This document shows positions 1-64,000 of a stretch of 64,000 nt of DNA, piece after piece. The notes under the pieces were generated by a model. The model made no database searches. It was given only the letters and a program-made list of their open reading frames with translations, and was not told the DNA's origin. The DNA lies in contig NZ_SSNL01000004.1 in assembly GCF_007004735.1 (NCBI RefSeq), positions 310,001-374,000 of the forward strand, written 5' to 3'. The first letter of the stretch is position 1; each line of letters opens with the position of its first letter. Both the position numbers and the translations under genes were made by a program. The stretch comes from Salinigranum halophilum. GTDB taxonomy: Archaea; Halobacteriota; Halobacteria; Halobacteriales; Haloferacaceae.

Positions 1-70
1 GCCGATATCCGGTCGAGGACAGGGAACCGCGTCACTGAGACGGTGGCTGCTGCTCGTGATACGGATGTGT

Positions 71-84
71 CGCCCGGAACACTA
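71..84. repeat. 14-bp direct repeat, left copy (CGCCCGGAACACTA)
   Basis: The 14-mer CGCCCGGAACACTA occurs here and again at 1092-1105. The two copies bracket the lower-G+C hicBA segment. In this copy it is followed by a CCGG/CCGGG stretch that can pair with its own CCCGG, so it may also form a hairpin. Origin unknown; a boundary of an acquired segment is one possible reading. Confidence 0.45.
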
Positions 85-161
85 CCGGCCGGGTTTCTAC
101 TAGTAGGCTCGGTGGACGTAAAATATTGAAGAATCAGTAGGGAACAGCCAACCAACGGTCT

Positions 162-302
162 CTACTCGTTTTCGAGAGCGTCGTAGATGTCGCGGTGTTC
201 GTCTCGGTCTGTCTTGGCGACTCGTCGCACCAGTTCTCGACGAATATCAGCCATCACGTCGTCGAGCGGTGTCCGTTCGCCGGTGTGGGTCTCGAATGTC
301 AT
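162..302 (-). CDS. Small protein of unknown function downstream of hicBA
   Basis: A 46-residue reading frame (starts MTFETHTGERTP, ends DALENE, TAG stop) lies just behind hicA on the same strand. It is acidic and arginine-rich, with a predicted helical middle (VMADIRRELVRRVAK). An in-frame ATG nine bases upstream (311) would add MGR and sit six bases after the hicA stop, so co-transcription with hicBA is likely. I do not recognise the family. The coding-like composition and tight spacing support it being real; it could be a third component of the toxin-antitoxin locus or an unrelated passenger. Confidence 0.5.
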   Translation of the reverse strand: MTFETHTGERTPLDDVMADIRRELVRRVAKTDRDEHRDIYDALENE

Positions 303-316
303 CCTACCCATCCTGA

Positions 317-567
317 TTAGGCGTGGCGATCGATCCACTCACAGAACGCGTCGAAGTCGTTGGCCCCGACACTGTCGGCGATGCCACGTAGTGTTCCCGT
401 CCGAAGTTCGTCGTGTAACGGAACTGTGACTCGGCGTCGGTCGCTTTCGTTCGTCGGGTGTTCGTAGTACAGTTGCGCGTGGTCCCCAGCCGTCCGTCGC
501 CACTCGAAGCCCCGACGTTGACCAGCACCTTCACCACTTCCATGCCGGAGAACGTCCGTCTGCCCAT
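317..567 (-). pseudogene. hicA: HicA-type mRNA interferase toxin, frameshifted
   Basis: HicA toxins are small double-stranded-RNA-binding-fold ribonucleases that cleave mRNA and are neutralised by HicB. Frame 1 from the ATG at 567 gives MGRRTFSGMEVVKVLVNVG, which matches the HicA N-terminus. The rest of the family fold continues only in another frame, starting FEWRRTAGDHAQLYY and ending CEWIDRHA with TAA at 317-319. It includes the expected catalytic His in GDHAQLYY. Loss of one G in a G-run (C-run 510-513 on the plus strand) explains the break: one more base would give an 83-84 residue HicA. Without repair, the product is a longer nonsense-tailed protein. Either the toxin is inactivated or there is a homopolymer sequencing error. 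Start is three bases behind the hicB stop. Confidence 0.8.
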
Positions 568-570
568 CGA

Positions 571-840
571 TTAGTCGAGCACGTCCGGTGGGTCCCGGTC
601 ACCAGTCCTGTTGTTGGTCGGGTCGATGCCCAACTCTTGAAGTTCCTCGTCCGTCGGTTCTCTCCCGATCTCGTCGTTGTGGAGCGCAACCGCCTCGTCG
701 AGGTTTTCTAGTGCGACCGTTCTGGACTGGCCTTGCGTCGTGACTCCGGTTTCGACGTGTTTGGCGATCCACCAGTCGTCCTCGCGCCACAGACGAATCT
801 CGTCCGTGTGATTCGCTCCGTCTCTGGTCGAACTGGCCAT
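571..840 (-). CDS. hicB: HicB family antitoxin
   Basis: 89 residues, beginning MASSTRDG. It has the HicB partial RNase-H-like fold: a strand-rich part (EIRLWREDDWWIAKHVETGVTTQGQ) followed by the ALENLDEAVAL helix typical of HicB, and then a C-terminal acidic tail (EPTDEELQELGID). It should bind and inhibit HicA and probably repress its own promoter. A longer frame reaches 906, but a TATA-like CTTATTCG at about 868-875 lies roughly 30 bases before the ATG at 840, which supports this start and a leaderless mRNA. It precedes hicA by three bases. Because hicA is frameshifted, hicB may be a relict antitoxin. Confidence 0.85.
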   Translation of the reverse strand: MASSTRDGANHTDEIRLWREDDWWIAKHVETGVTTQGQSRTVALENLDEAVALHNDEIGREPTDEELQELGIDPTNNRTGDRDPPDVLD

Positions 841-1322
841 TCTAGCTACGGATAGCGCAACACGTCGAATAAGCGTTTGGTCGGTGGCTATCTGAACGTC
901 GCACATCGGGGGTGTTTATTCGGCTGTATCGGGTACGTGGGCGGGGAGTTGCTTCGCCGCCAGAGTAAACGCAGGTAATCAGAATCCAGTAGGAAGAGCG
1001 GTTACTACCAAAGAACCGGACTCATCGGTAGATCGCAACTGAATCGATGTATATTATTCACAAATGTTTCTAACAGCATACTCGAAATGTACGCCCGGAA
1101 CACTAACGACCGGTCTCATCCCTGGGCTGCGTGCCGTGTCGACCGGGAAACCCTCGTGCCAGGCGGCCCGCGTTCGGTCGGATGACCTGGAGGGGCGGTC
1201 CATCTGTCCCACACCGGGGTTCTCCGCGCGTCATCGCGTCCTCGTGGACGTGCTCGGGCGGGGACTGCGGTGTGTGTCGGAGAGAAGGGGCGAACGCGTA
1301 AACCGATTACGCCCCCGTCGCG
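841..1322. other. Non-coding stretch between hicB and the FAD-dependent reductase gene
   Basis: About 480 bases without a convincing gene. The right-hand side of the hicB promoter lies at 841-880. Around 1040-1080 the DNA is unusually A+T-rich (TGTATATTATTCACAAATG). The second copy of the 14-bp repeat lies at 1092-1105, after which G+C content returns to the normal high level. A possible frame on the plus strand at 1064-1381 is arginine-rich and overlaps the next gene antisense, so I do not call it. Confidence 0.5.
1092..1105. repeat. 14-bp direct repeat, right copy (CGCCCGGAACACTA)
   Basis: Second copy of the 14-mer at 71-84, in the same orientation. It sits at the point where the A+T-rich stretch upstream of hicB gives way to normal composition. 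Confidence 0.45.
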
Positions 1323-2726
1323 TCAGCCCGAGCGGTACTCGTCCTCGCGAATCTGGACGTACTTACCGTTTCGGAACTTGAACTTGCGTTTCTTGTACGT
1401 GCCGACGAGCCTCGCCGCACTCACGCCCGCGCTCATCTTCGAGACGCTCAGCGAGCGGTACCCTCCCTCATCCGTCTGGAGTTTCCGTGCCGTCTTGAAC
1501 GCCCAGTCCCAGTCGTCGGGTCCGTACTCGTGGACGATGTCGGCCATCGCCACGTTGCGGAGAATCTCGTCGTTGATCGCGTCCTTCCACGCCCGGTTGT
1601 ACGACGAGAGGTCACCCTCGCCGGCGAGTCGCCCCGCGATTGCGCCCGTTCGGACGGCGACGTGGTCGCCGCCTTCGTGGAACGCCGAGGTCGACCCCAT
1701 CGCTCCGCCGACCACGGCGATGTCCGACGCGACGGGCGAGTCGATGGGCCGCGTGGACGAGATGGGGTACGTCTCGGTTCCCTTCGTCTTGCCTCTGTCC
1801 GCCACGAGGGGGAAGTCCTCCTCGATGTCGTACTCGTCACCGTACTCCTGTTCGAGGAGTCTGCGGATGTACTCTCGGCCCTGTGGAATCCGCTCGTCTT
1901 CAGGTGTGAGCAGTTCGTACTTCTCGCGGTCTTTCACCTGGTCGATGTCGAGGCCGATGGGCATGGTCAACCCCACGCGGCAGACGTTGTCGTCGTTCGG
2001 GAAGACCCACGGATACGCCGTGTGGCCCGGCATGTACCCCCACCAGAACTTGATGGCTCCCGAGACCTCTTCGTACACCTCCTCGGGGAACTCGCGGTGT
2101 TCCTGATACGCGATGTGGTTCGCCTTCGTCGACGCGAGGCGGTCGGTGATGTCGAAGTCGACGAGACGGTCCAGCACCTTGTTGGTGACCGTCCGCTGGG
2201 GGCCGTCGGCGAGGACGAGGAAGTCCGCACCGACGGTCGTGCCGTCCGCGGTCGTGACCAGGTGCGTCGGGTCGTCCGCACCGCCGCTCGCGTCGAGGGG
2301 GGTCTCGACGTCGCGAACGGAGACACCGACGCGGTACTCGGCACCTTTCGACTCGGCACGGTCGCGGAGGAAGTCGTCGAAGCGTGCCCGATTGAAGCAG
2401 TAGCCGAAGTGGTCGTACGACGATTCGATACCCGTCGAACGCATCGTGACCGACTCGTTCGGCCCGATGAACTCCGCCCGGTCGAGGTGGTGGAGGAGCA
2501 CCCCGTCGGGGAACTCGTCGGGATGGATCCCCATGATGTCGACCCAGTAGTCGAGGATGCCCGCGGCGTCTGTCGAATCCGGCCCCAGTCTGTCGGGGCG
2601 GTCGGCCCGCGGCACCCCCTTCTCCAACACGAGTGCCGACGCGCCGGTCTTCGCGGCGGCGTGTGCCGCCGACGAACCGGCCGGACCCCCGCCGACGATG
2701 ACCACGTCCACGCGTTCCATACTCAT
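1323..2726 (-). CDS. FAD-dependent oxidoreductase, geranylgeranyl-reductase-like
   Basis: 467 residues from the ATG at 2726 (MSMERVDVVIVGGGPAGS). The N-terminal GxGxxG FAD motif (VVIVGGGPAGSSAA, residues about 7-20) and the second FAD motif near the C-terminal half (DIAVVGGAMGSTSAFHEGG) place it in the FAD-dependent geranylgeranyl reductase / p-hydroxybenzoate-hydroxylase-like fold. Members saturate isoprenoid chains of archaeal lipids or menaquinone, but many have other substrates, so the substrate is not assigned. A longer frame to 3908 runs antisense through the next gene and is not real. A TATA-like TTTAATA lies about 20-25 bases before the start. An in-frame ATG at 2720 is an alternative. 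Confidence 0.75.
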   Translation of the reverse strand: MSMERVDVVIVGGGPAGSSAAHAAAKTGASALVLEKGVPRADRPDRLGPDSTDAAGILDYWVDIMGIHPDEFPDGVLLHHLDRAEFIGPNESVTMRSTGIESSYDHFGYCFNRARFDDFLRDRAESKGAEYRVGVSVRDVETPLDASGGADDPTHLVTTADGTTVGADFLVLADGPQRTVTNKVLDRLVDFDITDRLASTKANHIAYQEHREFPEEVYEEVSGAIKFWWGYMPGHTAYPWVFPNDDNVCRVGLTMPIGLDIDQVKDREKYELLTPEDERIPQGREYIRRLLEQEYGDEYDIEEDFPLVADRGKTKGTETYPISSTRPIDSPVASDIAVVGGAMGSTSAFHEGGDHVAVRTGAIAGRLAGEGDLSSYNRAWKDAINDEILRNVAMADIVHEYGPDDWDWAFKTARKLQTDEGGYRSLSVSKMSAGVSAARLVGTYKKRKFKFRNGKYVQIREDEYRSG

Positions 2727-2900
2727 GTCGGTCGGGTTGGCGGTATTAAATCCCATTCTTTGCCGGTGGTGAGAGTAGCCTGCATCTCCGTCCGACCTGT
2801 TCGTCCCGTGCCGCGGCCGACGGCGTTGCTCGCGACCACCGAAGACGGCGACCCCGGCCGCTTCGAACGGACTCATGGTCGTCGCACGGCATCCCCGTGT

Positions 2901-3848
2901 ATGAGCGACACACCACCGGACGTCGCGGTCCTGCGGCAGAAGGTCCACGGGATGCCCGCCAGCGAGTACGCCGCCGCGCTCCGCGAACGACTCCCCGACC
3001 ACGAGGTCGTCCTCACACGGACCCCCGACGAGGAGCGCGAGGCGTTCGCCGCTCGTGTCGTGACGGGCCACCGCGTCGACCCCGAACGGCTCGACGCCGG
3101 GATGACCGTGTTCGCCTGCACCTGGGCCGGAACCGACCACCTGCCGACTGACGCGCTCGCCGACGCGGGGGTCACGGTGACGAACGCCGCGGGCGTCCAC
3201 GGGCCGAATGTCGCCGAGCACGCGGTCGGCGCGATGCTCGCGTTCACCCGCGGCTTCGACGTCGCGTGGCGGCGACAGCGCGAGCGTGAGTGGCGCTCCT
3301 TCCAGGCGGCAGAACTCAAGGACTCGACGGTCACCGTCGTCGGCCTCGGCGCAATCGGCGAGGCTGTCGTCGACCGACTGGCCGGGTTCGGCGTCGACAC
3401 CGTCGGCGTTCGGTACACGCCCGAGAAGGGGGGGCCGACGGACGAGGTGGTCGGCTTCGACGCCGTCCACGACGCCTTCGCGGAGAGCGACTATCTCGTC
3501 CTCGCCTGCCCGCACACCGACACCACCGACCACCTCGTAGACCGCGACGCCTTCGAGACGCTTCCCGCCGAAGCCGTCGTCGTGAACGTCGCCCGCGGGC
3601 CCGTCATCGACACCGACGCGCTCGTCTGGGCGCTTCGACGGAACCACATCCGCGGTGCGGCGCTCGACGTGACCGACCCCGAACCGCTCCCCGAAGCACA
3701 CCCGCTGTGGAACTTCGGCAACGTACTCATCACACCGCACAACGCCGGCCACACGCCCGATTACTACGAGCGACTCGCGGACATCGTCGCCGAGAACGTC
3801 CGACGACTCGACCGTGGTGACGACGACCTCGTCAACCGGGTCGTCTGA
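2901..3848 (+). CDS. D-2-hydroxyacid dehydrogenase (NAD-binding)
   Basis: 315 residues (MSDTPPDVAVL). Family features are a Rossmann nucleotide motif VVGLGAIGEAV in the middle, then the catalytic triad of D-2-hydroxyacid dehydrogenases: Arg in VNVARGPVID, Glu in DPEPLPEAHPLW and His in ITPHNAGHTP. It should reversibly reduce a 2-keto acid with NAD(P)H; the substrate (glyoxylate, phosphoglycerate or another) cannot be read from sequence. It lacks the C-terminal ACT regulatory domain of SerA, which argues against phosphoglycerate dehydrogenase. It is divergent from the flavoprotein gene at 1323-2726, sharing a 174-base promoter region. Confidence 0.88.
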   Translation: MSDTPPDVAVLRQKVHGMPASEYAAALRERLPDHEVVLTRTPDEEREAFAARVVTGHRVDPERLDAGMTVFACTWAGTDHLPTDALADAGVTVTNAAGVHGPNVAEHAVGAMLAFTRGFDVAWRRQREREWRSFQAAELKDSTVTVVGLGAIGEAVVDRLAGFGVDTVGVRYTPEKGGPTDEVVGFDAVHDAFAESDYLVLACPHTDTTDHLVDRDAFETLPAEAVVVNVARGPVIDTDALVWALRRNHIRGAALDVTDPEPLPEAHPLWNFGNVLITPHNAGHTPDYYERLADIVAENVRRLDRGDDDLVNRVV

Positions 3849-3922
3849 GCGGCCGACCGGTGTCGGCACGAACCTCATATGTCTGGTAGTACCCTTTTGA
3901 ACATTCACGAAGTAGAGAGAGT

Positions 3923-4087
3923 ATGCGGAACAGGTACGTCGTCGTGCAGACGGCCGGGGGGACCTGGCACCTCGCCACCTGTCTCTGGGCCCACGTGGGG
4001 GTGACGCGTCGTCGAGAGCGGGTCGTCTCCGACGCGGAACTCGACAGCCTCGAGAAGACCTGTGATCACTGTCTCGGACGCCCCTGA
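3923..4087 (+). CDS. Small zinc-finger-like protein
   Basis: 54 residues, too short for routine calling. The sequence begins MRNRYVVVQTAGGTWHLATC and has His16/Cys20 followed by a C-terminal CDHC pair (Cys47, Cys50), the spacing expected of a one-zinc small protein. Such small CxxC proteins are abundant in haloarchaea and are mostly uncharacterised. It lies 74 bases after the hydroxyacid dehydrogenase and converges on the hydrolase gene at 4121. Function unknown. Confidence 0.6.
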   Translation: MRNRYVVVQTAGGTWHLATCLWAHVGVTRRRERVVSDAELDSLEKTCDHCLGRP

Positions 4088-4120
4088 CGACACCGGAGGC
4101 GCCTCTCCCCGTCGCTCAGG

Positions 4121-4843
4121 TCACCACTCGTCAGTGCCGACGACGTTGTTCCGGAGCGTGCCGACGCCCTCGTACGTGATCTCGACGCTGTCGCCGGGTT
4201 CGACGAGCCCCGGATTCGCCGGACTCCCGAACGCGACGACGTCGCCCGGCTGGAGGGTGAACCGCCGAGAGATGAAGGAGACGACCTCGTGTGGGCCGAA
4301 CAGCATCAGTTCGGTGTTGGCCTCCTGGCGGCGCTCGCCGGCGACGTCGGTGTACATGTCGATGGCCGACGGGTCGACGTCGCTCTCGACCCACGGACCG
4401 AGCGGCCCCGACCCCCGGAACGCCTTCCGCGCCGTGCGACCCTGCTGGTCGAGCGCGTCGACGTCGTTCATCACGGTGTAGCCTCGCACGACGTCGGGGA
4501 CCTCGTCGACGGCGACGTCGCGACACTCGACGTCGATGACGGCCGCGAGTTCACCCGCGTAGGTCAACTCGTCGGTGAAGGGCGGATACGCGATGGGGTC
4601 GTGGTGGCCCGAGAGCGACGCCGGAGGTTTGATGAAGAAGTCCGGTTCCTCGGGCCGTTCGTACTCCATCTGTTCCAGCGTCGCCGCGTAGTTTCGCCCG
4701 ACGCAGTACAGCGCCGTCGGCTCACACGGCGGGAGGAGGCCATCCTCGTCGACCACGTACTCGACTCCGTCGCTCGTGAGCGTTCCGTCTCGGTACTCGC
4801 CCGAGACGACACCGTCGTCCGTCCGTGCCCTCGCCAGTCGCAT
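4121..4843 (-). CDS. Fumarylacetoacetate hydrolase family protein
   Basis: 240 residues from the ATG at 4843 (MRLARARTDDG). The typical FAH core is present: YCVGRNYAATLEQM, a metal-site region FFIKPPASLSGH, and the ELTYAGELAAVID segment carrying the acidic metal ligands, then FTLQPGDVVAFGSP near the C-terminus. Family members hydrolyse or decarboxylate 2-oxo acids (fumarylpyruvate hydrolase, oxaloacetate decarboxylase, hydratases) with Mg or Mn. The exact substrate is not evident. It is divergent from the lyase gene at 4958, with 114 bases between. A frame extending to 4945 would overlap that promoter and is less likely. Confidence 0.85.
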   Translation of the reverse strand: MRLARARTDDGVVSGEYRDGTLTSDGVEYVVDEDGLLPPCEPTALYCVGRNYAATLEQMEYERPEEPDFFIKPPASLSGHHDPIAYPPFTDELTYAGELAAVIDVECRDVAVDEVPDVVRGYTVMNDVDALDQQGRTARKAFRGSGPLGPWVESDVDPSAIDMYTDVAGERRQEANTELMLFGPHEVVSFISRRFTLQPGDVVAFGSPANPGLVEPGDSVEITYEGVGTLRNNVVGTDEW

Positions 4844-4957
4844 ACACGCCCATCGCGTGGTGTGCGGCGAAAGCCTGTCGCTTCCCGTGACTGGGTCGGT
4901 GAGCTCACGCAGGGTGCATGTTTTTGTCAGCCGAACACCACCCACGGACGAGAGGCA

Positions 4958-5878
4958 ATGACAGACACGACCGACGTCACACTTCGGCGGACACAGCTAG
5001 CGACGCCCGCGAGCGACACGAAGATGATGCACTCGGCGGCCGGGAGCGACGCGGACGAGGTGTTCTTGGACCTCGAAGACTCCGTGGCACCGAACGCGAA
5101 GGCGGACGCGCGTGACCCGCTCGTCACGGCTCTGACGGAGGAGGACTGGAGCGACAAGGTCGTCTCGTTTCGGATGAACGGCCTCGACACCCGCTGGTGG
5201 TACGAAGACCTCATCCACGTCGTGAGTGAGGCTGGCGAGTACCTCGACGACATCATCGTCCCGAAGGTGAAGCGCGCGAGCGACATCCACACGGTCGAGA
5301 CGCTCCTCGAACAGGTCGAGGTCAACGCCGGACTGGAGGCGGGCGGCATCGGCCTCGAACCGCAGATCGAGGACGGCATGGGGATGCACAACGTCTACGA
5401 GATCGCCCACGCCTCACCCCGACTGGACTCCGTCATCTTCGGCCCCGGCGACTACTCGGCGGCGATGGGAACGCCCGGCCTCGACATCGGCCAGTTCCCC
5501 GACTACCCCGGTCACTACTGGCACTTCGCGCTGTCGTACATCAACGCCGCGGCCAAGAGCGCGGGACTGCCCTGCATCGACGGCCCGTACGCCGACATCG
5601 AAGACGAAGCGGGCTTCCGCGAGTCGGCCTCGAACGCGAACATGATCGGCTGTGACGGCAAGTGGGCCATCCACCCCTCACAGATCGAGATCGCCAACGA
5701 GGTGTTCGCGCCCGACCCGGCGGTCGCAGAACGCGCCGAACGCATCGTCACCGCCTACGAGGAGGCGATGGCCGAGGGGAAGGGTGCGGTGAAGGTCGAC
5801 GGTCAGATGGTCGACGAGGCGACGAACAAGATGGCCCAGGAGATCGTCGCCACCGCACGGGCGGCCGGTATCCTCTGA
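4958..5878 (+). CDS. HpcH/HpaI aldolase / citrate-lyase-beta family; malyl-CoA (beta-methylmalyl-CoA) lyase-like
   Basis: 306 residues. The CitE-like TIM barrel shows the conserved VFLDLEDSVAPNAK (metal and CoA-binding acidic pair), QIEDGMGMHN (second metal Glu) and VIFGPGDYSAAMG motifs. The family cleaves or forms malyl-CoA, beta-methylmalyl-CoA or citramalyl-CoA. In haloarchaea such lyases work in the methylaspartate and related acetyl-CoA/propionyl-CoA routes, which fits the propionyl-CoA carboxylase and succinyl-CoA synthetase genes elsewhere in this window. The start at 4958 is chosen because it directly follows GAGAGGCA and gives the normal family N-terminus. Confidence 0.82.
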   Translation: MTDTTDVTLRRTQLATPASDTKMMHSAAGSDADEVFLDLEDSVAPNAKADARDPLVTALTEEDWSDKVVSFRMNGLDTRWWYEDLIHVVSEAGEYLDDIIVPKVKRASDIHTVETLLEQVEVNAGLEAGGIGLEPQIEDGMGMHNVYEIAHASPRLDSVIFGPGDYSAAMGTPGLDIGQFPDYPGHYWHFALSYINAAAKSAGLPCIDGPYADIEDEAGFRESASNANMIGCDGKWAIHPSQIEIANEVFAPDPAVAERAERIVTAYEEAMAEGKGAVKVDGQMVDEATNKMAQEIVATARAAGIL

Positions 5879-6036
5879 CCGACAGCCGAGAGAGTCGCGG
5901 AGAGGGGGCGGACAGGCGGTACGCGGTCGGCCCGGACGCGGCGTACCGCACACCCGCGTGACGCGCCCGGTCGGTGAACCTGAAGACACCTGCGGATGGG
6001 CGCGTCATCGGTCTTGAACCCTCGGCGTGGGGTGAC

Positions 6037-6402
6037 TCAGTCGAGCGACTCGACGAGCTCGACGACGTGTCCGTCGGGGTCTTCGAAGAAGACGACACGC
6101 GCACCCGCCTGCTCGACGTCCATCGGACCGTTGACGATGCCGTAGTGTTCGATGTGCTCCAGTTCCTCGTCGACGGAGTCGACGTCGAGCGCGAGGTGGT
6201 CCCACGCGTCGCCGACGTCGACCTCGTCGACCTTGGGGTCGTCCTTCAGTTGCAGTTCGATGCCGTTCTCGTCGACGACGTAGCGGTTCTCGGCACCCGC
6301 GAGTTCGAACGAGCGCGAGTACTCGAAGCCGAACTGCTCGTAAAAGGCCTGGCTCTCGTCGGCGTCCGTCACGTTCAGACACAGGTGGATGAACGGTGCC
6401 AT
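6037..6402 (-). CDS. VOC-superfamily (glyoxalase I-like) protein
   Basis: 121 residues made of two beta-alpha-beta-beta-beta modules. It starts APFIHLCLNVTDADES (first metal-ligand His in FIHLCLNV). Other hallmarks are AFYEQFGFEYSRSF, IELQLKDD, WDHLALDVDSVDEE (His ligand) and VVFFEDPDGHVVELVE (Glu ligand). These ligands match metal-dependent lactoylglutathione lyases, but haloarchaea lack glutathione, so the thiol or substrate may differ. Single gene, converging on the preceding lyase. Confidence 0.82.
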   Translation of the reverse strand: MAPFIHLCLNVTDADESQAFYEQFGFEYSRSFELAGAENRYVVDENGIELQLKDDPKVDEVDVGDAWDHLALDVDSVDEELEHIEHYGIVNGPMDVEQAGARVVFFEDPDGHVVELVESLD

Positions 6403-6485
6403 GGGGCTACTCGCAGAGAGGGTGGCATAAATCCGCTCGTTGTCGCTGTTGTCGCCGGTTCTCCGCGGTGAGGGCGCCGGACTCG

Positions 6486-6692
6486 TTACAGTTCGGCCCC
6501 GCCGGTGACGTTGAGTCGGTCGCCGGCTCTGTGCTCGGTGATTCCGAACTCGGTCGTCGCATCACCACGAACCGTCCGGAACTCGTGTCGGTCGCCGGCT
6601 GTCGTCTCACGAACCCGGTACAGCAGGACGTACCACTGCTCGTCTTCGTCGTCGTACGCTGCTTCGAGTGGACTCCAGGTAACGGTGCTCAT
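6486..6692 (-). CDS. Conserved-looking hypothetical small acidic protein
   Basis: 68 residues from the ATG at 6692 (MSTVTWSPLEAAYDDED). It is a beta-rich, acidic, tryptophan- and tyrosine-containing small protein (QWYVLLYRVRE, EFGITEHRAGDRL) with no signal peptide, membrane segment or metal motif. I do not recognise its family. It is divergent from the large FAD/Fe-S oxidase gene at 6815. A start at 6710 would add MRRISR and is possible. Confidence 0.55.
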   Translation of the reverse strand: MSTVTWSPLEAAYDDEDEQWYVLLYRVRETTAGDRHEFRTVRGDATTEFGITEHRAGDRLNVTGGAEL

Positions 6693-6782
6693 GCGGGAGA
6701 TGCGACGCACCGCGTGATGATAAGCGTGTCAGTCAGCCAACTGAAGTGCCGGAGTGTGACACGACGAGAACCTGTTACCACA

Positions 6783-6789
6783 GATTTAT
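6783..6789 (+). promoter_or_regulatory. TATA-like element of the FAD/Fe-S oxidase gene
   Basis: ATTTATC lies 26-32 bases before the ATG at 6815 and only two bases before the ATG at 6791. Archaeal transcription starts about 25 bases downstream of the TATA box, so transcription should begin near 6812. This favours the 6815 start codon and a leaderless message. Confidence 0.55.
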
Positions 6790-6814
6790 CATGAACTACC
6801 CTAACGAATTCTCC

Positions 6815-9800
6815 ATGGCTGTCGACGACCCGACACAGGAGCCGTCGCCGGAGACTTCGGCGGCGACACTCGGGCACGACCGTCCGGACGTCGAGGAGTA
6901 TCGCGCGCTCGCGAGCGACCTGCGCGATGCCATCGACGGCGGCGTCGAGTTCGACGAGTACGCACAGGTGCTGTACGCCACCGACGGGAGTATCTACGGA
7001 GCACGCCCCGCCGGGGTGGTGTTCCCGACCGACGTCGAGGACGTCCAGCGCGCCGTCGACGTCGCGACGAGTCACGGCGTACCCGTCCTCCCTCGCGGTG
7101 CTGGCTCCTCGCTCGCGGGGCAGGCCGTCGGCCCGGGCTGTGTCGTCCTCGACCTCTCCCGACACCTCGATTCGGTCCTCGATATCGACCCCGACGCGCG
7201 ACGCGCGACGGTCCAACCAGGCGTCGTGCAGGACCACTTCGACGCCGAACTCGAGCCGTACGGGCTGAAGTTCGCCCCCGACCCCGCGTCGGCGGCCCGT
7301 GCGACCGTCGGCGGCGGCATCGGCAACAACTCCACCGGGGCCCACTCAGTACGGTACGGCATCACCGACGCGTACACGGAGGAGCTGAAGGTCGTCCTCG
7401 CGGACGGTTCGCTCGTCCACACCCGTGAGGTCGTCATCGACTCCGACGAGTACGACGAAATCGTCGAACAGGGCGACCTCGAGTCACACATCTATCGCAC
7501 CGTCAGGGGCGTCGTCGAGGACAACGAGGCGGAAATCGAGGCGCGGTACCCCACCTTGAAGCGCTGTGTCTCGGGCTACAACCTCCACAAGGTCGTCTAC
7601 GAGAACGAGGCGGGCGAACGCTGTATCAACCTCTCGAAACTCCTCGTCGGAGCGGAGGGGACGCTGGGCGTCGTCGTCGAGGCGACGGTGAGCCTCGTCA
7701 CCCGTCCCGAGGAGACGGCGCTCGTCCTCTACTGCTTCGACGACCTCGTCGACGCGATGCGGGCGGTCCCCGAGGCGCTCGACTACGGCGCCTCGGCGGT
7801 GGAGTTGATGGACGACGAGGTGTTCGACCTCGCCGCGGAGTCGACCGAGTACGCACAGTACGTCGAGCAGATTCCGGCGGGGACGAAGGCGGCGCTCATG
7901 CTGGAGTTCGACTCCGAACTCCACGGCGACTTCGAGGGGGCCATCGCCGAGACGAACGACCACTTCCTCGACGAGGGAGCCGACCTGTTGGGTGAGGTGC
8001 GCACACGAGACCACCAGACCGACGGCGGGGCGACCGCCGGGCAGGCACCGACACCCGCGGCGGCCACCGCCTTTGCGGCCATCGAGGCGTACACGCCCGA
8101 GGCGCAGGGCCGAATCTGGAAGCTCCGGAAGGCGGCGATTCCCCTCTTGATGTCGATGGAGGGTGACCCCAAACCGTACCCCTTCATCGAGGACGCCTCC
8201 GTGCCGCCCGAAGAACTCGCCGAGTACGTCCAGCAGTTCGAACGGGTGCTCGAAGAGAACGGGACGTCGGCGGCGTACTTCGCACACGCCGGCGTCGGAA
8301 CGCTCCACATCAGGCCCATCCTCTCGCTCAAAGAATCCCAGGGCATCGAGACGATGCACGCCATCGCCGACGGCGTGACCGACCTCGTCCTCGAACACCA
8401 CGGCGCGTTCTCGGGCGAACACGGCGACGGCCTCGCGCGGACGGAGTTCAACCCCAAGATGTACGGGGAACAGCTCTGGACGTCGTTCAAACAGGTGAAG
8501 ACGGCGTTCGACCCCGACTGGCTGATGAACCCCGGGAAGGTCGTCTTCCGCGACGACGACCCGACCGACATGCGCGAGCATCTCCGCTACGGCGCGGAGT
8601 ACTCGACTATCGAGCCGCAGACGGCGCTCGATTTCTCCGACGAGGGCGGCTTCTCGCATCTGGTCGAACTCTGCAACGGCTGTGGCACCTGCCGACAGAC
8701 CACCTCGGACGTGATGTGTCCGACCTACCGGGCGTCGAAAGAGGAGATTCAGACCACCAGGGGCCGAGCGAACATGCTCCGGGCGGCCATCAGCGGCGAC
8801 CTGCCCGAGGAGGAACTGTACTCCGACCGCTTCCAGGAGGAGGTGCTGGACCTCTGTGTGGGCTGTAAAGGGTGTAAATCCGACTGTCCCACGGGAGTCG
8901 ACATGGCGAAGCTCAAGACCGAGGTGAAACACCAGTACCACCAGCGCGAGGGGTCGTCGCGGCGGGAGAAGCTGTTCGCGGACATCGACGCGTGGTCGCG
9001 GCTGGGAAGCACGCTCGCGCCCGTCTCCAACTGGGCGACGAAGCTCCCGGGCGCGCGGACGCTGATGGAGTCGCTCGTCGGCATCGCTCGCGACCGAGAA
9101 CTCCCGACGTTCACCCGCGAGACGCTCGTCGACTGGTTCGAGGCGCGCGGCGGGCCACGGGTTCCGGAGGCCGACGCGGAGCACCGCGTCCTCCTCTTCC
9201 CGGACACGTACACGAACTACTCCTACCCTGAACCGGGGAAGGCTGCCGTCAGGGTACTGGAGGCCGCAGGCGTCCACGTGCAGGTCCCGACCGACCTCGA
9301 ACCGTCCGGGCGGGCGTCGTACTCGAAGGGCTTCCTCGACACCGCCCGCGAGCGCGCGGCGGCGAACGTCGACCGACTCCAGCGCCGGGTCGACGAGGGC
9401 TTCGCGGTCGTGTTCGTCGAACCCTCGGACGCCGTGATGTTCCAAGACGAGTACCGGGACCTGCTCTCGGGTCCGGCGGTCGAGCGTGTCTCGGACGCCG
9501 CCTATGGGGTGTGTGAGTACCTCGACGTCCACCACCTGGACGGGGAACTAGAGACGCCCGCACCCGAGTCGATGGAGACGCTCACCTACCACGGTCACTG
9601 CAACCAGAAAGCGACGAACAAGGACCACCACGCGGTCGGCCTGCTCCGGAGAGTGGGCTACCGGGTCGACCCGCTCGACTCGGGCTGCTGTGGGATGGCT
9701 GGCTCCTTCGGCTACGAGGCCGAGCACTTCGCGCTCTCGAAAGCCATCGGGCGCATCCTCTTCGACCAGGTCGACGCGAGCGAGGGCGAGCAGGTGACCG

Positions 9801-9898
9801 CGCCGGGTGCATCCTGTCGGTCGCAGCTGGGCGACCGCGAGGCGGCGGCGGAGAACCCCCCGCACCCGATCGAGTTCGTCGCCCGAGCGCTCGACTGA
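6815..9898 (+). CDS. FAD-linked oxidase fused to Fe-S / CCG-domain reductase (D-lactate or 2-hydroxyacid dehydrogenase type)
   Basis: 1027 residues. An N-terminal FAD_binding_4 domain (VPVLPRGAGSSLAGQAVG; ATVGGGIGNNSTG) is followed by a FAD-oxidase C-terminal domain. Next come two 4Fe-4S motifs (CNGCGTCRQTTSDVMCP and CVGCKGCKSDCPTG) and a CCG-type domain (HGHCNQKAT, GCCGMAGSFGYE) near the end. This GlcD-GlcF fusion architecture is that of D-lactate/D-2-hydroxyglutarate dehydrogenases passing electrons to a quinone or other carrier. The substrate is not settled. The start at 6815 is preferred over 6791 because of the TATA position. The frameshifted cyclophilin-like gene begins one base after its stop, so the two were probably one transcript. 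Confidence 0.87.
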   Translation: MAVDDPTQEPSPETSAATLGHDRPDVEEYRALASDLRDAIDGGVEFDEYAQVLYATDGSIYGARPAGVVFPTDVEDVQRAVDVATSHGVPVLPRGAGSSLAGQAVGPGCVVLDLSRHLDSVLDIDPDARRATVQPGVVQDHFDAELEPYGLKFAPDPASAARATVGGGIGNNSTGAHSVRYGITDAYTEELKVVLADGSLVHTREVVIDSDEYDEIVEQGDLESHIYRTVRGVVEDNEAEIEARYPTLKRCVSGYNLHKVVYENEAGERCINLSKLLVGAEGTLGVVVEATVSLVTRPEETALVLYCFDDLVDAMRAVPEALDYGASAVELMDDEVFDLAAESTEYAQYVEQIPAGTKAALMLEFDSELHGDFEGAIAETNDHFLDEGADLLGEVRTRDHQTDGGATAGQAPTPAAATAFAAIEAYTPEAQGRIWKLRKAAIPLLMSMEGDPKPYPFIEDASVPPEELAEYVQQFERVLEENGTSAAYFAHAGVGTLHIRPILSLKESQGIETMHAIADGVTDLVLEHHGAFSGEHGDGLARTEFNPKMYGEQLWTSFKQVKTAFDPDWLMNPGKVVFRDDDPTDMREHLRYGAEYSTIEPQTALDFSDEGGFSHLVELCNGCGTCRQTTSDVMCPTYRASKEEIQTTRGRANMLRAAISGDLPEEELYSDRFQEEVLDLCVGCKGCKSDCPTGVDMAKLKTEVKHQYHQREGSSRREKLFADIDAWSRLGSTLAPVSNWATKLPGARTLMESLVGIARDRELPTFTRETLVDWFEARGGPRVPEADAEHRVLLFPDTYTNYSYPEPGKAAVRVLEAAGVHVQVPTDLEPSGRASYSKGFLDTARERAAANVDRLQRRVDEGFAVVFVEPSDAVMFQDEYRDLLSGPAVERVSDAAYGVCEYLDVHHLDGELETPAPESMETLTYHGHCNQKATNKDHHAVGLLRRVGYRVDPLDSGCCGMAGSFGYEAEHFALSKAIGRILFDQVDASEGEQVTAPGASCRSQLGDREAAAENPPHPIEFVARALD

Positions 9899-9899
9899 G

Positions 9900-10279
9900 G
9901 TGGCGGCCCTCTCGATTACGGTCACGGACGGGGAGGAGGAAATCACCCTCGACGACGACCGGACCGACGACGCGCCCGAGACGCGAGCACCGCTCGCCGA
10001 GGCCCTCCCCGTCGCGGGCGAGGCGGCACGGTGGGGGGACGAGCTGTACGTCTCGGTCCCCGTAGCCACTGCCGCCGAGAACGCCCGCACCGTGGTCGAC
10101 GTCGGCACGGTCGCGTACTGGCCGGCCGGGGAGAAACGCTGTCCTGGGGGCCGACGCCGGCATCTGAGGGAGACGAACCCAGGGCTGCCGCGCCGGTGAA
10201 CGTCGTGGCACGGGTCGATGACGCGTCTGCGCTGGCGGCGGTCGAGGGCGGGGCGCGTGTCCGGGTCGAGCGGGCGTGA
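9900..10279 (+). pseudogene. Cyclophilin-like (TM1367-type) protein, frameshifted
   Basis: Starting at a GTG at 9900, the frame reads VAALSITVTDGEEE and continues through GDELYVSVPV and VAYWPAGEKRC. It then loses homology and stops at 10199. The expected continuation (LSWGPTPASEGDEPR, APVNVVARVDDASALAAVEGG, ending RVERA) is in the next frame and stops at 10279. The break is at about 10135-10143. One more CTGT unit there (CGCTGTCTGTCCTGG in place of CGCTGTCCTGG) would restore a single frame, so a 4-base slippage deletion is a simple explanation. The family is a small cyclophilin-fold protein of unknown role. Either a recent pseudogene or a sequencing error. Confidence 0.7.
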
Positions 10280-10292
10280 CGGTGGCCGACCG

Positions 10293-10913
10293 TCACCCGC
10301 GGACGTAGAGCCCGGCGAAGCCGCCGACCACCACTCCGATGAGGTGTGCGTACTCGGCCGACCCTGCCCCGGCAGTCAGTACGAAGTCGGTGAACAGCAG
10401 CGAGACCATGCCGATGCCGCCGGCGAGGCCGACGGCGTACACCCCCGCCGACCGCGCCGCCGGTCCGTCACGAATGGTCCGGACGGCGACGAACGCGACC
10501 AGTGCGACGACGCCCGCGCTCGCCCCGACCGCGCCGCCTTCGACGCCCATCAAGAGGTAGCTCCACACCTGTGCGGCGGTGCCTGCGAGCGCGCTACTGG
10601 CGAAGAGCCAGTACCAGGTCGGCGCCGACAGGTCGGCCTCGGCGAGTGAGCCGAACACGACGAGGAAGAGCAGATTCCCGAGGAGGTGGCCGACCGACTG
10701 ATGCCCGAGAGGTGCGAGGAGCCACCCCGGCGAGGGGTCCGCGCTCGCGGCGAACCAGAACGCCATCGTCGGGAAACCGAACAGCCACCAGACGAGCGAC
10801 TGGACGACGAACGTCGTCGTGAGGACGCCGACGAGCGTGGTCGTCGCCGGACGCGTCGCTCGCCAGGAGGCGAATCGCGCGTGCAGGCTGGCCGCGTCCC
10901 CCGCCGACTCCAT
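10293..10913 (-). CDS. Rhomboid-family intramembrane serine protease
   Basis: 206 residues with about six hydrophobic segments. Rhomboid signatures are present in order: HLLGNLLFLVVFGS (the HxxxN oxyanion helix), GAVGASAGV (GxS-type nucleophile loop, Ser in GAS) and YAHLIGVVVGGFAG (catalytic His followed by glycine-packed helix). The canonical GxSG reads GASAG here, one residue different, but Ser and His are kept, so activity is plausible. Rhomboids cleave transmembrane substrates within the membrane. Converges on the cyclophilin-like gene, 13 bases apart. Confidence 0.82.
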   Translation of the reverse strand: MESAGDAASLHARFASWRATRPATTTLVGVLTTTFVVQSLVWWLFGFPTMAFWFAASADPSPGWLLAPLGHQSVGHLLGNLLFLVVFGSLAEADLSAPTWYWLFASSALAGTAAQVWSYLLMGVEGGAVGASAGVVALVAFVAVRTIRDGPAARSAGVYAVGLAGGIGMVSLLFTDFVLTAGAGSAEYAHLIGVVVGGFAGLYVRG

Positions 10914-10975
10914 CAGGTGGGGGTCGGGACGGGACCGAGAAAAGGATTCGCCGTCGCTGGTGTCCGCCGTTCAGC

Positions 10976-12010
10976 TCAGACCCAGCCCTCTTCGACGAGC
11001 AGTTCGCCGTTGAGGACCGACGCGCCCGCGGCGCCGCGGACCGTGTTGTGCGCGAGGCAGTTGTACTTCACGCCGTTCGTCGTCTGTTGGATACCGCCGG
11101 CACAGACGGCCATGCCGTCCTCGCGGTCGCGGTCGAGACGCGGCTGGGGGCGCGAGGGGTCGTCGAAGACGTGGATGAGCTGGTCGGGCGCGCTGGGCAG
11201 GTCGACGCCGGGGAACTCCCGCATCGCCCGGGCGACGTCGTCGACGGACGGGTCGTCGGCGAGGTCGGCGAAGACGTTCTCGAGGTGGCCGTCGAGCGTC
11301 GGAATGCGGTTACAGGAGGCGGCGACGTCCATGCCGTGGAGTTCGAGCGCCGCACCGTCGAACGAGCCGAGGAGCTTCCGTGACTCGGTCTCCATCTTCG
11401 ACTCCTCGCCGCCGATGTGCGGGAGGGCGTTGTCGATGATCTCCATCGAGGTCACGCCGGAGTAGCCCGCGCCGGAGACCGCCTGGAGCGTCGTGACGTT
11501 GACACGCTCGAGACCGAACCCGTCGAGCGCGGCCAGCGTCGGCACCATCGTGATGGTCGAACAGTTGGGGTTCTTCACGAGCGCGCCGTCCCAGCCACGC
11601 TCGTCGCGCTGAATCTCGATGAGGTCCAGGTGGCCCGGGTTGATTTCGGGGATGGTGAGGGGGACGTCTTCGGCCATCCGGTCGTTCGAGGAGTTCGACG
11701 AGACGACGTAGCCCTCCTCGAGAAAGAGCGGTTCGACCTCGGCGGCCACCGAAGAGGGGAGCGAGGAGAAGAGCAGGTCGACGTCGTCGCCGACGTCGTC
11801 CGGGTGGGTCCGGCCGACGGTCATCGACGCGATGTCGTCGGGAATCGGGGTGTTGACGCGCCACTTCGCTGCCTCACGGTACGACTTGCCCGCGGAGTCC
11901 TCGCTCGCGGTCAGCGCCGCCAGTTCGAAGGTCGGGTGGTCGTCGAGAAGCTGGATGAATCGCTGGCCGACGGCACCGGTTGCACCGAGGATTCCGACTC
12001 GTACACTCAT
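10976..12010 (-). CDS. asd: Aspartate-semialdehyde dehydrogenase
   Basis: 344 residues, beginning MSVRVGILGATGAVGQRF (NADP Rossmann loop). The catalytic cysteine lies in NPNCSTITMVPTLAAL, and substrate residues in HGMDVAASCNRIPTLDGHLE. It reduces aspartyl phosphate to aspartate semialdehyde, the branch point to lysine, threonine and methionine. Length and motifs match the archaeal/fungal class. The ATG at 12010 is chosen: a CTTATGTG TATA-like element lies about 25 bases upstream, giving a leaderless message. The seven-codon longer frame to 12031 would overlap that box. Confidence 0.93.
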   Translation of the reverse strand: MSVRVGILGATGAVGQRFIQLLDDHPTFELAALTASEDSAGKSYREAAKWRVNTPIPDDIASMTVGRTHPDDVGDDVDLLFSSLPSSVAAEVEPLFLEEGYVVSSNSSNDRMAEDVPLTIPEINPGHLDLIEIQRDERGWDGALVKNPNCSTITMVPTLAALDGFGLERVNVTTLQAVSGAGYSGVTSMEIIDNALPHIGGEESKMETESRKLLGSFDGAALELHGMDVAASCNRIPTLDGHLENVFADLADDPSVDDVARAMREFPGVDLPSAPDQLIHVFDDPSRPQPRLDRDREDGMAVCAGGIQQTTNGVKYNCLAHNTVRGAAGASVLNGELLVEEGWV

Positions 12011-12280
12011 TGGGGTGTGCTTGTGTGGCACTCACATAAGACGCTTCGGAATCGGGCCAGATATCACAATCGTTCACTCGAAACCGCCTTTCGGGGCTAT
12101 TTTTGGACAAATACGTTTCGTCATCCGCGTCAGGTGCTGTCCTTCACGCTCGGCTCGGCTCGGTGAGAGAGTTGTTCACTCGCGGCCCGCGACGTCCGTC
12201 GTCAACCGTTCGTTCACGGTCGTTGACACGGGGTGAAAAACCGATAGAAACACGTGGGTCTTCCGAGAAGTACGGTCCAA

Positions 12281-14107
12281 ATGTTCAGTAAGGTACTGGT
12301 GGCGAACCGCGGAGAAATCGCGGTTCGGGTGATGCGGGCCTGTGAGGAGCTCGGCGTCCGGACGGTCGCCGTCTACAGCGACGCGGACAAACACGCGGGA
12401 CACGTCCGGTACGCGGACGAGGCGTACAACGTCGGCCCCGCCCGCGCGGCCGACTCGTACCTCGACCACGAGGCCGTCATCGAGGCCGCACGGAAGGCGG
12501 GCGCGGACGCCATCCATCCGGGCTACGGCTTCCTCGCGGAGAACGCGGCGTTCGCGCGGAAGGTCGAGGAGACCGAGATGGTGTGGGTTGGCCCGTCGGC
12601 CGACGCGATGGAGCGACTGGGCGAGAAGACGCAGGCGAGGAAAGTGATGAACGAGGCCGGCGTCCCCATCGTCCCCGGGACGACCGACCCCGTCGACGAC
12701 CCCGCCGAGGTCCACGACTTCGGCGAGGAGTACGGCTACCCCATCGCCATCAAGGCCGAGGGGGGTGGCGGCGGGCGTGGGATGAAAATCGTCCACGACC
12801 CCGACGACGCCGAAGAGAAACTACAGAGCGCCAAACGCGAGGGTGAGGCGTACTTCGACAACCCGTCGGTGTATCTGGAGCGGTACCTCGAAAAGCCCCG
12901 GCACATCGAGGTCCAGATTCTCGCCGACCGCCACGGCAACGTCCGTCACCTCGGCGAGCGGGACTGCTCGCTCCAGCGCCGACACCAGAAGGTCATCGAG
13001 GAGGGCCCCAGTCCCGCACTCACCGACGAACTGCGGGAGAAGATAGGTGAGGCCGCCCGCCGCGGTGCCGACGCCGCCGACTACTACAACGCCGGCACGT
13101 TCGAGTTCCTCGTCGAAGAGGAGCCGCGAGGTGACGGCGAACTCCTCGGACCGGACGCGAACTTCTACTTCCTCGAGGTGAACACGCGAATCCAGGTCGA
13201 ACACACCGTCACCGAGGAGATCACGGGCATCGACATCGTCAAGTGGCAGCTCCGGGTCGCCGCCGACGAGGAACTCGGCTTCGCACAGGAGGACGTCGAG
13301 ATAGACGGTCACGCCATCGAGTACCGAATCAACGCCGAGAACCCCGCCAACGAGTTCGCCCCGGCACCGGGCGGGAGCTTCGAGACGTACGACCCGCCGG
13401 GCGGCATCGGTGTCCGACTCGACGACGCCATCCGGCAGGGCGACGACCTCGTGACGGACTACGACTCGATGGTCGCGAAGCTCGTCGTCCACGCGAGCGA
13501 CCGTGAGGAGTGTCTGGCGCGCTCGGAACGCGCGCTCCGCGAGTACGAGATCGAGGGCTTTCACACCATTATCCCGTTCCACCGGCTGATGCTCTCCGAC
13601 GAGGCGTTCATGAAGGGAACGCACACGACGAAGTATCTCGACGAGGAGATGGACCGCTCGCGCATCGAGGCGGCCGTCGAGCGCTGGGGACCGAGCGCGT
13701 CGTCGGACGACGCGGACGACGAAGAGGTCACCGAACGGGAGTTCACCGTCGAGGTCAACGGCAAGCGGTTCCAGGTGTCGCTCGAAGAGCGCGGTGCCCC
13801 CGCCATCGAACTCCCCTCCGGCGGTGGAAACAGCGGCCGCAGCCGCCCCGACGTCGCCACGGACGAAGACACCGGCGGCGCGGTCGCGGCCGACGGCGAG
13901 CAGGTCGCCGCGGAGATGCAGGGGACCATCCTCTCCGTCGAGGTCGAAGCCGGCGACGAGGTGGAGAGCGGTGACGTCGTCTGCGTCCTCGAGGCGATGA
14001 AGATGGAGAACGACGTCACCGCCCAGGCCGGTGGCACGGTCTCGCAGGTCCTCGTCGGCGAGGGCGACTCCGTCGACATGGGCGACGTGCTCATCGTCAT
14101 CGAGTAA
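12281..14107 (+). CDS. pccA: Acyl-CoA (propionyl/acetyl-CoA) carboxylase, biotin carboxylase + biotin carrier subunit
   Basis: 608 residues. The biotin carboxylase domain covers about residues 1-450 ([16 protein letters not shown]-grasp glycine loop [35 protein letters not shown]). The biotin carrier domain is at the C-terminus with EAMKMEND, Lys574 being the biotinylated residue. This is the archaeal A subunit of propionyl-CoA carboxylase, which makes methylmalonyl-CoA together with PccB and PccX (25856-27656). An acidic linker (about 475-540) joins the two domains. It is divergent from asd with a 270-base promoter region; the biotin ligase gene follows 163 bases downstream. Confidence 0.93.
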
Positions 14108-14270
14108 CGGCCCCGCCCACGCTCACCACGTCCGCCGCCGACGTCGCTACCCTCGTGACCGCGGTGAAACTCGTCGGCGGCACGGTACGCCCTGCGCTCG
14201 ACTATCGGGCGCTCCCGGCCGTGGAGGGCCGAGCCGTCGCCTTCATACGTACCTCGCGTCTTCATCTCAC

Positions 14271-15218
14271 ATGAACGAGACACGCCGCGCGTTGCTCGAC
14301 GAGTTATCGTCCGGTGCCGTCTCCGGTCCGGCACTGGCCGAGCGCCTCGGCGTCTCGCGGGCGGCCGTCTGGAAGCAGGTCGAAGCACTCCGTGACGAGG
14401 GGTTCGTCGTCGAGTCGACCGACGCGGGCTACGTCGTCGCGGAGGTGCCGGAGTTCGGCGCGGGTGCCGTCGAGTACGGGCTCGACGCTGGCTACACCAT
14501 CGAGTATCACGACACCATCGGGAGCACGAACGACCGCGGACGCGACCTCGCGAAGGCGGGCGAGCGGGACGTCGTCGTGCTCGCGGACGAGCAGACGGGG
14601 AGTCGAGGCCGGCTCCGTCGGGCGTGGACCGCACCCTCGGGGGGCGTCTGGCTGAGTATCGTCTTCCGGCCCGAGTGTCCGCCGGCGCACGCCCCAATCT
14701 ACACTCTCGCGGCCGCCGTCGCGACGACGCGAGCGGCGCGCGAGGCAGGCGTCGACGCGTCGATCAAGTGGCCGAACGACGTCCTCGTGAGCGACGACAC
14801 CACGGAACGCGGCGGCCGCAAACTGGCGGGTATCCTCACCGAGATGGAGGGCGAGGCGAACCGCGTCTCGTGGATTCTCGTCGGCATCGGCGTCAACGCG
14901 AACGTCGACGGGGCGCTCCTCCCGGCGGGCGCGACGAGCGTCCGCGAGGAGGCGGGCGACGTCGAGCGACGGCTGTTCGTCCAGCGCCTCCTCGAGACCT
15001 TCGACGACCTCCGCGGCGACCCCGACACGATTCTCGACGCGTGGCGAGACCACGCCGACACGCTCGGCCGTCGGGTCCGCGTCGAGCTGACGAACGAGAC
15101 CATCGAGGGCGAAGCCGTCGACGTCGAGTTCCCCGGTGCGCTCGTCGTCCGGACCGAGCGTGGTGAGCGAGTGATTCACACGGGCGACTGCGAGCATCTG
15201 CGTCCCGTCGGCGAGTGA
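14271..15218 (+). CDS. birA: Biotin--[carboxylase] ligase with N-terminal winged-helix domain (BirA)
   Basis: 315 residues. The N-terminal winged helix (residues 1-60; LAERLGVSRAAVWKQVEAL) resembles the BirA repressor domain. The ligase domain has the biotinyl-AMP motif ADEQTGSRGRLRRAW, with GRLRR in place of the usual GRxGR/GRGR, and then IKWPNDVLV, GILTEMEGE and VGIGVNAN. The C-terminal SH3-like domain is present. It should biotinylate Lys574 of the upstream PccA and may also repress transcription. Start is the ATG at 14271 following an A+T-poor gap. Confidence 0.9.
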   Translation: MNETRRALLDELSSGAVSGPALAERLGVSRAAVWKQVEALRDEGFVVESTDAGYVVAEVPEFGAGAVEYGLDAGYTIEYHDTIGSTNDRGRDLAKAGERDVVVLADEQTGSRGRLRRAWTAPSGGVWLSIVFRPECPPAHAPIYTLAAAVATTRAAREAGVDASIKWPNDVLVSDDTTERGGRKLAGILTEMEGEANRVSWILVGIGVNANVDGALLPAGATSVREEAGDVERRLFVQRLLETFDDLRGDPDTILDAWRDHADTLGRRVRVELTNETIEGEAVDVEFPGALVVRTERGERVIHTGDCEHLRPVGE

Positions 15219-15236
15219 CGGGCGGAGACCGACGCC

Positions 15237-16250
15237 TCAACGGAGCACACGCTTCACGTCGGCCTGTCCCGCTCGCCGGACCACCGCGCGGACGGGGTCG
15301 CGCGCGCCGGCGAGGTTGTCGGAGTCGCCATCGAGGACGAGCAGTTTCGCCGGCGCGCCCTCCTCGACGAGGCCGTGGTCGAGACCCGCCAACTCGGCCC
15401 CGTTGACCGTCGCCATCCGGAGGACCGCCTCGGCGCTCACGTCGGAGAGCTTCGCCGCGAACTCCATCTCGCGGAACATCGACGGGGAGTTGAGCATCAC
15501 GTTGTCCGTCCCGAGCGCGACGGTCGTCGCCTCTCCGAGGCGACGAATCGGCGGCACACCGACGTTCGTGACGAGGTTCGAGCGCGGACAGACCGCGATG
15601 GGAACTCCCTCGGCGGCGACGCGGTCGAGTTGGTCGGCCGTCGCGTGGACCATGTGGACGAGGAAGTCGGGGTCGAGGTCGATGGCGGCGTCGACGTCGT
15701 CGGGGTCGCGCTCGCCGGCGTGAATGCCGAACAGTTTGCCCGCCTCGCGAGTCGATGCTCTCAGCTCGGCGAAGTCGCCGTCGCGGGCCCCGCTCGCCCC
15801 GAAGCCGTCGCTCGCGTCCATCGCTGCTGTGGTCTCGCGGCCGAGGACGACGGCGTCGATGTCGAGGCCGTTGCGGGCGCGCTCGAACGCCTCGACGCCG
15901 GGGACGCCCCCCTCGCGGAACTCGACACACGCGGCGGTCCCCGTCGCCTCCATGAACCGCAGCGAGCGCCGCATCGCGGCGACCTTCTCGTCCTGGGACG
16001 CCGCCCGGAGGAGGCGGTGTTTGAGTCCGTCCGGCGGTGCGACGAGTTCGTCGAGCGAGAGCCCCGTGCCCGCCTCCTTGGCGATGGAGTCGCCGATGTG
16101 CGTGTGGGCGTTGACGAACGCCGGGCAGATGATGTCCGTCGAGTCGGTCTCGACGCGCTCGACTGCCTCGACGCGGCCGTCCTCGACGACGACCCGTCCC
16201 TCGACCGGGTCGAAGTCGCGACCGACGAGGAGTGTCCCCTCTACGTGCAT
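15237..16250 (-). CDS. Amidohydrolase-superfamily protein (TRZ/ATZ-like deaminase type)
   Basis: 337 residues. Metal-site signatures are FVNAHTHIGDS (HxH near residue 50), IHAGERDP, VHMVHATADQ (His) and ALGTDNVMLNSPS (catalytic Asp). This set belongs to the chlorohydrolase / adenosine-deaminase-like amidohydrolases acting on cyclic amidines or guanidines. The beta-sandwich flanking segments (GTLLVGRDFDPVEGRVVV and APAKLLVLDGDSDNLA) fit. The substrate is unknown. Convergent with birA (18 bases between stops). Confidence 0.8.
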   Translation of the reverse strand: MHVEGTLLVGRDFDPVEGRVVVEDGRVEAVERVETDSTDIICPAFVNAHTHIGDSIAKEAGTGLSLDELVAPPDGLKHRLLRAASQDEKVAAMRRSLRFMEATGTAACVEFREGGVPGVEAFERARNGLDIDAVVLGRETTAAMDASDGFGASGARDGDFAELRASTREAGKLFGIHAGERDPDDVDAAIDLDPDFLVHMVHATADQLDRVAAEGVPIAVCPRSNLVTNVGVPPIRRLGEATTVALGTDNVMLNSPSMFREMEFAAKLSDVSAEAVLRMATVNGAELAGLDHGLVEEGAPAKLLVLDGDSDNLAGARDPVRAVVRRAGQADVKRVLR

Positions 16251-16331
16251 CGGTTCGACCCTGGAGAGGAGCGTCCTTGAACCTGTAGGTTCACCTCTTC
16301 GGGAGACGTCTCAGTCCGACGGTCCAGCACA

Positions 16332-17705
16332 TCACACCGCGGCGACGCCGCGGACCTCGAACCGTGCGCCGTCGGCGTCGTCGACCACGCGTACCGTCCA
16401 GCCGTGCGCCTCCGCGACTTCGCGGACGATGCGCAGTCCGAACCCGGTTCCGTCAGGGCTCGTCGAGAAGCCGGAGTCGAACACCACGTCCCGTTGCTCC
16501 GGGGGGATTCCCGGCCCGTCGTCGACGATGAAGAACCCGTCCGAGAGCTCACCGACGGTGACCGTGACGTCGGGAGACCCGTGTTCGACGGCGTTGCGGA
16601 ACAGGTTCTCCAGGAGGCGTCGAAGCTGGCTCTCGACGGCGCGCACCGTCGTGTCGGTCTCGACAGCGAGCGTCGCCTCCGGCGTCGCGACCGCCTCCCA
16701 GCAGCGTTCGGCGAGTCCCGGAAGCGACACCGCTGTCGGGTCGAGGTCGGCCCGGCCGTGCCGCGCCAGCGCGAGCAGGTCGTCGACGAGCGACCGCATC
16801 CGGTCGTGCGCGCCCGCGACGGCCGCGAGCTGGTCGCTGTCCTGTTCGCCCCGAGCCAGTTCGAGCCACCCCTCCGCGACGTTCAGCGGGTTCCGGAGGT
16901 CGTGGCTGACGATGGACGCGAACTCGTCGAGTCGCTCGTTCTGCCGCTGGAGCTGTCGTTCGCGTTCGACCCGGTCGGTGACGTCGCGAATCGTCCCGAC
17001 CCGTCCGAGGTCGCCGTCACCGGCGGTGACCCGCCCGAACCGGAGTTCGGCGGGGAAGCGCTCGCCGCCCCCCGTCACGAACTCGTACTCGATGGCCGCG
17101 ACGTCGCGCCCTCCGTGAGCGAGTTCTGCCCGCAGGTCGTCGGCCGCGTCGACCGTCTCGTCCGTCACCCACTCGTCGACGTCAGTCCCGAGCAGTTCAC
17201 CCCGAGAGACGCCCTTCATCGCGGCGTACGCCTCGTTGACGTACACGATAGTCCCGTCCGATTCGATGGCGTAGACGGCGTCCGGGAGCGACTCGAGCAC
17301 GGTTCGGTGGTGTGTGAACCCCCTGTCACCGGTACGGTCGGTGACGTCGCGGCCGACACAGACGACGGCACTCGACTCGTCGGACCCCTCCCCGCCCGGT
17401 GAGGCCCACGTCGTCGCCGTGAACTCGACTTCGAGGCGGGTGCCGTCGGCGGCGACGAGCGTCGCGTCGAACCGTGTCTCGCCCGTCTCGAGGGTGTCGG
17501 CGACGTGTTCGACGACCCGCTCGGGTGCGTCGAACAGACGCCCCGTCGGGAGCGACGACAGCACCTCGTCGGTGTAGCCTGTCGCCTCTCGTAGTGTGCG
17601 ATTCCACTCGATGAGCCGCCCCGACTCGTCGAACACCGCGACGACGTCGGCGACGGCGTCGACGAGCGACGTGGCCTCCGACGTGACTGGGGAATCGTCG
17701 TCCAC
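16332..17705 (-). CDS. PAS-domain sensor histidine kinase
   Basis: 457 residues from a GTG at 17705. It is soluble, with no membrane segments. The first PAS domain is at about residues 12-115 (VVAVFDESGRLIEWNRTLREATGY) and the second at about 130-245 (DAVYAIESDGTIVYVNEAYAAM). A dimerisation/phosphoacceptor helix follows with IVSHDLRNPLNVAEG (His at about 262), then a C-terminal HATPase domain with N-box ENLFRNAVEHGS, DDGPGIPPE and GTGFGLRIVRE. The typical haloarchaeal orphan kinase; no response regulator gene is next to it, so its partner is unknown. Confidence 0.88.
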   Translation of the reverse strand: MDDDSPVTSEATSLVDAVADVVAVFDESGRLIEWNRTLREATGYTDEVLSSLPTGRLFDAPERVVEHVADTLETGETRFDATLVAADGTRLEVEFTATTWASPGGEGSDESSAVVCVGRDVTDRTGDRGFTHHRTVLESLPDAVYAIESDGTIVYVNEAYAAMKGVSRGELLGTDVDEWVTDETVDAADDLRAELAHGGRDVAAIEYEFVTGGGERFPAELRFGRVTAGDGDLGRVGTIRDVTDRVERERQLQRQNERLDEFASIVSHDLRNPLNVAEGWLELARGEQDSDQLAAVAGAHDRMRSLVDDLLALARHGRADLDPTAVSLPGLAERCWEAVATPEATLAVETDTTVRAVESQLRRLLENLFRNAVEHGSPDVTVTVGELSDGFFIVDDGPGIPPEQRDVVFDSGFSTSPDGTGFGLRIVREVAEAHGWTVRVVDDADGARFEVRGVAAV

Positions 17706-17771
17706 TGGTCTCAGCTGGCTGTCGCGTTTGATAAACGTGCGGCCGCCGATATCAGATGTGCGAACACGGGC

Positions 17772-18995
17772 TCACCGGAACTCGTCGAGCGTCGCGTTCA
17801 GCCCCGCGCGTACGTCGCTCACGAGCGTCCCCTCGATATCGAGTCCGAGGACGTCGACGGCCGCCCGCCCGACCTGTTCGGTCTCGGCGCGGGGGCAGTA
17901 GACGCCGAGCCGCCACTGCTGTTTCTGCGCCGTGCGGAGCGCCGACACCAGCGGCGACGCCTTCCCCAGTTCTCTGATATCCCCGTTGACGACCACCCGC
18001 GACGTCGATTCGGTCATCGACGGTGACGAGGGGACGTCGACGATGACGGCGGACGCGTCGAGACCGACGCGGTCGGCGATGGCTCGCTCGAGCGCTCGCA
18101 ACTCGTCGTGGGCGGCGTCCAGGAGAGACGTCGGAACGTCGCCGTGTTCGGCCCACACCGCGCGCTTGAACAGCCGTCTGGCGTCGAGTCGCTCGGCGTA
18201 TGCGCTCGTCGCGGGTGTCGCACGGAGCGCCGAGACGAAGTCGTAGTCGTCCATCCGCCGGAGGTCCGCCGCCGAGATGTCGGGCGTCTCGAGCAGGCAC
18301 TCGGCCGCCCGCCGGAGCATCGCCTTCGAGATGCGGGCGACGGGATGCGCGTAGACGGTGGGGTTCATGAGCGCCCGGGCGAGGAGGAGCGACTCCGCAG
18401 TCTGGACGTTCCCCTCCCGCAGGACGAGTTCCCCATCGACGAAAGCGAGTTCGCGGACGAGGCGCTCGTGGTCGATGGTCCCGTAGGGGACGCCGGTGTG
18501 GTGGGCGTCTCTGACGAGGTAATCCATCCGGTCGACGTCGAGTTCACCGGAGACGAGTTGCCCGTATCGTCCGTCGCCGCGGACGAGGCCAGCCACGGCC
18601 TGCGGGTCGATATCGTGTTCGTCGAGGACGCGACCCACCTCCCCGCTGGTGACGAGGTCGTCGACGTCGTCGTGGTACTTGCCCGTGTGACGGTGGACGA
18701 CGCTCTCGACGTTGTGGCTGAAGGGTCCGTGACCGACGTCGTGCAGGAGGGCGGCGGCACGGATTCGCTCGGCGGCGACCCCCTCGACGCCGAGGTTGTC
18801 GAGCGCGCGGGTCGCGAGGTGGTACACCCCGAGCGAGTGCTCGAATCGGGTGTGGTTCGCGGAGGGGTAGACGTACTTGACGGTGCCCAACTGGGTGACG
18901 CGACGGAGTCGCTGGACGGCCGGCGTGTCGATGAGCGCCTCGGCAACGCCCCCGACCTCGATGTGGTCGTGGACGCTGTCCTTGATGGCCAGCAT
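17772..18995 (-). CDS. HD-domain phosphohydrolase (dNTP triphosphohydrolase-like)
   Basis: 407 residues from the ATG at 18995 (MLAIKDSVHDHIEV). The N-terminal part matches the YwfO/SAMHD1-like HD family: HTRFEHSLGVYHLA, AALLHDVGHGPFSHNVES (the HD metal pair) and DVDRMDYLVRDAHHTGVPYG (the third metal Asp). Relatives hydrolyse dNTPs or related nucleotides. The C-terminal part is less conserved. The longer antisense-like frame beyond 18995 is a shadow of the MATE gene and is excluded. Transcribed in the same direction as the kinase, 66 bases apart. Confidence 0.85.
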   Translation of the reverse strand: MLAIKDSVHDHIEVGGVAEALIDTPAVQRLRRVTQLGTVKYVYPSANHTRFEHSLGVYHLATRALDNLGVEGVAAERIRAAALLHDVGHGPFSHNVESVVHRHTGKYHDDVDDLVTSGEVGRVLDEHDIDPQAVAGLVRGDGRYGQLVSGELDVDRMDYLVRDAHHTGVPYGTIDHERLVRELAFVDGELVLREGNVQTAESLLLARALMNPTVYAHPVARISKAMLRRAAECLLETPDISAADLRRMDDYDFVSALRATPATSAYAERLDARRLFKRAVWAEHGDVPTSLLDAAHDELRALERAIADRVGLDASAVIVDVPSSPSMTESTSRVVVNGDIRELGKASPLVSALRTAQKQQWRLGVYCPRAETEQVGRAAVDVLGLDIEGTLVSDVRAGLNATLDEFR

Positions 18996-19080
18996 ACGGG
19001 GAGATGTGCCGGCATCGGACAAAAACCGTCGGGTGGCCCCGTCGATGCCGTCGCGTCGTCGGTCTGGGTGGCGGGACGAC

Positions 19081-20535
19081 TCAGTCGTCCGTGGTCGCGG
19101 CCTCGGTGACGTCGCTCTCCCCTTCGAAGTCGTCGTCGAGGTCGACCTCGTCCCTCGTGAGGTCGGCGTCGCGCCACGTCCCCTGTTTGTACCAGACGAA
19201 CGCGATGGTCGCGCCGACGGCGTTCGAGACGACGAACGACCACCAGATACCCGAGGGGCCGAACTCCTGGGCGCCGAACCACGCGACGGGGAGTCGGACG
19301 ACACCGAGCGCGGAGATGGCGATGACGGCCGAGATGAACGTCTTGCCGGCCCCGCGGAAGCTCCCGCTGTACGCCCGCAAGACGCCGAGCAGGCCGAACG
19401 TCGGGGCGACGATTCGGAGGAAGTTCGCGCCCTCGTCGACGACCGCGGGGTCGGTCGTGAATATCGCGACGATCGGTTCGGTAAAGACGAAGACGACGAC
19501 GCCCATCGCCGAGAGGACGAGGAACATCGTCTTCGCGGCGAAGTCCGCCGTCGCCTCGGCGCGGTCGGGCTTTCCGGCACCGATGTTCTGCCCCGACATC
19601 GTCTCGACGGCCTGGGCGACGGCGATGGCGGGGAGGAAGATGACCGAGAACACCCGGGTGCCGATGCCGAAGGCGGCGACGACGGTGGTCGAGAAGAGGC
19701 CGACGACCACGAGGAGGAGGTTGACAGAGAGCGCCCTCCCGGTGACCTCGACGGAGGCCGGGCCACCGAGCGTGAGGATGCGGCGGAAGTAAGAGAGGTC
19801 GGGCACCATCTGCCGCGGGCGGATGCGCACACCACGGTCGCCCTTGAGCATGATTCCGAGGCCGACGACGAGCGCCAGCGACCGCGAGAACACCGTCGCG
19901 TAAGCCGCGCCCGCGATGCCGAGTTCGGGGAACACCCACCAGCCGAAGATGAGGAACGGGTCGATGATGACGTTGACCGCCACCGACCCGAACATGACGA
20001 GCATCGGCGTGATGGTGTCGCCGTAGCCGCGCATCAGCGAGATGAACACCAAGAAGCCGAAGAGGAAGACGATGCCCAGCGAGATGACCTGCATGTACGC
20101 CGTCGCACCCGGGAGCACTGCCGGCGACGCGCCCAGGAGCCGGAGGATGTCTTCGACGAGGAAGTAGCCGACACCGCCGAGGACGACGCTCGCGATGATG
20201 GCGAACGTCATCGTCTGGGAGGCGGCGTACTCGGCTTCGCCCTCCTCGCCAGCGCCGACGTACTGCGCGACGAGGACGCTGCCCGCGATGGAGATGCCGA
20301 TACCGAACGAGATGAGCAAGAAGACGAGGGGGAAGCCGAACGAGATGGCCGCGAGCGCCTCCGTCGAGTACTGGCCGAGCCAGAACGTGTCGGCGAGGTT
20401 GTACGCCGTCTGGAGCAGGTTCGTGATGACGATGGGGAGCGCGAGGTAGAACAGCGGCTTGCCGATGCCGCCGCTGGTGAGGTCGAACTCCTCTTTGCTC
20501 TTGAACAGCCCCGACAGGCGGTCGAGGACGCTCAT
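19081..20535 (-). CDS. MATE family multidrug/Na+ efflux transporter
   Basis: 484 residues with about 12 membrane segments. It has the two MATE halves: LALPIVITNLLQTAYNLADTF in TM1 and GGPASVEVTGRALS at the start of the second half. The C-terminal 35 residues are very acidic and cytoplasmic. These transporters export cationic organic compounds in exchange for Na+ or H+. The start codon overlaps the stop of the upstream TetR gene by four bases (ATGA), so regulator and pump are co-transcribed and probably co-regulated. Confidence 0.9.
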   Translation of the reverse strand: MSVLDRLSGLFKSKEEFDLTSGGIGKPLFYLALPIVITNLLQTAYNLADTFWLGQYSTEALAAISFGFPLVFLLISFGIGISIAGSVLVAQYVGAGEEGEAEYAASQTMTFAIIASVVLGGVGYFLVEDILRLLGASPAVLPGATAYMQVISLGIVFLFGFLVFISLMRGYGDTITPMLVMFGSVAVNVIIDPFLIFGWWVFPELGIAGAAYATVFSRSLALVVGLGIMLKGDRGVRIRPRQMVPDLSYFRRILTLGGPASVEVTGRALSVNLLLVVVGLFSTTVVAAFGIGTRVFSVIFLPAIAVAQAVETMSGQNIGAGKPDRAEATADFAAKTMFLVLSAMGVVVFVFTEPIVAIFTTDPAVVDEGANFLRIVAPTFGLLGVLRAYSGSFRGAGKTFISAVIAISALGVVRLPVAWFGAQEFGPSGIWWSFVVSNAVGATIAFVWYKQGTWRDADLTRDEVDLDDDFEGESDVTEAATTDD

Positions 20536-21134
20536 CGGGACGCCTCCGGTCGGGACGTGGGGTCGGCGGGACGGAGGTGGTCGTCGACGTAGGCGTCGAG
20601 GTGCTCGCGCGTCTCCGCGAGCGAGTGGCCGACCGCGACGTTGCGCGTGTGGGCACCGACCACGACGTCGGCGAGGAACGTCGCCGTCGCCTCGGGGTCG
20701 ACCGCCCGGAAGGACCCCTCGTCGATGCCCGCTCGGACGACGGTCTCGATGCGCGAACGGAGCACGTCGTCGACCGCCACGAGTCGCTCGCGGTACGCCT
20801 CCTCGTAGGGTGCCTGTGCCTTCACCTCGAGCATGGCCGTGTGGAAGGCGGGGTAGTCGTCCTCGTCGGCGGTGAGACACTCGTCGAACAGCGCCCGCAG
20901 CCGAGCGGTGGCGTCCTCTCCAGGGAGGTCCTCGAGCCGCCCCTCGTACCACGACGCGAGCGAGTCGAGAAAGGTCGTCAGGAGGTCGCGCTTGGTGTCG
21001 TAGTGGTAGTGGAGGGCGGCTTTGCTCAGGTCCGTCTCGTCGGCGATGTCTTGCATCGTCAGGTTCGCGTACCCGTGCGCACAGAGCGCGCGGCAGGTCG
21101 CACGGACGACGGTCTCGCGGGGCTCGTCGGACAT
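20532..21134 (-). CDS. TetR/AcrR family transcriptional regulator
   Basis: 200 residues. The N-terminal helix-turn-helix is MTMQDIADETDLSKAALHYHYDTKRDLLT, followed by an all-helical ligand domain with an acidic, tryptophan-containing region (LASWYEGRLEDLPG). It probably represses its own operon with the MATE pump until a drug-like ligand binds. A perfect 6-6-6 inverted repeat (21146-21163) lies 11 bases before its ATG and is the obvious operator. Confidence 0.9.
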   Translation of the reverse strand: MSDEPRETVVRATCRALCAHGYANLTMQDIADETDLSKAALHYHYDTKRDLLTTFLDSLASWYEGRLEDLPGEDATARLRALFDECLTADEDDYPAFHTAMLEVKAQAPYEEAYRERLVAVDDVLRSRIETVVRAGIDEGSFRAVDPEATATFLADVVVGAHTRNVAVGHSLAETREHLDAYVDDHLRPADPTSRPEASR

Positions 21135-21145
21135 TCAGTGTTCGA

Positions 21146-21163
21146 ACTGACTAACTGGTCAGT
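21146..21163. promoter_or_regulatory. Candidate TetR operator (ACTGAC-N6-GTCAGT)
   Basis: ACTGACTAACTGGTCAGT is an inverted repeat with arms ACTGAC and GTCAGT and a six-base spacer. It resembles operators of QacR/AcrR-type repressors (TGACTnACTGGTCAGT). It overlaps the expected transcription start of the TetR-MATE operon, so binding would block initiation. Inference from position and symmetry only. Confidence 0.6.
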
Positions 21164-21279
21164 CAAGTATCCACGGATTCGCGCGTGACGGTGTCAGCGC
21201 GTGTCCCGTGTGCCGACCCGACACGCCCGACAGAGCGATGGAGGAAGCTTCAAACCGCCCCTCCACAAAGCAGGGCTCT

Positions 21280-22293
21280 ATGCTGACGTTCCTCGCCGGT
21301 GGGACGGGGACGCCCAAACTGCTCGACGGCCTCGGTGCCGCCGTCGCGCCGAGCGACGTGACCGTCGTCGGGAACACGGGTGACGACGTCGAACTCGGCG
21401 GCCATCTCGTCTGTCCGGACCTCGACACGGTGCTGTTTCACGGCGGCGACGTCCTCGACCGCGACCGGTGGTGGGGAATCGCGGGAGACACCACCGCGAC
21501 GCACGACGAACTGCACCGACTCGCGGACGCCGCGGGGGTCGAGGGCGGCCCCCGGTATCTCCCGGACGACGCACAGACGCGGGGACGACCCATCGCCCGC
21601 TGGCGGCGCTTCTCGGGGGTGGCGGAGTTCATGGAGATCGGCGACCGCGACAGGGCCGTCCACCTCACCCGGACGGGGCTCCTCGACGAGGGACGGTCGC
21701 TGACCGCGGTGACACGAACCCTCGCCGAGGCGTTCGGACTCGACGTCGACCTCGTCCCGATGAGCGACGACCCCGTCGCCACCATCGTCCACACGGTCGA
21801 GGGAGCGATGCACTTCCAGGAGTACTGGGTCCACCGACGCGCCGACCCCGCGGTCGAGGACGTGGAGTTCCGCGGGGCCGACGACGCCGAACCGACCGCG
21901 GCGGTGCTCGACGCCCTCAGCGACCCGGTCGTCGTCGGGCCCTCGAACCCCGTGACGAGCATCGGCCCCATCCTCGCACTGCCCGGCGTGCGGGAGGCGC
22001 TGGCCGAGACGCCGGTCGTCGTCGTCTCGCCGTTCGTCGGCCGCGAGGTGTTCTCCGGGCCGGCGGCGAAACTCATGGCGGGAGTCGGCCGCGACCCCTC
22101 GACACGCGGCGTCGTCGAGGCGTACCCCTTCGCGGACGCGTTCGTCCTCGACCGGGAAGACGAGACGGAACTCGACCGCCCGGTCGTGCGAACGGACAGC
22201 CGCATCGACGACGCTGCCGACGCCCGGCGCGTCCTCGATGCGGTCTGGGAGGCACTCGAGAGCGCCGATGCTGACGCCGAGGTGCCCCGATGA
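21280..22293 (+). CDS. cofD: 2-phospho-L-lactate transferase (coenzyme F420 biosynthesis)
   Basis: 337 residues. It starts [17 protein letters not shown], the CofD glycine-rich loop, followed by [25 protein letters not shown] with the conserved acidic metal residues. Further family motifs are [22 protein letters not shown] and [19 protein letters not shown]. It transfers a lactyl phosphate moiety to Fo to form F420-0. The ATG at 21280 gives the standard family N-terminus; a longer frame from 21208 does not. The next gene overlaps by four bases. Confidence 0.93.
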
Positions 22294-23099
22294 CGGGCGA
22301 GCCCCCGCGACTCGTCCTCGCGAGCCTCTCGGGGGAGGCGGACGCCCGCTGGGCGAGAGACGGGAGCCTGTGGGCGGACCTCGCGATGCTCGGCGGCATC
22401 GCGCTCGACGCGGAGTCACGGGAGGCCGCACGACAGTTGGTGGCGCGGGACCGCTCGGAATTCCTCCCGCCGGACCCGCTCGTCTTCGTCGACGTCCAAC
22501 TCGCCGCCCTCGCGGACACGCCGATTCGGGCCGGGATGAACGTCCGAAGCGCCACCGTCGAGCCCGTCCGAGCGGCCGCACGCGTCTGTGCGGCCCACGA
22601 CGCGGTCGTCGAGGTCAACGCCCACTGCCGCCAGGCGGAGCTCTGCGAGGTCGGCTGTGGGGAGACGCTCCTGCGGGACACCGACCGCCTCTGTGCGTTC
22701 GTCTCGGCGGCCGCAGCGGAGGGGGCGGCGGTGAGCGTGAAGGTCCGCACGGCGGTCGACGGCGTCGACCTCGCCGAGACGGCCCGCCGCGTCGACGCGG
22801 CCGGTGCGGTCCTCTTCCACGTCGACGCGATGGACTCCGAGGGCGTGATTCGAGACGTGGCCGACGCGGCACCCGACCTCTTCCTTGTCGCCAACAACGG
22901 CGTCCGCGACCGTGACACGGTGACGGAGTACCTCGCGTACGGTGCCGACGCCGTAAGCGTCGGCCGCCCGAGCACCGACCCGCGCGTCCTCCAGCGCGTG
23001 CGTCGGGCTGTCGACGACTGGTTCGCGACCCGGGAGGGACAGTCCGCCGAACCGACCGACGTCGACCTCCCGACCGCACCGGACGCCGACGCCGGGTGA
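22290..23099 (+). CDS. tRNA-dihydrouridine-synthase-like TIM-barrel flavoprotein
   Basis: 269 residues, overlapping the cofD stop by four bases. It has a Dus-like middle ([23 protein letters not shown], with the NxxC pattern of Dus active sites; [16 protein letters not shown]) and a C-terminal FMN-phosphate region ([28 protein letters not shown]). The N-terminal part is shorter and more diverged than in bacterial Dus enzymes. It may reduce uridines in tRNA, or it may be a related flavoprotein recruited next to F420 synthesis. The close coupling to cofD suggests a shared transcript. Confidence 0.75.
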
Positions 23100-23102
23100 A
23101 CG

Positions 23103-23771
23103 TCACCCGTCGACCGTCCAGTCGTCGACGATGACGCCGTCGACGGCCGCCCGGCGGAGCCGCGGAACGACCGCGGGCGGCGGCGTCCACACGTTCACTG
23201 CCAGCCCGGCGTCGTGCGCATCAGCGACCCGCTCGGGCGTGTCGACGACGAGGTCGTACTGCGGGTGGACGGCGACGCAGTCGAGGTCGCGGGCGGTGGC
23301 GACGCCGGCGGTCCAGTCGTCCGCGCCGTCGCCGTCGCCGTCACCGGCGAAGAGGAAGGCGCGCGGCAGGTGCGTCTCCGCGAGCGCCGTGGCGTCGAAC
23401 GACGACACCCAGACCTCGGGGTGGTCGGCGACGGCGGTCTCGACGTCCGCGGCGAGCCCTCGCTCTTTGAGTTCCACGTTCAGTCCCACGTCCGCGGGGA
23501 GGGCGTCGACCACGTCGGTGAGTCGGGGAATCGACTGGTCGGAGTCGAGGACGGCGTACGACCGAAGCGTCTCGTAGTCGACCGCCGAAACCGGGCGGTC
23601 GAGGCCGGTCAGTCGCTCGAGTGTCGCGTCGTGGACGACGACGAGTTCACCCGAACCACACCGACGAACGTCCACCTCGACGGCGTCGACGTGCGGGAGC
23701 GCCCGCTCGATGGCACAGACCGTGTTCTCGGGGCCGCGCGCCGCACAGCCGCGGTGGGCGATGAGTCGCAT
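23103..23771 (-). CDS. Glycerophosphodiester phosphodiesterase family protein
   Basis: 222 residues. It starts MRLIAHRGCAARGPENTVCAIERAL, with the catalytic HRG and ENT motif of GDPD. It continues VDAVEVDVRRCGSGELVVVHDATLERLTG (EVDV metal ligands and HD) and later ELKERGLAADVET. It should hydrolyse glycerophosphodiesters from lipid turnover to glycerol phosphate and an alcohol, in the cytoplasm as no signal peptide is seen. Convergent with the Dus-like gene. Confidence 0.88.
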   Translation of the reverse strand: MRLIAHRGCAARGPENTVCAIERALPHVDAVEVDVRRCGSGELVVVHDATLERLTGLDRPVSAVDYETLRSYAVLDSDQSIPRLTDVVDALPADVGLNVELKERGLAADVETAVADHPEVWVSSFDATALAETHLPRAFLFAGDGDGDGADDWTAGVATARDLDCVAVHPQYDLVVDTPERVADAHDAGLAVNVWTPPPAVVPRLRRAAVDGVIVDDWTVDG

Positions 23772-23900
23772 GGCCGGCAGTCGGCCGGGCGGGTGAAGAG
23801 TGCTCCGCTGGACGGAAGAGGAAGCGGAGAGCAGTGACAGAGCGAACCGGGCCTACGGCTCACGGACCGAGCGCGGTTCGTGTGCAGTTCGGGAGAAGCG

Positions 23901-24098
23901 TTACGCCGAGGCGGCCTGACTGCTGGCCTTCTTACGCGTGATGTAGCCCGCGATGCGGTTGCGGACGCCCTTCGAGTCGACGTTCGTGAGCTTCATGACG
24001 CTGTCCTTGTTCGTCTCGAAGTCCGTGTTGAACGCCTGCGGATACCGCTCCAGCAGCAGGTTCCCGAGCTGCTTGACGTACTTGGGTTTGATCGCCAT
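23901..24098 (-). CDS. rps17e: 30S ribosomal protein S17e
   Basis: 65 residues (MAIKPKYVKQLGNLLLERYPQ), the archaeal/eukaryotic S17e family. Typical features are NTDFETNKDSV, LTNVDSKGVRNRIAGYIT and a basic end. The start at 24098 gives the conserved N-terminus; a longer frame to 24527 is a shadow. It is a strong marker that the host is archaeal. Confidence 0.95.
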   Translation of the reverse strand: MAIKPKYVKQLGNLLLERYPQAFNTDFETNKDSVMKLTNVDSKGVRNRIAGYITRKKASSQAASA

Positions 24099-24135
24099 GC
24101 CCGTCGATTGCTCGCTGGCGCACAAAAACGATTCG

Positions 24136-24792
24136 TTACGCGTCGTCGTCGCGGCGGCGCGCGCGCCAGTCGGTCGCCTCGGAGAGGCGTGCGAACGCCT
24201 CGTGTTCGCGTGCGCCGCCACACCGTTCGACCACGCGCTCGAAGTACGCGAGGCGGTCGAGGAGCTCCCCGGTGTCGTAGTCGGGGACGTCGAGCCGCGA
24301 GGCGGCGACCGTGGCGTCGACGACGGCGTAGAAGCCGCGGTTGATAGTGAACGGGCGCGTCCGCCGGACACCGTTCTCCGCGGGCGTGAGCCGCCAGCGT
24401 TCCCACCGCGTTCCACCCTCGCACCCTTCATCGACCGGTTCGGCAGCGACGCGAACCCACGCGTCGGCCGAGTCGAGCACCGGCTCTTCCTCCTCGCGAA
24501 TCGTGAGCGCCGCGTCGACGAAGTCACGCGCGTCGGCGACGAACTGGACGACGCCCTCGCCCTGTCGGTGGAAGTTCCGACGCGTCCGCGTGTTACCCCA
24601 CGTCACCGCCTCGAGTGGCTCGTCGTCGCCCGCGCGGACACCGCCATCGGGCGCGTGCAGACCGAGCGCTGCCACGTTCCACAAGCCGTTCGGTCCGAGT
24701 GTGGTCACGACCGACTCCGTCACGCCGTCGAGAGCGACGGGCCACGCGGACGGCTCCGCTCTGTCGCCTCCGTCATCGTCCGCCGTCGTCAC
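24136..24792 (-). CDS. DUF447 family protein (FMN-binding split-barrel)
   Basis: 218 residues from a GTG at 24792 that overlaps the stop of the upstream CitG-like gene by four bases (GTGA). It has DUF447-type features: GVTESVVTTLGPNGLWNVAALGL, VTWGNTRTRRNFHRQGEGVVQFV (the flavin-site region in split barrels) and FTINRGFYAVVDATVAASRL. DUF447 proteins occur mainly in archaea and pterin-using methylotrophs. The function is not proven; a link to pterin or flavin cofactor metabolism is an inference from family distribution and its translationally coupled neighbour. Confidence 0.75.
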   Translation of the reverse strand: MTTADDDGGDRAEPSAWPVALDGVTESVVTTLGPNGLWNVAALGLHAPDGGVRAGDDEPLEAVTWGNTRTRRNFHRQGEGVVQFVADARDFVDAALTIREEEEPVLDSADAWVRVAAEPVDEGCEGGTRWERWRLTPAENGVRRTRPFTINRGFYAVVDATVAASRLDVPDYDTGELLDRLAYFERVVERCGGAREHEAFARLSEATDWRARRRDDDA

Positions 24793-25622
24793 ACCTCCCA
24801 CCCCCGCTCGAGTGCAACGAACACGGCAGCCGCGGTGAGGTCGGCCGTCGTCCCCGGGTTGATATCGTCGGCGACGAACGCCTCGGCGAGGTCCGTCGCG
24901 GCGTCGAGGTCTTCGCCCACCTCGGCCGCCTGCGCCTGCACCTCGCGGGCGATGCGGTCGCCGTGTTGTGTCCTGACCAGGGTGTCCGGTTCCTCGGCGA
25001 GGAGTCGGAGGAACGCTCGGGCGACCCGTTCGGTCGCCGTTCCCTCGTCGGTGAGGATTCCCTCGGCCGCGGCGAACGAGCGCGGGAAGCCCGCGACCCA
25101 CTCGCGGGCGTTCGCGTCGACGGGTGCAGAGCGCTCCATGACGTCCCAGAGCGTCAGTCCCTGCGCGCGCACGACGTCGGTCGCGTCGGCACCGAGGCCC
25201 ACGTCGGGGAGGTCGATGTCCGGGGGGGCGTCGCCGACGGCGACGTCGACGTGCTCGAACGCGCGATAGAAGTCACAGGCGTCGTCGACGGTCGTCTCCG
25301 CACAGCGGTCGCGGACCACGTCGGTCGTCAGCGGTCCGTCCGCGGCCGCTCGGACCAGCGGGACGAGGTTCAACAGACAGCCGAACTGGGTGTTTCCCCC
25401 TCGCTGGTGACGCATCCCGTCGACGCTCGCCTCGAACGCTGCACCGAGGGGGTCCCCGTCGGCCGCACGACGGAGGCCCGGTCCGGCACCGACAGCGCCC
25501 GCGAGGAAGTGCTCGAACCGGAGGTCCGCGTACTCGCGGTGGCGGTCGACGTTCCCCGGCTTCGGGGTGCCGGCGACCTCGAGGAGGAGCGCGAGCTGGG
25601 CGTTGTCTGCCGGGGGGCGCAT
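24789..25622 (-). CDS. Triphosphoribosyl-dephospho-CoA synthase (CitG/MdcB-like) family protein
   Basis: 277 residues, starting MRPPADNAQLALLLEVAGTPKPGNVDRHREYADLRFEHF: the TPKPGxVd motif and following acidic/His residues of the CitG family. Other motifs are RHQRGGNTQFGCLLNLVPL (the GNTxFG-type loop) and DDINPGTTADLTAAAVFV (the C-terminal NPGTxADL box). Classical CitG makes the prosthetic group of citrate lyase, but no citrate lyase acyl-carrier gene is seen here. Archaeal relatives next to DUF447 probably have another cofactor role. Start 25622 is preferred over 25667 because it fits the family's length. Confidence 0.78.
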   Translation of the reverse strand: MRPPADNAQLALLLEVAGTPKPGNVDRHREYADLRFEHFLAGAVGAGPGLRRAADGDPLGAAFEASVDGMRHQRGGNTQFGCLLNLVPLVRAAADGPLTTDVVRDRCAETTVDDACDFYRAFEHVDVAVGDAPPDIDLPDVGLGADATDVVRAQGLTLWDVMERSAPVDANAREWVAGFPRSFAAAEGILTDEGTATERVARAFLRLLAEEPDTLVRTQHGDRIAREVQAQAAEVGEDLDAATDLAEAFVADDINPGTTADLTAAAVFVALERGWEV

Positions 25623-25855
25623 ACCCCCCCTAGTCGGGGGGACGGTAAAGACGCTACGCGTCGGCACGGTGGCTCAGAGCGCACGTCGTGTGCGAGAAAT
25701 GGGGTCACCCGAGAGAGGGGGAGAGGAACTCGGGTCGACCCTCACGTGATGGAAGTGATGCGAACTACTTCAGCTCACGCACACGCCTCTCACGTTTGAA
25801 ACAGTTTTTCGAGGTGTCGGGACGGTCCCGGAAACGAGCTATCGCGGTGAGTGCC

Positions 25856-26104
25856 TCAGAACCGGTCGGTTCGGCTCGCGGCGACCCACGCGTTCGTGGG
25901 TGAACCGTCGGGGACGCGCGTGTGGCGGCCCTGAAGCGCGTCGACGCGGCCGGCGAACGACCACTTCTTGCCCTGCCAGGTCTCCTCGGTCTCGGCCGCC
26001 GCAGCCGCCGCAGCGACCGCTTGGTCGCGCATGTGCGCCGAGACGACGGCCGCGATGGCCGCCGCCTCGTCCTCACTGGCGTCGTCGGGAATCGAGAGCT
26101 CCAT
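25856..26104 (-). CDS. pccX: Small third subunit of haloarchaeal propionyl-CoA carboxylase (PccX-like)
   Basis: 82 residues. It has an acidic N-terminal segment ([33 protein letters not shown], with a long alanine-rich helix), a middle [17 protein letters not shown] and a tail [16 protein letters not shown]. It begins one base after the pccB stop. In Haloferax mediterranei a protein of this size, PccX, is an essential third subunit of propionyl-CoA carboxylase. Homology to acyl-CoA carboxylase epsilon subunits fits. Assignment rests on context, size and the WxGKxWxxAGRxDA pattern. Confidence 0.8.
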
Positions 26105-26105
26105 G

Positions 26106-27656
26106 TCAGATGGGGAGGTTGCCGTGTTTCTTCTCGGGCTGGTCGCCGCGCTTCGTCTTCAACATGGTGAGGTCGTCGACCAGTCGGGCCCTGGTCTCGG
26201 CCGGTTCGATGACGTCGTCGACGAAGCCTCGGTCGGCGGCGGTGTAGGGGTTGGCGAACTCCTCACGGTACTCGTCGATGAGTTCCTGCCGCCGGGCGTC
26301 GGGGTCGTCCGCGGCCTCCAGTTCGCTGCTGTAGAGGATGTTCACCGCGCCCTGCGGTCCCATGACCGCAATCTCGGACGTGGGCCACGCGTAGTTGACG
26401 TCGCCCCCGATGTGCTTCGAGGCCATGACGCAGTACGCGCCACCGTAGGCCTTGCGCGTGATGACCGTGAGCAGTGGAACCGTCGCCTCCGAGTAGGCGT
26501 ACAGTAGCTTCGCCCCGTGGCGGATGATGCCGCGGTGTTCCTGCTCGGTGCCGGGCATGTAGCCGGGGACGTCGACGAAGGTGAGGATGGGGATGTTGAA
26601 CGCGTCGCAAAAGCGGATGAACCGCGACCCCTTCATCGACGCGTCGACGGTGAGGGTGCCGGCGTTCGACCGCGGCTGGTTCGCCACCACGCCCACCGAA
26701 TGCCCGTCGAGGCGGCCGAACCCGACGACGATGTTGCGCGCCCACCCCTCGTGAATCTCGAAGAACGAGCCCTCGTCGACGACGCTGTCGATGACCTCGG
26801 TCATGTCGTAGGGCTTCTGGGGCTGGTCGGGGACGACGTCGGTGAGTTCGGTCGTCTCGCGCGCCGGGTCGTCCCACGGTTCGACCCGCGGGGGGTCTTC
26901 GACGTTGTTCTGCGGGAGGTACGACAGCAGCCGTCGGATGTTGTCGAGCGCCTCCTCCTCGCTCTTGAACGTCTTGTGCGCGACGCCCGTCTTCTGGGCG
27001 TGGGTCTTCGCGCCGCCGAGTTCCTCGAAACTGACCTCCTCGCCCGTGACCGTCTTGATGACGTCCGGGCCGGTGATGAACATGTGCGAGGTGTCCTGTA
27101 CCATGAAGATGAAGTCGGTGATGGCGGGTGAGTACACCGCGCCGCCGGCACACGGCCCCATGATGGACGAGACCTGCGGGACCACGCCGGAGGCCTGCTG
27201 GTTGCGGTGGAAGATGTCCGCGAAGCCGGCCAACGACTTCACGCCCTCTTGGATGCGCGCACCGGCGGAGTCGTTCAGGCCGATGATGGGCGCGCCGACC
27301 TCCATCGCCTTGTCCATCACCTTACAGATCTTCTGGGCCATCACCTCGCCGAGGGAGCCGCCGAAGACGGTGAAGTCGTGGGCGAAGACGAACACCGTCC
27401 GGCCGTCGACCTCGCCGTACCCCGTGACGACGCCGTCGCCGGGGAGTTTCTTCTCTTCCATCCCGAACTTCGACGTCCGGTGGGTCCGGAACTTGTCGAA
27501 CTCGTTGAACGTCCCGTCGTCGAGGAAGTAGTCGACCCGCTCGCGAGCGGTCATCTTCCCCTTGTCGTGCTGCTTGTCGATGCGGTCTTGGCCGCCGCCG
27601 AGCAGCGCACGCTCGCGTTTCTCGCGGAGTTCGTCGATCCGGTCCTCCATCGTCAT
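26106..27656 (-). CDS. pccB: Propionyl-CoA (acyl-CoA) carboxylase carboxyltransferase subunit
   Basis: 516 residues from the ATG at 27656 ([14 protein letters not shown]). Both crotonase-fold halves are present: [25 protein letters not shown] with [12 protein letters not shown] in the N-terminal half, and [29 protein letters not shown] with [16 protein letters not shown] in the C-terminal half. It transfers carboxyl from biotin on PccA to propionyl-CoA (or acetyl-CoA). It is coupled to pccX but pccA/birA lie 11.7 kb away on the other strand. An in-frame ATG at 27650 is an alternative. Confidence 0.94.
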
Positions 27657-27798
27657 GTCGGACCACCCAGTGTCATTGGGGGAACGTGAACGACGTGGAG
27701 CAAAAGGATTCCGGGATACGCAGGCCTCGTCCGAGGCGTCGACCCGGTCGGTCGCGGGTGGCGCCCGGAGCGCACCGGGAGCGAGGCGCTCGCGGGGG

Positions 27799-29211
27799 TC
27801 AGACGACTGACTTCGACGAGCGCAGTCCGGCGAACGCGACGGCACCGACGCCGACGGCCAGCGCGACGGTGGGCCAGAAGCCGACGCGGGCTTCGAGACC
27901 GAGCCCCGTCAGGAGCGTGAAGACGAGGAAGACGGGGAGTACGACCCCGACGGCGTAGAGCCACGGCGTCGCCAGCCGGGAGGCGACGTCGCCCGCACCC
28001 GCGCGGAACTCCTCGATGGCGTCTCGTCCCAGCACCCAGCCGACGAACAGGAGGAACGCCGCGAGGCCCGCCGTCAGGAACCGGTCGACGAGCGTCACGG
28101 CGAACAGCTGGAAGACGGTCGCGTCGAGCGCGTTGGCCGCGCCCGTGAGCGCGAACACGGCGAGCGAGGCGGCGACGGCGCGACGGCGGTCAAGGCCGAA
28201 CTCGTCGACCAGGAATGAGACGGGAATCTCCAGCATCGAGATGGACGAGGAGAGGGCGGCCAGCGCGACGACGCCGAAGAAGACTGCCGCGATGAGCGTC
28301 CCGGCGGGGAGGCGGGCGAACGCGCCCGCGATGGAGACGAACAGCGCGCCGGGGCCGGGCGAGCCGGGTTCGACGCCGAGCGAGAAGAGGAGGGGGAAGA
28401 CGACGAGGCCGGCGAGCACGCCGACGAGCGTGTTGAGGACGGCGATAGAGCCGGCGTCGAACGGGAGCGAGCGGTCCTCGCCCAGATAGGAGGCGTAGGT
28501 GATCATCGTCCCCGCGCCGAGCGAGAGGGTAAAGAGCGCCTGCCCTGCGGCCGGCCCGAGGATCGAGAAGAAGTTCTCCTCGACGGTGGCGAGGTCGAAC
28601 GAGAGATAGAAGGCGTAGCCGGCGGTCGCGTCGGGCTGGGTCGCCGCCCAGCCCGCGAGCGCGACGAGGAGGACGAAGATGGCGGGCATCATCACTGTCG
28701 TACTGAGTTCGATTCCCTTGCGCACCCCGCCGAGGACGATGGCGGCAGTGAGCCCGAGGAAGACGAGGTGGTACGCCACCGCGTCGACGCCAGTCGAAGC
28801 GGCGCCGAAGTACGCTCCCGGCTCCGTCGCGTACGGGAGCGGCCCGCCGGCGACCGCGAGCAGGCTCTCGACGAAGTAGCGGAGAATCCACCCACCGACG
28901 ACCGAGTAGAACGAGAGGAGGACGAGCGCCGTCACGACCGAGAACCCGCCGACGACCGCCCACCCCTTCGAGCCGGAGAGGTCACGGAGCGCCCCGACGG
29001 GGTTCCGCTTCGCGCGTCGGCCGATGACGAACTCGCCCACGAGTCCGGGAACGCCGACGGCGAGGATGACGAGCAGGTACACGAGCAGGAAGGCGCTGCC
29101 GCCGTTCTCCGCCGTCACCCACGGGAACCGCCAGATGTTTCCGAGGCCGACGGCACTCCCGACGGCCGCGAGGATGAACCCGATTCGGGTTGCCCACGTC
29201 TCACGTGTCAT
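27799..29211 (-). CDS. Sodium-dependent transporter of the NSS/SNF family
   Basis: 470 residues with about 11-12 membrane segments. It starts [30 protein letters not shown], the Na1/substrate-site helix of LeuT-type transporters. The unwound TM6 region [15 protein letters not shown] and the later TM8 serine pair [10 protein letters not shown] are present. NSS members import amino acids or related solutes with Na+. The substrate is unknown. A second NSS gene lies 0.9 kb further on (30117-31448). The two share only family-level similarity, so they are not a recent duplication. Confidence 0.92.
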
Positions 29212-29518
29212 TACCTCACGGTGGCCGAAGCGCGCTCAAATGGGTTACGAACCGAGAATCCCTCACCTGCCGAAGATAACGGTTTTCGGTCGGCGAATCG
29301 GGTTTATTGCTGACGCACGGACGGCGAAAACTCGAACACGCTGATGAATCGACACCTGCCGGCAGACAGCCGACTCCCCGCTCTCTCCGCTGGGCGTCTC
29401 GGGTCCCTCGAGAGCCGAGCCGACTCGGGTGCCGACATCCGCTGTGGTCGGCAGGCGTGTTCCATCCAGCAGAGACGGCGGACGGTCCGACCGGCTGCGT
29501 GTCGAAGCGACCGGTGCG
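29212..29518. other. Intergenic stretch between an NSS transporter and an ester cyclase gene
   Basis: 307 bases without a convincing gene. AATAAAC and GTTATC on the minus strand at about 29270-29310 are candidate promoter elements of the transporter gene, implying a leader of several tens of bases. A GTTTATTG on the plus strand at about 29300 precedes a short arginine-rich frame that overlaps the next gene antisense and is not called. Confidence 0.4.
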
Positions 29519-29941
29519 TCACTCCTCGAGGAAGCCGAGCTGCTCGGCGATCTCCCGAGGGTCGTAGTACATCCGTTCTTCCTGCACCTTGCCGTCCGCG
29601 ATGACGAACTTCGACATCCCCCTGTGCTCGAACGTTCGGCCGGTTGGGGGGAGACCGTTGAACTCCCCTTCGTGCGTGCCGCTTCCCGTCCACTCGGTCA
29701 TGACCATCTCTGCGTCTTCGAGTGCGGCCTCGACGGTAATCGTGAAGTCGGGGAACGCGGTCCGAAGTTCACGGACGTATGCTTCGAAGGCGTCTCGTCC
29801 GTGCACTTCACCGCCGGGGGCGCTTGGCTCGTAGGCCACGAACGAGTCGGAGACCGAGTCTATCTTCGAGTACTCACCGTGCCATAGTGCCAGGTAGTCA
29901 CTCATGGGCTGTTCGTGTCTGGTCAAGGCGGTTGCTTCCAT
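29519..29941 (-). CDS. SnoaL-like ester cyclase / NTF2-fold protein
   Basis: 140 residues from the ATG at 29941 (MEATALTRHEQ); a later ATG at 29905 would give 128. The SnoaL fold signatures are YEPSAPGGEVHGRDAFEAYVRELRTAFPDF and the repeated beta segments VMTEWTGSGTHEGEFNGLPPTGRTFEHRG. A GTTTATATG TATA-like box about 28 bases upstream supports the 29941 start. Members of this fold act as cyclases, isomerases or simply ligand-binding proteins; no reaction can be assigned. It sits alone between two NSS transporters. Confidence 0.75.
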   Translation of the reverse strand: MEATALTRHEQPMSDYLALWHGEYSKIDSVSDSFVAYEPSAPGGEVHGRDAFEAYVRELRTAFPDFTITVEAALEDAEMVMTEWTGSGTHEGEFNGLPPTGRTFEHRGMSKFVIADGKVQEERMYYDPREIAEQLGFLEE

Positions 29942-30116
29942 ACGCGGTAACAGATGTGTCCACGTGTCATATAAACAACGTGTGAATCTCGGGAAGTGAT
30001 AATCACGGTGCTCGGTGGGCGGCCACGATGCGGACGCTGTACTCGGGACGACCGCCGAGAGGTGTCGCGTACGGAGAGGCGACCACTCGTTTCACGCGAC
30101 AGCGATGCCCTGGTGG

Positions 30117-31448
30117 TCAGATCGGCGGGACGATAGCGCCGCCGAGGAACAGCGTCTGGAGCCCGAGCGCGAGCGTGCCGAGGACGGCCACGAACACGAC
30201 GACGCGGACCGTCCAGAGCCAGACCGTGCCGACGCCGACGGCGAGACGGGAGCCGCGGAGGAGTTCCGTGGTCGCCTCCCGACCGAACTGCCAGCCGACG
30301 AAGAGCAGGATGCAGAGGACCGACAGCGGGAGCAGGAGCTGGTACGCGAGCGTGTCGAACCAGCCGAGCCACGCAGTCGACAGCGCCGACGGGACGCCGA
30401 GCAGGAAGATGGAACCGCCGAGCGCGCCGGCGGCGGGAACGCGCGAGACGGCCGTGTTGTCGACGACGTACGAGACGACGACTTCGAGCAGGCTGATGGC
30501 CGACGAGAGCGCGGCGATGAGCACGACGACGAAGAAGGTGGCACCGAGGAGGCGGCCGGCCGGGAGGGTGGCGAACGCGCCGGCGACGGAGATGAACACC
30601 GCGCCGGGACCGCTCGTGTTGGGGTCGACCCCCTGGGCGAACAGCAGCGGGAAGACGACGAGGCCGGCGAGCACGCCGACGAGCGTGTTGAGCGCGACGA
30701 TAGAGCCCGCGTCGGCGACGAGCGAGTCCTCGCCGTCGACGTAGGAGGCGTACGTGACCATCGCGCCCATCCCGAGCGACAGCGAGAAGAACGCCTGCCC
30801 CACCGCGAACGGGACGATCTCCGCGAGGTTCGCACGCAGCGTCCCGAAGTCGGGCGAGAGGAAGTACGCGTAGCCGGCGCTCGCGCCGTCGAGGGTGAAC
30901 GCGTAGGCGGCGAGACCGACGAGGATGACGAGCACCGAGGGGACCATCACCTTCGTCGCGCGCTCGATGCCGTTCTCGACGCCGAAGGCGACGACGCCGA
31001 CGACGAGCGTCATGAAGACGGCGTGGGCGACGAGCGCGTCGGTGCCGGCGGAGACCGTCGAGAAGAAGCCGGCGGCGTCGCCGAAGTAGCCGCCGGTCGG
31101 CGACGCGACGATGTAGCGGATGACCCAGCCGCCGACGACCGAGTAGTACGAGAGGATCCAGAAGCCGATGAACAGGCCGAGCGCGCCGACGAGCTTCCAG
31201 CGGCGGCCGCCGAGCGAGCCGAACGCGTCGATGGTGTTCTGTTTCGCCCGCCGGCCGACGACGAACTCGGCGAGGATGGCAGGTAGTCCGATTCCCACGG
31301 CGGCAGCGAGGTAGACGACGAGGAACGACGCCCCGCCGAACTCGCCCGTCTTGAAGGGGAACTGCCAGATGTTTCCGAGGCCGACGGCGCTCCCGACGGC
31401 CGCGAGGACGAACCCGACCCGCGACGCCCACGTCTCACGTTCTGTCAT
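30117..31448 (-). CDS. Sodium-dependent transporter of the NSS/SNF family (second copy)
   Basis: 443 residues, starting [31 protein letters not shown], with the conserved LeuT-type TM1 Na+ site. The TM6 stretch GMGAMVTYASYVDGE and TM8 ALSSAISLLEVVV are present. The ATG at 31448 is chosen; a longer frame to 31532 adds a poorly matching lysine-rich extension. It is 27 residues shorter than the copy at 27799 and lacks its C-terminal segment. Substrate unknown, probably an amino acid or compatible solute. Confidence 0.91.
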   Translation of the reverse strand: MTERETWASRVGFVLAAVGSAVGLGNIWQFPFKTGEFGGASFLVVYLAAAVGIGLPAILAEFVVGRRAKQNTIDAFGSLGGRRWKLVGALGLFIGFWILSYYSVVGGWVIRYIVASPTGGYFGDAAGFFSTVSAGTDALVAHAVFMTLVVGVVAFGVENGIERATKVMVPSVLVILVGLAAYAFTLDGASAGYAYFLSPDFGTLRANLAEIVPFAVGQAFFSLSLGMGAMVTYASYVDGEDSLVADAGSIVALNTLVGVLAGLVVFPLLFAQGVDPNTSGPGAVFISVAGAFATLPAGRLLGATFFVVVLIAALSSAISLLEVVVSYVVDNTAVSRVPAAGALGGSIFLLGVPSALSTAWLGWFDTLAYQLLLPLSVLCILLFVGWQFGREATTELLRGSRLAVGVGTVWLWTVRVVVFVAVLGTLALGLQTLFLGGAIVPPI

Positions 31449-31610
31449 GAGTCGCGATAGGAGTAGTGGGCCTGATAAGCGCGATGGATTCGACGTGTGT
31501 TTCTCTGTAACTATCAGAATGATTTTCCGCACGAAAGTGCCGCGCGGTACCGCACGACACGAGAAGTGTGGGCGACCGTCGCGGTCGACGGCGACGACCC
31601 GACCGGGTGC

Positions 31611-31871
31611 TCAGGCGGTAGTGACGGCGTCGCCGTCGCGGACGACCAGCCCGTACTCCGCGAGGGTCTGGAGGATGCTGAACAGCGAGAGTTTGGGGAG
31701 GCCGAGCGCCGCGCCGAGTTCGTCGACGGTCGTCGTGCCCCGGACGAGGAGGTAGAGGTAGACGAGCTTCGCCTGCGGTGAACTGACCGTCTCGGGGAGT
31801 GCCATCGGCTCGGCTGTCGGGTAGTCGGGCTGTGGTTCGTCGCCGGGGTCGAGGTGGTGTGACGCCATCAT
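31611..31871 (-). CDS. Small winged-helix (TrmB-like) DNA-binding protein
   Basis: 86 residues, starting MMASHHLDPGD. The C-terminal two thirds form a winged-helix domain: SPQAKLVYLYLLVRGTTTVDELGAALGLPKLSLFSILQTLAEYGLVVRDGD. This is similar to the TrmB DNA-binding part, but without a sugar-binding domain. It probably regulates a neighbouring gene such as the NSS transporter at 30117, which it precedes in the same direction. A TTTTTATT box lies about 25 bases upstream, supporting this start. Confidence 0.72.
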   Translation of the reverse strand: MMASHHLDPGDEPQPDYPTAEPMALPETVSSPQAKLVYLYLLVRGTTTVDELGAALGLPKLSLFSILQTLAEYGLVVRDGDAVTTA

Positions 31872-31975
31872 GAGCGGATGTGACGTCCGACAGGTGAATA
31901 AAAAGCTATCGTCGTTCCCAGTTCCAGGGAAACACGTCGTTCGAATGACATTCCTCGGAGACGGGACGCGCGTCG

Positions 31976-32935
31976 CTACGGCGTGATGACGAGCTTGCCG
32001 AAGAACGACTCCGCCATCACGTCGACCTGTGCGTCGGCGGCCTCGTCGAGGTCGTACGTCCGTGCGACCTCGATGGCGAGGTCGCCCTCGCCCATGAGAT
32101 AAGCGACACGCGCGAGCGGCTCCGCCAGTCGCGGCGTGTTGAACATACTCATGAACTGGTAGGAGACGTCTTTGCTGCGGGCGACGCCGTCGTTCGAGAA
32201 GCCGACTGCGGGGTCGTTCTCGCCGATACCGACCACCCGCGCGCCCGTCGCGGCGACGTCGGCGTCGAACTGGAGGTAGTCGTCGAGGCGGTGGTCGAGA
32301 ACGACGTCGACGCCGCCCGTCTCGTCGACGACGCGGTCCGCCAGGTCCTCGCTCGCGTAGTCGAAGACGGCGTCCGCGCCCAGCGCTTCGAGGCGGTCGT
32401 GGTACGTCGGTGCGGCCGTCGTGACGACGTGGGCACCGGTCGCCGCGGCGAGCTGGACGGCGGCGTGACCGACACCGCCCGACCCGCCGTGGACGAGGAC
32501 GGACTCGGCGGGTTCGAGCCCTGCGTGGTCGACGAGGGCCCGCCACGCGGTGACGGCGGCGACGCCCGCACCGCCGGCGGCGACGGGGTCGACGCTCTCG
32601 GGGAGGTGTGCGAGGCGGTCCTCGGGGACGGCGGCGTACTCGGCGTACGCGCCGAGGTGGTTCATGCTCAGCCCGGTGCCGACCACGCGGTCGCCAACGG
32701 CGTAGTCGTCGACGTACTCCGACACCGCGACCACCTCGCCGGCGACGTCGACGCCGGGAATCATGGGCAGCTGGAACGGTTCGTACGCACCCTCGCGGAA
32801 GTAGGTGTCGACGGGGTTGACGCCAGCCCCGGCGACCTCGACGACGACGTCGTGGCCGGTCGCCTTCGGTCTGTCGACCTCGTCTACCTGGAGCACCGAT
32901 TCGTCGCCGTACTCGTGGAAGCGCACAGCCTGCAT
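31976..32935 (-). CDS. NADPH:quinone oxidoreductase (MDR superfamily)
   Basis: 319 residues, starting MQAVRFHEYGDESVLQVDEVDRP. MDR features: the GroES-like fold with VAGAGVNPVDTYFREGAY and PMIPGVDVAGEVVAV, and the Rossmann motif VLVHGGSGGVGHAAVQLA. It lacks the structural-zinc cysteines, as is usual for quinone oxidoreductases. It likely reduces quinones or alpha,beta-unsaturated carbonyls with NADPH. Single gene between two other minus-strand genes. Confidence 0.88.
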   Translation of the reverse strand: MQAVRFHEYGDESVLQVDEVDRPKATGHDVVVEVAGAGVNPVDTYFREGAYEPFQLPMIPGVDVAGEVVAVSEYVDDYAVGDRVVGTGLSMNHLGAYAEYAAVPEDRLAHLPESVDPVAAGGAGVAAVTAWRALVDHAGLEPAESVLVHGGSGGVGHAAVQLAAATGAHVVTTAAPTYHDRLEALGADAVFDYASEDLADRVVDETGGVDVVLDHRLDDYLQFDADVAATGARVVGIGENDPAVGFSNDGVARSKDVSYQFMSMFNTPRLAEPLARVAYLMGEGDLAIEVARTYDLDEAADAQVDVMAESFFGKLVITP

Positions 32936-33163
32936 ACTCGGACGACACGGGTGGAACGGCGATAAAACCGTGAGAAGCGGAAAGCACGTTGTCGAAGGAC
33001 CTCACTCCACCGGGTGCCGGGTCACGGAAAAACGAGGAGCGCCCAGGGGGGAGAGACGGCTGGGTCAGTCCTCGCGCGATATTTATCACTGACTGACATC
33101 AATGTACCGGATGTTATCGCCGAAAATCGTCTCGAAGGAGTACGGCTCACGGCCCGTCACCGC

Positions 33164-34507
33164 TCACTCCTCGACGAGTTCGTCCTCCAGCGGGTGGGCG
33201 TTGGGGTTCTCCACCCGCCTGGAGATGTCGAGGAAGTAGTGTTTGAGGACGTCCCGCCCGATGAGGAGCGGGTGTGACATGTGGCTCCTGTCGACGATGT
33301 TTGCGGCGACGGTGTGTTGAGTGCCGCCGATACCGACCACGAGGTCGACGACGGGGCGGGACTGGCTCTTGTCCGCGCTGCCGCTTCGGACCGTCGAGAC
33401 GGTGTGGATCGGACCGGCACCGATGTCGGCCGCGAGGCTGAGGTCGATGCTCGTCCGCGCGGCCCCGGAGTCGGCCTTGCCGACGACCGTCTGGGTCCCC
33501 GCGGTGCCGGAGACGACGACGCGCTCCGTGAGGCCGATGATAGGCGGTTCCTCGAACGTCCTCGGTTCGGGCCGCGGCATGCACGTGGGCGGGGAGTCGT
33601 CGAGCGTCGCGGCGAGGTCCTCGACACGGTCGGGGTCGACCTCGACCCCCAGTCGCCGGAGGGCGAGCGCCGCGATGTGCGGGGCTGGACTGATACCCGT
33701 CGCCCGATAGAAGCCGCGGAAGCCGGCCGTCGGGTTCACCTCGAGGACGACCCAGCCGTCGTCGCCCTCGATGAGGTCGACGCCGGCGTAGTCGAGGCCG
33801 ACGACAGCGGACGCCTCGCGGGCGATTTCGACCGCTTCCGGGGGGAGGCGGTCGCTGGCGTCTTCCACCGCGCCGCCGAGGTGGACGTTGGTCCGCCAAT
33901 CCTCGCCGGCGGCGTAGCGGAACATCGCGCCGACCACCTGGTCGCCGACGACGTACACCCGCGCGTCCCGCGGCCGCTCTCGGTCGCCGACGAGTTCCTG
34001 GAGGAACGCGCGGCGCTTGCCGACCTTGGCGGTGAGGACGTCGTCGGTCTCGACCTTCCACGCGCCGCCGCCGTGAGTGCCGATAGCGGTCTTGTAGACG
34101 GCCTCGGGTCCGAACTCCCGCCGGTGAGCGTTGAGCGTCGACCCGCTGAGCGCCAACAGCGTCTTCGGGACGGGCACGCCCTCACGCGCCAGCAACGACG
34201 CCGTCGCCATCTTGTGTGCGGCCACCGCCGTCGTCTCGGGGGCGTTGAGCATGGGTCGGTGTGCGGCCACCGTCCGGGCGATACCGAGTTCCTCGGTCGG
34301 CTGGTCGGTGTTCGAGAGGAGCAGGCGGTTGACGACGATGTCGACGGCGGGTTCGAGTTCGAGGGTGTCGCCGTCGATGCGGACGACGGTGTTCTCCTCG
34401 CGGAGCCACGCGGTGTCGTGGCCGAGCGCCTCGACGGCGTTGAGAATCGCCTTCGACTCCTTGCTGTCGTGGAGCGCGAGCACGCCGACGCGGGGTGGTG
34501 ATGTCAT
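33164..34507 (-). CDS. RimK-type ATP-grasp ligase fused to a retropepsin-like aspartic protease domain
   Basis: 447 residues from the ATG at 34507. The N-terminal half (about residues 1-290) is an ATP-grasp ligase of the RimK type: MATASLLAREGVPVPKT, GTHGGGAWKVE and VGLDYAGVDLIEGDDGWVVLEVNPTAGFRG. A linker rich in Pro follows. The C-terminal part (about 320-447) matches the RimB-like putative zinc/aspartyl protease domain: RVVVSGTAGTQTVVGKADSGAARTSID, with DSG in place of the usual DTG, and PLLIGRDVLKHYFLD. Ligases of this family add glutamate or other residues to a protein; the fused protease domain may reverse or trim the modification. The fusion is the notable feature. Confidence 0.82.
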   Translation of the reverse strand: MTSPPRVGVLALHDSKESKAILNAVEALGHDTAWLREENTVVRIDGDTLELEPAVDIVVNRLLLSNTDQPTEELGIARTVAAHRPMLNAPETTAVAAHKMATASLLAREGVPVPKTLLALSGSTLNAHRREFGPEAVYKTAIGTHGGGAWKVETDDVLTAKVGKRRAFLQELVGDRERPRDARVYVVGDQVVGAMFRYAAGEDWRTNVHLGGAVEDASDRLPPEAVEIAREASAVVGLDYAGVDLIEGDDGWVVLEVNPTAGFRGFYRATGISPAPHIAALALRRLGVEVDPDRVEDLAATLDDSPPTCMPRPEPRTFEEPPIIGLTERVVVSGTAGTQTVVGKADSGAARTSIDLSLAADIGAGPIHTVSTVRSGSADKSQSRPVVDLVVGIGGTQHTVAANIVDRSHMSHPLLIGRDVLKHYFLDISRRVENPNAHPLEDELVEE

Positions 34508-34603
34508 GTGCAAGTCATGAACGCGGGGGGACGAAAGCGTAGCGCCGCGGCAGGGACGTGGTCGGTGAAAACGTCTTTGTCCTCGGGGGAGGTGGATGGG
34601 GAC

Positions 34604-34885
34604 ATGAGTCTACGTCGCTGGGGGATGTTGTGTTTCGGTGTCGGGGTGTTCGTCGCGAGCGTCGCGGGCGTCGCGACGGGGGTGACGCTCGGCTGTACCG
34701 ACGTCGCGTGTGACGGCCCCACGACGCTGGCGCTGCGGGGCGTCTCGCTCGCTGGCGTCACGGTGTTCGACGGCTGTAACACCTGTCAACTGAACCCGGC
34801 CGTCGTCGTCGGGGCGGCGCTCTCGCTTCTGGGTGTGGTCGTCGGGGGCATCGGCGTCGTCGGCGAGATGCGGGCCGCCGAGTGA
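34604..34885 (+). CDS. Small membrane protein of unknown function
   Basis: 93 residues. Two hydrophobic segments, MLCFGVGVFVASVAGVATGVTL near the N-terminus and AVVVGAALSLLGVVVGGIGVVG near the C-terminus, flank a loop with four cysteines (CTDVAC and CNTC). The cysteines might form disulfides or bind metal outside the membrane. No family recognised. It is divergent from the ATP-grasp fusion gene and 149 bases before sucC. Confidence 0.55.
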   Translation: MSLRRWGMLCFGVGVFVASVAGVATGVTLGCTDVACDGPTTLALRGVSLAGVTVFDGCNTCQLNPAVVVGAALSLLGVVVGGIGVVGEMRAAE

Positions 34886-35002
34886 CGGAACCGAGTCCGC
34901 CGAACCGCGTCGCCTCGGATACCGAGACGGTCGGGGCGACAACACAATCCGTCTTCGAGTAAACCCTCGTCCCAGAGGTCACACTCGCCCGAATCGACGG
35001 GA

Positions 35003-35008
35003 TTTAAG
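35003..35008 (+). promoter_or_regulatory. TATA-like element of the sucCD operon
   Basis: TTTAAG at about 35003-35008 lies roughly 28 bases before the sucC ATG at 35034, giving a leaderless transcript for the operon. Confidence 0.5.
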
Positions 35009-35033
35009 CGTCGTCATCTCCCGGTCACACACG

Positions 35034-36179
35034 ATGCGACTTCACGAGTACCAGGCGAAGGGTGTCTTCGCCGACGCCGGGATTCCCGTACCGGACTCTC
35101 GACTCGCTTCGAGTGTCGACGAGGTGGTTGCGGCGGTCGAAGACATCGGCTTCCCTGCCGCGATCAAGGCGCAGGTGCACGTCGGCGGCCGCGGGAAGGC
35201 CGGCGGCATCAAAATCGCCACAGACGTCGAAGAGGCCCGAGAGTACGCCGACGACATCCTCGGGATGGACCTCAAGGGCTATCACGTCGACCGCGTCCTC
35301 GTCGAGGCCGGGGTCGACTTCGAGGACGAACTGTACGTCGGTGTGACGATGGACCGCGGCGAGGGGCGGCCCGTCGCGATGGTCTCCGAGAAGGGGGGCG
35401 TCGACATCGAGGCCGTCGCCGAGGAGACGCCCGAGGCCATCGCCCGCGAGCACGTCGACCCCGCGTTCGGGATGCACCCGTTCCAGGCCCGGAAGGCGGT
35501 GTACGATGCCGGCATCGACCGCGACATCGCACGCCAGGTGTCGAGTATCCTGACGACGCTGTACGACCTCTGGGAGGACACGGACGCCTCCGACGCCGAA
35601 ATCAATCCGCTGATGGTGACGAGCGAGCGAGAGGTCGTCGCCGCGGACGCCGTCCTCAACGTCGACGACGACGCGCTCTTCCGACACCCCGACCTCGCGG
35701 AGATGGAAGACGAGGCCGCCGGCGACGAGCTGGAGGCGAAGGCGAACAAGTACGGCTTCGACTACGTCCGCCTGTCGGGCAACGTCGGTATCATCGGCAA
35801 CGGTGCGGGCCTCGTCATGACGACGCTCGACCTCGTCGACTACTACGGAGGAGAACCCGCCAACTTCCTCGACATCGGCGGCGGCGCGAAGGCCGAGCGC
35901 GTGACGAACGCGCTCGACATGGTGTTTTCGGACCCGAACGTCGACAGCGTGGTGTTCAACATCTTCGGCGGTATCACGCGCGGTGACGAGGTGGCGAAAG
36001 GCATCAACGAGGCGCTCGAAGCGTTCGACGAGATTCCGAAACCCGTCGTCGTCCGCCTCGCCGGGACCAACGCCACGGAGGGCATGGAGATTCTGAACAC
36101 CGAACTCGTACAGGTCGAAGAGACGCTCGAGGACGCGGTCCAGCGGGCAGTGAAGAACGCCGAGGAGGTCAGCCAATGA
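35034..36179 (+). CDS. sucC: Succinate--CoA ligase (ADP/GDP-forming), beta subunit
   Basis: 381 residues, starting [20 protein letters not shown]. It has an ATP-grasp domain with [18 protein letters not shown] and a C-terminal CoA-ligase domain with [28 protein letters not shown] (GNxxGNGAG loop), FLDIGGGA and FNIFGGITR. With SucD it interconverts succinyl-CoA and succinate with substrate-level phosphorylation in the TCA cycle. It also takes up succinyl-CoA from the propionyl-CoA route. sucD overlaps its stop by four bases. Confidence 0.95.
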
Positions 36180-37048
36180 GCATCCTAGTCGACGACGACA
36201 CGCGCGTCGTGGTACAGGGCATCACCGGCGGTGAGGGGTCGTTCCACACCGAGCAGATGATGGAGTACGGCACGAACGTCGTGGCGGGCGCGGTGCCCGG
36301 CAAGGGCGGCCAGGAAGTGAAGGGCGTCCCCGTCTACGACACCGTCCACGACGCCGTCGCGGAAGAAGACGCCGACGCGTCGGTCGTGTTCGTCCCGCCG
36401 GCGTTCGCCGCGGACGCGATGTTCGAGGCGCTCGACACCGATCTGGACCTCGTGGTCGCCATCACCGAGGGCGTCCCGACGCAGGACATGGCGAAGGTCT
36501 ACCGGCGACTGGGCGAGACCGACACCCACCTCATCGGCCCGAACTGTCCGGGCATCATCACGCCCGGCGAGGCGAAACTGGGCATCCTGCCCGGCAACAT
36601 CTTCTCCGACGGCAACGTCGGACTGGTCTCGCGGTCGGGCACCCTCACCTACCAGGTCGTCGACAACCTCACCCAGCGCGGTATCGGCCAGACGACGGCC
36701 ATCGGCATCGGTGGCGACCCCATCATCGGGACGTCGTTCGTCGACGCCCTCGAACTGTTCGAGGCCGACACCGAGACCGAGGCCGTCGTGATGTGCGGCG
36801 AAATCGGCGGCGAGGACGAAGAGCAGGCGGCGAAGTTCATCTCCGAGCACATGGACACGCCGGTCGCCGGCTTCATCGCGGGCCGAACCGCACCCCCGGG
36901 CAAGCGGATGGGCCACGCCGGCGCCATCGTCAGCGGAAGTGGCACGGGAACGGCCGAATCGAAGATCGACGCGCTCAACGACGCGGGCGCGCCGGTCGGC
37001 GACACCCCCGAGGAAGTGGCCGACCACATCGAACGGTTCCTCTCGTAA
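36176..37048 (+). CDS. sucD: Succinate--CoA ligase, alpha subunit
   Basis: 290 residues. It begins [28 protein letters not shown], the CoA-binding Rossmann domain. The phosphohistidine region is [21 protein letters not shown], where the catalytic His sits in [20 protein letters not shown] is also conserved. The first codon overlaps sucC (ATGA), consistent with one transcript and an alpha-beta enzyme. Confidence 0.95.
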
Positions 37049-37097
37049 TCGCGGCTGTCACGACTGTCGCGCCCGTCACCACCGCGGGCGCACGCGC

Positions 37098-37406
37098 TCA
37101 GCTGTTGGCCTTCTTGAGCGACGAGAGGCAGTTTCCACAGTAGCCGGCGAAGCCGGGGTTCGGAAGCCCACAGGACGAACAGGTGACGAGGTCCGACTCC
37201 GCGGGCCCCGAGACGGCCCCGCCAGTCAGCACGGCCGCAGGGCCCGGGGCTCCGGAGGGTTGCTCGTCGACTCGCTCCATGATGCGGTCCACCAGCGCGT
37301 CGTCGCGCATCCGGTCGAGCACGCGGACGAACCCGATGAACAGCAGTGAGGGGGCGACGATGCAGAACGCCGCCACGAGTAGTCTGAAGGCAATACTCAG
37401 TTCCAT
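37098..37406 (-). CDS. Zinc-ribbon protein with N-terminal membrane anchor
   Basis: 102 residues. One N-terminal hydrophobic helix (FRLLVAAFCIVAPSLLFIGFV) is followed by a charged region and a C-terminal zinc ribbon, CSSCGLPNPGFAGYCGNC (two CxxC pairs, 11 residues between), then SLKKANS. This type is common in haloarchaea and of unknown function. It is convergent with sucD and divergent from the CBS gene at 37507. Confidence 0.65.
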   Translation of the reverse strand: MELSIAFRLLVAAFCIVAPSLLFIGFVRVLDRMRDDALVDRIMERVDEQPSGAPGPAAVLTGGAVSGPAESDLVTCSSCGLPNPGFAGYCGNCLSSLKKANS

Positions 37407-37506
37407 ACCACGTGCAAGGAACACACGCGTATGGTCTTGTCGGGTTTTCTCACCGCTGATAGCGGGAGGTAGAGGGTTAAGTAGCGTCGTTCTGGATTTC
37501 CTGATA

Positions 37507-37932
37507 ATGCAGGTCCGAGATGTGATGACGGCGGGTTGTGTAACGGTCCCGTCGTCGGCGACGCTGGCCGACTGTGTCACCCGGATGCTCATGGCGGGCA
37601 CGGGGAGTGTCATCGTCGACGACGATGGGCCACTCGGCATCGTGACCGAGAGCGACGTTCTCAGCGCGGCGCAGGACATCGACGAACCACTGTCGGCGAT
37701 TCCTGCCCACGTGGCGATGTCACACCCGGTCGAACGCATCGAACCCACGGCGACGGTCAGGAAGGCGGCCGAGCGGATGCAGACCCTCGACATCAAGAAA
37801 CTGCTCGTCGCCCGCGGGTTCGACCCGGTCGGCGTGGTGACAGTGACCGACCTCGTGTGGCACTTCTCGGACTTCCAGCGCGAGGCCGGCCGACTCGCCC
37901 TCAAAGGCAACGCCTGGGAGCACGGCGAGTAG
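37507..37932 (+). CDS. CBS-domain protein
   Basis: 141 residues with two CBS motifs in tandem: MQVRDVMTAGCVTVPSSATLADCV through GIVTESDVLS, and VAMSHPVERIEPTATVRKAAERM through GVVTVTDLVWHFSDFQRE. The pair forms a Bateman module that binds adenosyl nucleotides and usually senses energy state. No catalytic domain is attached. A GGTTAAGTAG box about 25 bases upstream supports the 37507 start. Confidence 0.85.
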   Translation: MQVRDVMTAGCVTVPSSATLADCVTRMLMAGTGSVIVDDDGPLGIVTESDVLSAAQDIDEPLSAIPAHVAMSHPVERIEPTATVRKAAERMQTLDIKKLLVARGFDPVGVVTVTDLVWHFSDFQREAGRLALKGNAWEHGE

Positions 37933-37974
37933 CGGCCGGTGCGAGCGCCGACGCCGGGCGGTTCTCGGACCCTT

Positions 37975-38012
37975 CTATCTGTCTGTTCGTCTGTCTATCT
38001 GTTCGTCTGTCG
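37975..38012. repeat. TCTG-type short tandem / low-complexity repeat
   Basis: The stretch TCTATCTGTCTGTTCGTCTG and following bases repeat TCTG/TCGTCTGTC units about four times, on the plus strand between the CBS and phosphoribosyltransferase genes. It is pyrimidine-rich, with no complementary arm, so not a terminator hairpin. A slippage-prone microsatellite is the best description. Confidence 0.6.
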
Positions 38013-38114
38013 GCCCGCACCGCCGTCCGAACGCCGCTGCTCGTCGGGTGACGCCGCGCCGGTCCGCGATGGGTCGAGTCGGCAGTTTTTACTCGCCGTT
38101 CGGCAACCTCGGGT

Positions 38115-38687
38115 ATGGACCGACTTCGCCGGTCGTTCGACGAAGCGCCGATCATCGAGAAGGAGGGCGGCTACCAGTACGTCGTCCACCCCATCAGCAA
38201 CGGCGTCCCGATGCTTCGCCCCGAACTCCTCCGTGAGGTCGTCGTCGGTGTCATGCGCGTCGCCGACCTCGAACGGGTCGACAAGATCGTCACGCCGGAG
38301 GCGATGGGTATCCACATCTCCACCGCGGTCTCGCTCATGACCGACATCCCCCTCGTCGTCATCCGAAAGCGCCAGTACGGTCTCGCGGGCGAGGTGTCGC
38401 TCCACCAGCAGACCGGCTACTCGGAGTCGGAGATGTACATCAACGACGTCGAGGCGGGCGACCGCGTCCTCGTCCTCGACGACCTCCTCTCGACGGGCGG
38501 GACGCTCGCCGCGGTGACCGAGGCGCTCACCGACATCGGGGCCGACATCGTCGACACGGTCGTCGTCGTCCGGAAGGCCGACACCGACAGCGAGATGGAC
38601 GACAGAGAACACGACGTCGTCTCGCTCATCGACATCGAACTCGTCGACGGCGAGGTCGTCGTCCGTGACGAGTACCGCCGTCAGTAA
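38115..38687 (+). CDS. hpt: Purine phosphoribosyltransferase (hypoxanthine/guanine type)
   Basis: 190 residues. The family N-terminus [26 protein letters not shown], then [34 protein letters not shown], and the PRPP motif [15 protein letters not shown] (residues about 115-129) are present. It salvages purine bases to nucleoside monophosphates using PRPP. It is convergent with the BMP-family binding protein gene of a nucleoside-type ABC transporter, suggesting a shared role in purine uptake and salvage. Confidence 0.88.
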
Positions 38688-38704
38688 GGGTCGCGGTTCG
38701 GCAC

Positions 38705-39859
38705 TCAGTTGTTCGGGACGCTCCCCTCGACGTTGTCGACGTAACTCGACATCTCGCCGAAGAGGGACGCGTCCGAATCGCCCGCGAACGCCGTGTCGGC
38801 CCACACGTCGAGGTCGCCGGCCTCGAGGGCCTCACGCTCGGACTGGACGGTGCTCTTGACCTCGTCGGGGACCGCCGGTCCCCACTCGTCGACGTCGACG
38901 ATACCGTCGGTGAGTCCGCCCCAGTAGGCGTCCGACTCCCACGAACCCTCGTTGACGGCCTGCAGAGTGGGTTCGTAGAACACCTCCCAGTGCCAGATGG
39001 GGGAGGTGAGGTAGTTCTCGCCGGCGAACTCGCCCATCGGGGCGTCGTACCCCGTCGCCCAGATGCCCGCGTCGGCCGCCGCGCGGACCGCGGCGGGCGA
39101 GTCTTGGTGCTGGGCCATCACGTCGACGCCGCCGTCGATGAGCGCCTGTGCGGCCTCGCGTTCTTTCGGCGGGTCGAACCAGGAGTTGACCCACTGCACC
39201 CGGACGGACGCCGACTCGTTCACCGAGGCCGCGCCGGCGGCGTAGGCGTTGATGCCGCGGACGACCTCCGGGATGGGGAACGCCGCGACGTACCCCAGCG
39301 AGTCGGCCTCGGTGACCATCCCGGCGGCGACGCCCGCGAGATAGCGCGCCTCGTACATCCGCCCGAAGTACCGCCCCATGTTGTCGGCGGTCTTGTAGCC
39401 CGCACAGTGTTCGTACAGCGTGTCGGGGTTCTCTTCGGCGACGGCGAGCATCGGGTCCATGTACTCGAAGGTCCCGCCGAAGACGATGTCGTACCCGTTC
39501 ATCGTGTACTCGCGGACGACCCGCTCGGCGTCCGCCGGCGCGACGGCTTCCGAGTAGTCGGTCTCGAGCCAGTCGAACCGCTCGGCGGCCGCCTTTCGAC
39601 CCTCGTTGTGCGCCCACGACCAGCCGAGGTCACCGACCTCGGAGTTGTAGATCCACGCGGCCTTGACCGTCTCCGACCCGCCGCCGGAACCGTCAGCGCC
39701 GCTCGAACTCTCGGTGCTGTCCGAACTCCCCGACCCCTCGGAGCCACCAGTGCCTCCAGAACCGCCGGTGCATCCGGCGAGACCCGCGAGACCGGCGGTG
39801 CCGGCGACGCCGAGAGATTTCAGTACGCTCCGTCTGTCGACCGCGTGTTTCCGAGCCAT
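38705..39859 (-). CDS. BMP-family ABC transporter substrate-binding lipoprotein
   Basis: 384 residues. The N-terminus RRSVLKSLGVAGTAGLAGLAGC is a Tat signal peptide with a lipobox cysteine, followed by a Gly/Ser-rich linker (residues about 35-60), typical of haloarchaeal lipoproteins. The Bmp/Med domain includes IYNSEVGDLGWSWAHNEGR, YDIVFGGTFEYMDPM and GVDVMAQHQDSP. Such proteins deliver nucleosides to an ABC transporter. Its permease/ATPase genes (41765-45471) are on the other strand beyond a flippase gene. They share an upstream motif with this gene. Confidence 0.88.
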   Translation of the reverse strand: MARKHAVDRRSVLKSLGVAGTAGLAGLAGCTGGSGGTGGSEGSGSSDSTESSSGADGSGGGSETVKAAWIYNSEVGDLGWSWAHNEGRKAAAERFDWLETDYSEAVAPADAERVVREYTMNGYDIVFGGTFEYMDPMLAVAEENPDTLYEHCAGYKTADNMGRYFGRMYEARYLAGVAAGMVTEADSLGYVAAFPIPEVVRGINAYAAGAASVNESASVRVQWVNSWFDPPKEREAAQALIDGGVDVMAQHQDSPAAVRAAADAGIWATGYDAPMGEFAGENYLTSPIWHWEVFYEPTLQAVNEGSWESDAYWGGLTDGIVDVDEWGPAVPDEVKSTVQSEREALEAGDLDVWADTAFAGDSDASLFGEMSSYVDNVEGSVPNN

Positions 39860-39929
39860 GGATATGCGTGTTCGTGTACACCGCGACGGACGCCGCGGCG
39901 TTACTGTCGGGAACTCACGCACATAGCTG

Positions 39930-39936
39930 TATAAAT
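39930..39936 (-). promoter_or_regulatory. TATA-like element of the BMP substrate-binding gene
   Basis: On the minus strand ATTTATA lies about 71-77 bases upstream of the ATG at 39859, giving a leader of about 45 bases. The CACAGACGTG motif (39964-39973) ends 27 bases upstream of this box. Confidence 0.5.
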
Positions 39937-39963
39937 CTGGCCGTTTAGGCGGGCAGTGTTGTA

Positions 39964-39973
39964 CACGTCTGTG
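39964..39973 (-). promoter_or_regulatory. CACAGACGTG motif upstream of the BMP substrate-binding gene
   Basis: On the minus strand CACAGACGTG lies 27 bases upstream of the TATA-like box. The same 10-mer occurs twice on the plus strand upstream of the transporter ATPase gene (41633-41642 and 41698-41707), the nearer copy again 27 bases before the TATA-like element. It is a candidate site for a shared activator or repressor. Confidence 0.55.
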
Positions 39974-40041
39974 TAGGGACGGAACACGAACGTGCATCCT
40001 CTCCGATGGCGTCGCGGGCGGCGACGAGCGCGACGGTACGG

Positions 40042-41553
40042 TCAGCCGGAGCGGCCGAACGCGCCCGAGACCACGCGGAGGTTGCCGCGGAGCCCCCACG
40101 AGAACCGCCGGTCGAGGCCGACGAGCAGGACGGCGTACGACGCCCCGCCGACGGCGACCAGGAGGACCAGTTCGACGACGGCGGGGACGCCGGCGACGGA
40201 CGCACGGACGAGGAGCGTGGTGGCAGCCATGCCGACGCTCGCGGTGAACGGGACGGCCACCTCCGCGGCGAGTCGTCGGGGGCCGACGCCGATGAGTCGG
40301 TGCATCAAGAACAGGTCGACCGGGAGCGCCACGAACACGTAGACGCCGGCCACCGCCGCGGCCGTCCCGGTGATACCGAAGGCGGCCGTCGCGGGGACGA
40401 TGACGAGCGCGAGCGCCACGAGGCGGACGGTCCCGACGCGGGTGACGTAGTCCGGTCGGCCGAGCGCCTTCCATATCTGGTGGAACGCCGCCGTCAGCGA
40501 GACGAGCAGGCCGTAGACGGCGAGCAACTGCATCGCACCCGTCGCGGGGAGCCACTGCGGGCCGAGGACGCCCTCGATGAACGCGGGCGCGACGACGACG
40601 ATGCCGACGGCCATGGGGAACGAGACGACGCTCACCAGCTGCATCGTACGGACGAACGTGCGGCGGAGCGCCGCGTCGTCGCCCTGAAGCTTCGCGTAGG
40701 TCGAAAAGAGGACGTTCGAGATGGTCTTCGTGACCTCGGTGGCGGGCGCGCTCGCGGTGCGGAACGCGACCTGGTAGAGCCCGAGCGCCGTCGCGGAGAG
40801 GTACCAGCCGACGAAGACGTCGTCACCCTTGCCGAGGAGGAACGCGAGGCCGTTGTTCGCGGTGATCCACTTGCCGTAGCCGAGCATCTCGGTGGCGAGC
40901 GCGCGGTCGGGGCGGAGGGCTGGGCGGTACGAGTGGAGGAGGTACGACGCGAGCAGCCGTGTCGCCTCACCCGCGAGGTAGCCGAAGACGAGCGCCCAGA
41001 CGCTCCTGAACGCGAGTGCGAACGCGAGCGCGACGCCGAAGTCGACGAACGACCCCGAGAAGCGGTAGACGAACTGCCGGTGGAACTGGAGCTCCTTCAC
41101 GAAGTACAGCGCCGCGGGGTTCCGCAGCCCCGTGATGACCGGGACGAGCGCGATGCCGCGGATGACGTCCGCTGCCCGCGGTTCGCCGAAGACGCCGGCG
41201 ACGACCGGCGCGACGAGGAAGATGAACGCCCCGAGGGCACAGCCGCGGACGACGCTGAGCGTCCACGCGGTGTCGAGGTAGCGGTCGACGTCCTCGTCGG
41301 CGTTGTAGATGAGCGCCTCGTCGAGACCGAGGCGGGTGAGGCGGTTGACCCCGCCGAAGGTGAGCAGTGCGATACCGATGAGCCCGAAGTCGGCGGGGGT
41401 GAGGAGGCGTGCGAGGACGACGAGAACGACCAGTTCGAGCCCCCGGGTGCCGAGGTTGAGCCCGAGTTCCCACGCCCCGGAGCGGACGCTCCGGGTCGCG
41501 AGGTCGCCCTCGGGGAGTAGAACCGAACGGAGAGTGTGGAGGAGACGGCGCAT
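40042..41553 (-). CDS. Polysaccharide/oligosaccharide flippase (MOP superfamily)
   Basis: 503 residues with about 14 hydrophobic segments. The lipopolysaccharide-biosynthesis/Wzx-like family pattern is present: GAWELGLNLGTRGLELVVLVVLARLLTPADFGLIGIA in TM1-2, NNGLAFLLGKGDDVFVGWYLSATALGLYQVAFRTAS in the middle. It likely flips a lipid-linked glycan across the membrane for surface glycosylation. It stands alone between the two parts of the BMP transporter and is not obviously linked to them. Confidence 0.85.
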   Translation of the reverse strand: MRRLLHTLRSVLLPEGDLATRSVRSGAWELGLNLGTRGLELVVLVVLARLLTPADFGLIGIALLTFGGVNRLTRLGLDEALIYNADEDVDRYLDTAWTLSVVRGCALGAFIFLVAPVVAGVFGEPRAADVIRGIALVPVITGLRNPAALYFVKELQFHRQFVYRFSGSFVDFGVALAFALAFRSVWALVFGYLAGEATRLLASYLLHSYRPALRPDRALATEMLGYGKWITANNGLAFLLGKGDDVFVGWYLSATALGLYQVAFRTASAPATEVTKTISNVLFSTYAKLQGDDAALRRTFVRTMQLVSVVSFPMAVGIVVVAPAFIEGVLGPQWLPATGAMQLLAVYGLLVSLTAAFHQIWKALGRPDYVTRVGTVRLVALALVIVPATAAFGITGTAAAVAGVYVFVALPVDLFLMHRLIGVGPRRLAAEVAVPFTASVGMAATTLLVRASVAGVPAVVELVLLVAVGGASYAVLLVGLDRRFSWGLRGNLRVVSGAFGRSG

Positions 41554-41632
41554 CGGAGAGTACCGACAGATACGCGAGAACGGGCATTGTTATGAGGGTC
41601 GTACCCCCCGGTCCGGGTGGCGGTCGGATACG

Positions 41633-41642
41633 CACAGACGTG
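41633..41642 (+). promoter_or_regulatory. CACAGACGTG motif, distal copy upstream of the BMP-type ABC operon
   Basis: Plus-strand CACAGACGTG within a 15-base direct repeat (GCACAGACGTGGATA) at 41632-41646. The second copy of the 15-mer is at 41697-41711, 65 bases downstream. Confidence 0.55.
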
Positions 41643-41697
41643 GATAGTGCTCCCGCGAGGGGACCGGTTCCTCCCGGTTCTGCACCTCCTAACGATG

Positions 41698-41707
41698 CAC
41701 AGACGTG
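41698..41707 (+). promoter_or_regulatory. CACAGACGTG motif, proximal copy upstream of the BMP-type ABC operon
   Basis: Plus-strand copy ending 27 bases before the GATAAA TATA-like box at 41735-41740, the same spacing as at the substrate-binding gene. The ATG at 41765 follows 25 bases after the box, so the operon mRNA is probably leaderless. Confidence 0.55.
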
Positions 41708-41764
41708 GATATTCGCGGACCGGATTCGGAAAGAGATAAACCGCCCCGACAGACACGTCCGTGC

Positions 41765-43399
41765 ATGCCGAGGACAGACGAGGACGCACCGTTCCTCGAG
41801 ATGCGAGGAATCCGGAAGACGTTCCCCGGCGTCGTCGCCAACGACGACGTCGACTTCCGGGTTCGCCGCGGGGAGATACACGGGCTGCTCGGCGAGAACG
41901 GGGCCGGGAAGAGCACGCTGATGAAGGTGCTCTACGGGCTCTACCGCCCCGACGCCGGCGAGGTTCGCCTCGACGGCGAGCGGCTCGACCTCGAGTCGCC
42001 GGCCGACGCCATCGACGCCGGCATCGGGATGGTCCACCAGCACTTCATGCTCGTTCCACGGCTCTCCGTCGTCGAGAACGTCGTCCTGGGCGAACGCGAG
42101 CCTGCGGCGTGGGCACCGGATTCGGGGCCGCTCGGTCGGCTCTCGCGGTGGCTCTCGCTCGGACTCGACGGGCCGCGCCGGGAGGTACGGGCGCTCGCCG
42201 ACGAGTACGGCATCGCCGTCGACCCCGACGCGAAGGTGTGGGAACTCGACGTCGGCCAGCAACAGCGTGTCGAGATACTGAAGGCGCTCTACCGGGACGT
42301 CGACCTCCTCGTGCTCGACGAGCCCACCGCCGTCCTCACGCCGTCGGAGGCACGCGAGGTGTTCGCGACCCTCCGGCGACTCGCCGACGAGGGGCTCTCC
42401 GTCGTCTTCATCACCCACAAGCTCGAGGAGGTGATGGCGGTGACCGACCGCGTGACCGTCCTCCGCGACGGACAGCAGATCGAGACGGTCGACACCGACC
42501 GCGTGACCCGCGCGGACCTCGCCGAGTCGATGGTCGGCCGGGAGGTGCTCTTCTCGGTGGACCGCGAGTCGCGTCGGCCGGGCGAGGCGGTCCTCTCGAC
42601 GTCGGACCTCCGAGCCGAGGACGAACGCGGCGTCACGACGCTCGACGGCGTCGACATCGAGGTCAGGGAGAACGAGGTCGTCGGCGTCGCCGGCGTCAGC
42701 GGGAACGGCCAGCGCGAACTCGCGGAGTGTCTGGTCGGGCTGCGCGAGCCGACCACGGGAGCGGTCGCGGTCGACGGGGACGACCTCACCGGTGCCGGGC
42801 CGAAGGCGTTCATCGACCGCGGGGTCTCGTTCGTCCCCGAGGACCGCCACCGCTACGGTTGTGCGCCCGACCTGAGCGTGATGCACAACGCCGCCGCGAA
42901 GGTCTACCGTGGCGAGGAGTTCGGCAACGCCGGGCTCCTCGACCACGGCCGCGTCCGCGCCTACGCGGAGACGCTCGTCGAGGAGTTCGACGTCCGCGGC
43001 GTCGGCCAGGTCGACGGGGTCGCCGCCGGCGACCTCTCGGGCGGGAACCTCCAGAAGCTCGTGTTGGGCCGCGAACTCCACCGTGACCCACGCGCCCTCG
43101 TCGCCCACCAGCCGACCCGCGGCGTCGACGTCGGTGCCATCGAGTCGATCCGGACGCGCCTTCTCGACCAGCGCGATGCGGGCACCGGCGTCCTCCTCCT
43201 CTCCGAAGACCTCGACGAGCTGTTCGACCTCTCCGACAGGCTCTGCGTGCTGTACGAGGGGCGGGTCGTCTTCGAGACGACGCCCGCCGAGACCACCCCC
43301 GAAGCGGTCGGCCTGTGGATGACCGGCGGCCCGGACGAGACCGACTCGACCGCGCGGCGGGCCGACGCCACACCGGCGGCCGACGGGGGTGAGCGCTGA
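41765..43399 (+). CDS. BMP-type (nucleoside) ABC transporter, double ATPase subunit
   Basis: 544 residues with two ABC cassettes in one chain, like sugar/nucleoside transporters (RbsA type). Cassette 1: Walker A GENGAGKSTLM, signature ELDVGQQQRVEILKAL and Walker B LLVLDEPTAVLTPSE. Cassette 2: degenerate Walker A GVSGNGQRELAE, signature DLSGGNLQKLVLGREL and Walker B-like ALVAHQPTRGVDVG; the missing Lys is usual for this family. It powers uptake with the two permeases behind it, starting directly after its stop. Confidence 0.93.
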   Translation: MPRTDEDAPFLEMRGIRKTFPGVVANDDVDFRVRRGEIHGLLGENGAGKSTLMKVLYGLYRPDAGEVRLDGERLDLESPADAIDAGIGMVHQHFMLVPRLSVVENVVLGEREPAAWAPDSGPLGRLSRWLSLGLDGPRREVRALADEYGIAVDPDAKVWELDVGQQQRVEILKALYRDVDLLVLDEPTAVLTPSEAREVFATLRRLADEGLSVVFITHKLEEVMAVTDRVTVLRDGQQIETVDTDRVTRADLAESMVGREVLFSVDRESRRPGEAVLSTSDLRAEDERGVTTLDGVDIEVRENEVVGVAGVSGNGQRELAECLVGLREPTTGAVAVDGDDLTGAGPKAFIDRGVSFVPEDRHRYGCAPDLSVMHNAAAKVYRGEEFGNAGLLDHGRVRAYAETLVEEFDVRGVGQVDGVAAGDLSGGNLQKLVLGRELHRDPRALVAHQPTRGVDVGAIESIRTRLLDQRDAGTGVLLLSEDLDELFDLSDRLCVLYEGRVVFETTPAETTPEAVGLWMTGGPDETDSTARRADATPAADGGER

Positions 43400-44482
43400 A
43401 TGCGGGTCGAACTCGAAGCGCGGACCGACCAGCCGCGGTGGCTCACCTACGGGACGCCCGTCGTGACCGTCCTCGCCGCGCTCGCCGTCGGTGCCGTGGC
43501 GCTCGTCGCCCTCGGCGTGAACCCCATCGACGCCTACGAGACGATGTTCGTCGGAACGCTCACCTCGACGTTCGGCGTGACGGAGACGCTCGTGAAAGCC
43601 GTCCCGCTCGTCCTCACCGGACTCGCGGTGTACGTCCCCCTGAAGGCGGGGCTGTGGAACATCGGGGCCGAGGGGCAACTGTACATCGGCGCTGTCGTCG
43701 GGACGTGGGTCGGGCTGAACGTCGACGCCGGCTTCCTCGTCCTCGTCCCGCTGGCGCTCTTCGGGGCGGGTCTCGCGGGGGGGCTGTACGGAGCGGTCCC
43801 CGGCTATCTCCGCGCGAGATACGGCGTCAACGAGATCATCGTCTCGCTCATGCTCACCTTCGTCGGCGTCCGCGTGGCGAGCTACCTGGTCCGCGGACCG
43901 ATGCGCGGCGGCGAGGGGAACTTCCCCGTCAGCGCCGTGCTCCCCGACGCCGCGCAGTTGCCCACGCTCGGCGGGACGTCCCTGCACGCGGGCGTGCTGG
44001 TCACGCTCGTCCTCGTCGGCGTGGTCGCCGTCGTGGTCTCTCGAACGCGGACCGGCTTCGAGGTCACCTTCGTCGGCTCGAACGCCGACGCGGCCCGCGG
44101 GATGGGGATGCACACCGCCCGGCTGTACGTGTTCGTCTTCGCCGTCGGCGGCGCGCTTGCCGGGCTCGCCGGGTCGATGGAGATCATGGGCGTCCAAGAA
44201 CGGCTCCGCCCCGAGTTCTCCCCGGGCTACGGCTTCACCGCCATCCCAATCGCGCTGCTCGGGCGTAACGGCGCCGTCCGCGTCCTGCTCGCGGGGCTGT
44301 TCTTCGCGCTGTTGTTCGTGGGCGGCTCGTCGATGGAGGTCGCCTTCGGCGTCCCCGCGGCGCTCGTCGACGTCGTCCAGGCGCTCGTCGTCCTCTTTCT
44401 CATCACCGCGGAGTTCTTCAAACGCTATCGGGTGTCGCTCGTGGTCGGTGAGCCCGTCGTCGGCGGGGGGCCGGAGGTATGA
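43400..44482 (+). CDS. BMP-type ABC transporter permease (first)
   Basis: 360 residues with about 9-10 membrane segments of the BPD_transp_2 family. Characteristic segments: VPLKAGLWNIGAEGQLYIGAVVGTWVG, RYGVNEIIVSLMLTFVGVRVASYLV and PEFSPGYGFTAIPIALLGRNG. It starts immediately after the ATPase stop (TGA-ATG) and overlaps the second permease by four bases. Together they form the membrane channel. Confidence 0.92.
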   Translation: MRVELEARTDQPRWLTYGTPVVTVLAALAVGAVALVALGVNPIDAYETMFVGTLTSTFGVTETLVKAVPLVLTGLAVYVPLKAGLWNIGAEGQLYIGAVVGTWVGLNVDAGFLVLVPLALFGAGLAGGLYGAVPGYLRARYGVNEIIVSLMLTFVGVRVASYLVRGPMRGGEGNFPVSAVLPDAAQLPTLGGTSLHAGVLVTLVLVGVVAVVVSRTRTGFEVTFVGSNADAARGMGMHTARLYVFVFAVGGALAGLAGSMEIMGVQERLRPEFSPGYGFTAIPIALLGRNGAVRVLLAGLFFALLFVGGSSMEVAFGVPAALVDVVQALVVLFLITAEFFKRYRVSLVVGEPVVGGGPEV

Positions 44483-45471
44483 TGGGCTTTCTCGCGGGCG
44501 TCCTCGACGCCACCGTTCGGGCGGCGACACCGCTCATCCTCGCCTCGTTAGGTGAACTCATCTCCGAGCGCGGCGGCGTCCTCAACCTCGGCGTCGAGGG
44601 GATGATGCTCGTCGGCGCGCTGGCCGGGTTCGCCACGACGGTCGTCACGGGCGACCCCTACCTCGGCTTCGCGGTCGGGACGCTCGCCGGCGCGGGTCTC
44701 GCGACGGTCCACGCCGTCCTCTGTGTCTCGTTGAAGGCCGACCAGGTCATCAGCGGCGTGATGCTCACCCTGCTGGGCACGGGCCTGACGACCTACTTCG
44801 GCCAGTCGTGGGTGTCGAACTCCATCGAGGGGATGCCGCAGGTCCTCCTGCCCGTCGTCGGCCCCCTCCTCGTCGACCTGCCGCTGGTCGGCGAGGCGCT
44901 CTTCCGCAACACGCCCACCGACTACCTCGCGGTGGCGCTCGTCCCCGTCGTCTGGTACGTCCTCACGCGGACGAACCTCGGGCTCGAACTCACCGCGGTC
45001 GGAGAGGACCCCGAGACCGCGGACACGATGGGTGTCTCGGTCTTCCGGATGCGCTATCTCGCCGTGCTTGTCGGCGGGGCGTTCGCGGGTGCCGCCGGCG
45101 CGCACCTCTCGGTCGCCTTCTCGAAGCTGTGGGTGACGGGGATGGTCGCCGGCCGGGGCTGGATCGCCATCGCGCTCGTCATCTTCGCCGGCTGGCGACC
45201 GACCCGGGCGTTCGTCGGCGCGTACCTCTTCGGGGGGCTGGAGGCGCTCGCACTCCGCTCGCAGTCGCTCGACGTCTCCGTCGGTGCCGCGTTCCCCGCG
45301 GCCGACGGCGTGAACGGTCTGCTCTCGGTGGTGACCCACCCCATCATCATGGAGACGTACCCGTACCTCGTGACGATCCTCGTCCTCGTCGTGACGAGCC
45401 GCGGCGCACTCGCGAAGCGGGTGGGTGCGCCGACGGCGCTGTTAGAGCCGTACAGTCGCGAAGCCGACTGA
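44479..45471 (+). CDS. BMP-type ABC transporter permease (second)
   Basis: 330 residues. Segments LASLGELISERGGVLNLGVEGMMLVGAL and VIFAGWRPTRAFVGAYLFGGLEAL are typical of YufQ/NupQ-like permeases that pair with a YufP-like partner. The start overlaps the previous gene by four bases. The last gene of the operon; msrA converges on it. Confidence 0.92.
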   Translation: MMGFLAGVLDATVRAATPLILASLGELISERGGVLNLGVEGMMLVGALAGFATTVVTGDPYLGFAVGTLAGAGLATVHAVLCVSLKADQVISGVMLTLLGTGLTTYFGQSWVSNSIEGMPQVLLPVVGPLLVDLPLVGEALFRNTPTDYLAVALVPVVWYVLTRTNLGLELTAVGEDPETADTMGVSVFRMRYLAVLVGGAFAGAAGAHLSVAFSKLWVTGMVAGRGWIAIALVIFAGWRPTRAFVGAYLFGGLEALALRSQSLDVSVGAAFPAADGVNGLLSVVTHPIIMETYPYLVTILVLVVTSRGALAKRVGAPTALLEPYSREAD

Positions 45472-45486
45472 GCGACCGAGCGCCGT

Positions 45487-46020
45487 TCAGGCCTGTTTCA
45501 CTTTCGTCGCGAACTTCTCGCGCACCTTCTCGACCTTCGGTGCGGCGTGGAAGGAGCAGTACGCGTCGTTCGGGTTCTTCTCGAAGTAGTCCTGGTGGTA
45601 CTCCTCGGCCTCGTAGAACGTCTCCAGCGGTTCGAGTTCGGTCACGACGGCGTCGTCGTACTCCTCGTCGAGCGCCTCGATGTACGCGTCCGCCAGGCGC
45701 GCCTGCTCGTCGTCGTGCGAGAGGACGATAGAGCGGTACTGACTCCCCACGTCGGGGCCCTGTCGATTGAGCTGAGTCGGGTCGTGGATAGTGAAGAACA
45801 CCTCCAGGAGTTCCTCGTAGGAGATGACGCTCGGGTCGTATGCGACCTGGACCACCTCCGCGTGGCCCGTCTGTCCCGAGCAGACCGCCTTGTACGTCGG
45901 GTTCTCGGTGTCGCCGGCGGCGTATCCCGAGGTGACCTCGCTGACGCCGTCGAGCTCTTTCAGCGCCGCCTCGACACACCAGAAACAGCCGCCGCCGAAG
46001 GTGGCGTGGTGGGTTGCCAT
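45487..46020 (-). CDS. msrA: Peptide methionine sulfoxide reductase MsrA
   Basis: 177 residues. The catalytic motif GGGCFWCVEAAL is near the N-terminus (Cys12). Further family features are GYAAGDTENPTYKAVCSGQTGHAEVVQVAYDP and DVGSQYRSIVLSHDDEQ. Only one resolving-type cysteine is close by, so reduction by thioredoxin probably uses a C-terminal Cys or another partner. It repairs oxidised methionine (S epimer). Confidence 0.93.
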   Translation of the reverse strand: MATHHATFGGGCFWCVEAALKELDGVSEVTSGYAAGDTENPTYKAVCSGQTGHAEVVQVAYDPSVISYEELLEVFFTIHDPTQLNRQGPDVGSQYRSIVLSHDDEQARLADAYIEALDEEYDDAVVTELEPLETFYEAEEYHQDYFEKNPNDAYCSFHAAPKVEKVREKFATKVKQA

Positions 46021-46108
46021 GGAACGTAGTATGGACTCGGCGCGTAAAGCCTCCGTGGCGTGGGGTCGACGAGAGACCTATGTACGCTGTGGACCTACGT
46101 ACTGGTAG

Positions 46109-46693
46109 ATGACGACGGCACGCGATTCGAATGCAGCCGCTTCCGACCGCATCCTCGTCGACGTCGACGGCACGCTCGCGTGGCAACTCCCCCGGGCGTG
46201 TCAGTATCTCGACGAGGAGTACGGCGTCTCGCTCCAGCCCGAAGCGGTGACGGCGTGGGACTTCCGGATTCCGGGCCACGACGCCCACGACCACATCGGC
46301 GACCTCATCTTCGAGGCGTTCCGCCGCGACCCCGCGTGGTACTTCGGGGGGATGGAACCCGTGGCCGGCGCGGCCGACGCGCTCGGCCGTCTGGCCGAAG
46401 ACCACCGGGTCGCCATCGCGACCCACCGCCCGCCAGAGACACACGCCCACACCCGACGGTGGCTCCGCGACCACGACATCCCGTACGACGAGTTCGTCGA
46501 GCGCGTCCCCGAGAACAAGGCCGAACTGGCGGGTCGGGCGCTCGTCGACGACTACCACGGCAACGTCGCGGACGCCCTCGACGCGGGGATGGACGGCCTG
46601 CTGTTCAGTCAGCCGTACAGCGACCACGCGGCCTGTGACGGCGCGACGGTCGTCGACTCGTGGGACGACGTGCTCGCCGCCTTCGAGGAGTAA
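46109..46693 (+). CDS. HAD-superfamily hydrolase, 5'(3')-deoxyribonucleotidase-like
   Basis: 194 residues. HAD motif I is ILVDVDGTLAWQL (DxDGT), motif II VAIATHRPPETH, and motif III/IV VERVPENKAELAGRALVDDYHGNV. The small helical cap resembles the NT5C family that dephosphorylates deoxynucleotides. Substrate by family only. It converges on coxI, with its stop two bases before coxI's stop. Confidence 0.8.
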   Translation: MTTARDSNAAASDRILVDVDGTLAWQLPRACQYLDEEYGVSLQPEAVTAWDFRIPGHDAHDHIGDLIFEAFRRDPAWYFGGMEPVAGAADALGRLAEDHRVAIATHRPPETHAHTRRWLRDHDIPYDEFVERVPENKAELAGRALVDDYHGNVADALDAGMDGLLFSQPYSDHAACDGATVVDSWDDVLAAFEE

Positions 46694-46695
46694 CC

Positions 46696-47862
46696 TCAGC
46701 CCGAGCCGTCCGTCGACAGTTCGATTCGGTCGTGAATCGTCCCCTCTCTGGTCCGCAGGTGACGCGGCTCGCGGTCGTGCTTCACCGCGAGCACCTCCGA
46801 GACGATGGAGAGGGCGATCTGGTACGGCGAGCCGCCGCCGAGGTCCAGTCCGACCGGCGTGTACAGCCTGTCGAGTTGGGCGTCGGTGAACGTCGTTCCC
46901 TCGTCTTCGAAGTCGTCGAGCATCTCTTCGAACCGCTCGTGCGGACCCATCAGGCCGACGTACGGCACCGGGGTGTCGAGGAGCGCCTCGATGGCGAGGC
47001 GGTCGTCGACGAAGTTGTGCGTCGCGACGACGACGTAGGTGTTCGCGTCGAAGTCGAACTCGTCCGTCATGCGCGCCGGCGAGGTCGACACCACCTCGCT
47101 CGCGGCAGGGAAGCGGTCGGCCTTCGCGGCCGCCCCGCGGAACCCGACGACGGAGACACGGAAATCCGTCTGCGCGCCGAGTTCGGCGATGGGGCCGACG
47201 TCGTGGCCGGTCCCGACGACAGCGAGCTTCGAGGGAGCGGTGAGGCCGTCGACGAACACCGTCACCGACTCCCCGCCGAGTTCGACCGTCACGGCGTCGG
47301 CCTTCCCGAGTGCGGTCAGTTCCGCAGCGACCTCGCGCACCCGTTCGGCCAGGTCCGCGTCGAACCCGTCTCCGAGGTCGAACGTCTCCGTCTGGGGGTC
47401 GTAGTACGCTCTCGCGCCCGCGTGTTCGCCGTCGGTGACGGTCAGGACGCCGATGTCACGCCCCGCCGCGAACGCGTCGACGGCGGGTCGGTACGTCTCG
47501 TCGAGCGGTTCGAGCAAGATGTCGATTCGGCCGTTGCAGCCGACGCCGAGTCCCCAGACGTCGTCGTCGGCCTCGGGCATGAGGTCGTAGTGTTCGACGC
47601 GCGGTTCCCCGGCGGCGAGGACCTCGCTCGCGAGCCCCTGCACCTCGTCTTCCAGACAGCCCGCGGTGATGTGGCCGACGCCCGCGCCGTCTTCGGGGAG
47701 CACCATCTTCGCCCCGGGGCGACGATACGCGCTTCCCTCCACGCGGATGACCGTCGCGAGGACGCCGCGGCGGTCGCTCACCAACAGGTCACGTGCCTGT
47801 GTCAGTACCTCCGTCTCGGGGACGCTCCAGTTCGCGTCCGTCTCACTGCTGTCGTTCGTCAT
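46696..47862 (-). CDS. coxI: XdhC/CoxI family molybdenum-hydroxylase maturation factor
   Basis: 388 residues. The N-terminal XdhC_CoxI domain (about 20-110) has VLATVIRVEGSAYRRPGAKMVLP and GHITAGCLEDEVQG. The C-terminal Rossmann domain has LAVVGTGHDVGPIAELGAQ and VVVATHNFVDDRLAIEALL. XdhC-type proteins bind molybdopterin cofactor and help its sulfuration and insertion into CO dehydrogenase-like enzymes. It is the last gene of the cox operon and overlaps the DUF364 gene by four bases. Name assigned by family and position; CoxF is the alternative paralogue. Confidence 0.88.
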   Translation of the reverse strand: MTNDSSETDANWSVPETEVLTQARDLLVSDRRGVLATVIRVEGSAYRRPGAKMVLPEDGAGVGHITAGCLEDEVQGLASEVLAAGEPRVEHYDLMPEADDDVWGLGVGCNGRIDILLEPLDETYRPAVDAFAAGRDIGVLTVTDGEHAGARAYYDPQTETFDLGDGFDADLAERVREVAAELTALGKADAVTVELGGESVTVFVDGLTAPSKLAVVGTGHDVGPIAELGAQTDFRVSVVGFRGAAAKADRFPAASEVVSTSPARMTDEFDFDANTYVVVATHNFVDDRLAIEALLDTPVPYVGLMGPHERFEEMLDDFEDEGTTFTDAQLDRLYTPVGLDLGGGSPYQIALSIVSEVLAVKHDREPRHLRTREGTIHDRIELSTDGSG

Positions 47863-48686
47863 AGGTCAGTATTGGGTCGCTCGGTTGGTAACTGTAGCCC
47901 CGGAAGCGTCGCGTCGGCCGCGGTGTACACCTTCTGTAACCCCGCATCGTGGAGGGCTGTCCCGCAGTCACCCGCGGCGATGCGCTCGCGAACCCGGTCG
48001 ACGTCTCGCACTCGCGCCCCCGCGACGAGGTCGACACCGCGGTCGAACAGCGGCGTCGGGAGCAGCGAGGCCGTCGCGCCCACGACGACCACGAGCGGCA
48101 CCGCCGCCGCAGTCGCCGCCGTCAGGTACACGTCGATGCCACCGTAGACGAGCGTCGACCCGGTGATGAAGCAGACGTCCGCGTCGGCGAACGCCGCGTC
48201 GGCCTCCGCGGGCGCGAAGAGCGTCGTCGGGACGCGCTCGGGGAGCGATTCGGGGTCGATGCGTTTGGCGTCGCGTTCGACCACGCGGACGGAGACGTCG
48301 CCGAACTTCCTGAACGCGGGGCGGAAGAGGCCGACGGTGGCGACGGTCTCGACGGTGGCGTCCAGCGCCGCCATCGGGTCGCCGACGAGCCACTCGACGT
48401 CCGGTTCCGAGAGCGCGTTGAGCGTCGCGAGTCCGACTGCCCGAGCGACGCTCCCCGGAGGCGCGTCCGTCGCCCGTTGCACGAGGTGTTCGACGGAGCC
48501 GTCGATTCCCGCCACGTCACCGTCACTGGGTGGTCGGTGAGCGACGCCCGCCAGGTCGCCCTCGTCGGGGTGGCGACACGACACGAGAACCGCGCGGCCG
48601 CCGACGGTGACGTGCGGGTCAGTCGCCGCCACAGCGCGCGCCGAGAGCGAATCGCGGACCGCCTCGACGACGGTATCCGTCGACAT
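47859..48686 (-). CDS. DUF364-type putative heavy-metal-chelating Rossmann protein in the cox operon
   Basis: 275 residues from the ATG at 48686 (MSTDTVVEAVRDSL). Its C-terminal half fits the DUF364 (PF04016) Rossmann-like fold: VCFITGSTLVYGGIDVYLTAA, PLVVVVGATASLLPTPLFDRGVDLVAGARV. DUF364 members are linked to Mo/W enzymes or metal chelation, but their biochemical role is unknown. The coupling (stop overlaps the coxI start by four bases, one base after coxE) puts it inside the CO dehydrogenase maturation operon. It is not part of the classical bacterial cox set as I know it. Confidence 0.72.
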   Translation of the reverse strand: MSTDTVVEAVRDSLSARAVAATDPHVTVGGRAVLVSCRHPDEGDLAGVAHRPPSDGDVAGIDGSVEHLVQRATDAPPGSVARAVGLATLNALSEPDVEWLVGDPMAALDATVETVATVGLFRPAFRKFGDVSVRVVERDAKRIDPESLPERVPTTLFAPAEADAAFADADVCFITGSTLVYGGIDVYLTAATAAAVPLVVVVGATASLLPTPLFDRGVDLVAGARVRDVDRVRERIAAGDCGTALHDAGLQKVYTAADATLPGLQLPTERPNTDL

Positions 48687-48687
48687 C

Positions 48688-50004
48688 TCAACTCGACCCC
48701 AGTGCACGGTCTCGGAAGTCGTGTTCGTAGCCGATCGGGCCGTGCGGCCCGTGGCGGTTCACCTGCCGCGCGACCTCCGAGAGGTCTTCGGGGCCGGCGA
48801 GCGCGAAGAGTCCGTCGACGTAGGGGAGCGACGCCGCCATCCCGCGGCACGTCGGTTCGTACTTGGCCGAGGCGGCGAGGGGGTTCAGCCAGAGGACCGC
48901 CCGGGACCGCCGCGAGAGCCACGTCATTCCCCGCTCAAGGTCGGCGACGTCGCCGACGTCGAGGCCGTCGCTCAGGACCAGCGTGACCGTCCGACGGTCG
49001 ACGGCGTCGGGCCAGCGCGTGCGCAGTTCGGTCAGGGCGTGACCGATCCGGGTTCCGCCGCCCCACGCGACTTCGGCGTCTTCGAGCGCGGCGACGGGGT
49101 TCCCCCGCGACGCCGTGAACACGTCCGTCACCTCGCGGACGTCGGTGTCGAAGAAGAACACACGCACGCCGCGACCGTCGGCGACCAGCGTGTCCAGGAA
49201 CTGCAGCAGGAAGCCGCGGTCGACCGTGTCGAGCACGGACCGACTCACGTCGACGAGGACGCAGGTGCGGAACGCGGTCGGCGTGCGCTCGCGGGTCGGC
49301 AGGGAGACGACGGTCCCGCCCGTGCCGACGCTCGACCGTAACGCGCGCCGCGCGTCGACCTGCCGGCCGCCACCGCCGGTCCAGCGCCGCCCCGAAAGCG
49401 TCGCGAGCGCCCGCTCGAACTGGCGGACCGCATCGGCGTCGAGCGGGCGACGCCGCGCCTCCTCGTCCTCGTCGACGTCGGTCCCCGCCCCGCCCGCACT
49501 GTACGTCGAGGCGCGACTCCGCTCCCTGTCTCCGTCGGCCTCCGCTGTGTCGGCGTCGTGGTCGACGAGGCGGCGTTCGGTGACGGTCTCGTCGTCCGCG
49601 CCGTCCCCGCCGCCACCGCCGGGCGCTTCGCCGGTGCTCGCCGCGGCCGACTCGTCGCCCGCGTCCGCCGCACCGTAGAAAGCGCCGCTGCCGGAGCGGT
49701 CACCCACGTCGTCGCTGGTGGCGGTCGCTTCGAGTCCGGTGCGAAGTCGGTACCAGAACTCGGGGAAGTGCGCCTCGAACGTCTCCGAGTCGCGAGCGTC
49801 CGTGACGAGCGTCGCGTGGGTGGCCGCGTAGACGCTGTCGCGGTCGCGGAGCCCGACCGCACACAGCGCCTCGGTGGCCGAGAGCGCGGCGTTCGCCGGA
49901 ATCGAGAGGCCGTTCCGGCGGAGGGTCCGGGCGAACGAAACCACCTCGCCGAGGACGTGGTCGCGGGCGGCGACGAAGTCCGGCGTCTCGTCGAGCGGAC
50001 TCAT
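48688..50004 (-). CDS. coxE: CoxE-like VWA-domain protein
   Basis: 438 residues. The C-terminal VWA domain has a MIDAS motif DVSRS (in CVLVDVSRSVLDTV) and LVLSDGLDVGDV. The N-terminal helical part (about 1-115) is followed by a long acidic, low-complexity linker (about 115-190, Gly/Asp/Glu-rich). CoxE works with the CoxD ATPase in assembling the Mo-Cu centre of CO dehydrogenase, being implicated in copper insertion. It starts two bases after the coxD stop. Confidence 0.88.
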   Translation of the reverse strand: MSPLDETPDFVAARDHVLGEVVSFARTLRRNGLSIPANAALSATEALCAVGLRDRDSVYAATHATLVTDARDSETFEAHFPEFWYRLRTGLEATATSDDVGDRSGSGAFYGAADAGDESAAASTGEAPGGGGGDGADDETVTERRLVDHDADTAEADGDRERSRASTYSAGGAGTDVDEDEEARRRPLDADAVRQFERALATLSGRRWTGGGGRQVDARRALRSSVGTGGTVVSLPTRERTPTAFRTCVLVDVSRSVLDTVDRGFLLQFLDTLVADGRGVRVFFFDTDVREVTDVFTASRGNPVAALEDAEVAWGGGTRIGHALTELRTRWPDAVDRRTVTLVLSDGLDVGDVADLERGMTWLSRRSRAVLWLNPLAASAKYEPTCRGMAASLPYVDGLFALAGPEDLSEVARQVNRHGPHGPIGYEHDFRDRALGSS

Positions 50005-50006
50005 GC

Positions 50007-50987
50007 TCAGCGGTCGGACGTGCCGTCGGCCGACGGTTCGACGGGGCTCTCTGTGCCCGCGGTGGGCGTCTCGTCCCCGTCGGTCGCCTCACGCGCCTCC
50101 CGCGCCGCTCGCTCCAGTCGCTCCAGCAGGGTCGAATCCACCCGCTGGACGTCTTCGACCTCCTTGAGGAGGGTTCCGATGGTGCGTTCGATCTCCGCGG
50201 CGCTGATGTCGGAGTCGTCGCCGGGGGCCCGCAGCTCGGCCACCGCCCGCGCCCAGTCGAGCGTCTCGGCGACGCCGGGCCGCTTGAGAAACGCGTTCTC
50301 GCGGAGTTCGGCGACGATGGCGCACACCTCGGCGGCGACGGTCGCGTCCAGTTGCGGGACCTTCCGCCGGACGATTTCTCGCTCCGTCTCGTAGGAGGGG
50401 GCGTCGACGTGGAGGTACAGACACCGCCGCTTGAGCGCGTCCGAGAGTCCGCGCGTGCGGTTGGAGGTGATGATGACGATGGGTGGTGTCTCCGCCGTGA
50501 CGGTGCCGAACTCGGGGATGGTGACCTGGAAGTCCGAGAGCACCTCCAGGAGGAACGCCTCGAACTCCTCGTCGGCGCGGTCGACCTCGTCGATGAGCAG
50601 GACCGGGGGTGCCTCTCCCTCGTGGGTGAGCGCCCGCAGGAGCGGCCGCTCGAACAGGTACTCCTCGGAGAAGACGCCGGCGTCGGCGCTGTCGCCCGAC
50701 TGCACCGCCAGGAGCTGTTTGGTGTAGTTCCACTCGTAGAGGGTGTTCTCCGCGGCGAGCCCCTCGTAACACTGCAGGCGGATGAGCTCCGTCTCGAAGC
50801 TCTCGGCGAGCACCTTCCCGAGTTCGGTCTTGCCCGACCCGGGCTCTCCCTCGATGAGGAGTGGCTTGCCCAGCCGGAGCGAGAGGTAGACCGTCGTCAC
50901 GAGCGTGTCGTCGGCGACGTAGTCGGCCGCCTCGAACCGCTCGCGGAGGTCGTCCTCGGTCACGGACGAGACGTCGGGCCCGGTCAT
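50007..50987 (-). CDS. coxD: CoxD-like MoxR-family AAA+ ATPase
   Basis: 326 residues. Walker A GEPGSGKT (47-54), Walker B VLLIDEVDRADEEFEAF, sensor 1 IVIITSNRTRGLSDALKRRC and arginine-finger region are all present, as in MoxR ATPases. CoxD is required to convert the CO dehydrogenase active site to its sulfurated form in Oligotropha. The C-terminal 40 residues are Thr/Glu/Ser-rich and probably disordered. It overlaps the coxF/YHS stop by four bases. Confidence 0.9.
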   Translation of the reverse strand: MTGPDVSSVTEDDLRERFEAADYVADDTLVTTVYLSLRLGKPLLIEGEPGSGKTELGKVLAESFETELIRLQCYEGLAAENTLYEWNYTKQLLAVQSGDSADAGVFSEEYLFERPLLRALTHEGEAPPVLLIDEVDRADEEFEAFLLEVLSDFQVTIPEFGTVTAETPPIVIITSNRTRGLSDALKRRCLYLHVDAPSYETEREIVRRKVPQLDATVAAEVCAIVAELRENAFLKRPGVAETLDWARAVAELRAPGDDSDISAAEIERTIGTLLKEVEDVQRVDSTLLERLERAAREAREATDGDETPTAGTESPVEPSADGTSDR

Positions 50988-52123
50988 GGTTCGACACGCT
51001 CCAGGAACCGCGCGGGGTCGTCGACGAACGCCTCCTGACAGCCGACGCCGCAGAAGTGGTAGGTCGTCCCCTCGTGGGTGGCGGTCGCCGCCGCCTCGCC
51101 GACGACGACGTCCATCCCGCAGACGGGGTCGGTGGCGACCGTCGCGTCCACCTCGCCGTCGTCCTCGTCGCCCGCGTCGCCCGTCTCGCCTCCGACCGCC
51201 CCGTTCGCGACGGTGGCCGAGGCGTCGGCGTCGACAGCCGAGGCAGTGCCCTGCGAGACGTCGGCAACCGCACCGTCACGCCGGACGGCGACGAGCTCCG
51301 CGAGGACGCTCACACCGACCTCTTCGGGCGTTCGTGCACCGATGTCGAGCCCCGCGGGCGAGGTGACGGCGGCGCGGACCGCGTCGACGTCGCGTCCGGT
51401 CCGGTCGGCGACGCGCTCACAGAGTTCGTCCGCGCGGCGGCGGCTGGCGACGAGACCGACGTACGGGACGGCCGAGGCCAGGGCCGCCTCGACGGCGACG
51501 TCGTCGGTCGCACCCATCGACGCGGCGACGACCCAGGTCGCCCCGCGGAGTTCCGCGGCGAGGGCGTCGACGTCGTCGGTCGCGGTGTGGGTGGTGTCGG
51601 CACCGGGGAGGTCGCTCCCCGCCGGGACGACGGCCGTCACCTCGAACGAGAGTTCGCTCGCGAGGCGAACGACGGCACGCGCGATGGGTGAGTCGCCGAC
51701 GACGACGAGTCGCGCCGGCGACGTCACCGGCTCGATGAACAGTTCGAGCGTCCCCTGGCTGTGACAGGCCATCGGGAACGCCTCCAGCCCGGGCCTGTCG
51801 ACCGACGCGGGGTCGGGCGCGATGCCGACGAGCTTCGGCTCGCCCGTCTCCAGCGCCGACCGAGCCTCGCGGATAGCGACCGACTGGGCGCAGGCGACGC
51901 CACCGATCCACCCCAGGAGTTCCCCGTCGGGCGTGACGACGGCGCGGTCGCCGACGTGCGCGGACACCGGCGGCTCGCGGCGGACGACGGTCACCCGCGC
52001 GAACGGGCGACCCTGTTCGGTGTACTGGCGTGCGACTCTGTCGACGGTCTCCGGGGAGGCGGCGGCGTCCCGCGCGTAGCCGCCCTCGTCCGTTTCGGTC
52101 TCTGCGTCGGTGTCGTCTGTCAT
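50984..52123 (-). CDS. coxF: XdhC/CoxF-like protein fused to a C-terminal YHS metal-binding domain
   Basis: 379 residues. The N-terminal XdhC_CoxI domain (GWIGGVACAQSVAIREA) and Rossmann domain (RLVVVGDSPIARAVVRLA; WVVAASMGATDDV) are followed by an acidic linker (about 285-328). A YHS domain then spans about 329-379: DPVCGMDVVVGEAA, THEGTTYHFCGVGC and FVDDPARFLE. YHS domains occur in copper ATPases and bind soft metals through these Cys residues. CoxF is thought to help put Cu into the Mo-S-Cu site, so the fusion suggests a copper-delivery module. Direct function is inference. A 14-bp tandem repeat lies in its leader. Confidence 0.85.
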   Translation of the reverse strand: MTDDTDAETETDEGGYARDAAASPETVDRVARQYTEQGRPFARVTVVRREPPVSAHVGDRAVVTPDGELLGWIGGVACAQSVAIREARSALETGEPKLVGIAPDPASVDRPGLEAFPMACHSQGTLELFIEPVTSPARLVVVGDSPIARAVVRLASELSFEVTAVVPAGSDLPGADTTHTATDDVDALAAELRGATWVVAASMGATDDVAVEAALASAVPYVGLVASRRRADELCERVADRTGRDVDAVRAAVTSPAGLDIGARTPEEVGVSVLAELVAVRRDGAVADVSQGTASAVDADASATVANGAVGGETGDAGDEDDGEVDATVATDPVCGMDVVVGEAAATATHEGTTYHFCGVGCQEAFVDDPARFLERVEP

Positions 52124-52128
52124 CTGGT

Positions 52129-52156
52129 GGCTGGTGGTTGGCGGCTGGTGGTTGGT
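52129..52156. repeat. Tandem 14-bp repeat between coxL and coxF
   Basis: Two copies of the unit GGCTGGTGGTTGG(C/T) at 52129-52142 and 52143-52156, directly before the coxF start. In mRNA sense it is a C/A-rich CCAACCACCAGCC track without a Shine-Dalgarno-like purine stretch. Probably slippage-derived; an effect on translation is only a possibility. Confidence 0.6.
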
Positions 52157-52214
52157 GGCGTCGATGTGTTCGTCGCGTCGCGGATGTCGGGACCCCCCGA
52201 CACCCCGGACGCGT

Positions 52215-54694
<2,480 letters not shown>

Positions 54695-54698
<4 letters not shown>

Positions 54699-55315
54699 CG
54701 GTCGTCACCTCCGACGTCGACGTCACAGCCACAGCCAGCGCCACAGTCGAACTCGACACCGCCGTCCGCGGCGGCCTCCTGGTCGCCGGGGTGTTCGACG
54801 GGCGACTCTGGGGGTTCGCGGTCGTTGAGCACGTCCGCCGCGTACTGGATGGACTTGACGATGTTCTGATAGCCGGTGCAGCGACAGAGGTTGCCGCTGA
54901 TGTTCTCTCTGATCTCGGCCTCCGTCGGGTCCAAGTTCTTGTCGAGCAGCGCCTTCCCCGCCATGATCATCCCGGGGGTGCAGTAGCCGCACTGGAGGCC
55001 GTGCATCTGGTGGAAGCCCTCCTGAATCGGGTGGAGGTCGTCGGAACGACCCATCCCCGCCTCGGGGAGTTTGTCCATGCCCTCGACGGTGGTCATGTCA
55101 CTGCCGTCCGCCTGGACGGCGAACATGAGACACGACTTGACGGCCTCGCCGTCCTTGTAGACGGTGCAGGCGCCACAGTTGCCCGTGTCGCAGCCGATGT
55201 GTGTGCCGGTGAGGTCGAGGTCCTCGCGGATGGCGTGGACCAGGAGCCGCCGGGGCTCGACGCTCAGTTCCCGTTCGGTGCCGTTGACGGTGATGGTGAT
55301 GTCCTTCTTGCTCAT
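54695..55315 (-). CDS. coxS: CO dehydrogenase small subunit (two [2Fe-2S] clusters) with Cys-rich C-terminal tail
   Basis: 206 residues from the ATG at 55315. The plant-type cluster uses Cys42, 47, 50 and 62 ([12 protein letters not shown] ... SC). The second cluster uses Cys109, 112, 144 and 146 (LQCGYCTPG ... LCRCTGYQ). These relay electrons from the Mo site to FAD in CoxM. Unlike typical CoxS (about 160-170 residues) it has an added tail of about 40 residues, acidic, with Cys191, Cys195 and Cys197 ([11 protein letters not shown]). The tail may bind a metal. It begins one base after the coxM stop. Confidence 0.95.
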
Positions 55316-55316
55316 G

Positions 55317-56177
55317 TTATCTCGCACGCTCCACGGCGGACGCGAGGGCTCTCTGGGTCAGTACCCGGGTCATGTTCTCCTTGTAGTCGGCGCTCCCGTG
55401 TTCGTCTGACTCGGGGTGAGCCGTCTCCGCCGCGGCCTCGCCCGCCCGTTTGAACAGGTCACCAGAGGGCGTCTCGTCGACGAGAATCTCCTCGGCGTCC
55501 GGGACGCCGATGTTGGTGATGTCGACGGCCGTGAGCGCGACGCCGGCGTCGGTGATGACGCCGTCTTCGAGGACGACGCGGGCGGCGACCCCGACCATCG
55601 CGTAGTCGCCGACCTTGCGCTTCAGCTTGTGGTAGGCGCTCCCCTCGTTCTCGGTGGGGACGGGGACGCGAAGCTCCGTGATGAGTTCCGTCTCGTCGAG
55701 CATGTTGTCGTACGGGAGGAGGAAGAACTCGTCCGCAGGGATGGTCCGTTCGCCGTCGGGTCCGTTGGCGACGACTTCGCCGTCGTGTGCGAGGAGGACC
55801 GTGCCCCAGTCACCCTTCGGGTCGGACTGGGCAACACTGCCGACGACGGTTCCGCGGTTGCGAATCTGCGGGTCCGCGACCAGCGGGGCGGCGTCGAAGA
55901 AGCTCCCGTACGTCTCGGCGATGAGGTCGGACTCCTCGATATCGACGTGTCGACAGAGCGCGCCGATGCGGAGGTGCCCGTCCGACTCTTCTAAGAAGTC
56001 GAGGTCAGCGATGCGGTTCAGGTCGATGACGGTCTCCGGACGGGCGAGGCGGAAACGCATCATCGGAATGAGGCTCTGTCCGCCCGCGAGGATGGCCGGT
56101 TCGTCCAGGCTGCCGAGGAGGCTCACCGCCTCGTCGAGTGTCGTCGGTTCGTGGTGTTCGAATTGGGCTGCTTTCAT
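55317..56177 (-). CDS. coxM: CO dehydrogenase medium (FAD-binding) subunit
   Basis: 286 residues. FAD-binding motif AGGQS (31-35) matches AGGHS of bacterial CoxM. The second FAD motif is TVVGS (110-114) where bacterial CoxM has TIGGN, so the third glycine is a valine here. A CoxM C-terminal domain follows. It passes electrons from the Fe-S clusters to the respiratory chain. It starts 12 bases after the coxG stop. Confidence 0.93.
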
Positions 56178-56189
56178 GATCGGTGTGGT

Positions 56190-56780
56190 TCAGAGAAGTC
56201 CGCTGAGTCGGTCGCGGATGCCGCTCGACTTCTCGCTCTCTTCGAAGCCGGTCATCTGCTTCTGGATGTTCTTGAAGAAGTTCGAGACGATCTTGTCGGC
56301 GACGGGGTTCATCACCCGCCCGCCGAGTTGGGCGATGCGCCCGGAGACGTCCGCCTCGGTCCCCCACTTGACGACCGAACCGGTCTCTGTCTCCTGGATG
56401 TCCATCCACGACTCCATCTCGAAACTACTGTTCGAGGCGTCGCCGCCGCCCGTCGCGACCATCTTCGGGAACGTGCGCTCCTCGATGGTGACGCGCGTCT
56501 CGAATCGCGGCTTGACGCTACCGACGCCGACCTGCATCAGCGCGGCGTAGACACCACCCTCGACGAACGCGCGCTCCGCGACGACGTCCGGGTTCGCGTC
56601 CGGGAGTGTCTCGATGTCCTCCTCGGGCTCGTAATCGTCGAAGTTGAAATCGTCGTCTTCGATACGCGTGATGTAGCGACACCCCTTGAGGGCGTCGCGT
56701 ACTGCGATTGGGTCCGAGAGAACGATCCACGCGTCCTCCGGCGATACACCTTCCAGCTCGAATTCACCACTGAACTCCAT
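56190..56780 (-). CDS. coxG: CoxG-like SRPBCC-fold protein
   Basis: 196 residues from the ATG at 56780 (MEFSGEFELEGVSPEDAWIVLSDP). SRPBCC/CoxG features are the N-terminal strand, ALKGCRYITRIED, and near the end GTEADVSGRIAQLGGRVMNPVADKIVSNFFKNI, with an amphipathic C-terminal helix. CoxG is implicated in recruiting CO dehydrogenase to the cytoplasmic membrane. It is the first gene of the operon. An insertion of acidic residues (about 43-62, EDDDFNFDDYEPEED) is seen. Confidence 0.9.
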   Translation of the reverse strand: MEFSGEFELEGVSPEDAWIVLSDPIAVRDALKGCRYITRIEDDDFNFDDYEPEEDIETLPDANPDVVAERAFVEGGVYAALMQVGVGSVKPRFETRVTIEERTFPKMVATGGGDASNSSFEMESWMDIQETETGSVVKWGTEADVSGRIAQLGGRVMNPVADKIVSNFFKNIQKQMTGFEESEKSSGIRDRLSGLL

Positions 56781-56810
56781 TTTTGTACTAGCCCCTATGC
56801 GAGTGCTAAG

Positions 56811-56848
56811 ACTCGTGCGAGTGACTCTCACCCAATTGCATAAACGTT
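56811..56848 (-). promoter_or_regulatory. cox operon promoter with palindrome over the expected start
   Basis: GTTTATGCA on the minus strand (complement of 56837-56845) is the best TATA-like element. Transcription would start near 56815, giving a leader of about 35 bases. The perfect 12-base palindrome ACTCGTGCGAGT (56811-56822) lies over the expected start and could be an operator, for example for the AbrB-type protein encoded just upstream. Position-based inference only. Confidence 0.45.
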
Positions 56849-56947
56849 ACTGAAGAACGGAGGGAACACACGTCGTCTCGGGACTGTGTCGGGGGTGTCT
56901 CGCCGACAGAACGTGGAACGAGGCGGGGAAGACACCGGTTCGCCGGG

Positions 56948-57109
56948 TCAGTCGGCGGCCGAGGGGCCGGCTTTGCGCACGATGACGTGCCCGTCCTCGA
57001 CGTGCCACTCGACACGGTCACCCTCGCCCACGTCGAGGAAGTTCCGGACCGGCTTGGGGATGGTCGTGAGATTCTTCTCCGAGACCTTGGTGTCCGCTAG
57101 CATTCCCAT
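56948..57109 (-). CDS. Small AbrB/SpoVT-type DNA-binding protein upstream of cox
   Basis: 53 residues, below usual size cut-offs. The sequence begins MGMLADTKVSEKNLTTIPKP and includes VRNFLDVGEGDRVEWHVEDGHVIVRK, the swapped-hairpin AbrB/MazE fold. Archaeal AbrB-like proteins are either regulators or antitoxins. No toxin gene is next to it. It lies 168 bases ahead of coxG in the same direction, separated by the cox promoter, so a role in controlling the cox operon is a reasonable guess. Confidence 0.82.
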   Translation of the reverse strand: MGMLADTKVSEKNLTTIPKPVRNFLDVGEGDRVEWHVEDGHVIVRKAGPSAAD

Positions 57110-57180
57110 AGAGTTCACCTAGCATTTGCATAGAGAGGGGTCGTATTCAACGTTGTCGTGGCCGCGAACGTCGCCCCCAC

Positions 57181-57195
57181 GTGGTATTATACCAC
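57181..57195. promoter_or_regulatory. Palindrome overlapping the TATA box of the gene at 57216
   Basis: GTGGTATTATACCAC is a perfect inverted repeat (GTGGTAT-T-ATACCAC). Its middle TATTATA is in place for a TATA box about 30 bases before the ATG at 57216. A repressor bound here would block TBP. It lies between the divergent AbrB-cox unit and the moeA side, so it may help coordinate both. Confidence 0.55.
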
Positions 57196-57215
57196 ACCCC
57201 GCGTAGGGACGAGTC

Positions 57216-57647
57216 ATGGACTGTGCTCCCTTCTTCGACCTCGTCGACGAACTGGTCGGCGACCGCCTCGTCCGTCCCCGGGAGACGCGGGCCGGCGGCC
57301 AGTGCGTCGTCGACTTCTTCCACCCGTCGACCGCGGCGCGGCTGGGTGACGACAGCCTCGTGACCGCGTTCAACCGCAGCGGCATCGTGTGGGCACCGCC
57401 CGCCCGCCGGCTCGGTATCCAACTCAGGGTCCCCGAGACCGACGAATCGCGCGTGCGAGCGGCGCTGGCGGCGGGCCCGTTCCCGGTCGACCGGACGGAC
57501 CACCGCGGGGCCTCCGCACCGGACGGCGAGATGGTGATGCTCGTCCACTACGCGATTCGCGAGGCGGACGTCTCTGACGCGGACCTGCGGGCGACGCTCG
57601 AGGCTGTCGCGGCCGCAATCGAGCGTCCGACCGGCGCGGACGCGTGA
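57216..57647 (+). CDS. Conserved-looking hypothetical protein between cox and moeA
   Basis: 143 residues (MDCAPFFDLVDELVGDR). A soluble alpha/beta protein with a valine/arginine-rich middle (VVDFFHPSTAARLGDDSLVTAFNRSG) and an acidic C-terminal helix. No signal peptide, membrane segment or Cys cluster except Cys3 and one internal Cys. I do not recognise the family. Its position between the CO dehydrogenase operon and the molybdenum cofactor genes suggests a role in one of them. Confidence 0.65.
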   Translation: MDCAPFFDLVDELVGDRLVRPRETRAGGQCVVDFFHPSTAARLGDDSLVTAFNRSGIVWAPPARRLGIQLRVPETDESRVRAALAAGPFPVDRTDHRGASAPDGEMVMLVHYAIREADVSDADLRATLEAVAAAIERPTGADA

Positions 57648-57711
57648 CTCGGCACCTCGCTCACCGTCCGCGTGAGAGGATTTAACAACCCCCATCGCCA
57701 ACCCGAGGGGC

Positions 57712-58968
57712 GTGACACAGGACACCGACGACGCGCACGAGTCGTCCGAACCGTACGACGTGATGCTGTCCATCCCCGAGGCGGCCCGCCGGGTCCACGC
57801 GCTCCGCCGGTCGACGCTCGCGACGCGCCCGACGGAGACGGTCCCGCTCGCCGAGTGCGGCGGTCGCACGCTCGCCACCGACGTCGTCGCCGACGCCGAC
57901 CAGCCGCCGCACTCGCACGCGACGATGGACGGCTTCGCGTTCGACGCGACCGAGGAGTACCCGCTCCGCCTCCGCGACTCCGCCGTCTTCCCCGAGGACG
58001 AGCCGTCCGACATCGGTGAGCGCGAGGCCGTTCGAATCGCGACGGGCGCACCGCTCCCCGCGGGCGCGAACGCGGTCCTCAAACGTGAGGAGGCGACGGT
58101 CACCGAAGAAGGGGGTGAGGAGTACCTCGACGGCCCGACGCTCTCACCGTGGACGTACGTCTATCGCCGCGGGAGCAACGTCTCTGCGGGCGAGACCCTC
58201 TTCACTGCGGGCGAGCGGCTCTCCGCGAAGGATACAATCCTGCTCCGCGACCTCGGACACGAGTCCGTCGAGGTGCACGAGCGCCTCTCGGTCGCGTTAC
58301 TCGCGACTGGGACCGAGATACACGAGGGCCGACACACCGACCTCGACTCGCCGATGCTCGCCGCGCTCGTGCGCGCGTGGGGTCACGAGGCGACCTACGA
58401 GGGGTCGGTCCCCGACGACTACGAGACGGTCCGGGACCGAGTCAGCGAGTTGGCCGACGGGTACGACGTCGTCGTCACCACCGGCGGGACGAGCGTCGGC
58501 AAGAAGGATTACGCCATCCGGGCGCTCGCAGAACTCGGCGACGTGCTGTTCCACCGGGTCCGCATCCGCCCGGGCAAACCAATCGCCGTCGCCGACTTCG
58601 GTGACGCCGTCGCCTTCGCCATCCCGGGGAAACCCGTCGGTGCCCACGCCGTCACGACCCTCGTCGCCCGGCCCTTCTTCGTCGGCGAGACGCGGCGGCC
58701 GACGGTGACGGCGACGCTCTCGCGCGGGTTCGACATCGGCGTCGAGGGCTTCGACTACGTCGTCCCGGTGACGCTCTCGGGGGACGACGAGGCCCTCCCG
58801 CTCGGCCACGTCGACTCGCCCCTCACGGTGTACGACGAGACGTTCGACCCGAGCGTCCTCTCTTCCAGTACGCGGGCGACTCGTGCCGACGGGTTCGTCG
58901 TGACCGACAGCGGCATCGAGGCGGGGACGTCGGTCGAGGTCGTCCCCTACGACGTCGTCGAGCGATGA
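57712..58968 (+). CDS. moeA: Molybdopterin molybdenumtransferase MoeA
   Basis: 418 residues from a GTG at 57712; a TTTAAC box about 25-30 bases upstream supports this start. The family motifs are CGGRTLATDVVADADQPPHSHATMDGFAF (loop containing the catalytic Asp region), GAPLPAGANAVLKREEA, LATGTEI, TTGGTSVGKKDYA and IPGKPVGAHAVTTLVARPF. It inserts molybdate into adenylated molybdopterin, needed by CO dehydrogenase. In-frame ATGs further on would shorten it into the conserved part. The mocA-like gene overlaps its stop by four bases. Confidence 0.93.
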   Translation: MTQDTDDAHESSEPYDVMLSIPEAARRVHALRRSTLATRPTETVPLAECGGRTLATDVVADADQPPHSHATMDGFAFDATEEYPLRLRDSAVFPEDEPSDIGEREAVRIATGAPLPAGANAVLKREEATVTEEGGEEYLDGPTLSPWTYVYRRGSNVSAGETLFTAGERLSAKDTILLRDLGHESVEVHERLSVALLATGTEIHEGRHTDLDSPMLAALVRAWGHEATYEGSVPDDYETVRDRVSELADGYDVVVTTGGTSVGKKDYAIRALAELGDVLFHRVRIRPGKPIAVADFGDAVAFAIPGKPVGAHAVTTLVARPFFVGETRRPTVTATLSRGFDIGVEGFDYVVPVTLSGDDEALPLGHVDSPLTVYDETFDPSVLSSSTRATRADGFVVTDSGIEAGTSVEVVPYDVVER

Positions 58969-59624
58969 GCGACGCCGGGGAGTCCCGTTCGGAGCGACTG
59001 CCGCTCGTCCATCCGCCGGCGGCCGTGGGTGCTGACGAGTGCGCGCCACGTGTGGCCGGCGTCCTCCTCGCTGCGGGGACGAGTTCACGCTTCGGCGACG
59101 CGAACAAACTCCTCGCGACCTACGAGGGAACGCCGCTGGTCCGTCACGCGGCCGAGACGCTCGTCGAGGCCGGCCTCGCTCCGCTCGTCGCCGTCGTCGG
59201 CTACCAGCGCGACCGGGTGACCGCGGCGCTTTCGGGGCTTCCGTTCACGGTCGTGGAGAACCCCCAGTACGACGAGGGGCAGGCGACGTCGGTCCGGCGG
59301 GGAGTCGAGGCGCTCGACCCCGACGTCGACGCCGTCGTGTTCGCGCTCGGTGATATGCCCGCCGTCGCGCCCGAGAGCGTGCGAGCGCTCGTCGACGTCT
59401 ACCGAACGGAGTCGTGGACCGCGCTCGCGGCCGCCTACGAGGGCGAGCGCGGGAACCCGGTCTTCTTCGACCGCCAGCACTTCGACGCGCTCGCCGGCGT
59501 CTCGGGCGACCGGGGTGGCCGGCGAATCCTCACCGCTGGCACAGGGTCGGCGCTGGTCGAGACGGGTGACGCAGGCGTCCGTCGCGACGTCGACACCCGG
59601 GCAGACCTCGACCGGTTCGGCTAG
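58965..59624 (+). CDS. mocA: MobA/MocA-like molybdenum cofactor nucleotidyltransferase
   Basis: 219 residues with a short N-terminal extension. The nucleotide motif is GVLLAAGTSSRFGDANKLL (LAAGxSxRxGxxK), followed by VVGYQRDRVTAAL, NPQYDEGQATSVRRGVEAL and ALGDMPAVAPESV. This is the MocA subgroup, which adds CMP to give molybdopterin cytosine dinucleotide, the form used by CO dehydrogenases. It is coupled to moeA, supporting a cofactor role for the divergent cox operon. The stop shares the CTAG palindrome with the convergent gene at 59621. Confidence 0.87.
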   Translation: MSDAGESRSERLPLVHPPAAVGADECAPRVAGVLLAAGTSSRFGDANKLLATYEGTPLVRHAAETLVEAGLAPLVAVVGYQRDRVTAALSGLPFTVVENPQYDEGQATSVRRGVEALDPDVDAVVFALGDMPAVAPESVRALVDVYRTESWTALAAAYEGERGNPVFFDRQHFDALAGVSGDRGGRRILTAGTGSALVETGDAGVRRDVDTRADLDRFG

Positions 59625-59926
59625 TCGTCCGCCGGTCGCACCCACTGGTGGACGCCGTGTCGAGCGAGCTGTTTGACCGCGGCCGGCGACGGCGCCGACC
59701 GCTGGAGGCTGGGTCCGACGAGGTACCGGCCCGTGGCGTCGAACTGCGGTCCCTCACGGAGGAGCCCCCGCCTGCACATGGTCTCGAGCACGTCGGCGAC
59801 GGTTCGCTCGCGCCCCGAGATGAGGTTCGCTTCCTCGACGACGCTCTCGACGTCGACCCACCCCCGGAGGTACGCGAGTCTGATGGCGGCGACCCAGGCG
59901 GGTTCGCGGTTTAGTTCTCGACACAT
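59621..59926 (-). CDS. Hypothetical winged-helix-like protein
   Basis: 101 residues from the ATG at 59926 (MCRELNREPAWVAAIRLAYLRGWVDV). It looks like a small winged-helix protein: SVVEEANLISGRERTVADVLETMCRRGLLREG. Longer starts are possible: an ATG at 59998 lies inside a TATATAAAC box (59998-60003 on the plus strand), so it is unlikely, whereas GTG codons at 59965 or 59959 would suit a leaderless mRNA. Function unknown; possibly a regulator. Confidence 0.62.
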   Translation of the reverse strand: MCRELNREPAWVAAIRLAYLRGWVDVESVVEEANLISGRERTVADVLETMCRRGLLREGPQFDATGRYLVGPSLQRSAPSPAAVKQLARHGVHQWVRPADD

Positions 59927-60252
59927 GGTTGGCTGGTCCGGTGGCGCACTCGTCCCCACTCGCACCTCGGTTAGCCATCGTTGGGACTCGAACGACATAT
60001 AAACCGACTGTTCAGGTCAGTATCGCGCTCGCGCGTTCCCGTCGACGCCGCTATCGCCTCACCGAGAGACCGTCCGTCTCGACGTCGAGCCCCCGGTTCG
60101 CTGGACGCGTGCTCGGACGCGTTCGGCTGTCACGTCACGCCACCGAACGGAGCCGGAGTCGAATCCGACTTTGGGTTCGAAGGTTCGGGCGTTCTCTCAC
60201 CGAACGAACGAAAGAGAAACCCCGTTGAATAAGGGGCCCGTACTAGCCAGTA
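59927..60252. other. Divergent promoter region between a winged-helix-like gene and copA
   Basis: 326 bases without a gene. The TATATAAAC element at 59996-60003 serves the minus-strand gene. On the plus strand, a GAATAAGG at about 60226-60233 lies about 20-27 bases before the copA ATG and is a candidate TATA box. In the middle, nothing identifiable; two GAACG/CGAACG-type direct repeats at about 60200-60212 could be regulatory. Confidence 0.4.
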
Positions 60253-62886
60253 ATGAGCCAGCATCGAAGCCAGATCGACATCCAGGGGATGAGCTGTGCG
60301 AACTGTTCGCAGAGCATCGCCGACGCCGTCGGTGCCCTCGACGGCGTGTCGGAGGTGAACGTCAACTTCGCCACCGACGAGGGGACCGTCGAGTACGACC
60401 CGGCGGTCGTCTCGCTCGGGCGGATCTTCGAAGCCATCGAGGAGGCCGGATACCACCCCGTCACGGAGTCGGTGACGGTCGCCATCACGGATATGTCGTG
60501 TGCGAACTGCTCGGAGACGGTGCAGGAGGCACTCGCGGGGACGCCGGGGGTCGTCGACGCGGACGTCAACTACGCGACCGACGAGGCGCAGGTCCGCGTC
60601 AATCCGGCGGAGGTGAACCGTTCGACCCTCTACGACGCCATCGAGGACGCGGGCTACACACCCGTCAGGGAGGACGGAGCGGACGGCGACGGTGACGGTG
60701 ACTCGGGGACCGACGCCCGCGACGCCGCCCGCCAGGCCGAGATTCGGCGTCAGCTGCGCCTGACGCTGTTCGGCGCGGCGCTCGCTACCCCCCTGCTCTT
60801 TTTCATCGTCGAGAAGCTCCTGCTGGGTGGGAGCGTCCTCCCCGACCGGGTCTTCGGCGTCGAGTTCGGCTGGGTCCAGTTCCTGCTCGCCACGCCGGTG
60901 CAGGTGGTCCTCGGCTGGCCGTTCTACAGGAACTCCTACAAGGCGCTCGTGAAGAACGGCCGCGCCAACATGGACGTCCTCATCGCGCTGGGGTCGACGA
61001 CGGCGTACCTCTACTCCGTCGCCGTGCTCGGTGGGGCCATCGCCGGGAGCCTCTACTTCGACACGGCGGCGCTCATCCTCGTGTTCATCACGCTCGGCAA
61101 CTACCTCGAGGCCCGCTCGAAGGGCCAGGCCGGCGAGGCGCTCCGGAAGCTGCTGGAGATGGAGGCCGAGACGGCGACCCTCGTCGATGACGAGGGCAAC
61201 GAACGCGAGGTCCCACTGGAGGACGTCGCGGTCGGCGACCGGATGAAGGTGCGCCCCGGCGAGCAGATTCCGACGGACGGGGTCGTCGTCGACGGGCAGT
61301 CCGCAGTCGACGAGTCGATGGTCACCGGCGAGTCGGTCCCCGTCGAGAAGCGCGAGGGCGACGAGGTCGTCGGCTCGACCATCAACGAGAACGGCGTCCT
61401 CGTCGTCGAGGCGACGAAGGTCGGGTCGGACACCGCGCTGCAACAGATCGTCCAGACTGTCAAGGAAGCGCAGTCGCGCCAACCCGACATCCAGAACCTC
61501 GCCGACCGCATCTCGGCGTACTTCGTCCCCGCGGTCATCGCGAACGCCCTGCTGTGGGGGCTCGTCTGGTATCTGTTCCCCGCGACGCTCGCCGGCGTCG
61601 TCGAGTGGCTCCCGCTGTGGGGGCTGGTCGCGGGCGGCCCTGCCGTCGCCGGCGGGAGCGTCTCGGTCTTCGAGTTCGCCGTCATCGTCTTCGCGTCGGC
61701 CGTGCTCATCGCCTGCCCCTGCGCGTTGGGGCTGGCGACGCCGGCGGCGACGATGGTCGGTACCACCCTCGGCGCACAGCACGGCGTCCTGTTCAAAGGC
61801 GGTGACGTCCTCGAGCGCGCGAAGGACGTCGACACCGTCGTCTTCGACAAGACGGGGACGCTCACGAAGGGCGAGATGGAGTTGACCGACGTCGTCGCCT
61901 TCGACGAGAAGCGCCCGGTCACCGACGGGGGCGCGCTCGCCGAACCCGACCGACTCACCGAGGAGACGGTCCTCCGCCTCGCGGCCAGCGCCGAGCGCGG
62001 GAGCGAACACCCGCTCGCCCGGGCGATCGTCGACGGAGCGCGAGCGCGCGGCATCGACGTGCCCGAACCCGACCGCTTCGAGAACGTCCCGGGTCACGGC
62101 GTCCGGGCGACCGTCGATGGAGACGAGGTGCTCGTCGGCAACCGGAAGCTACTCCGCGACAACGGCATCGACCCCGACCCCGCGGCGGAGACGATGGAGC
62201 GACTCGAAAGGGAGGGGAAGACGGCGATGCTCGTCGGCCGCGTGCCTGCCGACGCGAGCGCGTCCGCTGACGCGAGCGCGGGCGAACTCCTGGGCGTGGT
62301 CGCCGACGCCGACACGGTCAAAGAGAGCGCGAAGGAGGCCGTGAGCGCCCTCCGCGAACGCGGCGTGGACGTGATGATGCTCACGGGCGACAACGAGCGG
62401 ACCGCCCGCGCCGTCGCCGAACGGGTCGGCATCGACCCCGAGAACGTCCGCGCGGGGGTCCTCCCCGAGGACAAGTCCGACGCCGTCGAGGCCATCCAGG
62501 CCGAGGGACGCAAGGCGATGATGGTCGGTGACGGCGTCAACGACGCCCCCGCGCTCGCGGTCGCCTACGTCGGCACGGCCATCGGGAGCGGGACCGACGT
62601 CGCCATCGAGGCCGCCGACGTCACGCTGATGCGCGACGACCCGCTCGACGTGGTGAAGGCCATTCGAATCTCGGACGCGACGCTCGCGAAGATCAAACAG
62701 AACCTCGTGTGGGCGCTCGGGTACAACACGGCGATGATTCCGCTGGCCTCGCTGGGCCTGCTCCAGCCGGTGCTCGCCGCCGGGGCGATGGCCTTCTCGA
62801 GCGTGTCGGTGTTGGCGAACAGCCTGCTCTTTCGGCGGTACAGCCCCGAGGAAGACTACGAACTGTTCGGGAAGCTTCGGCGGTAG
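60253..62886 (+). CDS. copA: CopA-type copper-transporting P1B ATPase
   Basis: 877 residues. Two N-terminal heavy-metal domains carry GMSCANCS and DMSCANCS. The membrane CPC motif is [14 protein letters not shown]. Phosphorylation site DKTGTLTKG, actuator TGES ([11 protein letters not shown]) and hinge [10 protein letters not shown] are present, as are the HP loop and about eight membrane helices. It exports Cu+ from the cytoplasm using ATP. Closeness to the Mo-Cu CO dehydrogenase cluster may be chance or may link copper homeostasis with cofactor assembly. Start at 60253, after a short A+T-rich region. Confidence 0.94.
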
Positions 62887-63035
62887 AGTGGCTCCCCACG
62901 ATGTCGACTCGTGAGATTCGGGGGCGAATAGATTGAGCTGAGCTAATTACGAGTAGGTGACCAATCAGCTTGGCTTATTTTATCAAACCCAGAAATAGTA
63001 TTTTAAACAGTTAACGACATTTGAGATAGTAAGTC
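62887..63035. other. Start of a lower-G+C patch
   Basis: From about 62930 the DNA turns A+T-rich (GCTTATTTTATCAAACCCAG, ATTTTAAACAGTTAACG), unlike the upstream genes. TATTTTAAA near 63000 is a likely promoter of the frame starting at 63036. A weak hairpin ATTCG-GGGG-CGAAT lies at 62916-62929. Confidence 0.55.
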
Positions 63036-63962
63036 GTGACTCAGCATCGCGTTCGGATTGTCGCAACTGATGGGGACTATACCCGAACAGTCGCGTTCAT
63101 TCGTTGTGACCCTGATAACGAATACGTCTATGGAACCTGTGACACAATCAGTGGAGACCCTTCGACCAAAATCACATATCACAATGATGGGTATGTTCAT
63201 CATAAGCCGTATCGGTCGGGACCTCTGGATGTAAGGCCAATTTGTTATGGGCCGCCAATCAGGGATTTCACCGGGTTCTTCTCCGGGAATATAGTACGCT
63301 CTATTCCGAGAACATTGGACGGTCTCCAAACGCCATCGTTTGAAGACGATGACCGACCTATCGACCATATCACATATATAGACACCAGAGGTAGTGATGT
63401 CTCTCTGTGCTATCAGTGGATTATGTGTGAGCCAGGATTTCCAGTTGGTGATTTAGTTTCCCGCGCAACTGGACGCGTTGATAAGAACGCACAAGTCAGC
63501 TACCATATCTATACGGCGGTCGACCCTTGGGTAGGTGTAATATATGGTCCCGGGTTTCGACCTGAGTTTTTACCTCCGTACTCCAGCGGTTTCCGACCGA
63601 TGGGTGAAGCAGTTCGAATCCGTGCTGAACGCTCACCATATCCGGAGCCATGCGTAAGCGGGTCACGAGGCTGCGATGGTCCAGATGGGACTGGCCCGCT
63701 CTGTGGAGGTTGTAAAAAAAATATACGAGAGGTCGTGACACCTTGTGAGGGTGTGCCCTTCGAAAGATACCTATATATTGCTATTCAGATGTTTTATCGG
63801 TTTGAATATTATATAGATAGTGGCATGGGTGGCGGATTCGGAACCACGCCGAGACGTGCTCGCTCACGCCGTTCGCTGCGCGCGACTCGTCTGGTTCGAA
63901 TCCACCGTCCACCACACAGCCTCGCACGAGTGCGAGAGACACGGAGGTCTCTCGCGGTGTGA
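63036..63962 (+). CDS. Orphan low-G+C protein with a tail running into normal DNA; probably truncated
   Basis: 308 residues from a GTG at 63036. Family unknown. The core (about residues 1-265) is rich in Tyr, Gly, Asp and Pro; it has four Cys in CVSGSRGCDG and LCGGCKKN (zinc-knuckle-like) and more Cys upstream. Codons are markedly A+T-richer than in neighbouring genes. After about 63828 the frame enters G+C-rich DNA and encodes an arginine-rich tail (TPRRARSRRSLRATR), which is unlikely to be native. So the gene was probably cut at the boundary and reads through by chance. It lies next to a tRNA 3' end, as expected of an integrated element remnant. Confidence 0.5.
   Translation: MTQHRVRIVATDGDYTRTVAFIRCDPDNEYVYGTCDTISGDPSTKITYHNDGYVHHKPYRSGPLDVRPICYGPPIRDFTGFFSGNIVRSIPRTLDGLQTPSFEDDDRPIDHITYIDTRGSDVSLCYQWIMCEPGFPVGDLVSRATGRVDKNAQVSYHIYTAVDPWVGVIYGPGFRPEFLPPYSSGFRPMGEAVRIRAERSPYPEPCVSGSRGCDGPDGTGPLCGGCKKNIREVVTPCEGVPFERYLYIAIQMFYRFEYYIDSGMGGGFGTTPRRARSRRSLRATRLVRIHRPPHSLARVRETRRSLAV
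63826..63845. repeat. Imperfect copy of the tRNA 3' end (att-like)
   Basis: TGGGTGGCGGATTCGGAACC resembles the tRNA 3' segment at 63976-63997 (TGGGTTGGGGCGGATTCGAACC): the ends match, with three bases missing in one part and one extra G in another. It lies where A+T-rich DNA turns G+C-rich. It may be the second att site of an element that entered at the tRNA 3' end. By sequence alone the case is moderate. Confidence 0.4.
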
Positions 63963-63975
63963 TGCTCGGCAGAAG

Positions 63976-64000
63976 TGGGTTGGGGCGGATTCGAACCGCC
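63976..64000 (-). tRNA. Partial tRNA gene, 3' half (probably tRNA-Val)
   Basis: Read on the minus strand, the T arm is GGCGG-TTCGAAT-CCGCC (63984-64000), followed by the acceptor strand CCAACCC and discriminator A at 63976. The gene continues past the window end, so anticodon and identity are not visible. An acceptor of GGGUUGG/CCAACCC is what haloarchaeal tRNA-Val genes have, as I recall. The 3' end faces the low-G+C patch. Confidence 0.8.

Follow-up and report, generated by a model that had tools for sequence, protein, structure and literature searches.

A BMP (PnrA-like) ABC transporter is encoded in two separate halves in the window, which is the whole 64-kb stretch of DNA analysed here: a substrate-binding lipoprotein gene on the minus strand and, beyond a flippase gene, an ATPase gene followed by two permease genes on the plus strand. 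The class assignment rests on a PF02608 protein above the cut-off together with an ABC ATPase and two permeases. The locus resembles other PnrA/BMP-type ABC transporters in its PF02608 protein, double ABC ATPase and two BPD_transp_2 permeases, but differs from them in that the binding-protein gene is a separate transcription unit, cut off by the flippase gene, whose presence between the two units had been read correctly in the initial annotation (Pfam Polysacc_synt_3). The genes, promoter elements and putative operator sites are listed below; all start codons and TATA boxes given are predictions, and PWM stands for the score with the weight matrix described further on.

38115..38687, plus strand: hypoxanthine/guanine phosphoribosyltransferase (HPT) gene (NF040646, 232 bits, cut-off 200)
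38705..39860 (start approximate), minus strand: BMP/PnrA-like substrate-binding lipoprotein gene (PF02608, 173.4 bits)
39930..39936, minus strand: ATTTATA, the predicted TATA-like box for the BMP gene
39964..39973, minus strand: putative operator site 1 (BMP promoter), CACAGACGTG, 28 bases before TTTATA; PWM 16.5
39985..39994, plus strand: putative operator site 2, CACGAACGTG, its centre 21 bp away from that of site 1; PWM 16.7
40042..41553, minus strand: flippase gene parting the transporter halves (PF13440)
41633..41642, plus strand: putative operator site 3, CACAGACGTGGATA; PWM 14.5, and 15.7 on the other strand
41698..41707, plus strand: putative operator site 4, CACAGACGTGGATA; PWM 14.5
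41735..41740, plus strand: weak predicted TATA-like box (GATAAA), about 30 bp upstream of the ATG, a distance that would suit a leaderless transcript
41754..41763, plus strand: putative operator site 5, CACGTCCGTG, ending one base before the ATPase start codon; PWM 15.2
41765..43399, plus strand: double-ABC ATPase gene (PF00005, 151.4 bits)
43400..44482, plus strand: permease 1 (BPD_transp_2, PF02653)
44479..45471, plus strand: permease 2 (BPD_transp_2, PF02653)

Judging from the transporter family and the neighbouring genes, the transported substrate would be purine nucleosides. The HPT gene is convergent with the adjoining BMP gene, and no operator was seen in the stretch upstream of it. In G165, a relative whose BMP protein is 62% identical, uricase, OHCU decarboxylase and amidohydrolases are encoded beside the same transporter. 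The ORFs beside uricase at two loci (L045 and L206) were considered as a shared gene and set aside; they had no Pfam match and were judged from their position to be the antisense of uricase. Downstream of the transporter, positions 46696-59624 of the window hold a Form I aerobic CO dehydrogenase cluster, with coxL over the TIGR02416 cut-off and an AYRCSFR motif, and with XdhC-like factors, CoxE, CoxG, an AAA ATPase and MoeA/MobA nearby. The molybdenum-enzyme part of this cluster (46696-56831) had been considered as xanthine dehydrogenase; its TIGR02416 score (1235.7 bits, cut-off 991.15) and the AYRCSFR motif identify it as aerobic CO dehydrogenase, and it gives purine use no support.

The initial annotation had placed the 10-mer CACAGACGTG at 39964-39973 on the minus strand and at 41633-41642 and 41698-41707, and had suggested one regulator for both transporter units. 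These coordinates and strands are all right, and the three are the only exact copies in the 64-kb window, all of them in the two transporter promoters, compared with 0.19 expected; none of 100 shuffled windows contained at least three. The 10-mer is an imperfect form of the inverted repeat CAC-N4-GTG, of which two further copies, at 39985-39994 and 41754-41763, had been missed. Within 8 kb around the locus this repeat occurs five times (39964, 39985, 41633, 41698 and 41754), each time in one of the two promoter regions. Over the whole window it is not enriched (19 copies versus 20.2 expected), and 5 of the 19 fall in the approximately 390 bp of the two promoters. Only a spacer of 4 is enriched there, as the other spacers (0-3 and 5-12) gave no copies except one at spacer 11, and 20,000 first-order simulations of the two promoter regions yielded a mean of 0.18 copies, with none containing five. 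The spacing of 27 bases to the TATA-like box, said in the initial annotation to be identical in the two units, holds for the ATPase unit, where the first base of site 4 lies 67 bp before the ATG and the site 27 bases before GATAAA; it is one base off for the BMP unit. Across the genome (4.2 Mb, 11 contigs) the 10-mer has 13 copies, and nine of the ten outside the locus lie within predicted genes, while the flanked 14-mer YRCACAGACGTGKA finds perfect matches only at these three sites of the transporter locus. The concern that the motif might be frequent at random places thus applies in part to the bare 10-mer, but not to the extended motif or to the five-site array.

The degenerate pattern CACRRACGTG matches all five promoter sites and has 78 copies in the genome, only 16 of which are intergenic, indicating that the short pattern alone is a poor predictor; gene calls for the intergenic counts came from a GC3-based script, and the count takes the window copies at 39985 and 41754 as intergenic and that at 54608 as lying in a gene. 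The 16 intergenic copies comprise the five transporter sites, one copy each upstream of purK and purL, and nine further ones in the vicinity of genes that include ABC binding proteins, nicotinate phosphoribosyltransferase and a PadR/DUF7344 pair. The purL site of this genome has 13 of 15 bases in common with site 3, and its guaB gene is preceded by CACGACCGTG, which CACRRACGTG does not cover.

The same element was found before purine genes of other haloarchaea, a label based on gene content, kinship labels and named hits such as Natronomonas. The purK, guaB and purL loci compared were the best 30 of 112, 111 and 112 genomes with a match, respectively, plus L251 and L287, and are not a random sample. 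The 30 purL regions contained 23 copies with a spacer of 4 versus 0-5 with other spacers (shuffle mean 2.7, maximum 9 in 500 shuffles), and a copy with its first base at -54/-53 was present in 20 of them, or in 19 of 29 when the window genome is left aside, representing seven families by kinship. This purL outcome had been predicted in writing beforehand, at a time when the purL site of the window genome was already known. In the 31 purK upstream regions of 250 bp there were 17 spacer-4 copies versus 0-7 at other spacers, and a copy lay at -67 to -69 in 11 of the 30 regions from other genomes (the L251 site is at -67, counted from a GTG start). For guaB, 31 regions gave 14 spacer-4 copies versus 2-5, and 10 of the 31 had a copy at -52 and/or -94/-95; in genome G329 (locus L287) a pair of copies precedes this gene, which encodes IMP dehydrogenase. 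Exact copies of CACAGACGTG stand before purL of G203 (L417) and before guaB of both G169 (L384) and G329. The repeat was absent from the typical positions in 10 of 30 purL, 18 of 31 purK and 21 of 31 guaB regions, and neither the purK and guaB stretches of G165 nor the window genome's second IMPDH-like gene gave a PWM hit of at least 11. In a ranking of 832 gapped inverted trinucleotides, CAC-N4-GTG came first for purK and sixth for both purL and guaB; before the latter two genes, other conserved promoter sequence outscores the repeat, for example CTG-N6-CAG before purL.

The sites also hold regular positions with respect to the predicted promoter elements. Those of purL end 12-18 bases, mostly 14, upstream of the best TATA-like hexamer and directly precede a GGAAA-like BRE; those of purK mostly end 25-26 bases upstream of the hexamer (27 with CTTATG as the box). 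Sites 1 and 4 lie 27-28 bases upstream of TATA, compared with 25-27 before purK, so that the spacing in the BMP and ATPase units is of the purK type; site 5 is found on the downstream side of the TATA-like box. The purL type of the element is represented by CACGTTCGTGCATA and the transporter type by CACAGACGTGGATA; sites 1, 3 and 4 have A rather than G at position 4, as do 4 of 45 reference sites.

A weight matrix of 14 bases was built from 44 sites before purL, purK and guaB, all taken from genomes other than that of the window. When the 64 kb were scored with it, the six top rows were the five transporter sites, with site 3 appearing on each strand, followed by a hit at 59246 inside a gene. 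The training sites had been picked as CAC-N4-GTG, and six fixed bases are therefore built into the matrix; what sets the five sites apart from the 14 other CAC-N4-GTG copies is an inner G/C preference and an A four bases after the repeat. The suggestion that one regulator serves both units is well supported, and the evidence reaches beyond it: the transporter sites represent the same element as the inverted repeat that haloarchaea carry at conserved positions upstream of purL, purK and guaB. On these sequence grounds, the motif is very probably the operator of a haloarchaeal purine regulon that includes the BMP (PnrA-like) transporter.

Some other intergenic copies in the window genome deserve mention. 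On contig C8 (L328, 1473-1482), TACACGTTCGTGCATA is flanked by a PadR-like gene and a DUF7344 HTH gene; its PWM score of 22.7 is the best of ten intergenic loci rescored, and the PadR-like/DUF7344 pair is a candidate regulator or target. The repeat also occurs shortly before two ABC binding-protein genes, one of the Peripla_BP_6 (L249, 1501-1510) and one of the Peripla_BP_4 type (L313, 1456-1465), which are possible further members of the regulon.

Twenty loci were fetched around the closest relatives of the BMP gene. In all 19 that hold both genes, BMP and ATPase are divergent neighbours across a short gap, and the flippase is absent from between them, which suggests that a single shared divergent promoter region is likely the ancestral form, later split by the flippase; in more distant relatives the BMP gene often lies behind permeases. 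Conservation of the operator before the relatives' own transporters is poor, and the BMP family as a whole was not found to share the motif. Only 5 of 86 BMP and ATPase upstream regions, from 4 loci, reached a PWM score of at least 11.5, and a spacer of 4 was not enriched in these regions as a set. In the shared promoter region of G165 there are two near copies, ACAGACGTG, which flank the BMP TATA box and of which one is near the expected transcription start; both score below 11.5. The remaining relatives checked had no copy or weak single hits in their BMP and ATPase upstream regions; L049 has a single hit. The outward pair CACGTCTGT-N12-42-ACRRACGTG was found in 5 of 392 genomes, namely in the window promoter, in the G165 promoter and in three cases within predicted genes; as this pattern was composed after both known cases had been seen, its rarity is supporting rather than independent evidence. 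Inward pairs across the 392 genomes lay inside a predicted gene in 7 of 11 cases, and this search yielded the guaB lead in G329.

In genus g46 (L188-L201), many relatives have a tandem pair of BMP genes following the same divergent promoter, and at most of these loci the intergenic region has another conserved block, GTCCGGCATTTCCCGTTCTGGACGGCG with close variants, before the ATPase gene. Given this different block, another regulator may serve those loci.

According to two studies of archaeal TrmB-type regulators (PMC4158304 and PMC10817205), sites upstream of BRE/TATA activate and downstream sites repress. By this comparison the sites before purL, purK and guaB and sites 1-4 suggest activation, while site 5 suggests blocking, and activation by the upstream sites seems to us the somewhat better bet. 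A variant of the same explanation, in which the regulon is real and its regulator is a repressor acting when purines are plentiful, is possible though rather doubtful, and the confidence placed in the two overlaps. A single base separates site 5 from the ATPase start codon, one G165 copy is near the expected transcription start, and bacterial PurR represses (PMC3794607), all of which would fit a repressor; the conserved purL, purK and guaB sites, however, lie in what is the activation position for TrmB-type regulators.

It is improbable that a local regulator specific to this transporter binds CACAGACGTG and that the likeness to purine promoters is coincidental. Such a regulator would agree with the confinement of the exact 14-mer to the transporter locus within the genome and with the absence of the motif from most orthologous transporter promoters. 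However, the five sites score highest with a matrix derived from other genomes' purine promoters, the spacing to TATA is nearly that of purK, the exact 10-mer precedes purL and guaB elsewhere, purL of the window genome matches site 3 at 13 of 15 bases, and the neighbouring genes that were tested yielded no recognisable transcription factor. Action of TrmB, the known haloarchaeal metabolic regulator, through these sites is very unlikely. Todor et al. 2013 (PMC3794607) report that TrmB affects purine gene levels in Halobacterium, and the TrmB-type regulators H. salinarum VNG1451C, Tgr and TrmBL1 share with our case a palindromic site upstream of BRE/TATA (PMC4158304), but the reported motif TACT-N7-8-GAGTA differs and has 0 matches in the window, and Todor et al. 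infer that Halobacterium must have a TrmB-independent regulator for making purines. That the repeats arose by chance in GC-rich DNA is scarcely credible. The 13 genomic copies of the 10-mer and the lack of overall CAC-N4-GTG enrichment in the window might speak for it; against it stand the clustering in 390 bp, the spacer specificity, the fixed positions before three genes across many families and the purL result predicted beforehand.

With Pfam, no dedicated regulator was recognised in the tested window genes next to the locus, nor in most neighbouring genes picked in the relatives' loci. An HTH_10/BAT protein near L204 was seen at one locus only. Dismissed was the CBS protein at 37183-37932, whose first approximately 100 residues have no known domain and whose likeness to a CBS protein of G165 is weak (E 0.006). 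A small winged-helix protein encoded near guaB at four loci (among them L360, 1174-1452), from 4 genomes belonging to one family, is weakly CggR_N-like (27.3 bits, cut-off 30) and is a candidate purine regulator.

Under the purine-regulon explanation, one protein would bind all sites, with an operator consensus of the inverted repeat CACG-NN-CGTG followed by CAYA and with CACRRACGTG variants at the transporter. Its upstream sites would activate, as with archaeal TrmB-type regulators, and site 5, next to the start codon, could act as a block to transcription; a ligand of the regulator is presumed. Each half of the transporter would be served by its own operators on either side of the flippase gene, where the closest relatives share one divergent promoter region, and the transporter and purine synthesis are probably under the joint control of this putative common regulator. 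Bacterial purine regulons, under the LacI-type PurR of E. coli or the phosphoribosyltransferase-type PurR of Bacillus, likewise have one operator common to purine-synthesis and uptake genes. They differ from the proposed regulon in operator sequence and in that the conserved haloarchaeal sites lie upstream of an archaeal BRE/TATA.

In the openly licensed literature we found no paper naming this operator; papers containing the bare 10-mer were, among the matches listed, unrelated by title, and the available passages of Brown et al. 2011 (PMC3261824) describe no such operator. Those of Todor et al. 2013 state that a PurR homologue was not found in H. salinarum. We consider it likely that CACGNNCGTG serves as the operator for a distinct purine regulator general to haloarchaea, being a conserved activator-type site immediately upstream of BRE/TATA before purL, purK and guaB, that individual species have recruited purine-uptake transporters to this regulon, and that the cognate protein is the TrmB-independent regulator inferred in Halobacterium. 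A defined operator at fixed positions before purL, purK and guaB in several families would be a direct bait for this missing protein. It would make the question of the haloarchaeal purine regulator testable, and would assign a physiological role to the BMP transporter encoded in this genome.

What the first reader, a model, noticed from the sequence alone, without database searches (positions are those of the whole stretch)
62930..64000. A+T-rich orphan gene truncated at a composition boundary beside a tRNA 3' end
From about 62930 to 63825 G+C drops strongly and one unknown Cys-containing protein is encoded. Its frame then continues into G+C-rich DNA with an arginine-rich tail. The tRNA 3' end at 63976 faces this patch, as integrating elements prefer. 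No integrase is seen, so it may be a remnant.
Basis: partly seen in the sequence, partly recalled or inferred. Interest (0 to 1): 0.6.

Follow-up and report, generated by a model that had tools for sequence, protein, structure and literature searches.

The report
tRNA-tail hairpin repeat beside orphan remnant
In a salt-loving archaeon, a scrap of foreign A+T-rich DNA holding a broken gene of unknown kind lies against a small folded repeat that copies the end of the neighbouring tRNA gene, and this repeat turns out to sit behind many different tRNA genes across the haloarchaea and matches nothing I could find described.

Summary
Window 62930-63830 is an A+T-rich patch (47% G+C against about 68%). 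It carries one open frame (63036-63962, 308 aa) with no relative in any collection searched, and faces the 3' end of tRNA-Val(CAC) on the - strand (63975-64050). The 'arginine tail' is not protein evolution: 63820-63974 is a non-coding tRNA-linked unit read backwards by the frame. In tRNA order the unit is a trailer stem-loop, then a hairpin whose 5' arm is the reverse complement of the T-arm, then a copy of the tRNA's own 3' end; the A+T-rich DNA starts right after that copy. The unit is an old, degenerate member of a widespread family: about 10 of 46 tRNA loci in this genome, 11 of 28 haloarchaeal tRNA-Val(CAC) loci, 37 of 53 Halobacteria against 1 of 242 other genomes of the phylum. The tail copy is that of the local tRNA, the hairpin stem shows compensatory changes, and arrays of 2-3 different units occur. 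I found no Rfam family or paper describing it. The patch itself is most likely a remnant at a tRNA hotspot; no integrase and no second boundary repeat were found. The family's function and means of spread remain inferred.

The parts
62930..63831 (.). A+T-rich patch, foreign composition (47% G+C), probably with the orphan gene's own promoter region at 62930-63035
63036..63962 (+). open frame of 308 aa; residues 1 to about 262 are the orphan protein (C-terminus lost), the rest is read-through into the tRNA-linked unit
   Evidence: no homologue
63820..63845 (-). degenerate copy of the tRNA-Val 3' end (GGTTCcGAATCCGCCacCCAtgCCAC against GGTTCGAATCCGCCCCAACCCAC); junction with the A+T-rich DNA
   Evidence: local alignment score 15; shuffled-tail maximum 13
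63834..63903 (-). T-arm hairpin: 5' arm GGATTCGAACC (63893-63903) pairs with GGTTCcGAATCC (63834-63845); inner GC-rich loop shared with own tRNA-Lys and tRNA-Ala units
63904..63974 (-). trailer stem-loop between the tRNA 3' end and the T-arm hairpin
   Evidence: -34.2 kcal/mol, z -2.3
63975..64000 (-). 3' part of tRNA-Val(CAC); gene continues to 64050 outside the window
   Evidence: L004 9975-10050
60253..62886 (+). copper-type P-type ATPase (copA-like), the chromosomal gene on the far side of the patch
   Evidence: named from its CxxC metal-binding and DKTGT motifs (recalled knowledge, not a family search)

Best explanation
Two things lie side by side on the 3' side of tRNA-Val. (1) 62930-63831 is a remnant of horizontally acquired A+T-rich DNA with a truncated orphan gene. 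It abuts a copy of the tRNA-Val 3' end, so it either landed at, or was cut at, a tRNA-end repeat; the 'Arg tail' is antisense read-through of non-coding DNA. (2) 63820-63974 is one old member of a haloarchaeal family of tRNA-linked repeat units: trailer stem-loop + hairpin with T-arm-complementary arm + copy of that tRNA's own 3' end. Shown: the layout, the tRNA-specific tail, the covarying stem, the spread over many tRNA types, mixed arrays, and near-restriction to Halobacteria. Inferred: the units behave as a small non-autonomous mobile or recombining element that sits at tRNA 3' ends, duplicates about 20 bp of the tRNA, and multiplies through recombination between tail copies, its folded single strand being what is recognised. 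The tail copies keep the tRNA 3' flank recombination-prone, which fits islands and foreign scraps collecting there.
For: Orphan. Hotspot; at the tRNA-Ala locus, with a unit in this genome, congeners G003 and G001 carry 17 and 26 kb between the tRNA and the unit. Unit family: inserts 90% and 83% identical behind own tRNA-Lys and tRNA-Ala, each with that tRNA's own 3' end. Own census: tail copies downstream at 9 of 45 tRNAs plus intron-bearing tRNA-Trp; upstream none apart from a tandem tRNA gene. Own tRNA's last 8 nt match at 7-8 of 8 in 94 of 122 hairpins against 9 of 122 for another tRNA. Inner stem triple 90.5% Watson-Crick against 37.4% shuffled, maximum 51% of 2000; pair table. Distribution 37/53 Halobacteria against 1/242 others, reversed-pattern control 0. 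Arrays of 2-3 units with differing inserts and the same tail. Same unit at tRNA-Val of Natronorubrum bangense, 95% over 62 bp.
Against: No transposase or integrase is tied to the units. At tRNA-Ala a unit is kept in at least three of four congeners, which fits vertical maintenance and perhaps a function. The window's own tail copy carries indels and is not caught by the ungapped test. There is no tail copy on the far side of the A+T-rich patch, so the link between patch and unit rests on adjacency alone. Covariation cannot tell RNA from single-stranded DNA; G.T and A.C mismatches are about equal in the stem (14 and 10).
Confidence: 0.55

Rival explanations
1. The units are functional RNA: a structured 3' trailer co-transcribed with the tRNA, whose T-arm hairpin and tail copy mimic the T-arm/acceptor end and bind or titrate tRNA 3'-processing or modifying enzymes, or end transcription.
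For: Covarying stem, stable folds, position always just 3' of the tRNA (17-80 nt for first copies), retention at tRNA-Ala in congeners.
Against: Only about a fifth of tRNAs carry one; absent at tRNA-Val in three congeners; tandem and mixed arrays; mismatches do not favour G.U over A.C.
Confidence: 0.25
2. The units are worn-out attachment sites: each tail copy is the displaced tRNA end left by a past integrative element and the hairpin is part of its recombination site.
For: tRNA 3' ends are classical targets; large islands sit between tRNA-Ala and the unit in congeners; partial tRNA copies at integrated elements are known in Haloquadratum (PMC3119063).
Against: The spacing between tails is small and uniform (about 60-150 bp) with a conserved, covarying hairpin and no cargo; the islands appear to use a shorter repeat (about 14 nt) than the units' 20-22 nt.
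Confidence: 0.25
3. The whole 308-aa frame is a real gene whose basic C-terminus is functional.
For: The frame is open through the junction.
Against: The tail DNA is a member of a non-coding family found without this gene behind other tRNAs; no homologue has it.
Confidence: 0.03

Closest known systems
E. coli tyrT locus 178-bp repeats / rtT RNA (from memory)
   Same: Tandem repeats directly behind a tRNA gene, each ending in a copy of that tRNA's 3' end; an Arg-rich reading frame can be read through them
   Different: One locus in one group of bacteria; no inverted T-arm hairpin that I know of; Rfam, which I recall holds rtT, gives no match to the haloarchaeal units. Not compared directly here.
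tRNA-end duplications flanking integrative elements (att sites of archaeal tyrosine recombinases, PMC8371274)
   Same: Direct repeat of the tRNA 3' end
   Different: No integrase and no cargo between the repeats; conserved hairpin; many tRNA types; arrays
Transposase-free small mobile repeats of Haloquadratum (MITE, PATE, SMR; PMC3119063)
   Same: Short, no coding capacity, inverted arms or palindromes, haloarchaeal
   Different: Not described as tied to tRNA genes in the sections I read; SMRs cause no target duplication, these units end in a tRNA copy
Integron attC cassettes (from memory)
   Same: Folded hairpin site with covarying arms, array of short units behind an anchor site
   Different: Arms are the tRNA T-arm, not the attC core sequence; no cargo genes, no IntI known

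Membership tests
Integrated element at a tRNA gene (for the A+T-rich patch) | Lies at the 3' end of a tRNA gene | tested here: met
   patch begins at the tRNA-end copy, about 130-150 bp from tRNA-Val
Integrated element at a tRNA gene (for the A+T-rich patch) | Flanked on both sides by copies of the tRNA end | tested here: not met
   only one copy, between patch and tRNA; none on the copA side
Integrated element at a tRNA gene (for the A+T-rich patch) | Encodes or lies next to an integrase | tested here: not met
   no Phage_integrase match on contig C3; none among neighbours
Integrated element at a tRNA gene (for the A+T-rich patch) | Absent from the same place in relatives | tested here: met
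Known RNA families of Rfam | Score at or above a family's gathering threshold | tested here: not met
   only the tRNAs themselves and an unrelated L4 leader
Haloarchaeal T-arm hairpin unit (family proposed here) | 17-80 nt (first copy) behind a tRNA 3' end | tested here: met
Haloarchaeal T-arm hairpin unit (family proposed here) | Hairpin with arms complementary to and equal to the host T-arm | tested here: met
   GGATTCGAACC pairs with GGTTCcGAATCC
Haloarchaeal T-arm hairpin unit (family proposed here) | Ends in a copy of the host tRNA's acceptor 3' strand | tested here: met
   but degenerate (one insertion, one gap, mismatches)
Integron cassette (attC) | Core site consensus GTTRRRY and an IntI-type integrase | not tested
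   The T-arm reads GTTCRAA, which does not fit the consensus as I remember it; no IntI search was made

The most novel reading that the evidence does not exclude
Haloarchaeal tRNA genes serve as anchors of miniature cassette arrays: short hairpin units of several subfamilies are added behind tRNA genes, each insertion duplicating the tRNA 3' end, by an unknown enzyme that recognises the folded T-arm-like single strand; the repeated tRNA ends then make these places landing sites for foreign DNA such as the orphan patch here.
Probability: 0.25. Interest if true: 0.85.

Novelty: new variant of a known kind. Interest (0 to 1): 0.6.

Why it matters
tRNA genes are the main landing sites of mobile DNA in prokaryotes. 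A class-wide, structured, tRNA-specific repeat family at just these sites, seemingly undescribed, would bear on why the 3' sides of haloarchaeal tRNA genes are so changeable, and it confounds att-site calling and gene calling (false Arg-rich reading frames). It offers either a new small RNA element tied to tRNA genes or a new kind of minimal mobile element, and the two can be told apart by simple tests in laboratory haloarchaea.

Tried and rejected
Homologues of the orphan: Pfam, PHROGs, NCBIfam, genome contigs, viral contigs, phages, plasmids, 99 relatives and 391 genomes of the class gave none; the one weak hit (G355, E 4e-4, 32 aa) is an out-of-frame reading of an ABC transporter locus. Structure prediction of residues 1-265 failed (pLDDT 29.5), so no fold search. 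A second tail copy beyond the patch: none. Bifidobacterium, Woesearchaeota and Verrucomicrobia pattern hits are other things, not haloarchaeal units. Loop-only matches on plasmids (H2, H3) are not tRNA-linked. Literature searches found no description, within an open-access library only. The 158 of 230 figure is biased, because most of those loci were fetched by the hairpin pattern; the unbiased figures are those.

Full report
WHAT IS THERE. The window is contig C3:310001-374000 of a 4.2-Mb haloarchaeal genome. G+C drops to 47% at 62930-63830 and rises sharply after 63840. One open frame runs from 63036 to 63962 (308 aa). Its 266 open codons inside the patch exceed every one of 1000 dinucleotide shuffles (maximum 202), so the patch is or was coding. 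Codon positions 1, 2 and 3 have 56, 48 and 42% G+C, unlike a native high-GC3 gene (the comparison is general knowledge of haloarchaea). Residues 1-265 hold 10 cysteines and pI 5.5; residues 266-308 are basic, pI 12. No relative exists in any collection tried.

THE tRNA. Reading past the window shows a complete tRNA-Val(CAC) on the - strand, window 63975-64050, its 3' end pointing at the patch. Upstream of the tRNA lie genes syntenic in three congeners (a 97-aa protein, an NmrA-like protein, a glutaredoxin-like protein, gcvPB; names from recalled knowledge). Downstream of it each congener has different DNA; one (G002) also has an A+T-rich stretch there, 42-46% G+C. The genome has Phage_integrase matches, but none on contig C3.

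THE ARGININE TAIL IS A tRNA-LINKED UNIT. The G+C-rich 63820-63974, read in tRNA direction, is: a stem-loop directly after the tRNA (-34 kcal/mol); GGATTCGAACC, the reverse complement of the tRNA T-arm; a GC-rich loop GACGAGTCGCGCGCAGCGAACGGCGTGAGCGAGCACGTCTCGGC; then GGTTCcGAATCCGCCacCCA, a degenerate copy of the tRNA-Val 3' end. Only after this copy does the A+T-rich DNA begin. The frame runs backwards through this non-coding unit, which gives the Arg-rich tail. The same insert stands behind own tRNA-Lys (90% over 61 bp) and own tRNA-Ala (83% over 52 bp), but there the tail copies are those of tRNA-Lys and tRNA-Ala.

HOW COMMON. Of 45 tRNAs found by the tRNA model, 8 loci have an ungapped copy of their own 3' end within 500 bp downstream (the two tandem tRNA-Asp genes counted as one). 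The window's tRNA-Val makes 9 with a gapped copy, and the intron-bearing tRNA-Trp missed by that model makes 10 of 46. Upstream there is no copy apart from a tandem tRNA gene, and tails of other tRNAs almost never match. Among 28 tRNA-Val(CAC) loci of other haloarchaea fetched by the tRNA and not by the repeat, 11 have a tail copy. A strict pattern for the hairpin hits 55 of 99 relatives, with none for the reversed pattern, and 37 of 53 Halobacteria against 1 of 242 other members of the phylum (counted from its table). Of 151 hairpins, 122 have a recognised tRNA 17-275 bp before them, and most of the rest that are haloarchaeal show a tRNA end the program missed. Many kinds of tRNA are involved, tRNA-Asp(GTC) most often. 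A near-identical unit stands behind tRNA-Val of Natronorubrum bangense, on a large replicon listed as a plasmid.

STRUCTURE. The direct repeat runs from the GG of GGTTC to the end of the tRNA, usually hardly further on either side. In 66 unique hairpins of the commonest subfamily, 18 pairs are 96% Watson-Crick; the outer stem alternates T-A/C-G with the host tRNA, and three inner pairs use up to four pair types. The inner triple is complementary in 90.5% of positions against 37.4% after shuffling partners (maximum 51% in 2000). Mismatches show no clear preference for G.U, so RNA and single-stranded DNA cannot be told apart. At the variable T-arm position C.A (16) exceeds T.G (3), which would fit hairpins that arrived from tRNAs with GTTCGAATC; this is inference.

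ARRAYS AND HOTSPOTS. 42 of 158 loci hold two or three tail copies, with inserts mostly of about 60-150 bp that often differ between neighbours while the tails match. Genome G018 has three nearly identical units at tRNA-Val. At tRNA-Ala the unit is present in this genome, G003 and G001, but in G003 and G001 17 and 26 kb lie between tRNA and unit; in G002 the gene beyond lies about 30 kb away and no intact tail copy was found. Thus foreign DNA enters between tRNA and unit, and units outlast such events.

READING. The A+T-rich patch is best taken as a remnant of foreign DNA at such a hotspot, its gene cut at the outer tRNA-end copy. A classical integrated element is not demonstrated: no second boundary, no integrase. 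The unit family is the larger finding. I commit to a small mobile or recombining element that duplicates the tRNA end (about 40-45% for that step alone), ahead of a functional trailer RNA (25%) and worn att sites (25%). Rfam has no family for it and nine literature searches of an open-access library found none; absence from a partial library is weak evidence of novelty. The nearest parallel, the E. coli tyrT repeats, is from memory.

Noticed in passing
L090, L091, L194-L199: Bifidobacterium genomes and viral contigs carry long near-perfect hairpins that repeat the 3' half of a tRNA (GTAGCGGGGCATGGATTTGAACC...GGTTCAAATCCATGCCCCGCTAC) with no tRNA gene found nearby; a different thing from the haloarchaeal units.
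   Followed up: no
L274 (G003), L275-L276 (G001), L277-L278 (G002): Islands of about 17, 26 and 30 kb on the 3' side of tRNA-Ala in three congeners; absent in the window's genome. Gene content not examined.
   Followed up: partly
L039, right of 9024 (G002:C1 near 530000): Congener G002 has its own A+T-rich stretch (42-46% G+C, about 1 kb) with short frames directly behind tRNA-Val; not compared with the window's patch.
   Followed up: no
own genome units behind tRNA-Gly (C1:330338), tRNA-Asp (C4:300055) and tRNA-Val (window): Several tail copies carry one extra C inside the T-loop (GGTTCACAATCC, GGTTCCGAATCC), as if copies were disabled in similar ways.
   Followed up: no
L249 3001-3030, L250 3001-3030 and six further plasmid hits: The inner loop sequence (CGCGCGCAGCGACC..GGGAGCGAGCACG) recurs on haloarchaeal plasmids with no tRNA found nearby; the two read share a similar flank (CCGCCCCACC..CGCTC / CAGCCAC), so perhaps another repeat family.
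   Followed up: partly
G000:C2:688741-689193 and C2:690014: An integrase match lies within 1 kb of a tRNA gene (C2:690014-690084), likely an ordinary integrated element of this genome.
   Followed up: no
window 63609-63622: GCAGTTCGAATCCG, a T-arm-like stretch inside the A+T-rich frame; in tRNA direction it looks like the 5' arm of a hairpin (GGATTCGAACT). Chance or a lost older unit.
   Followed up: no
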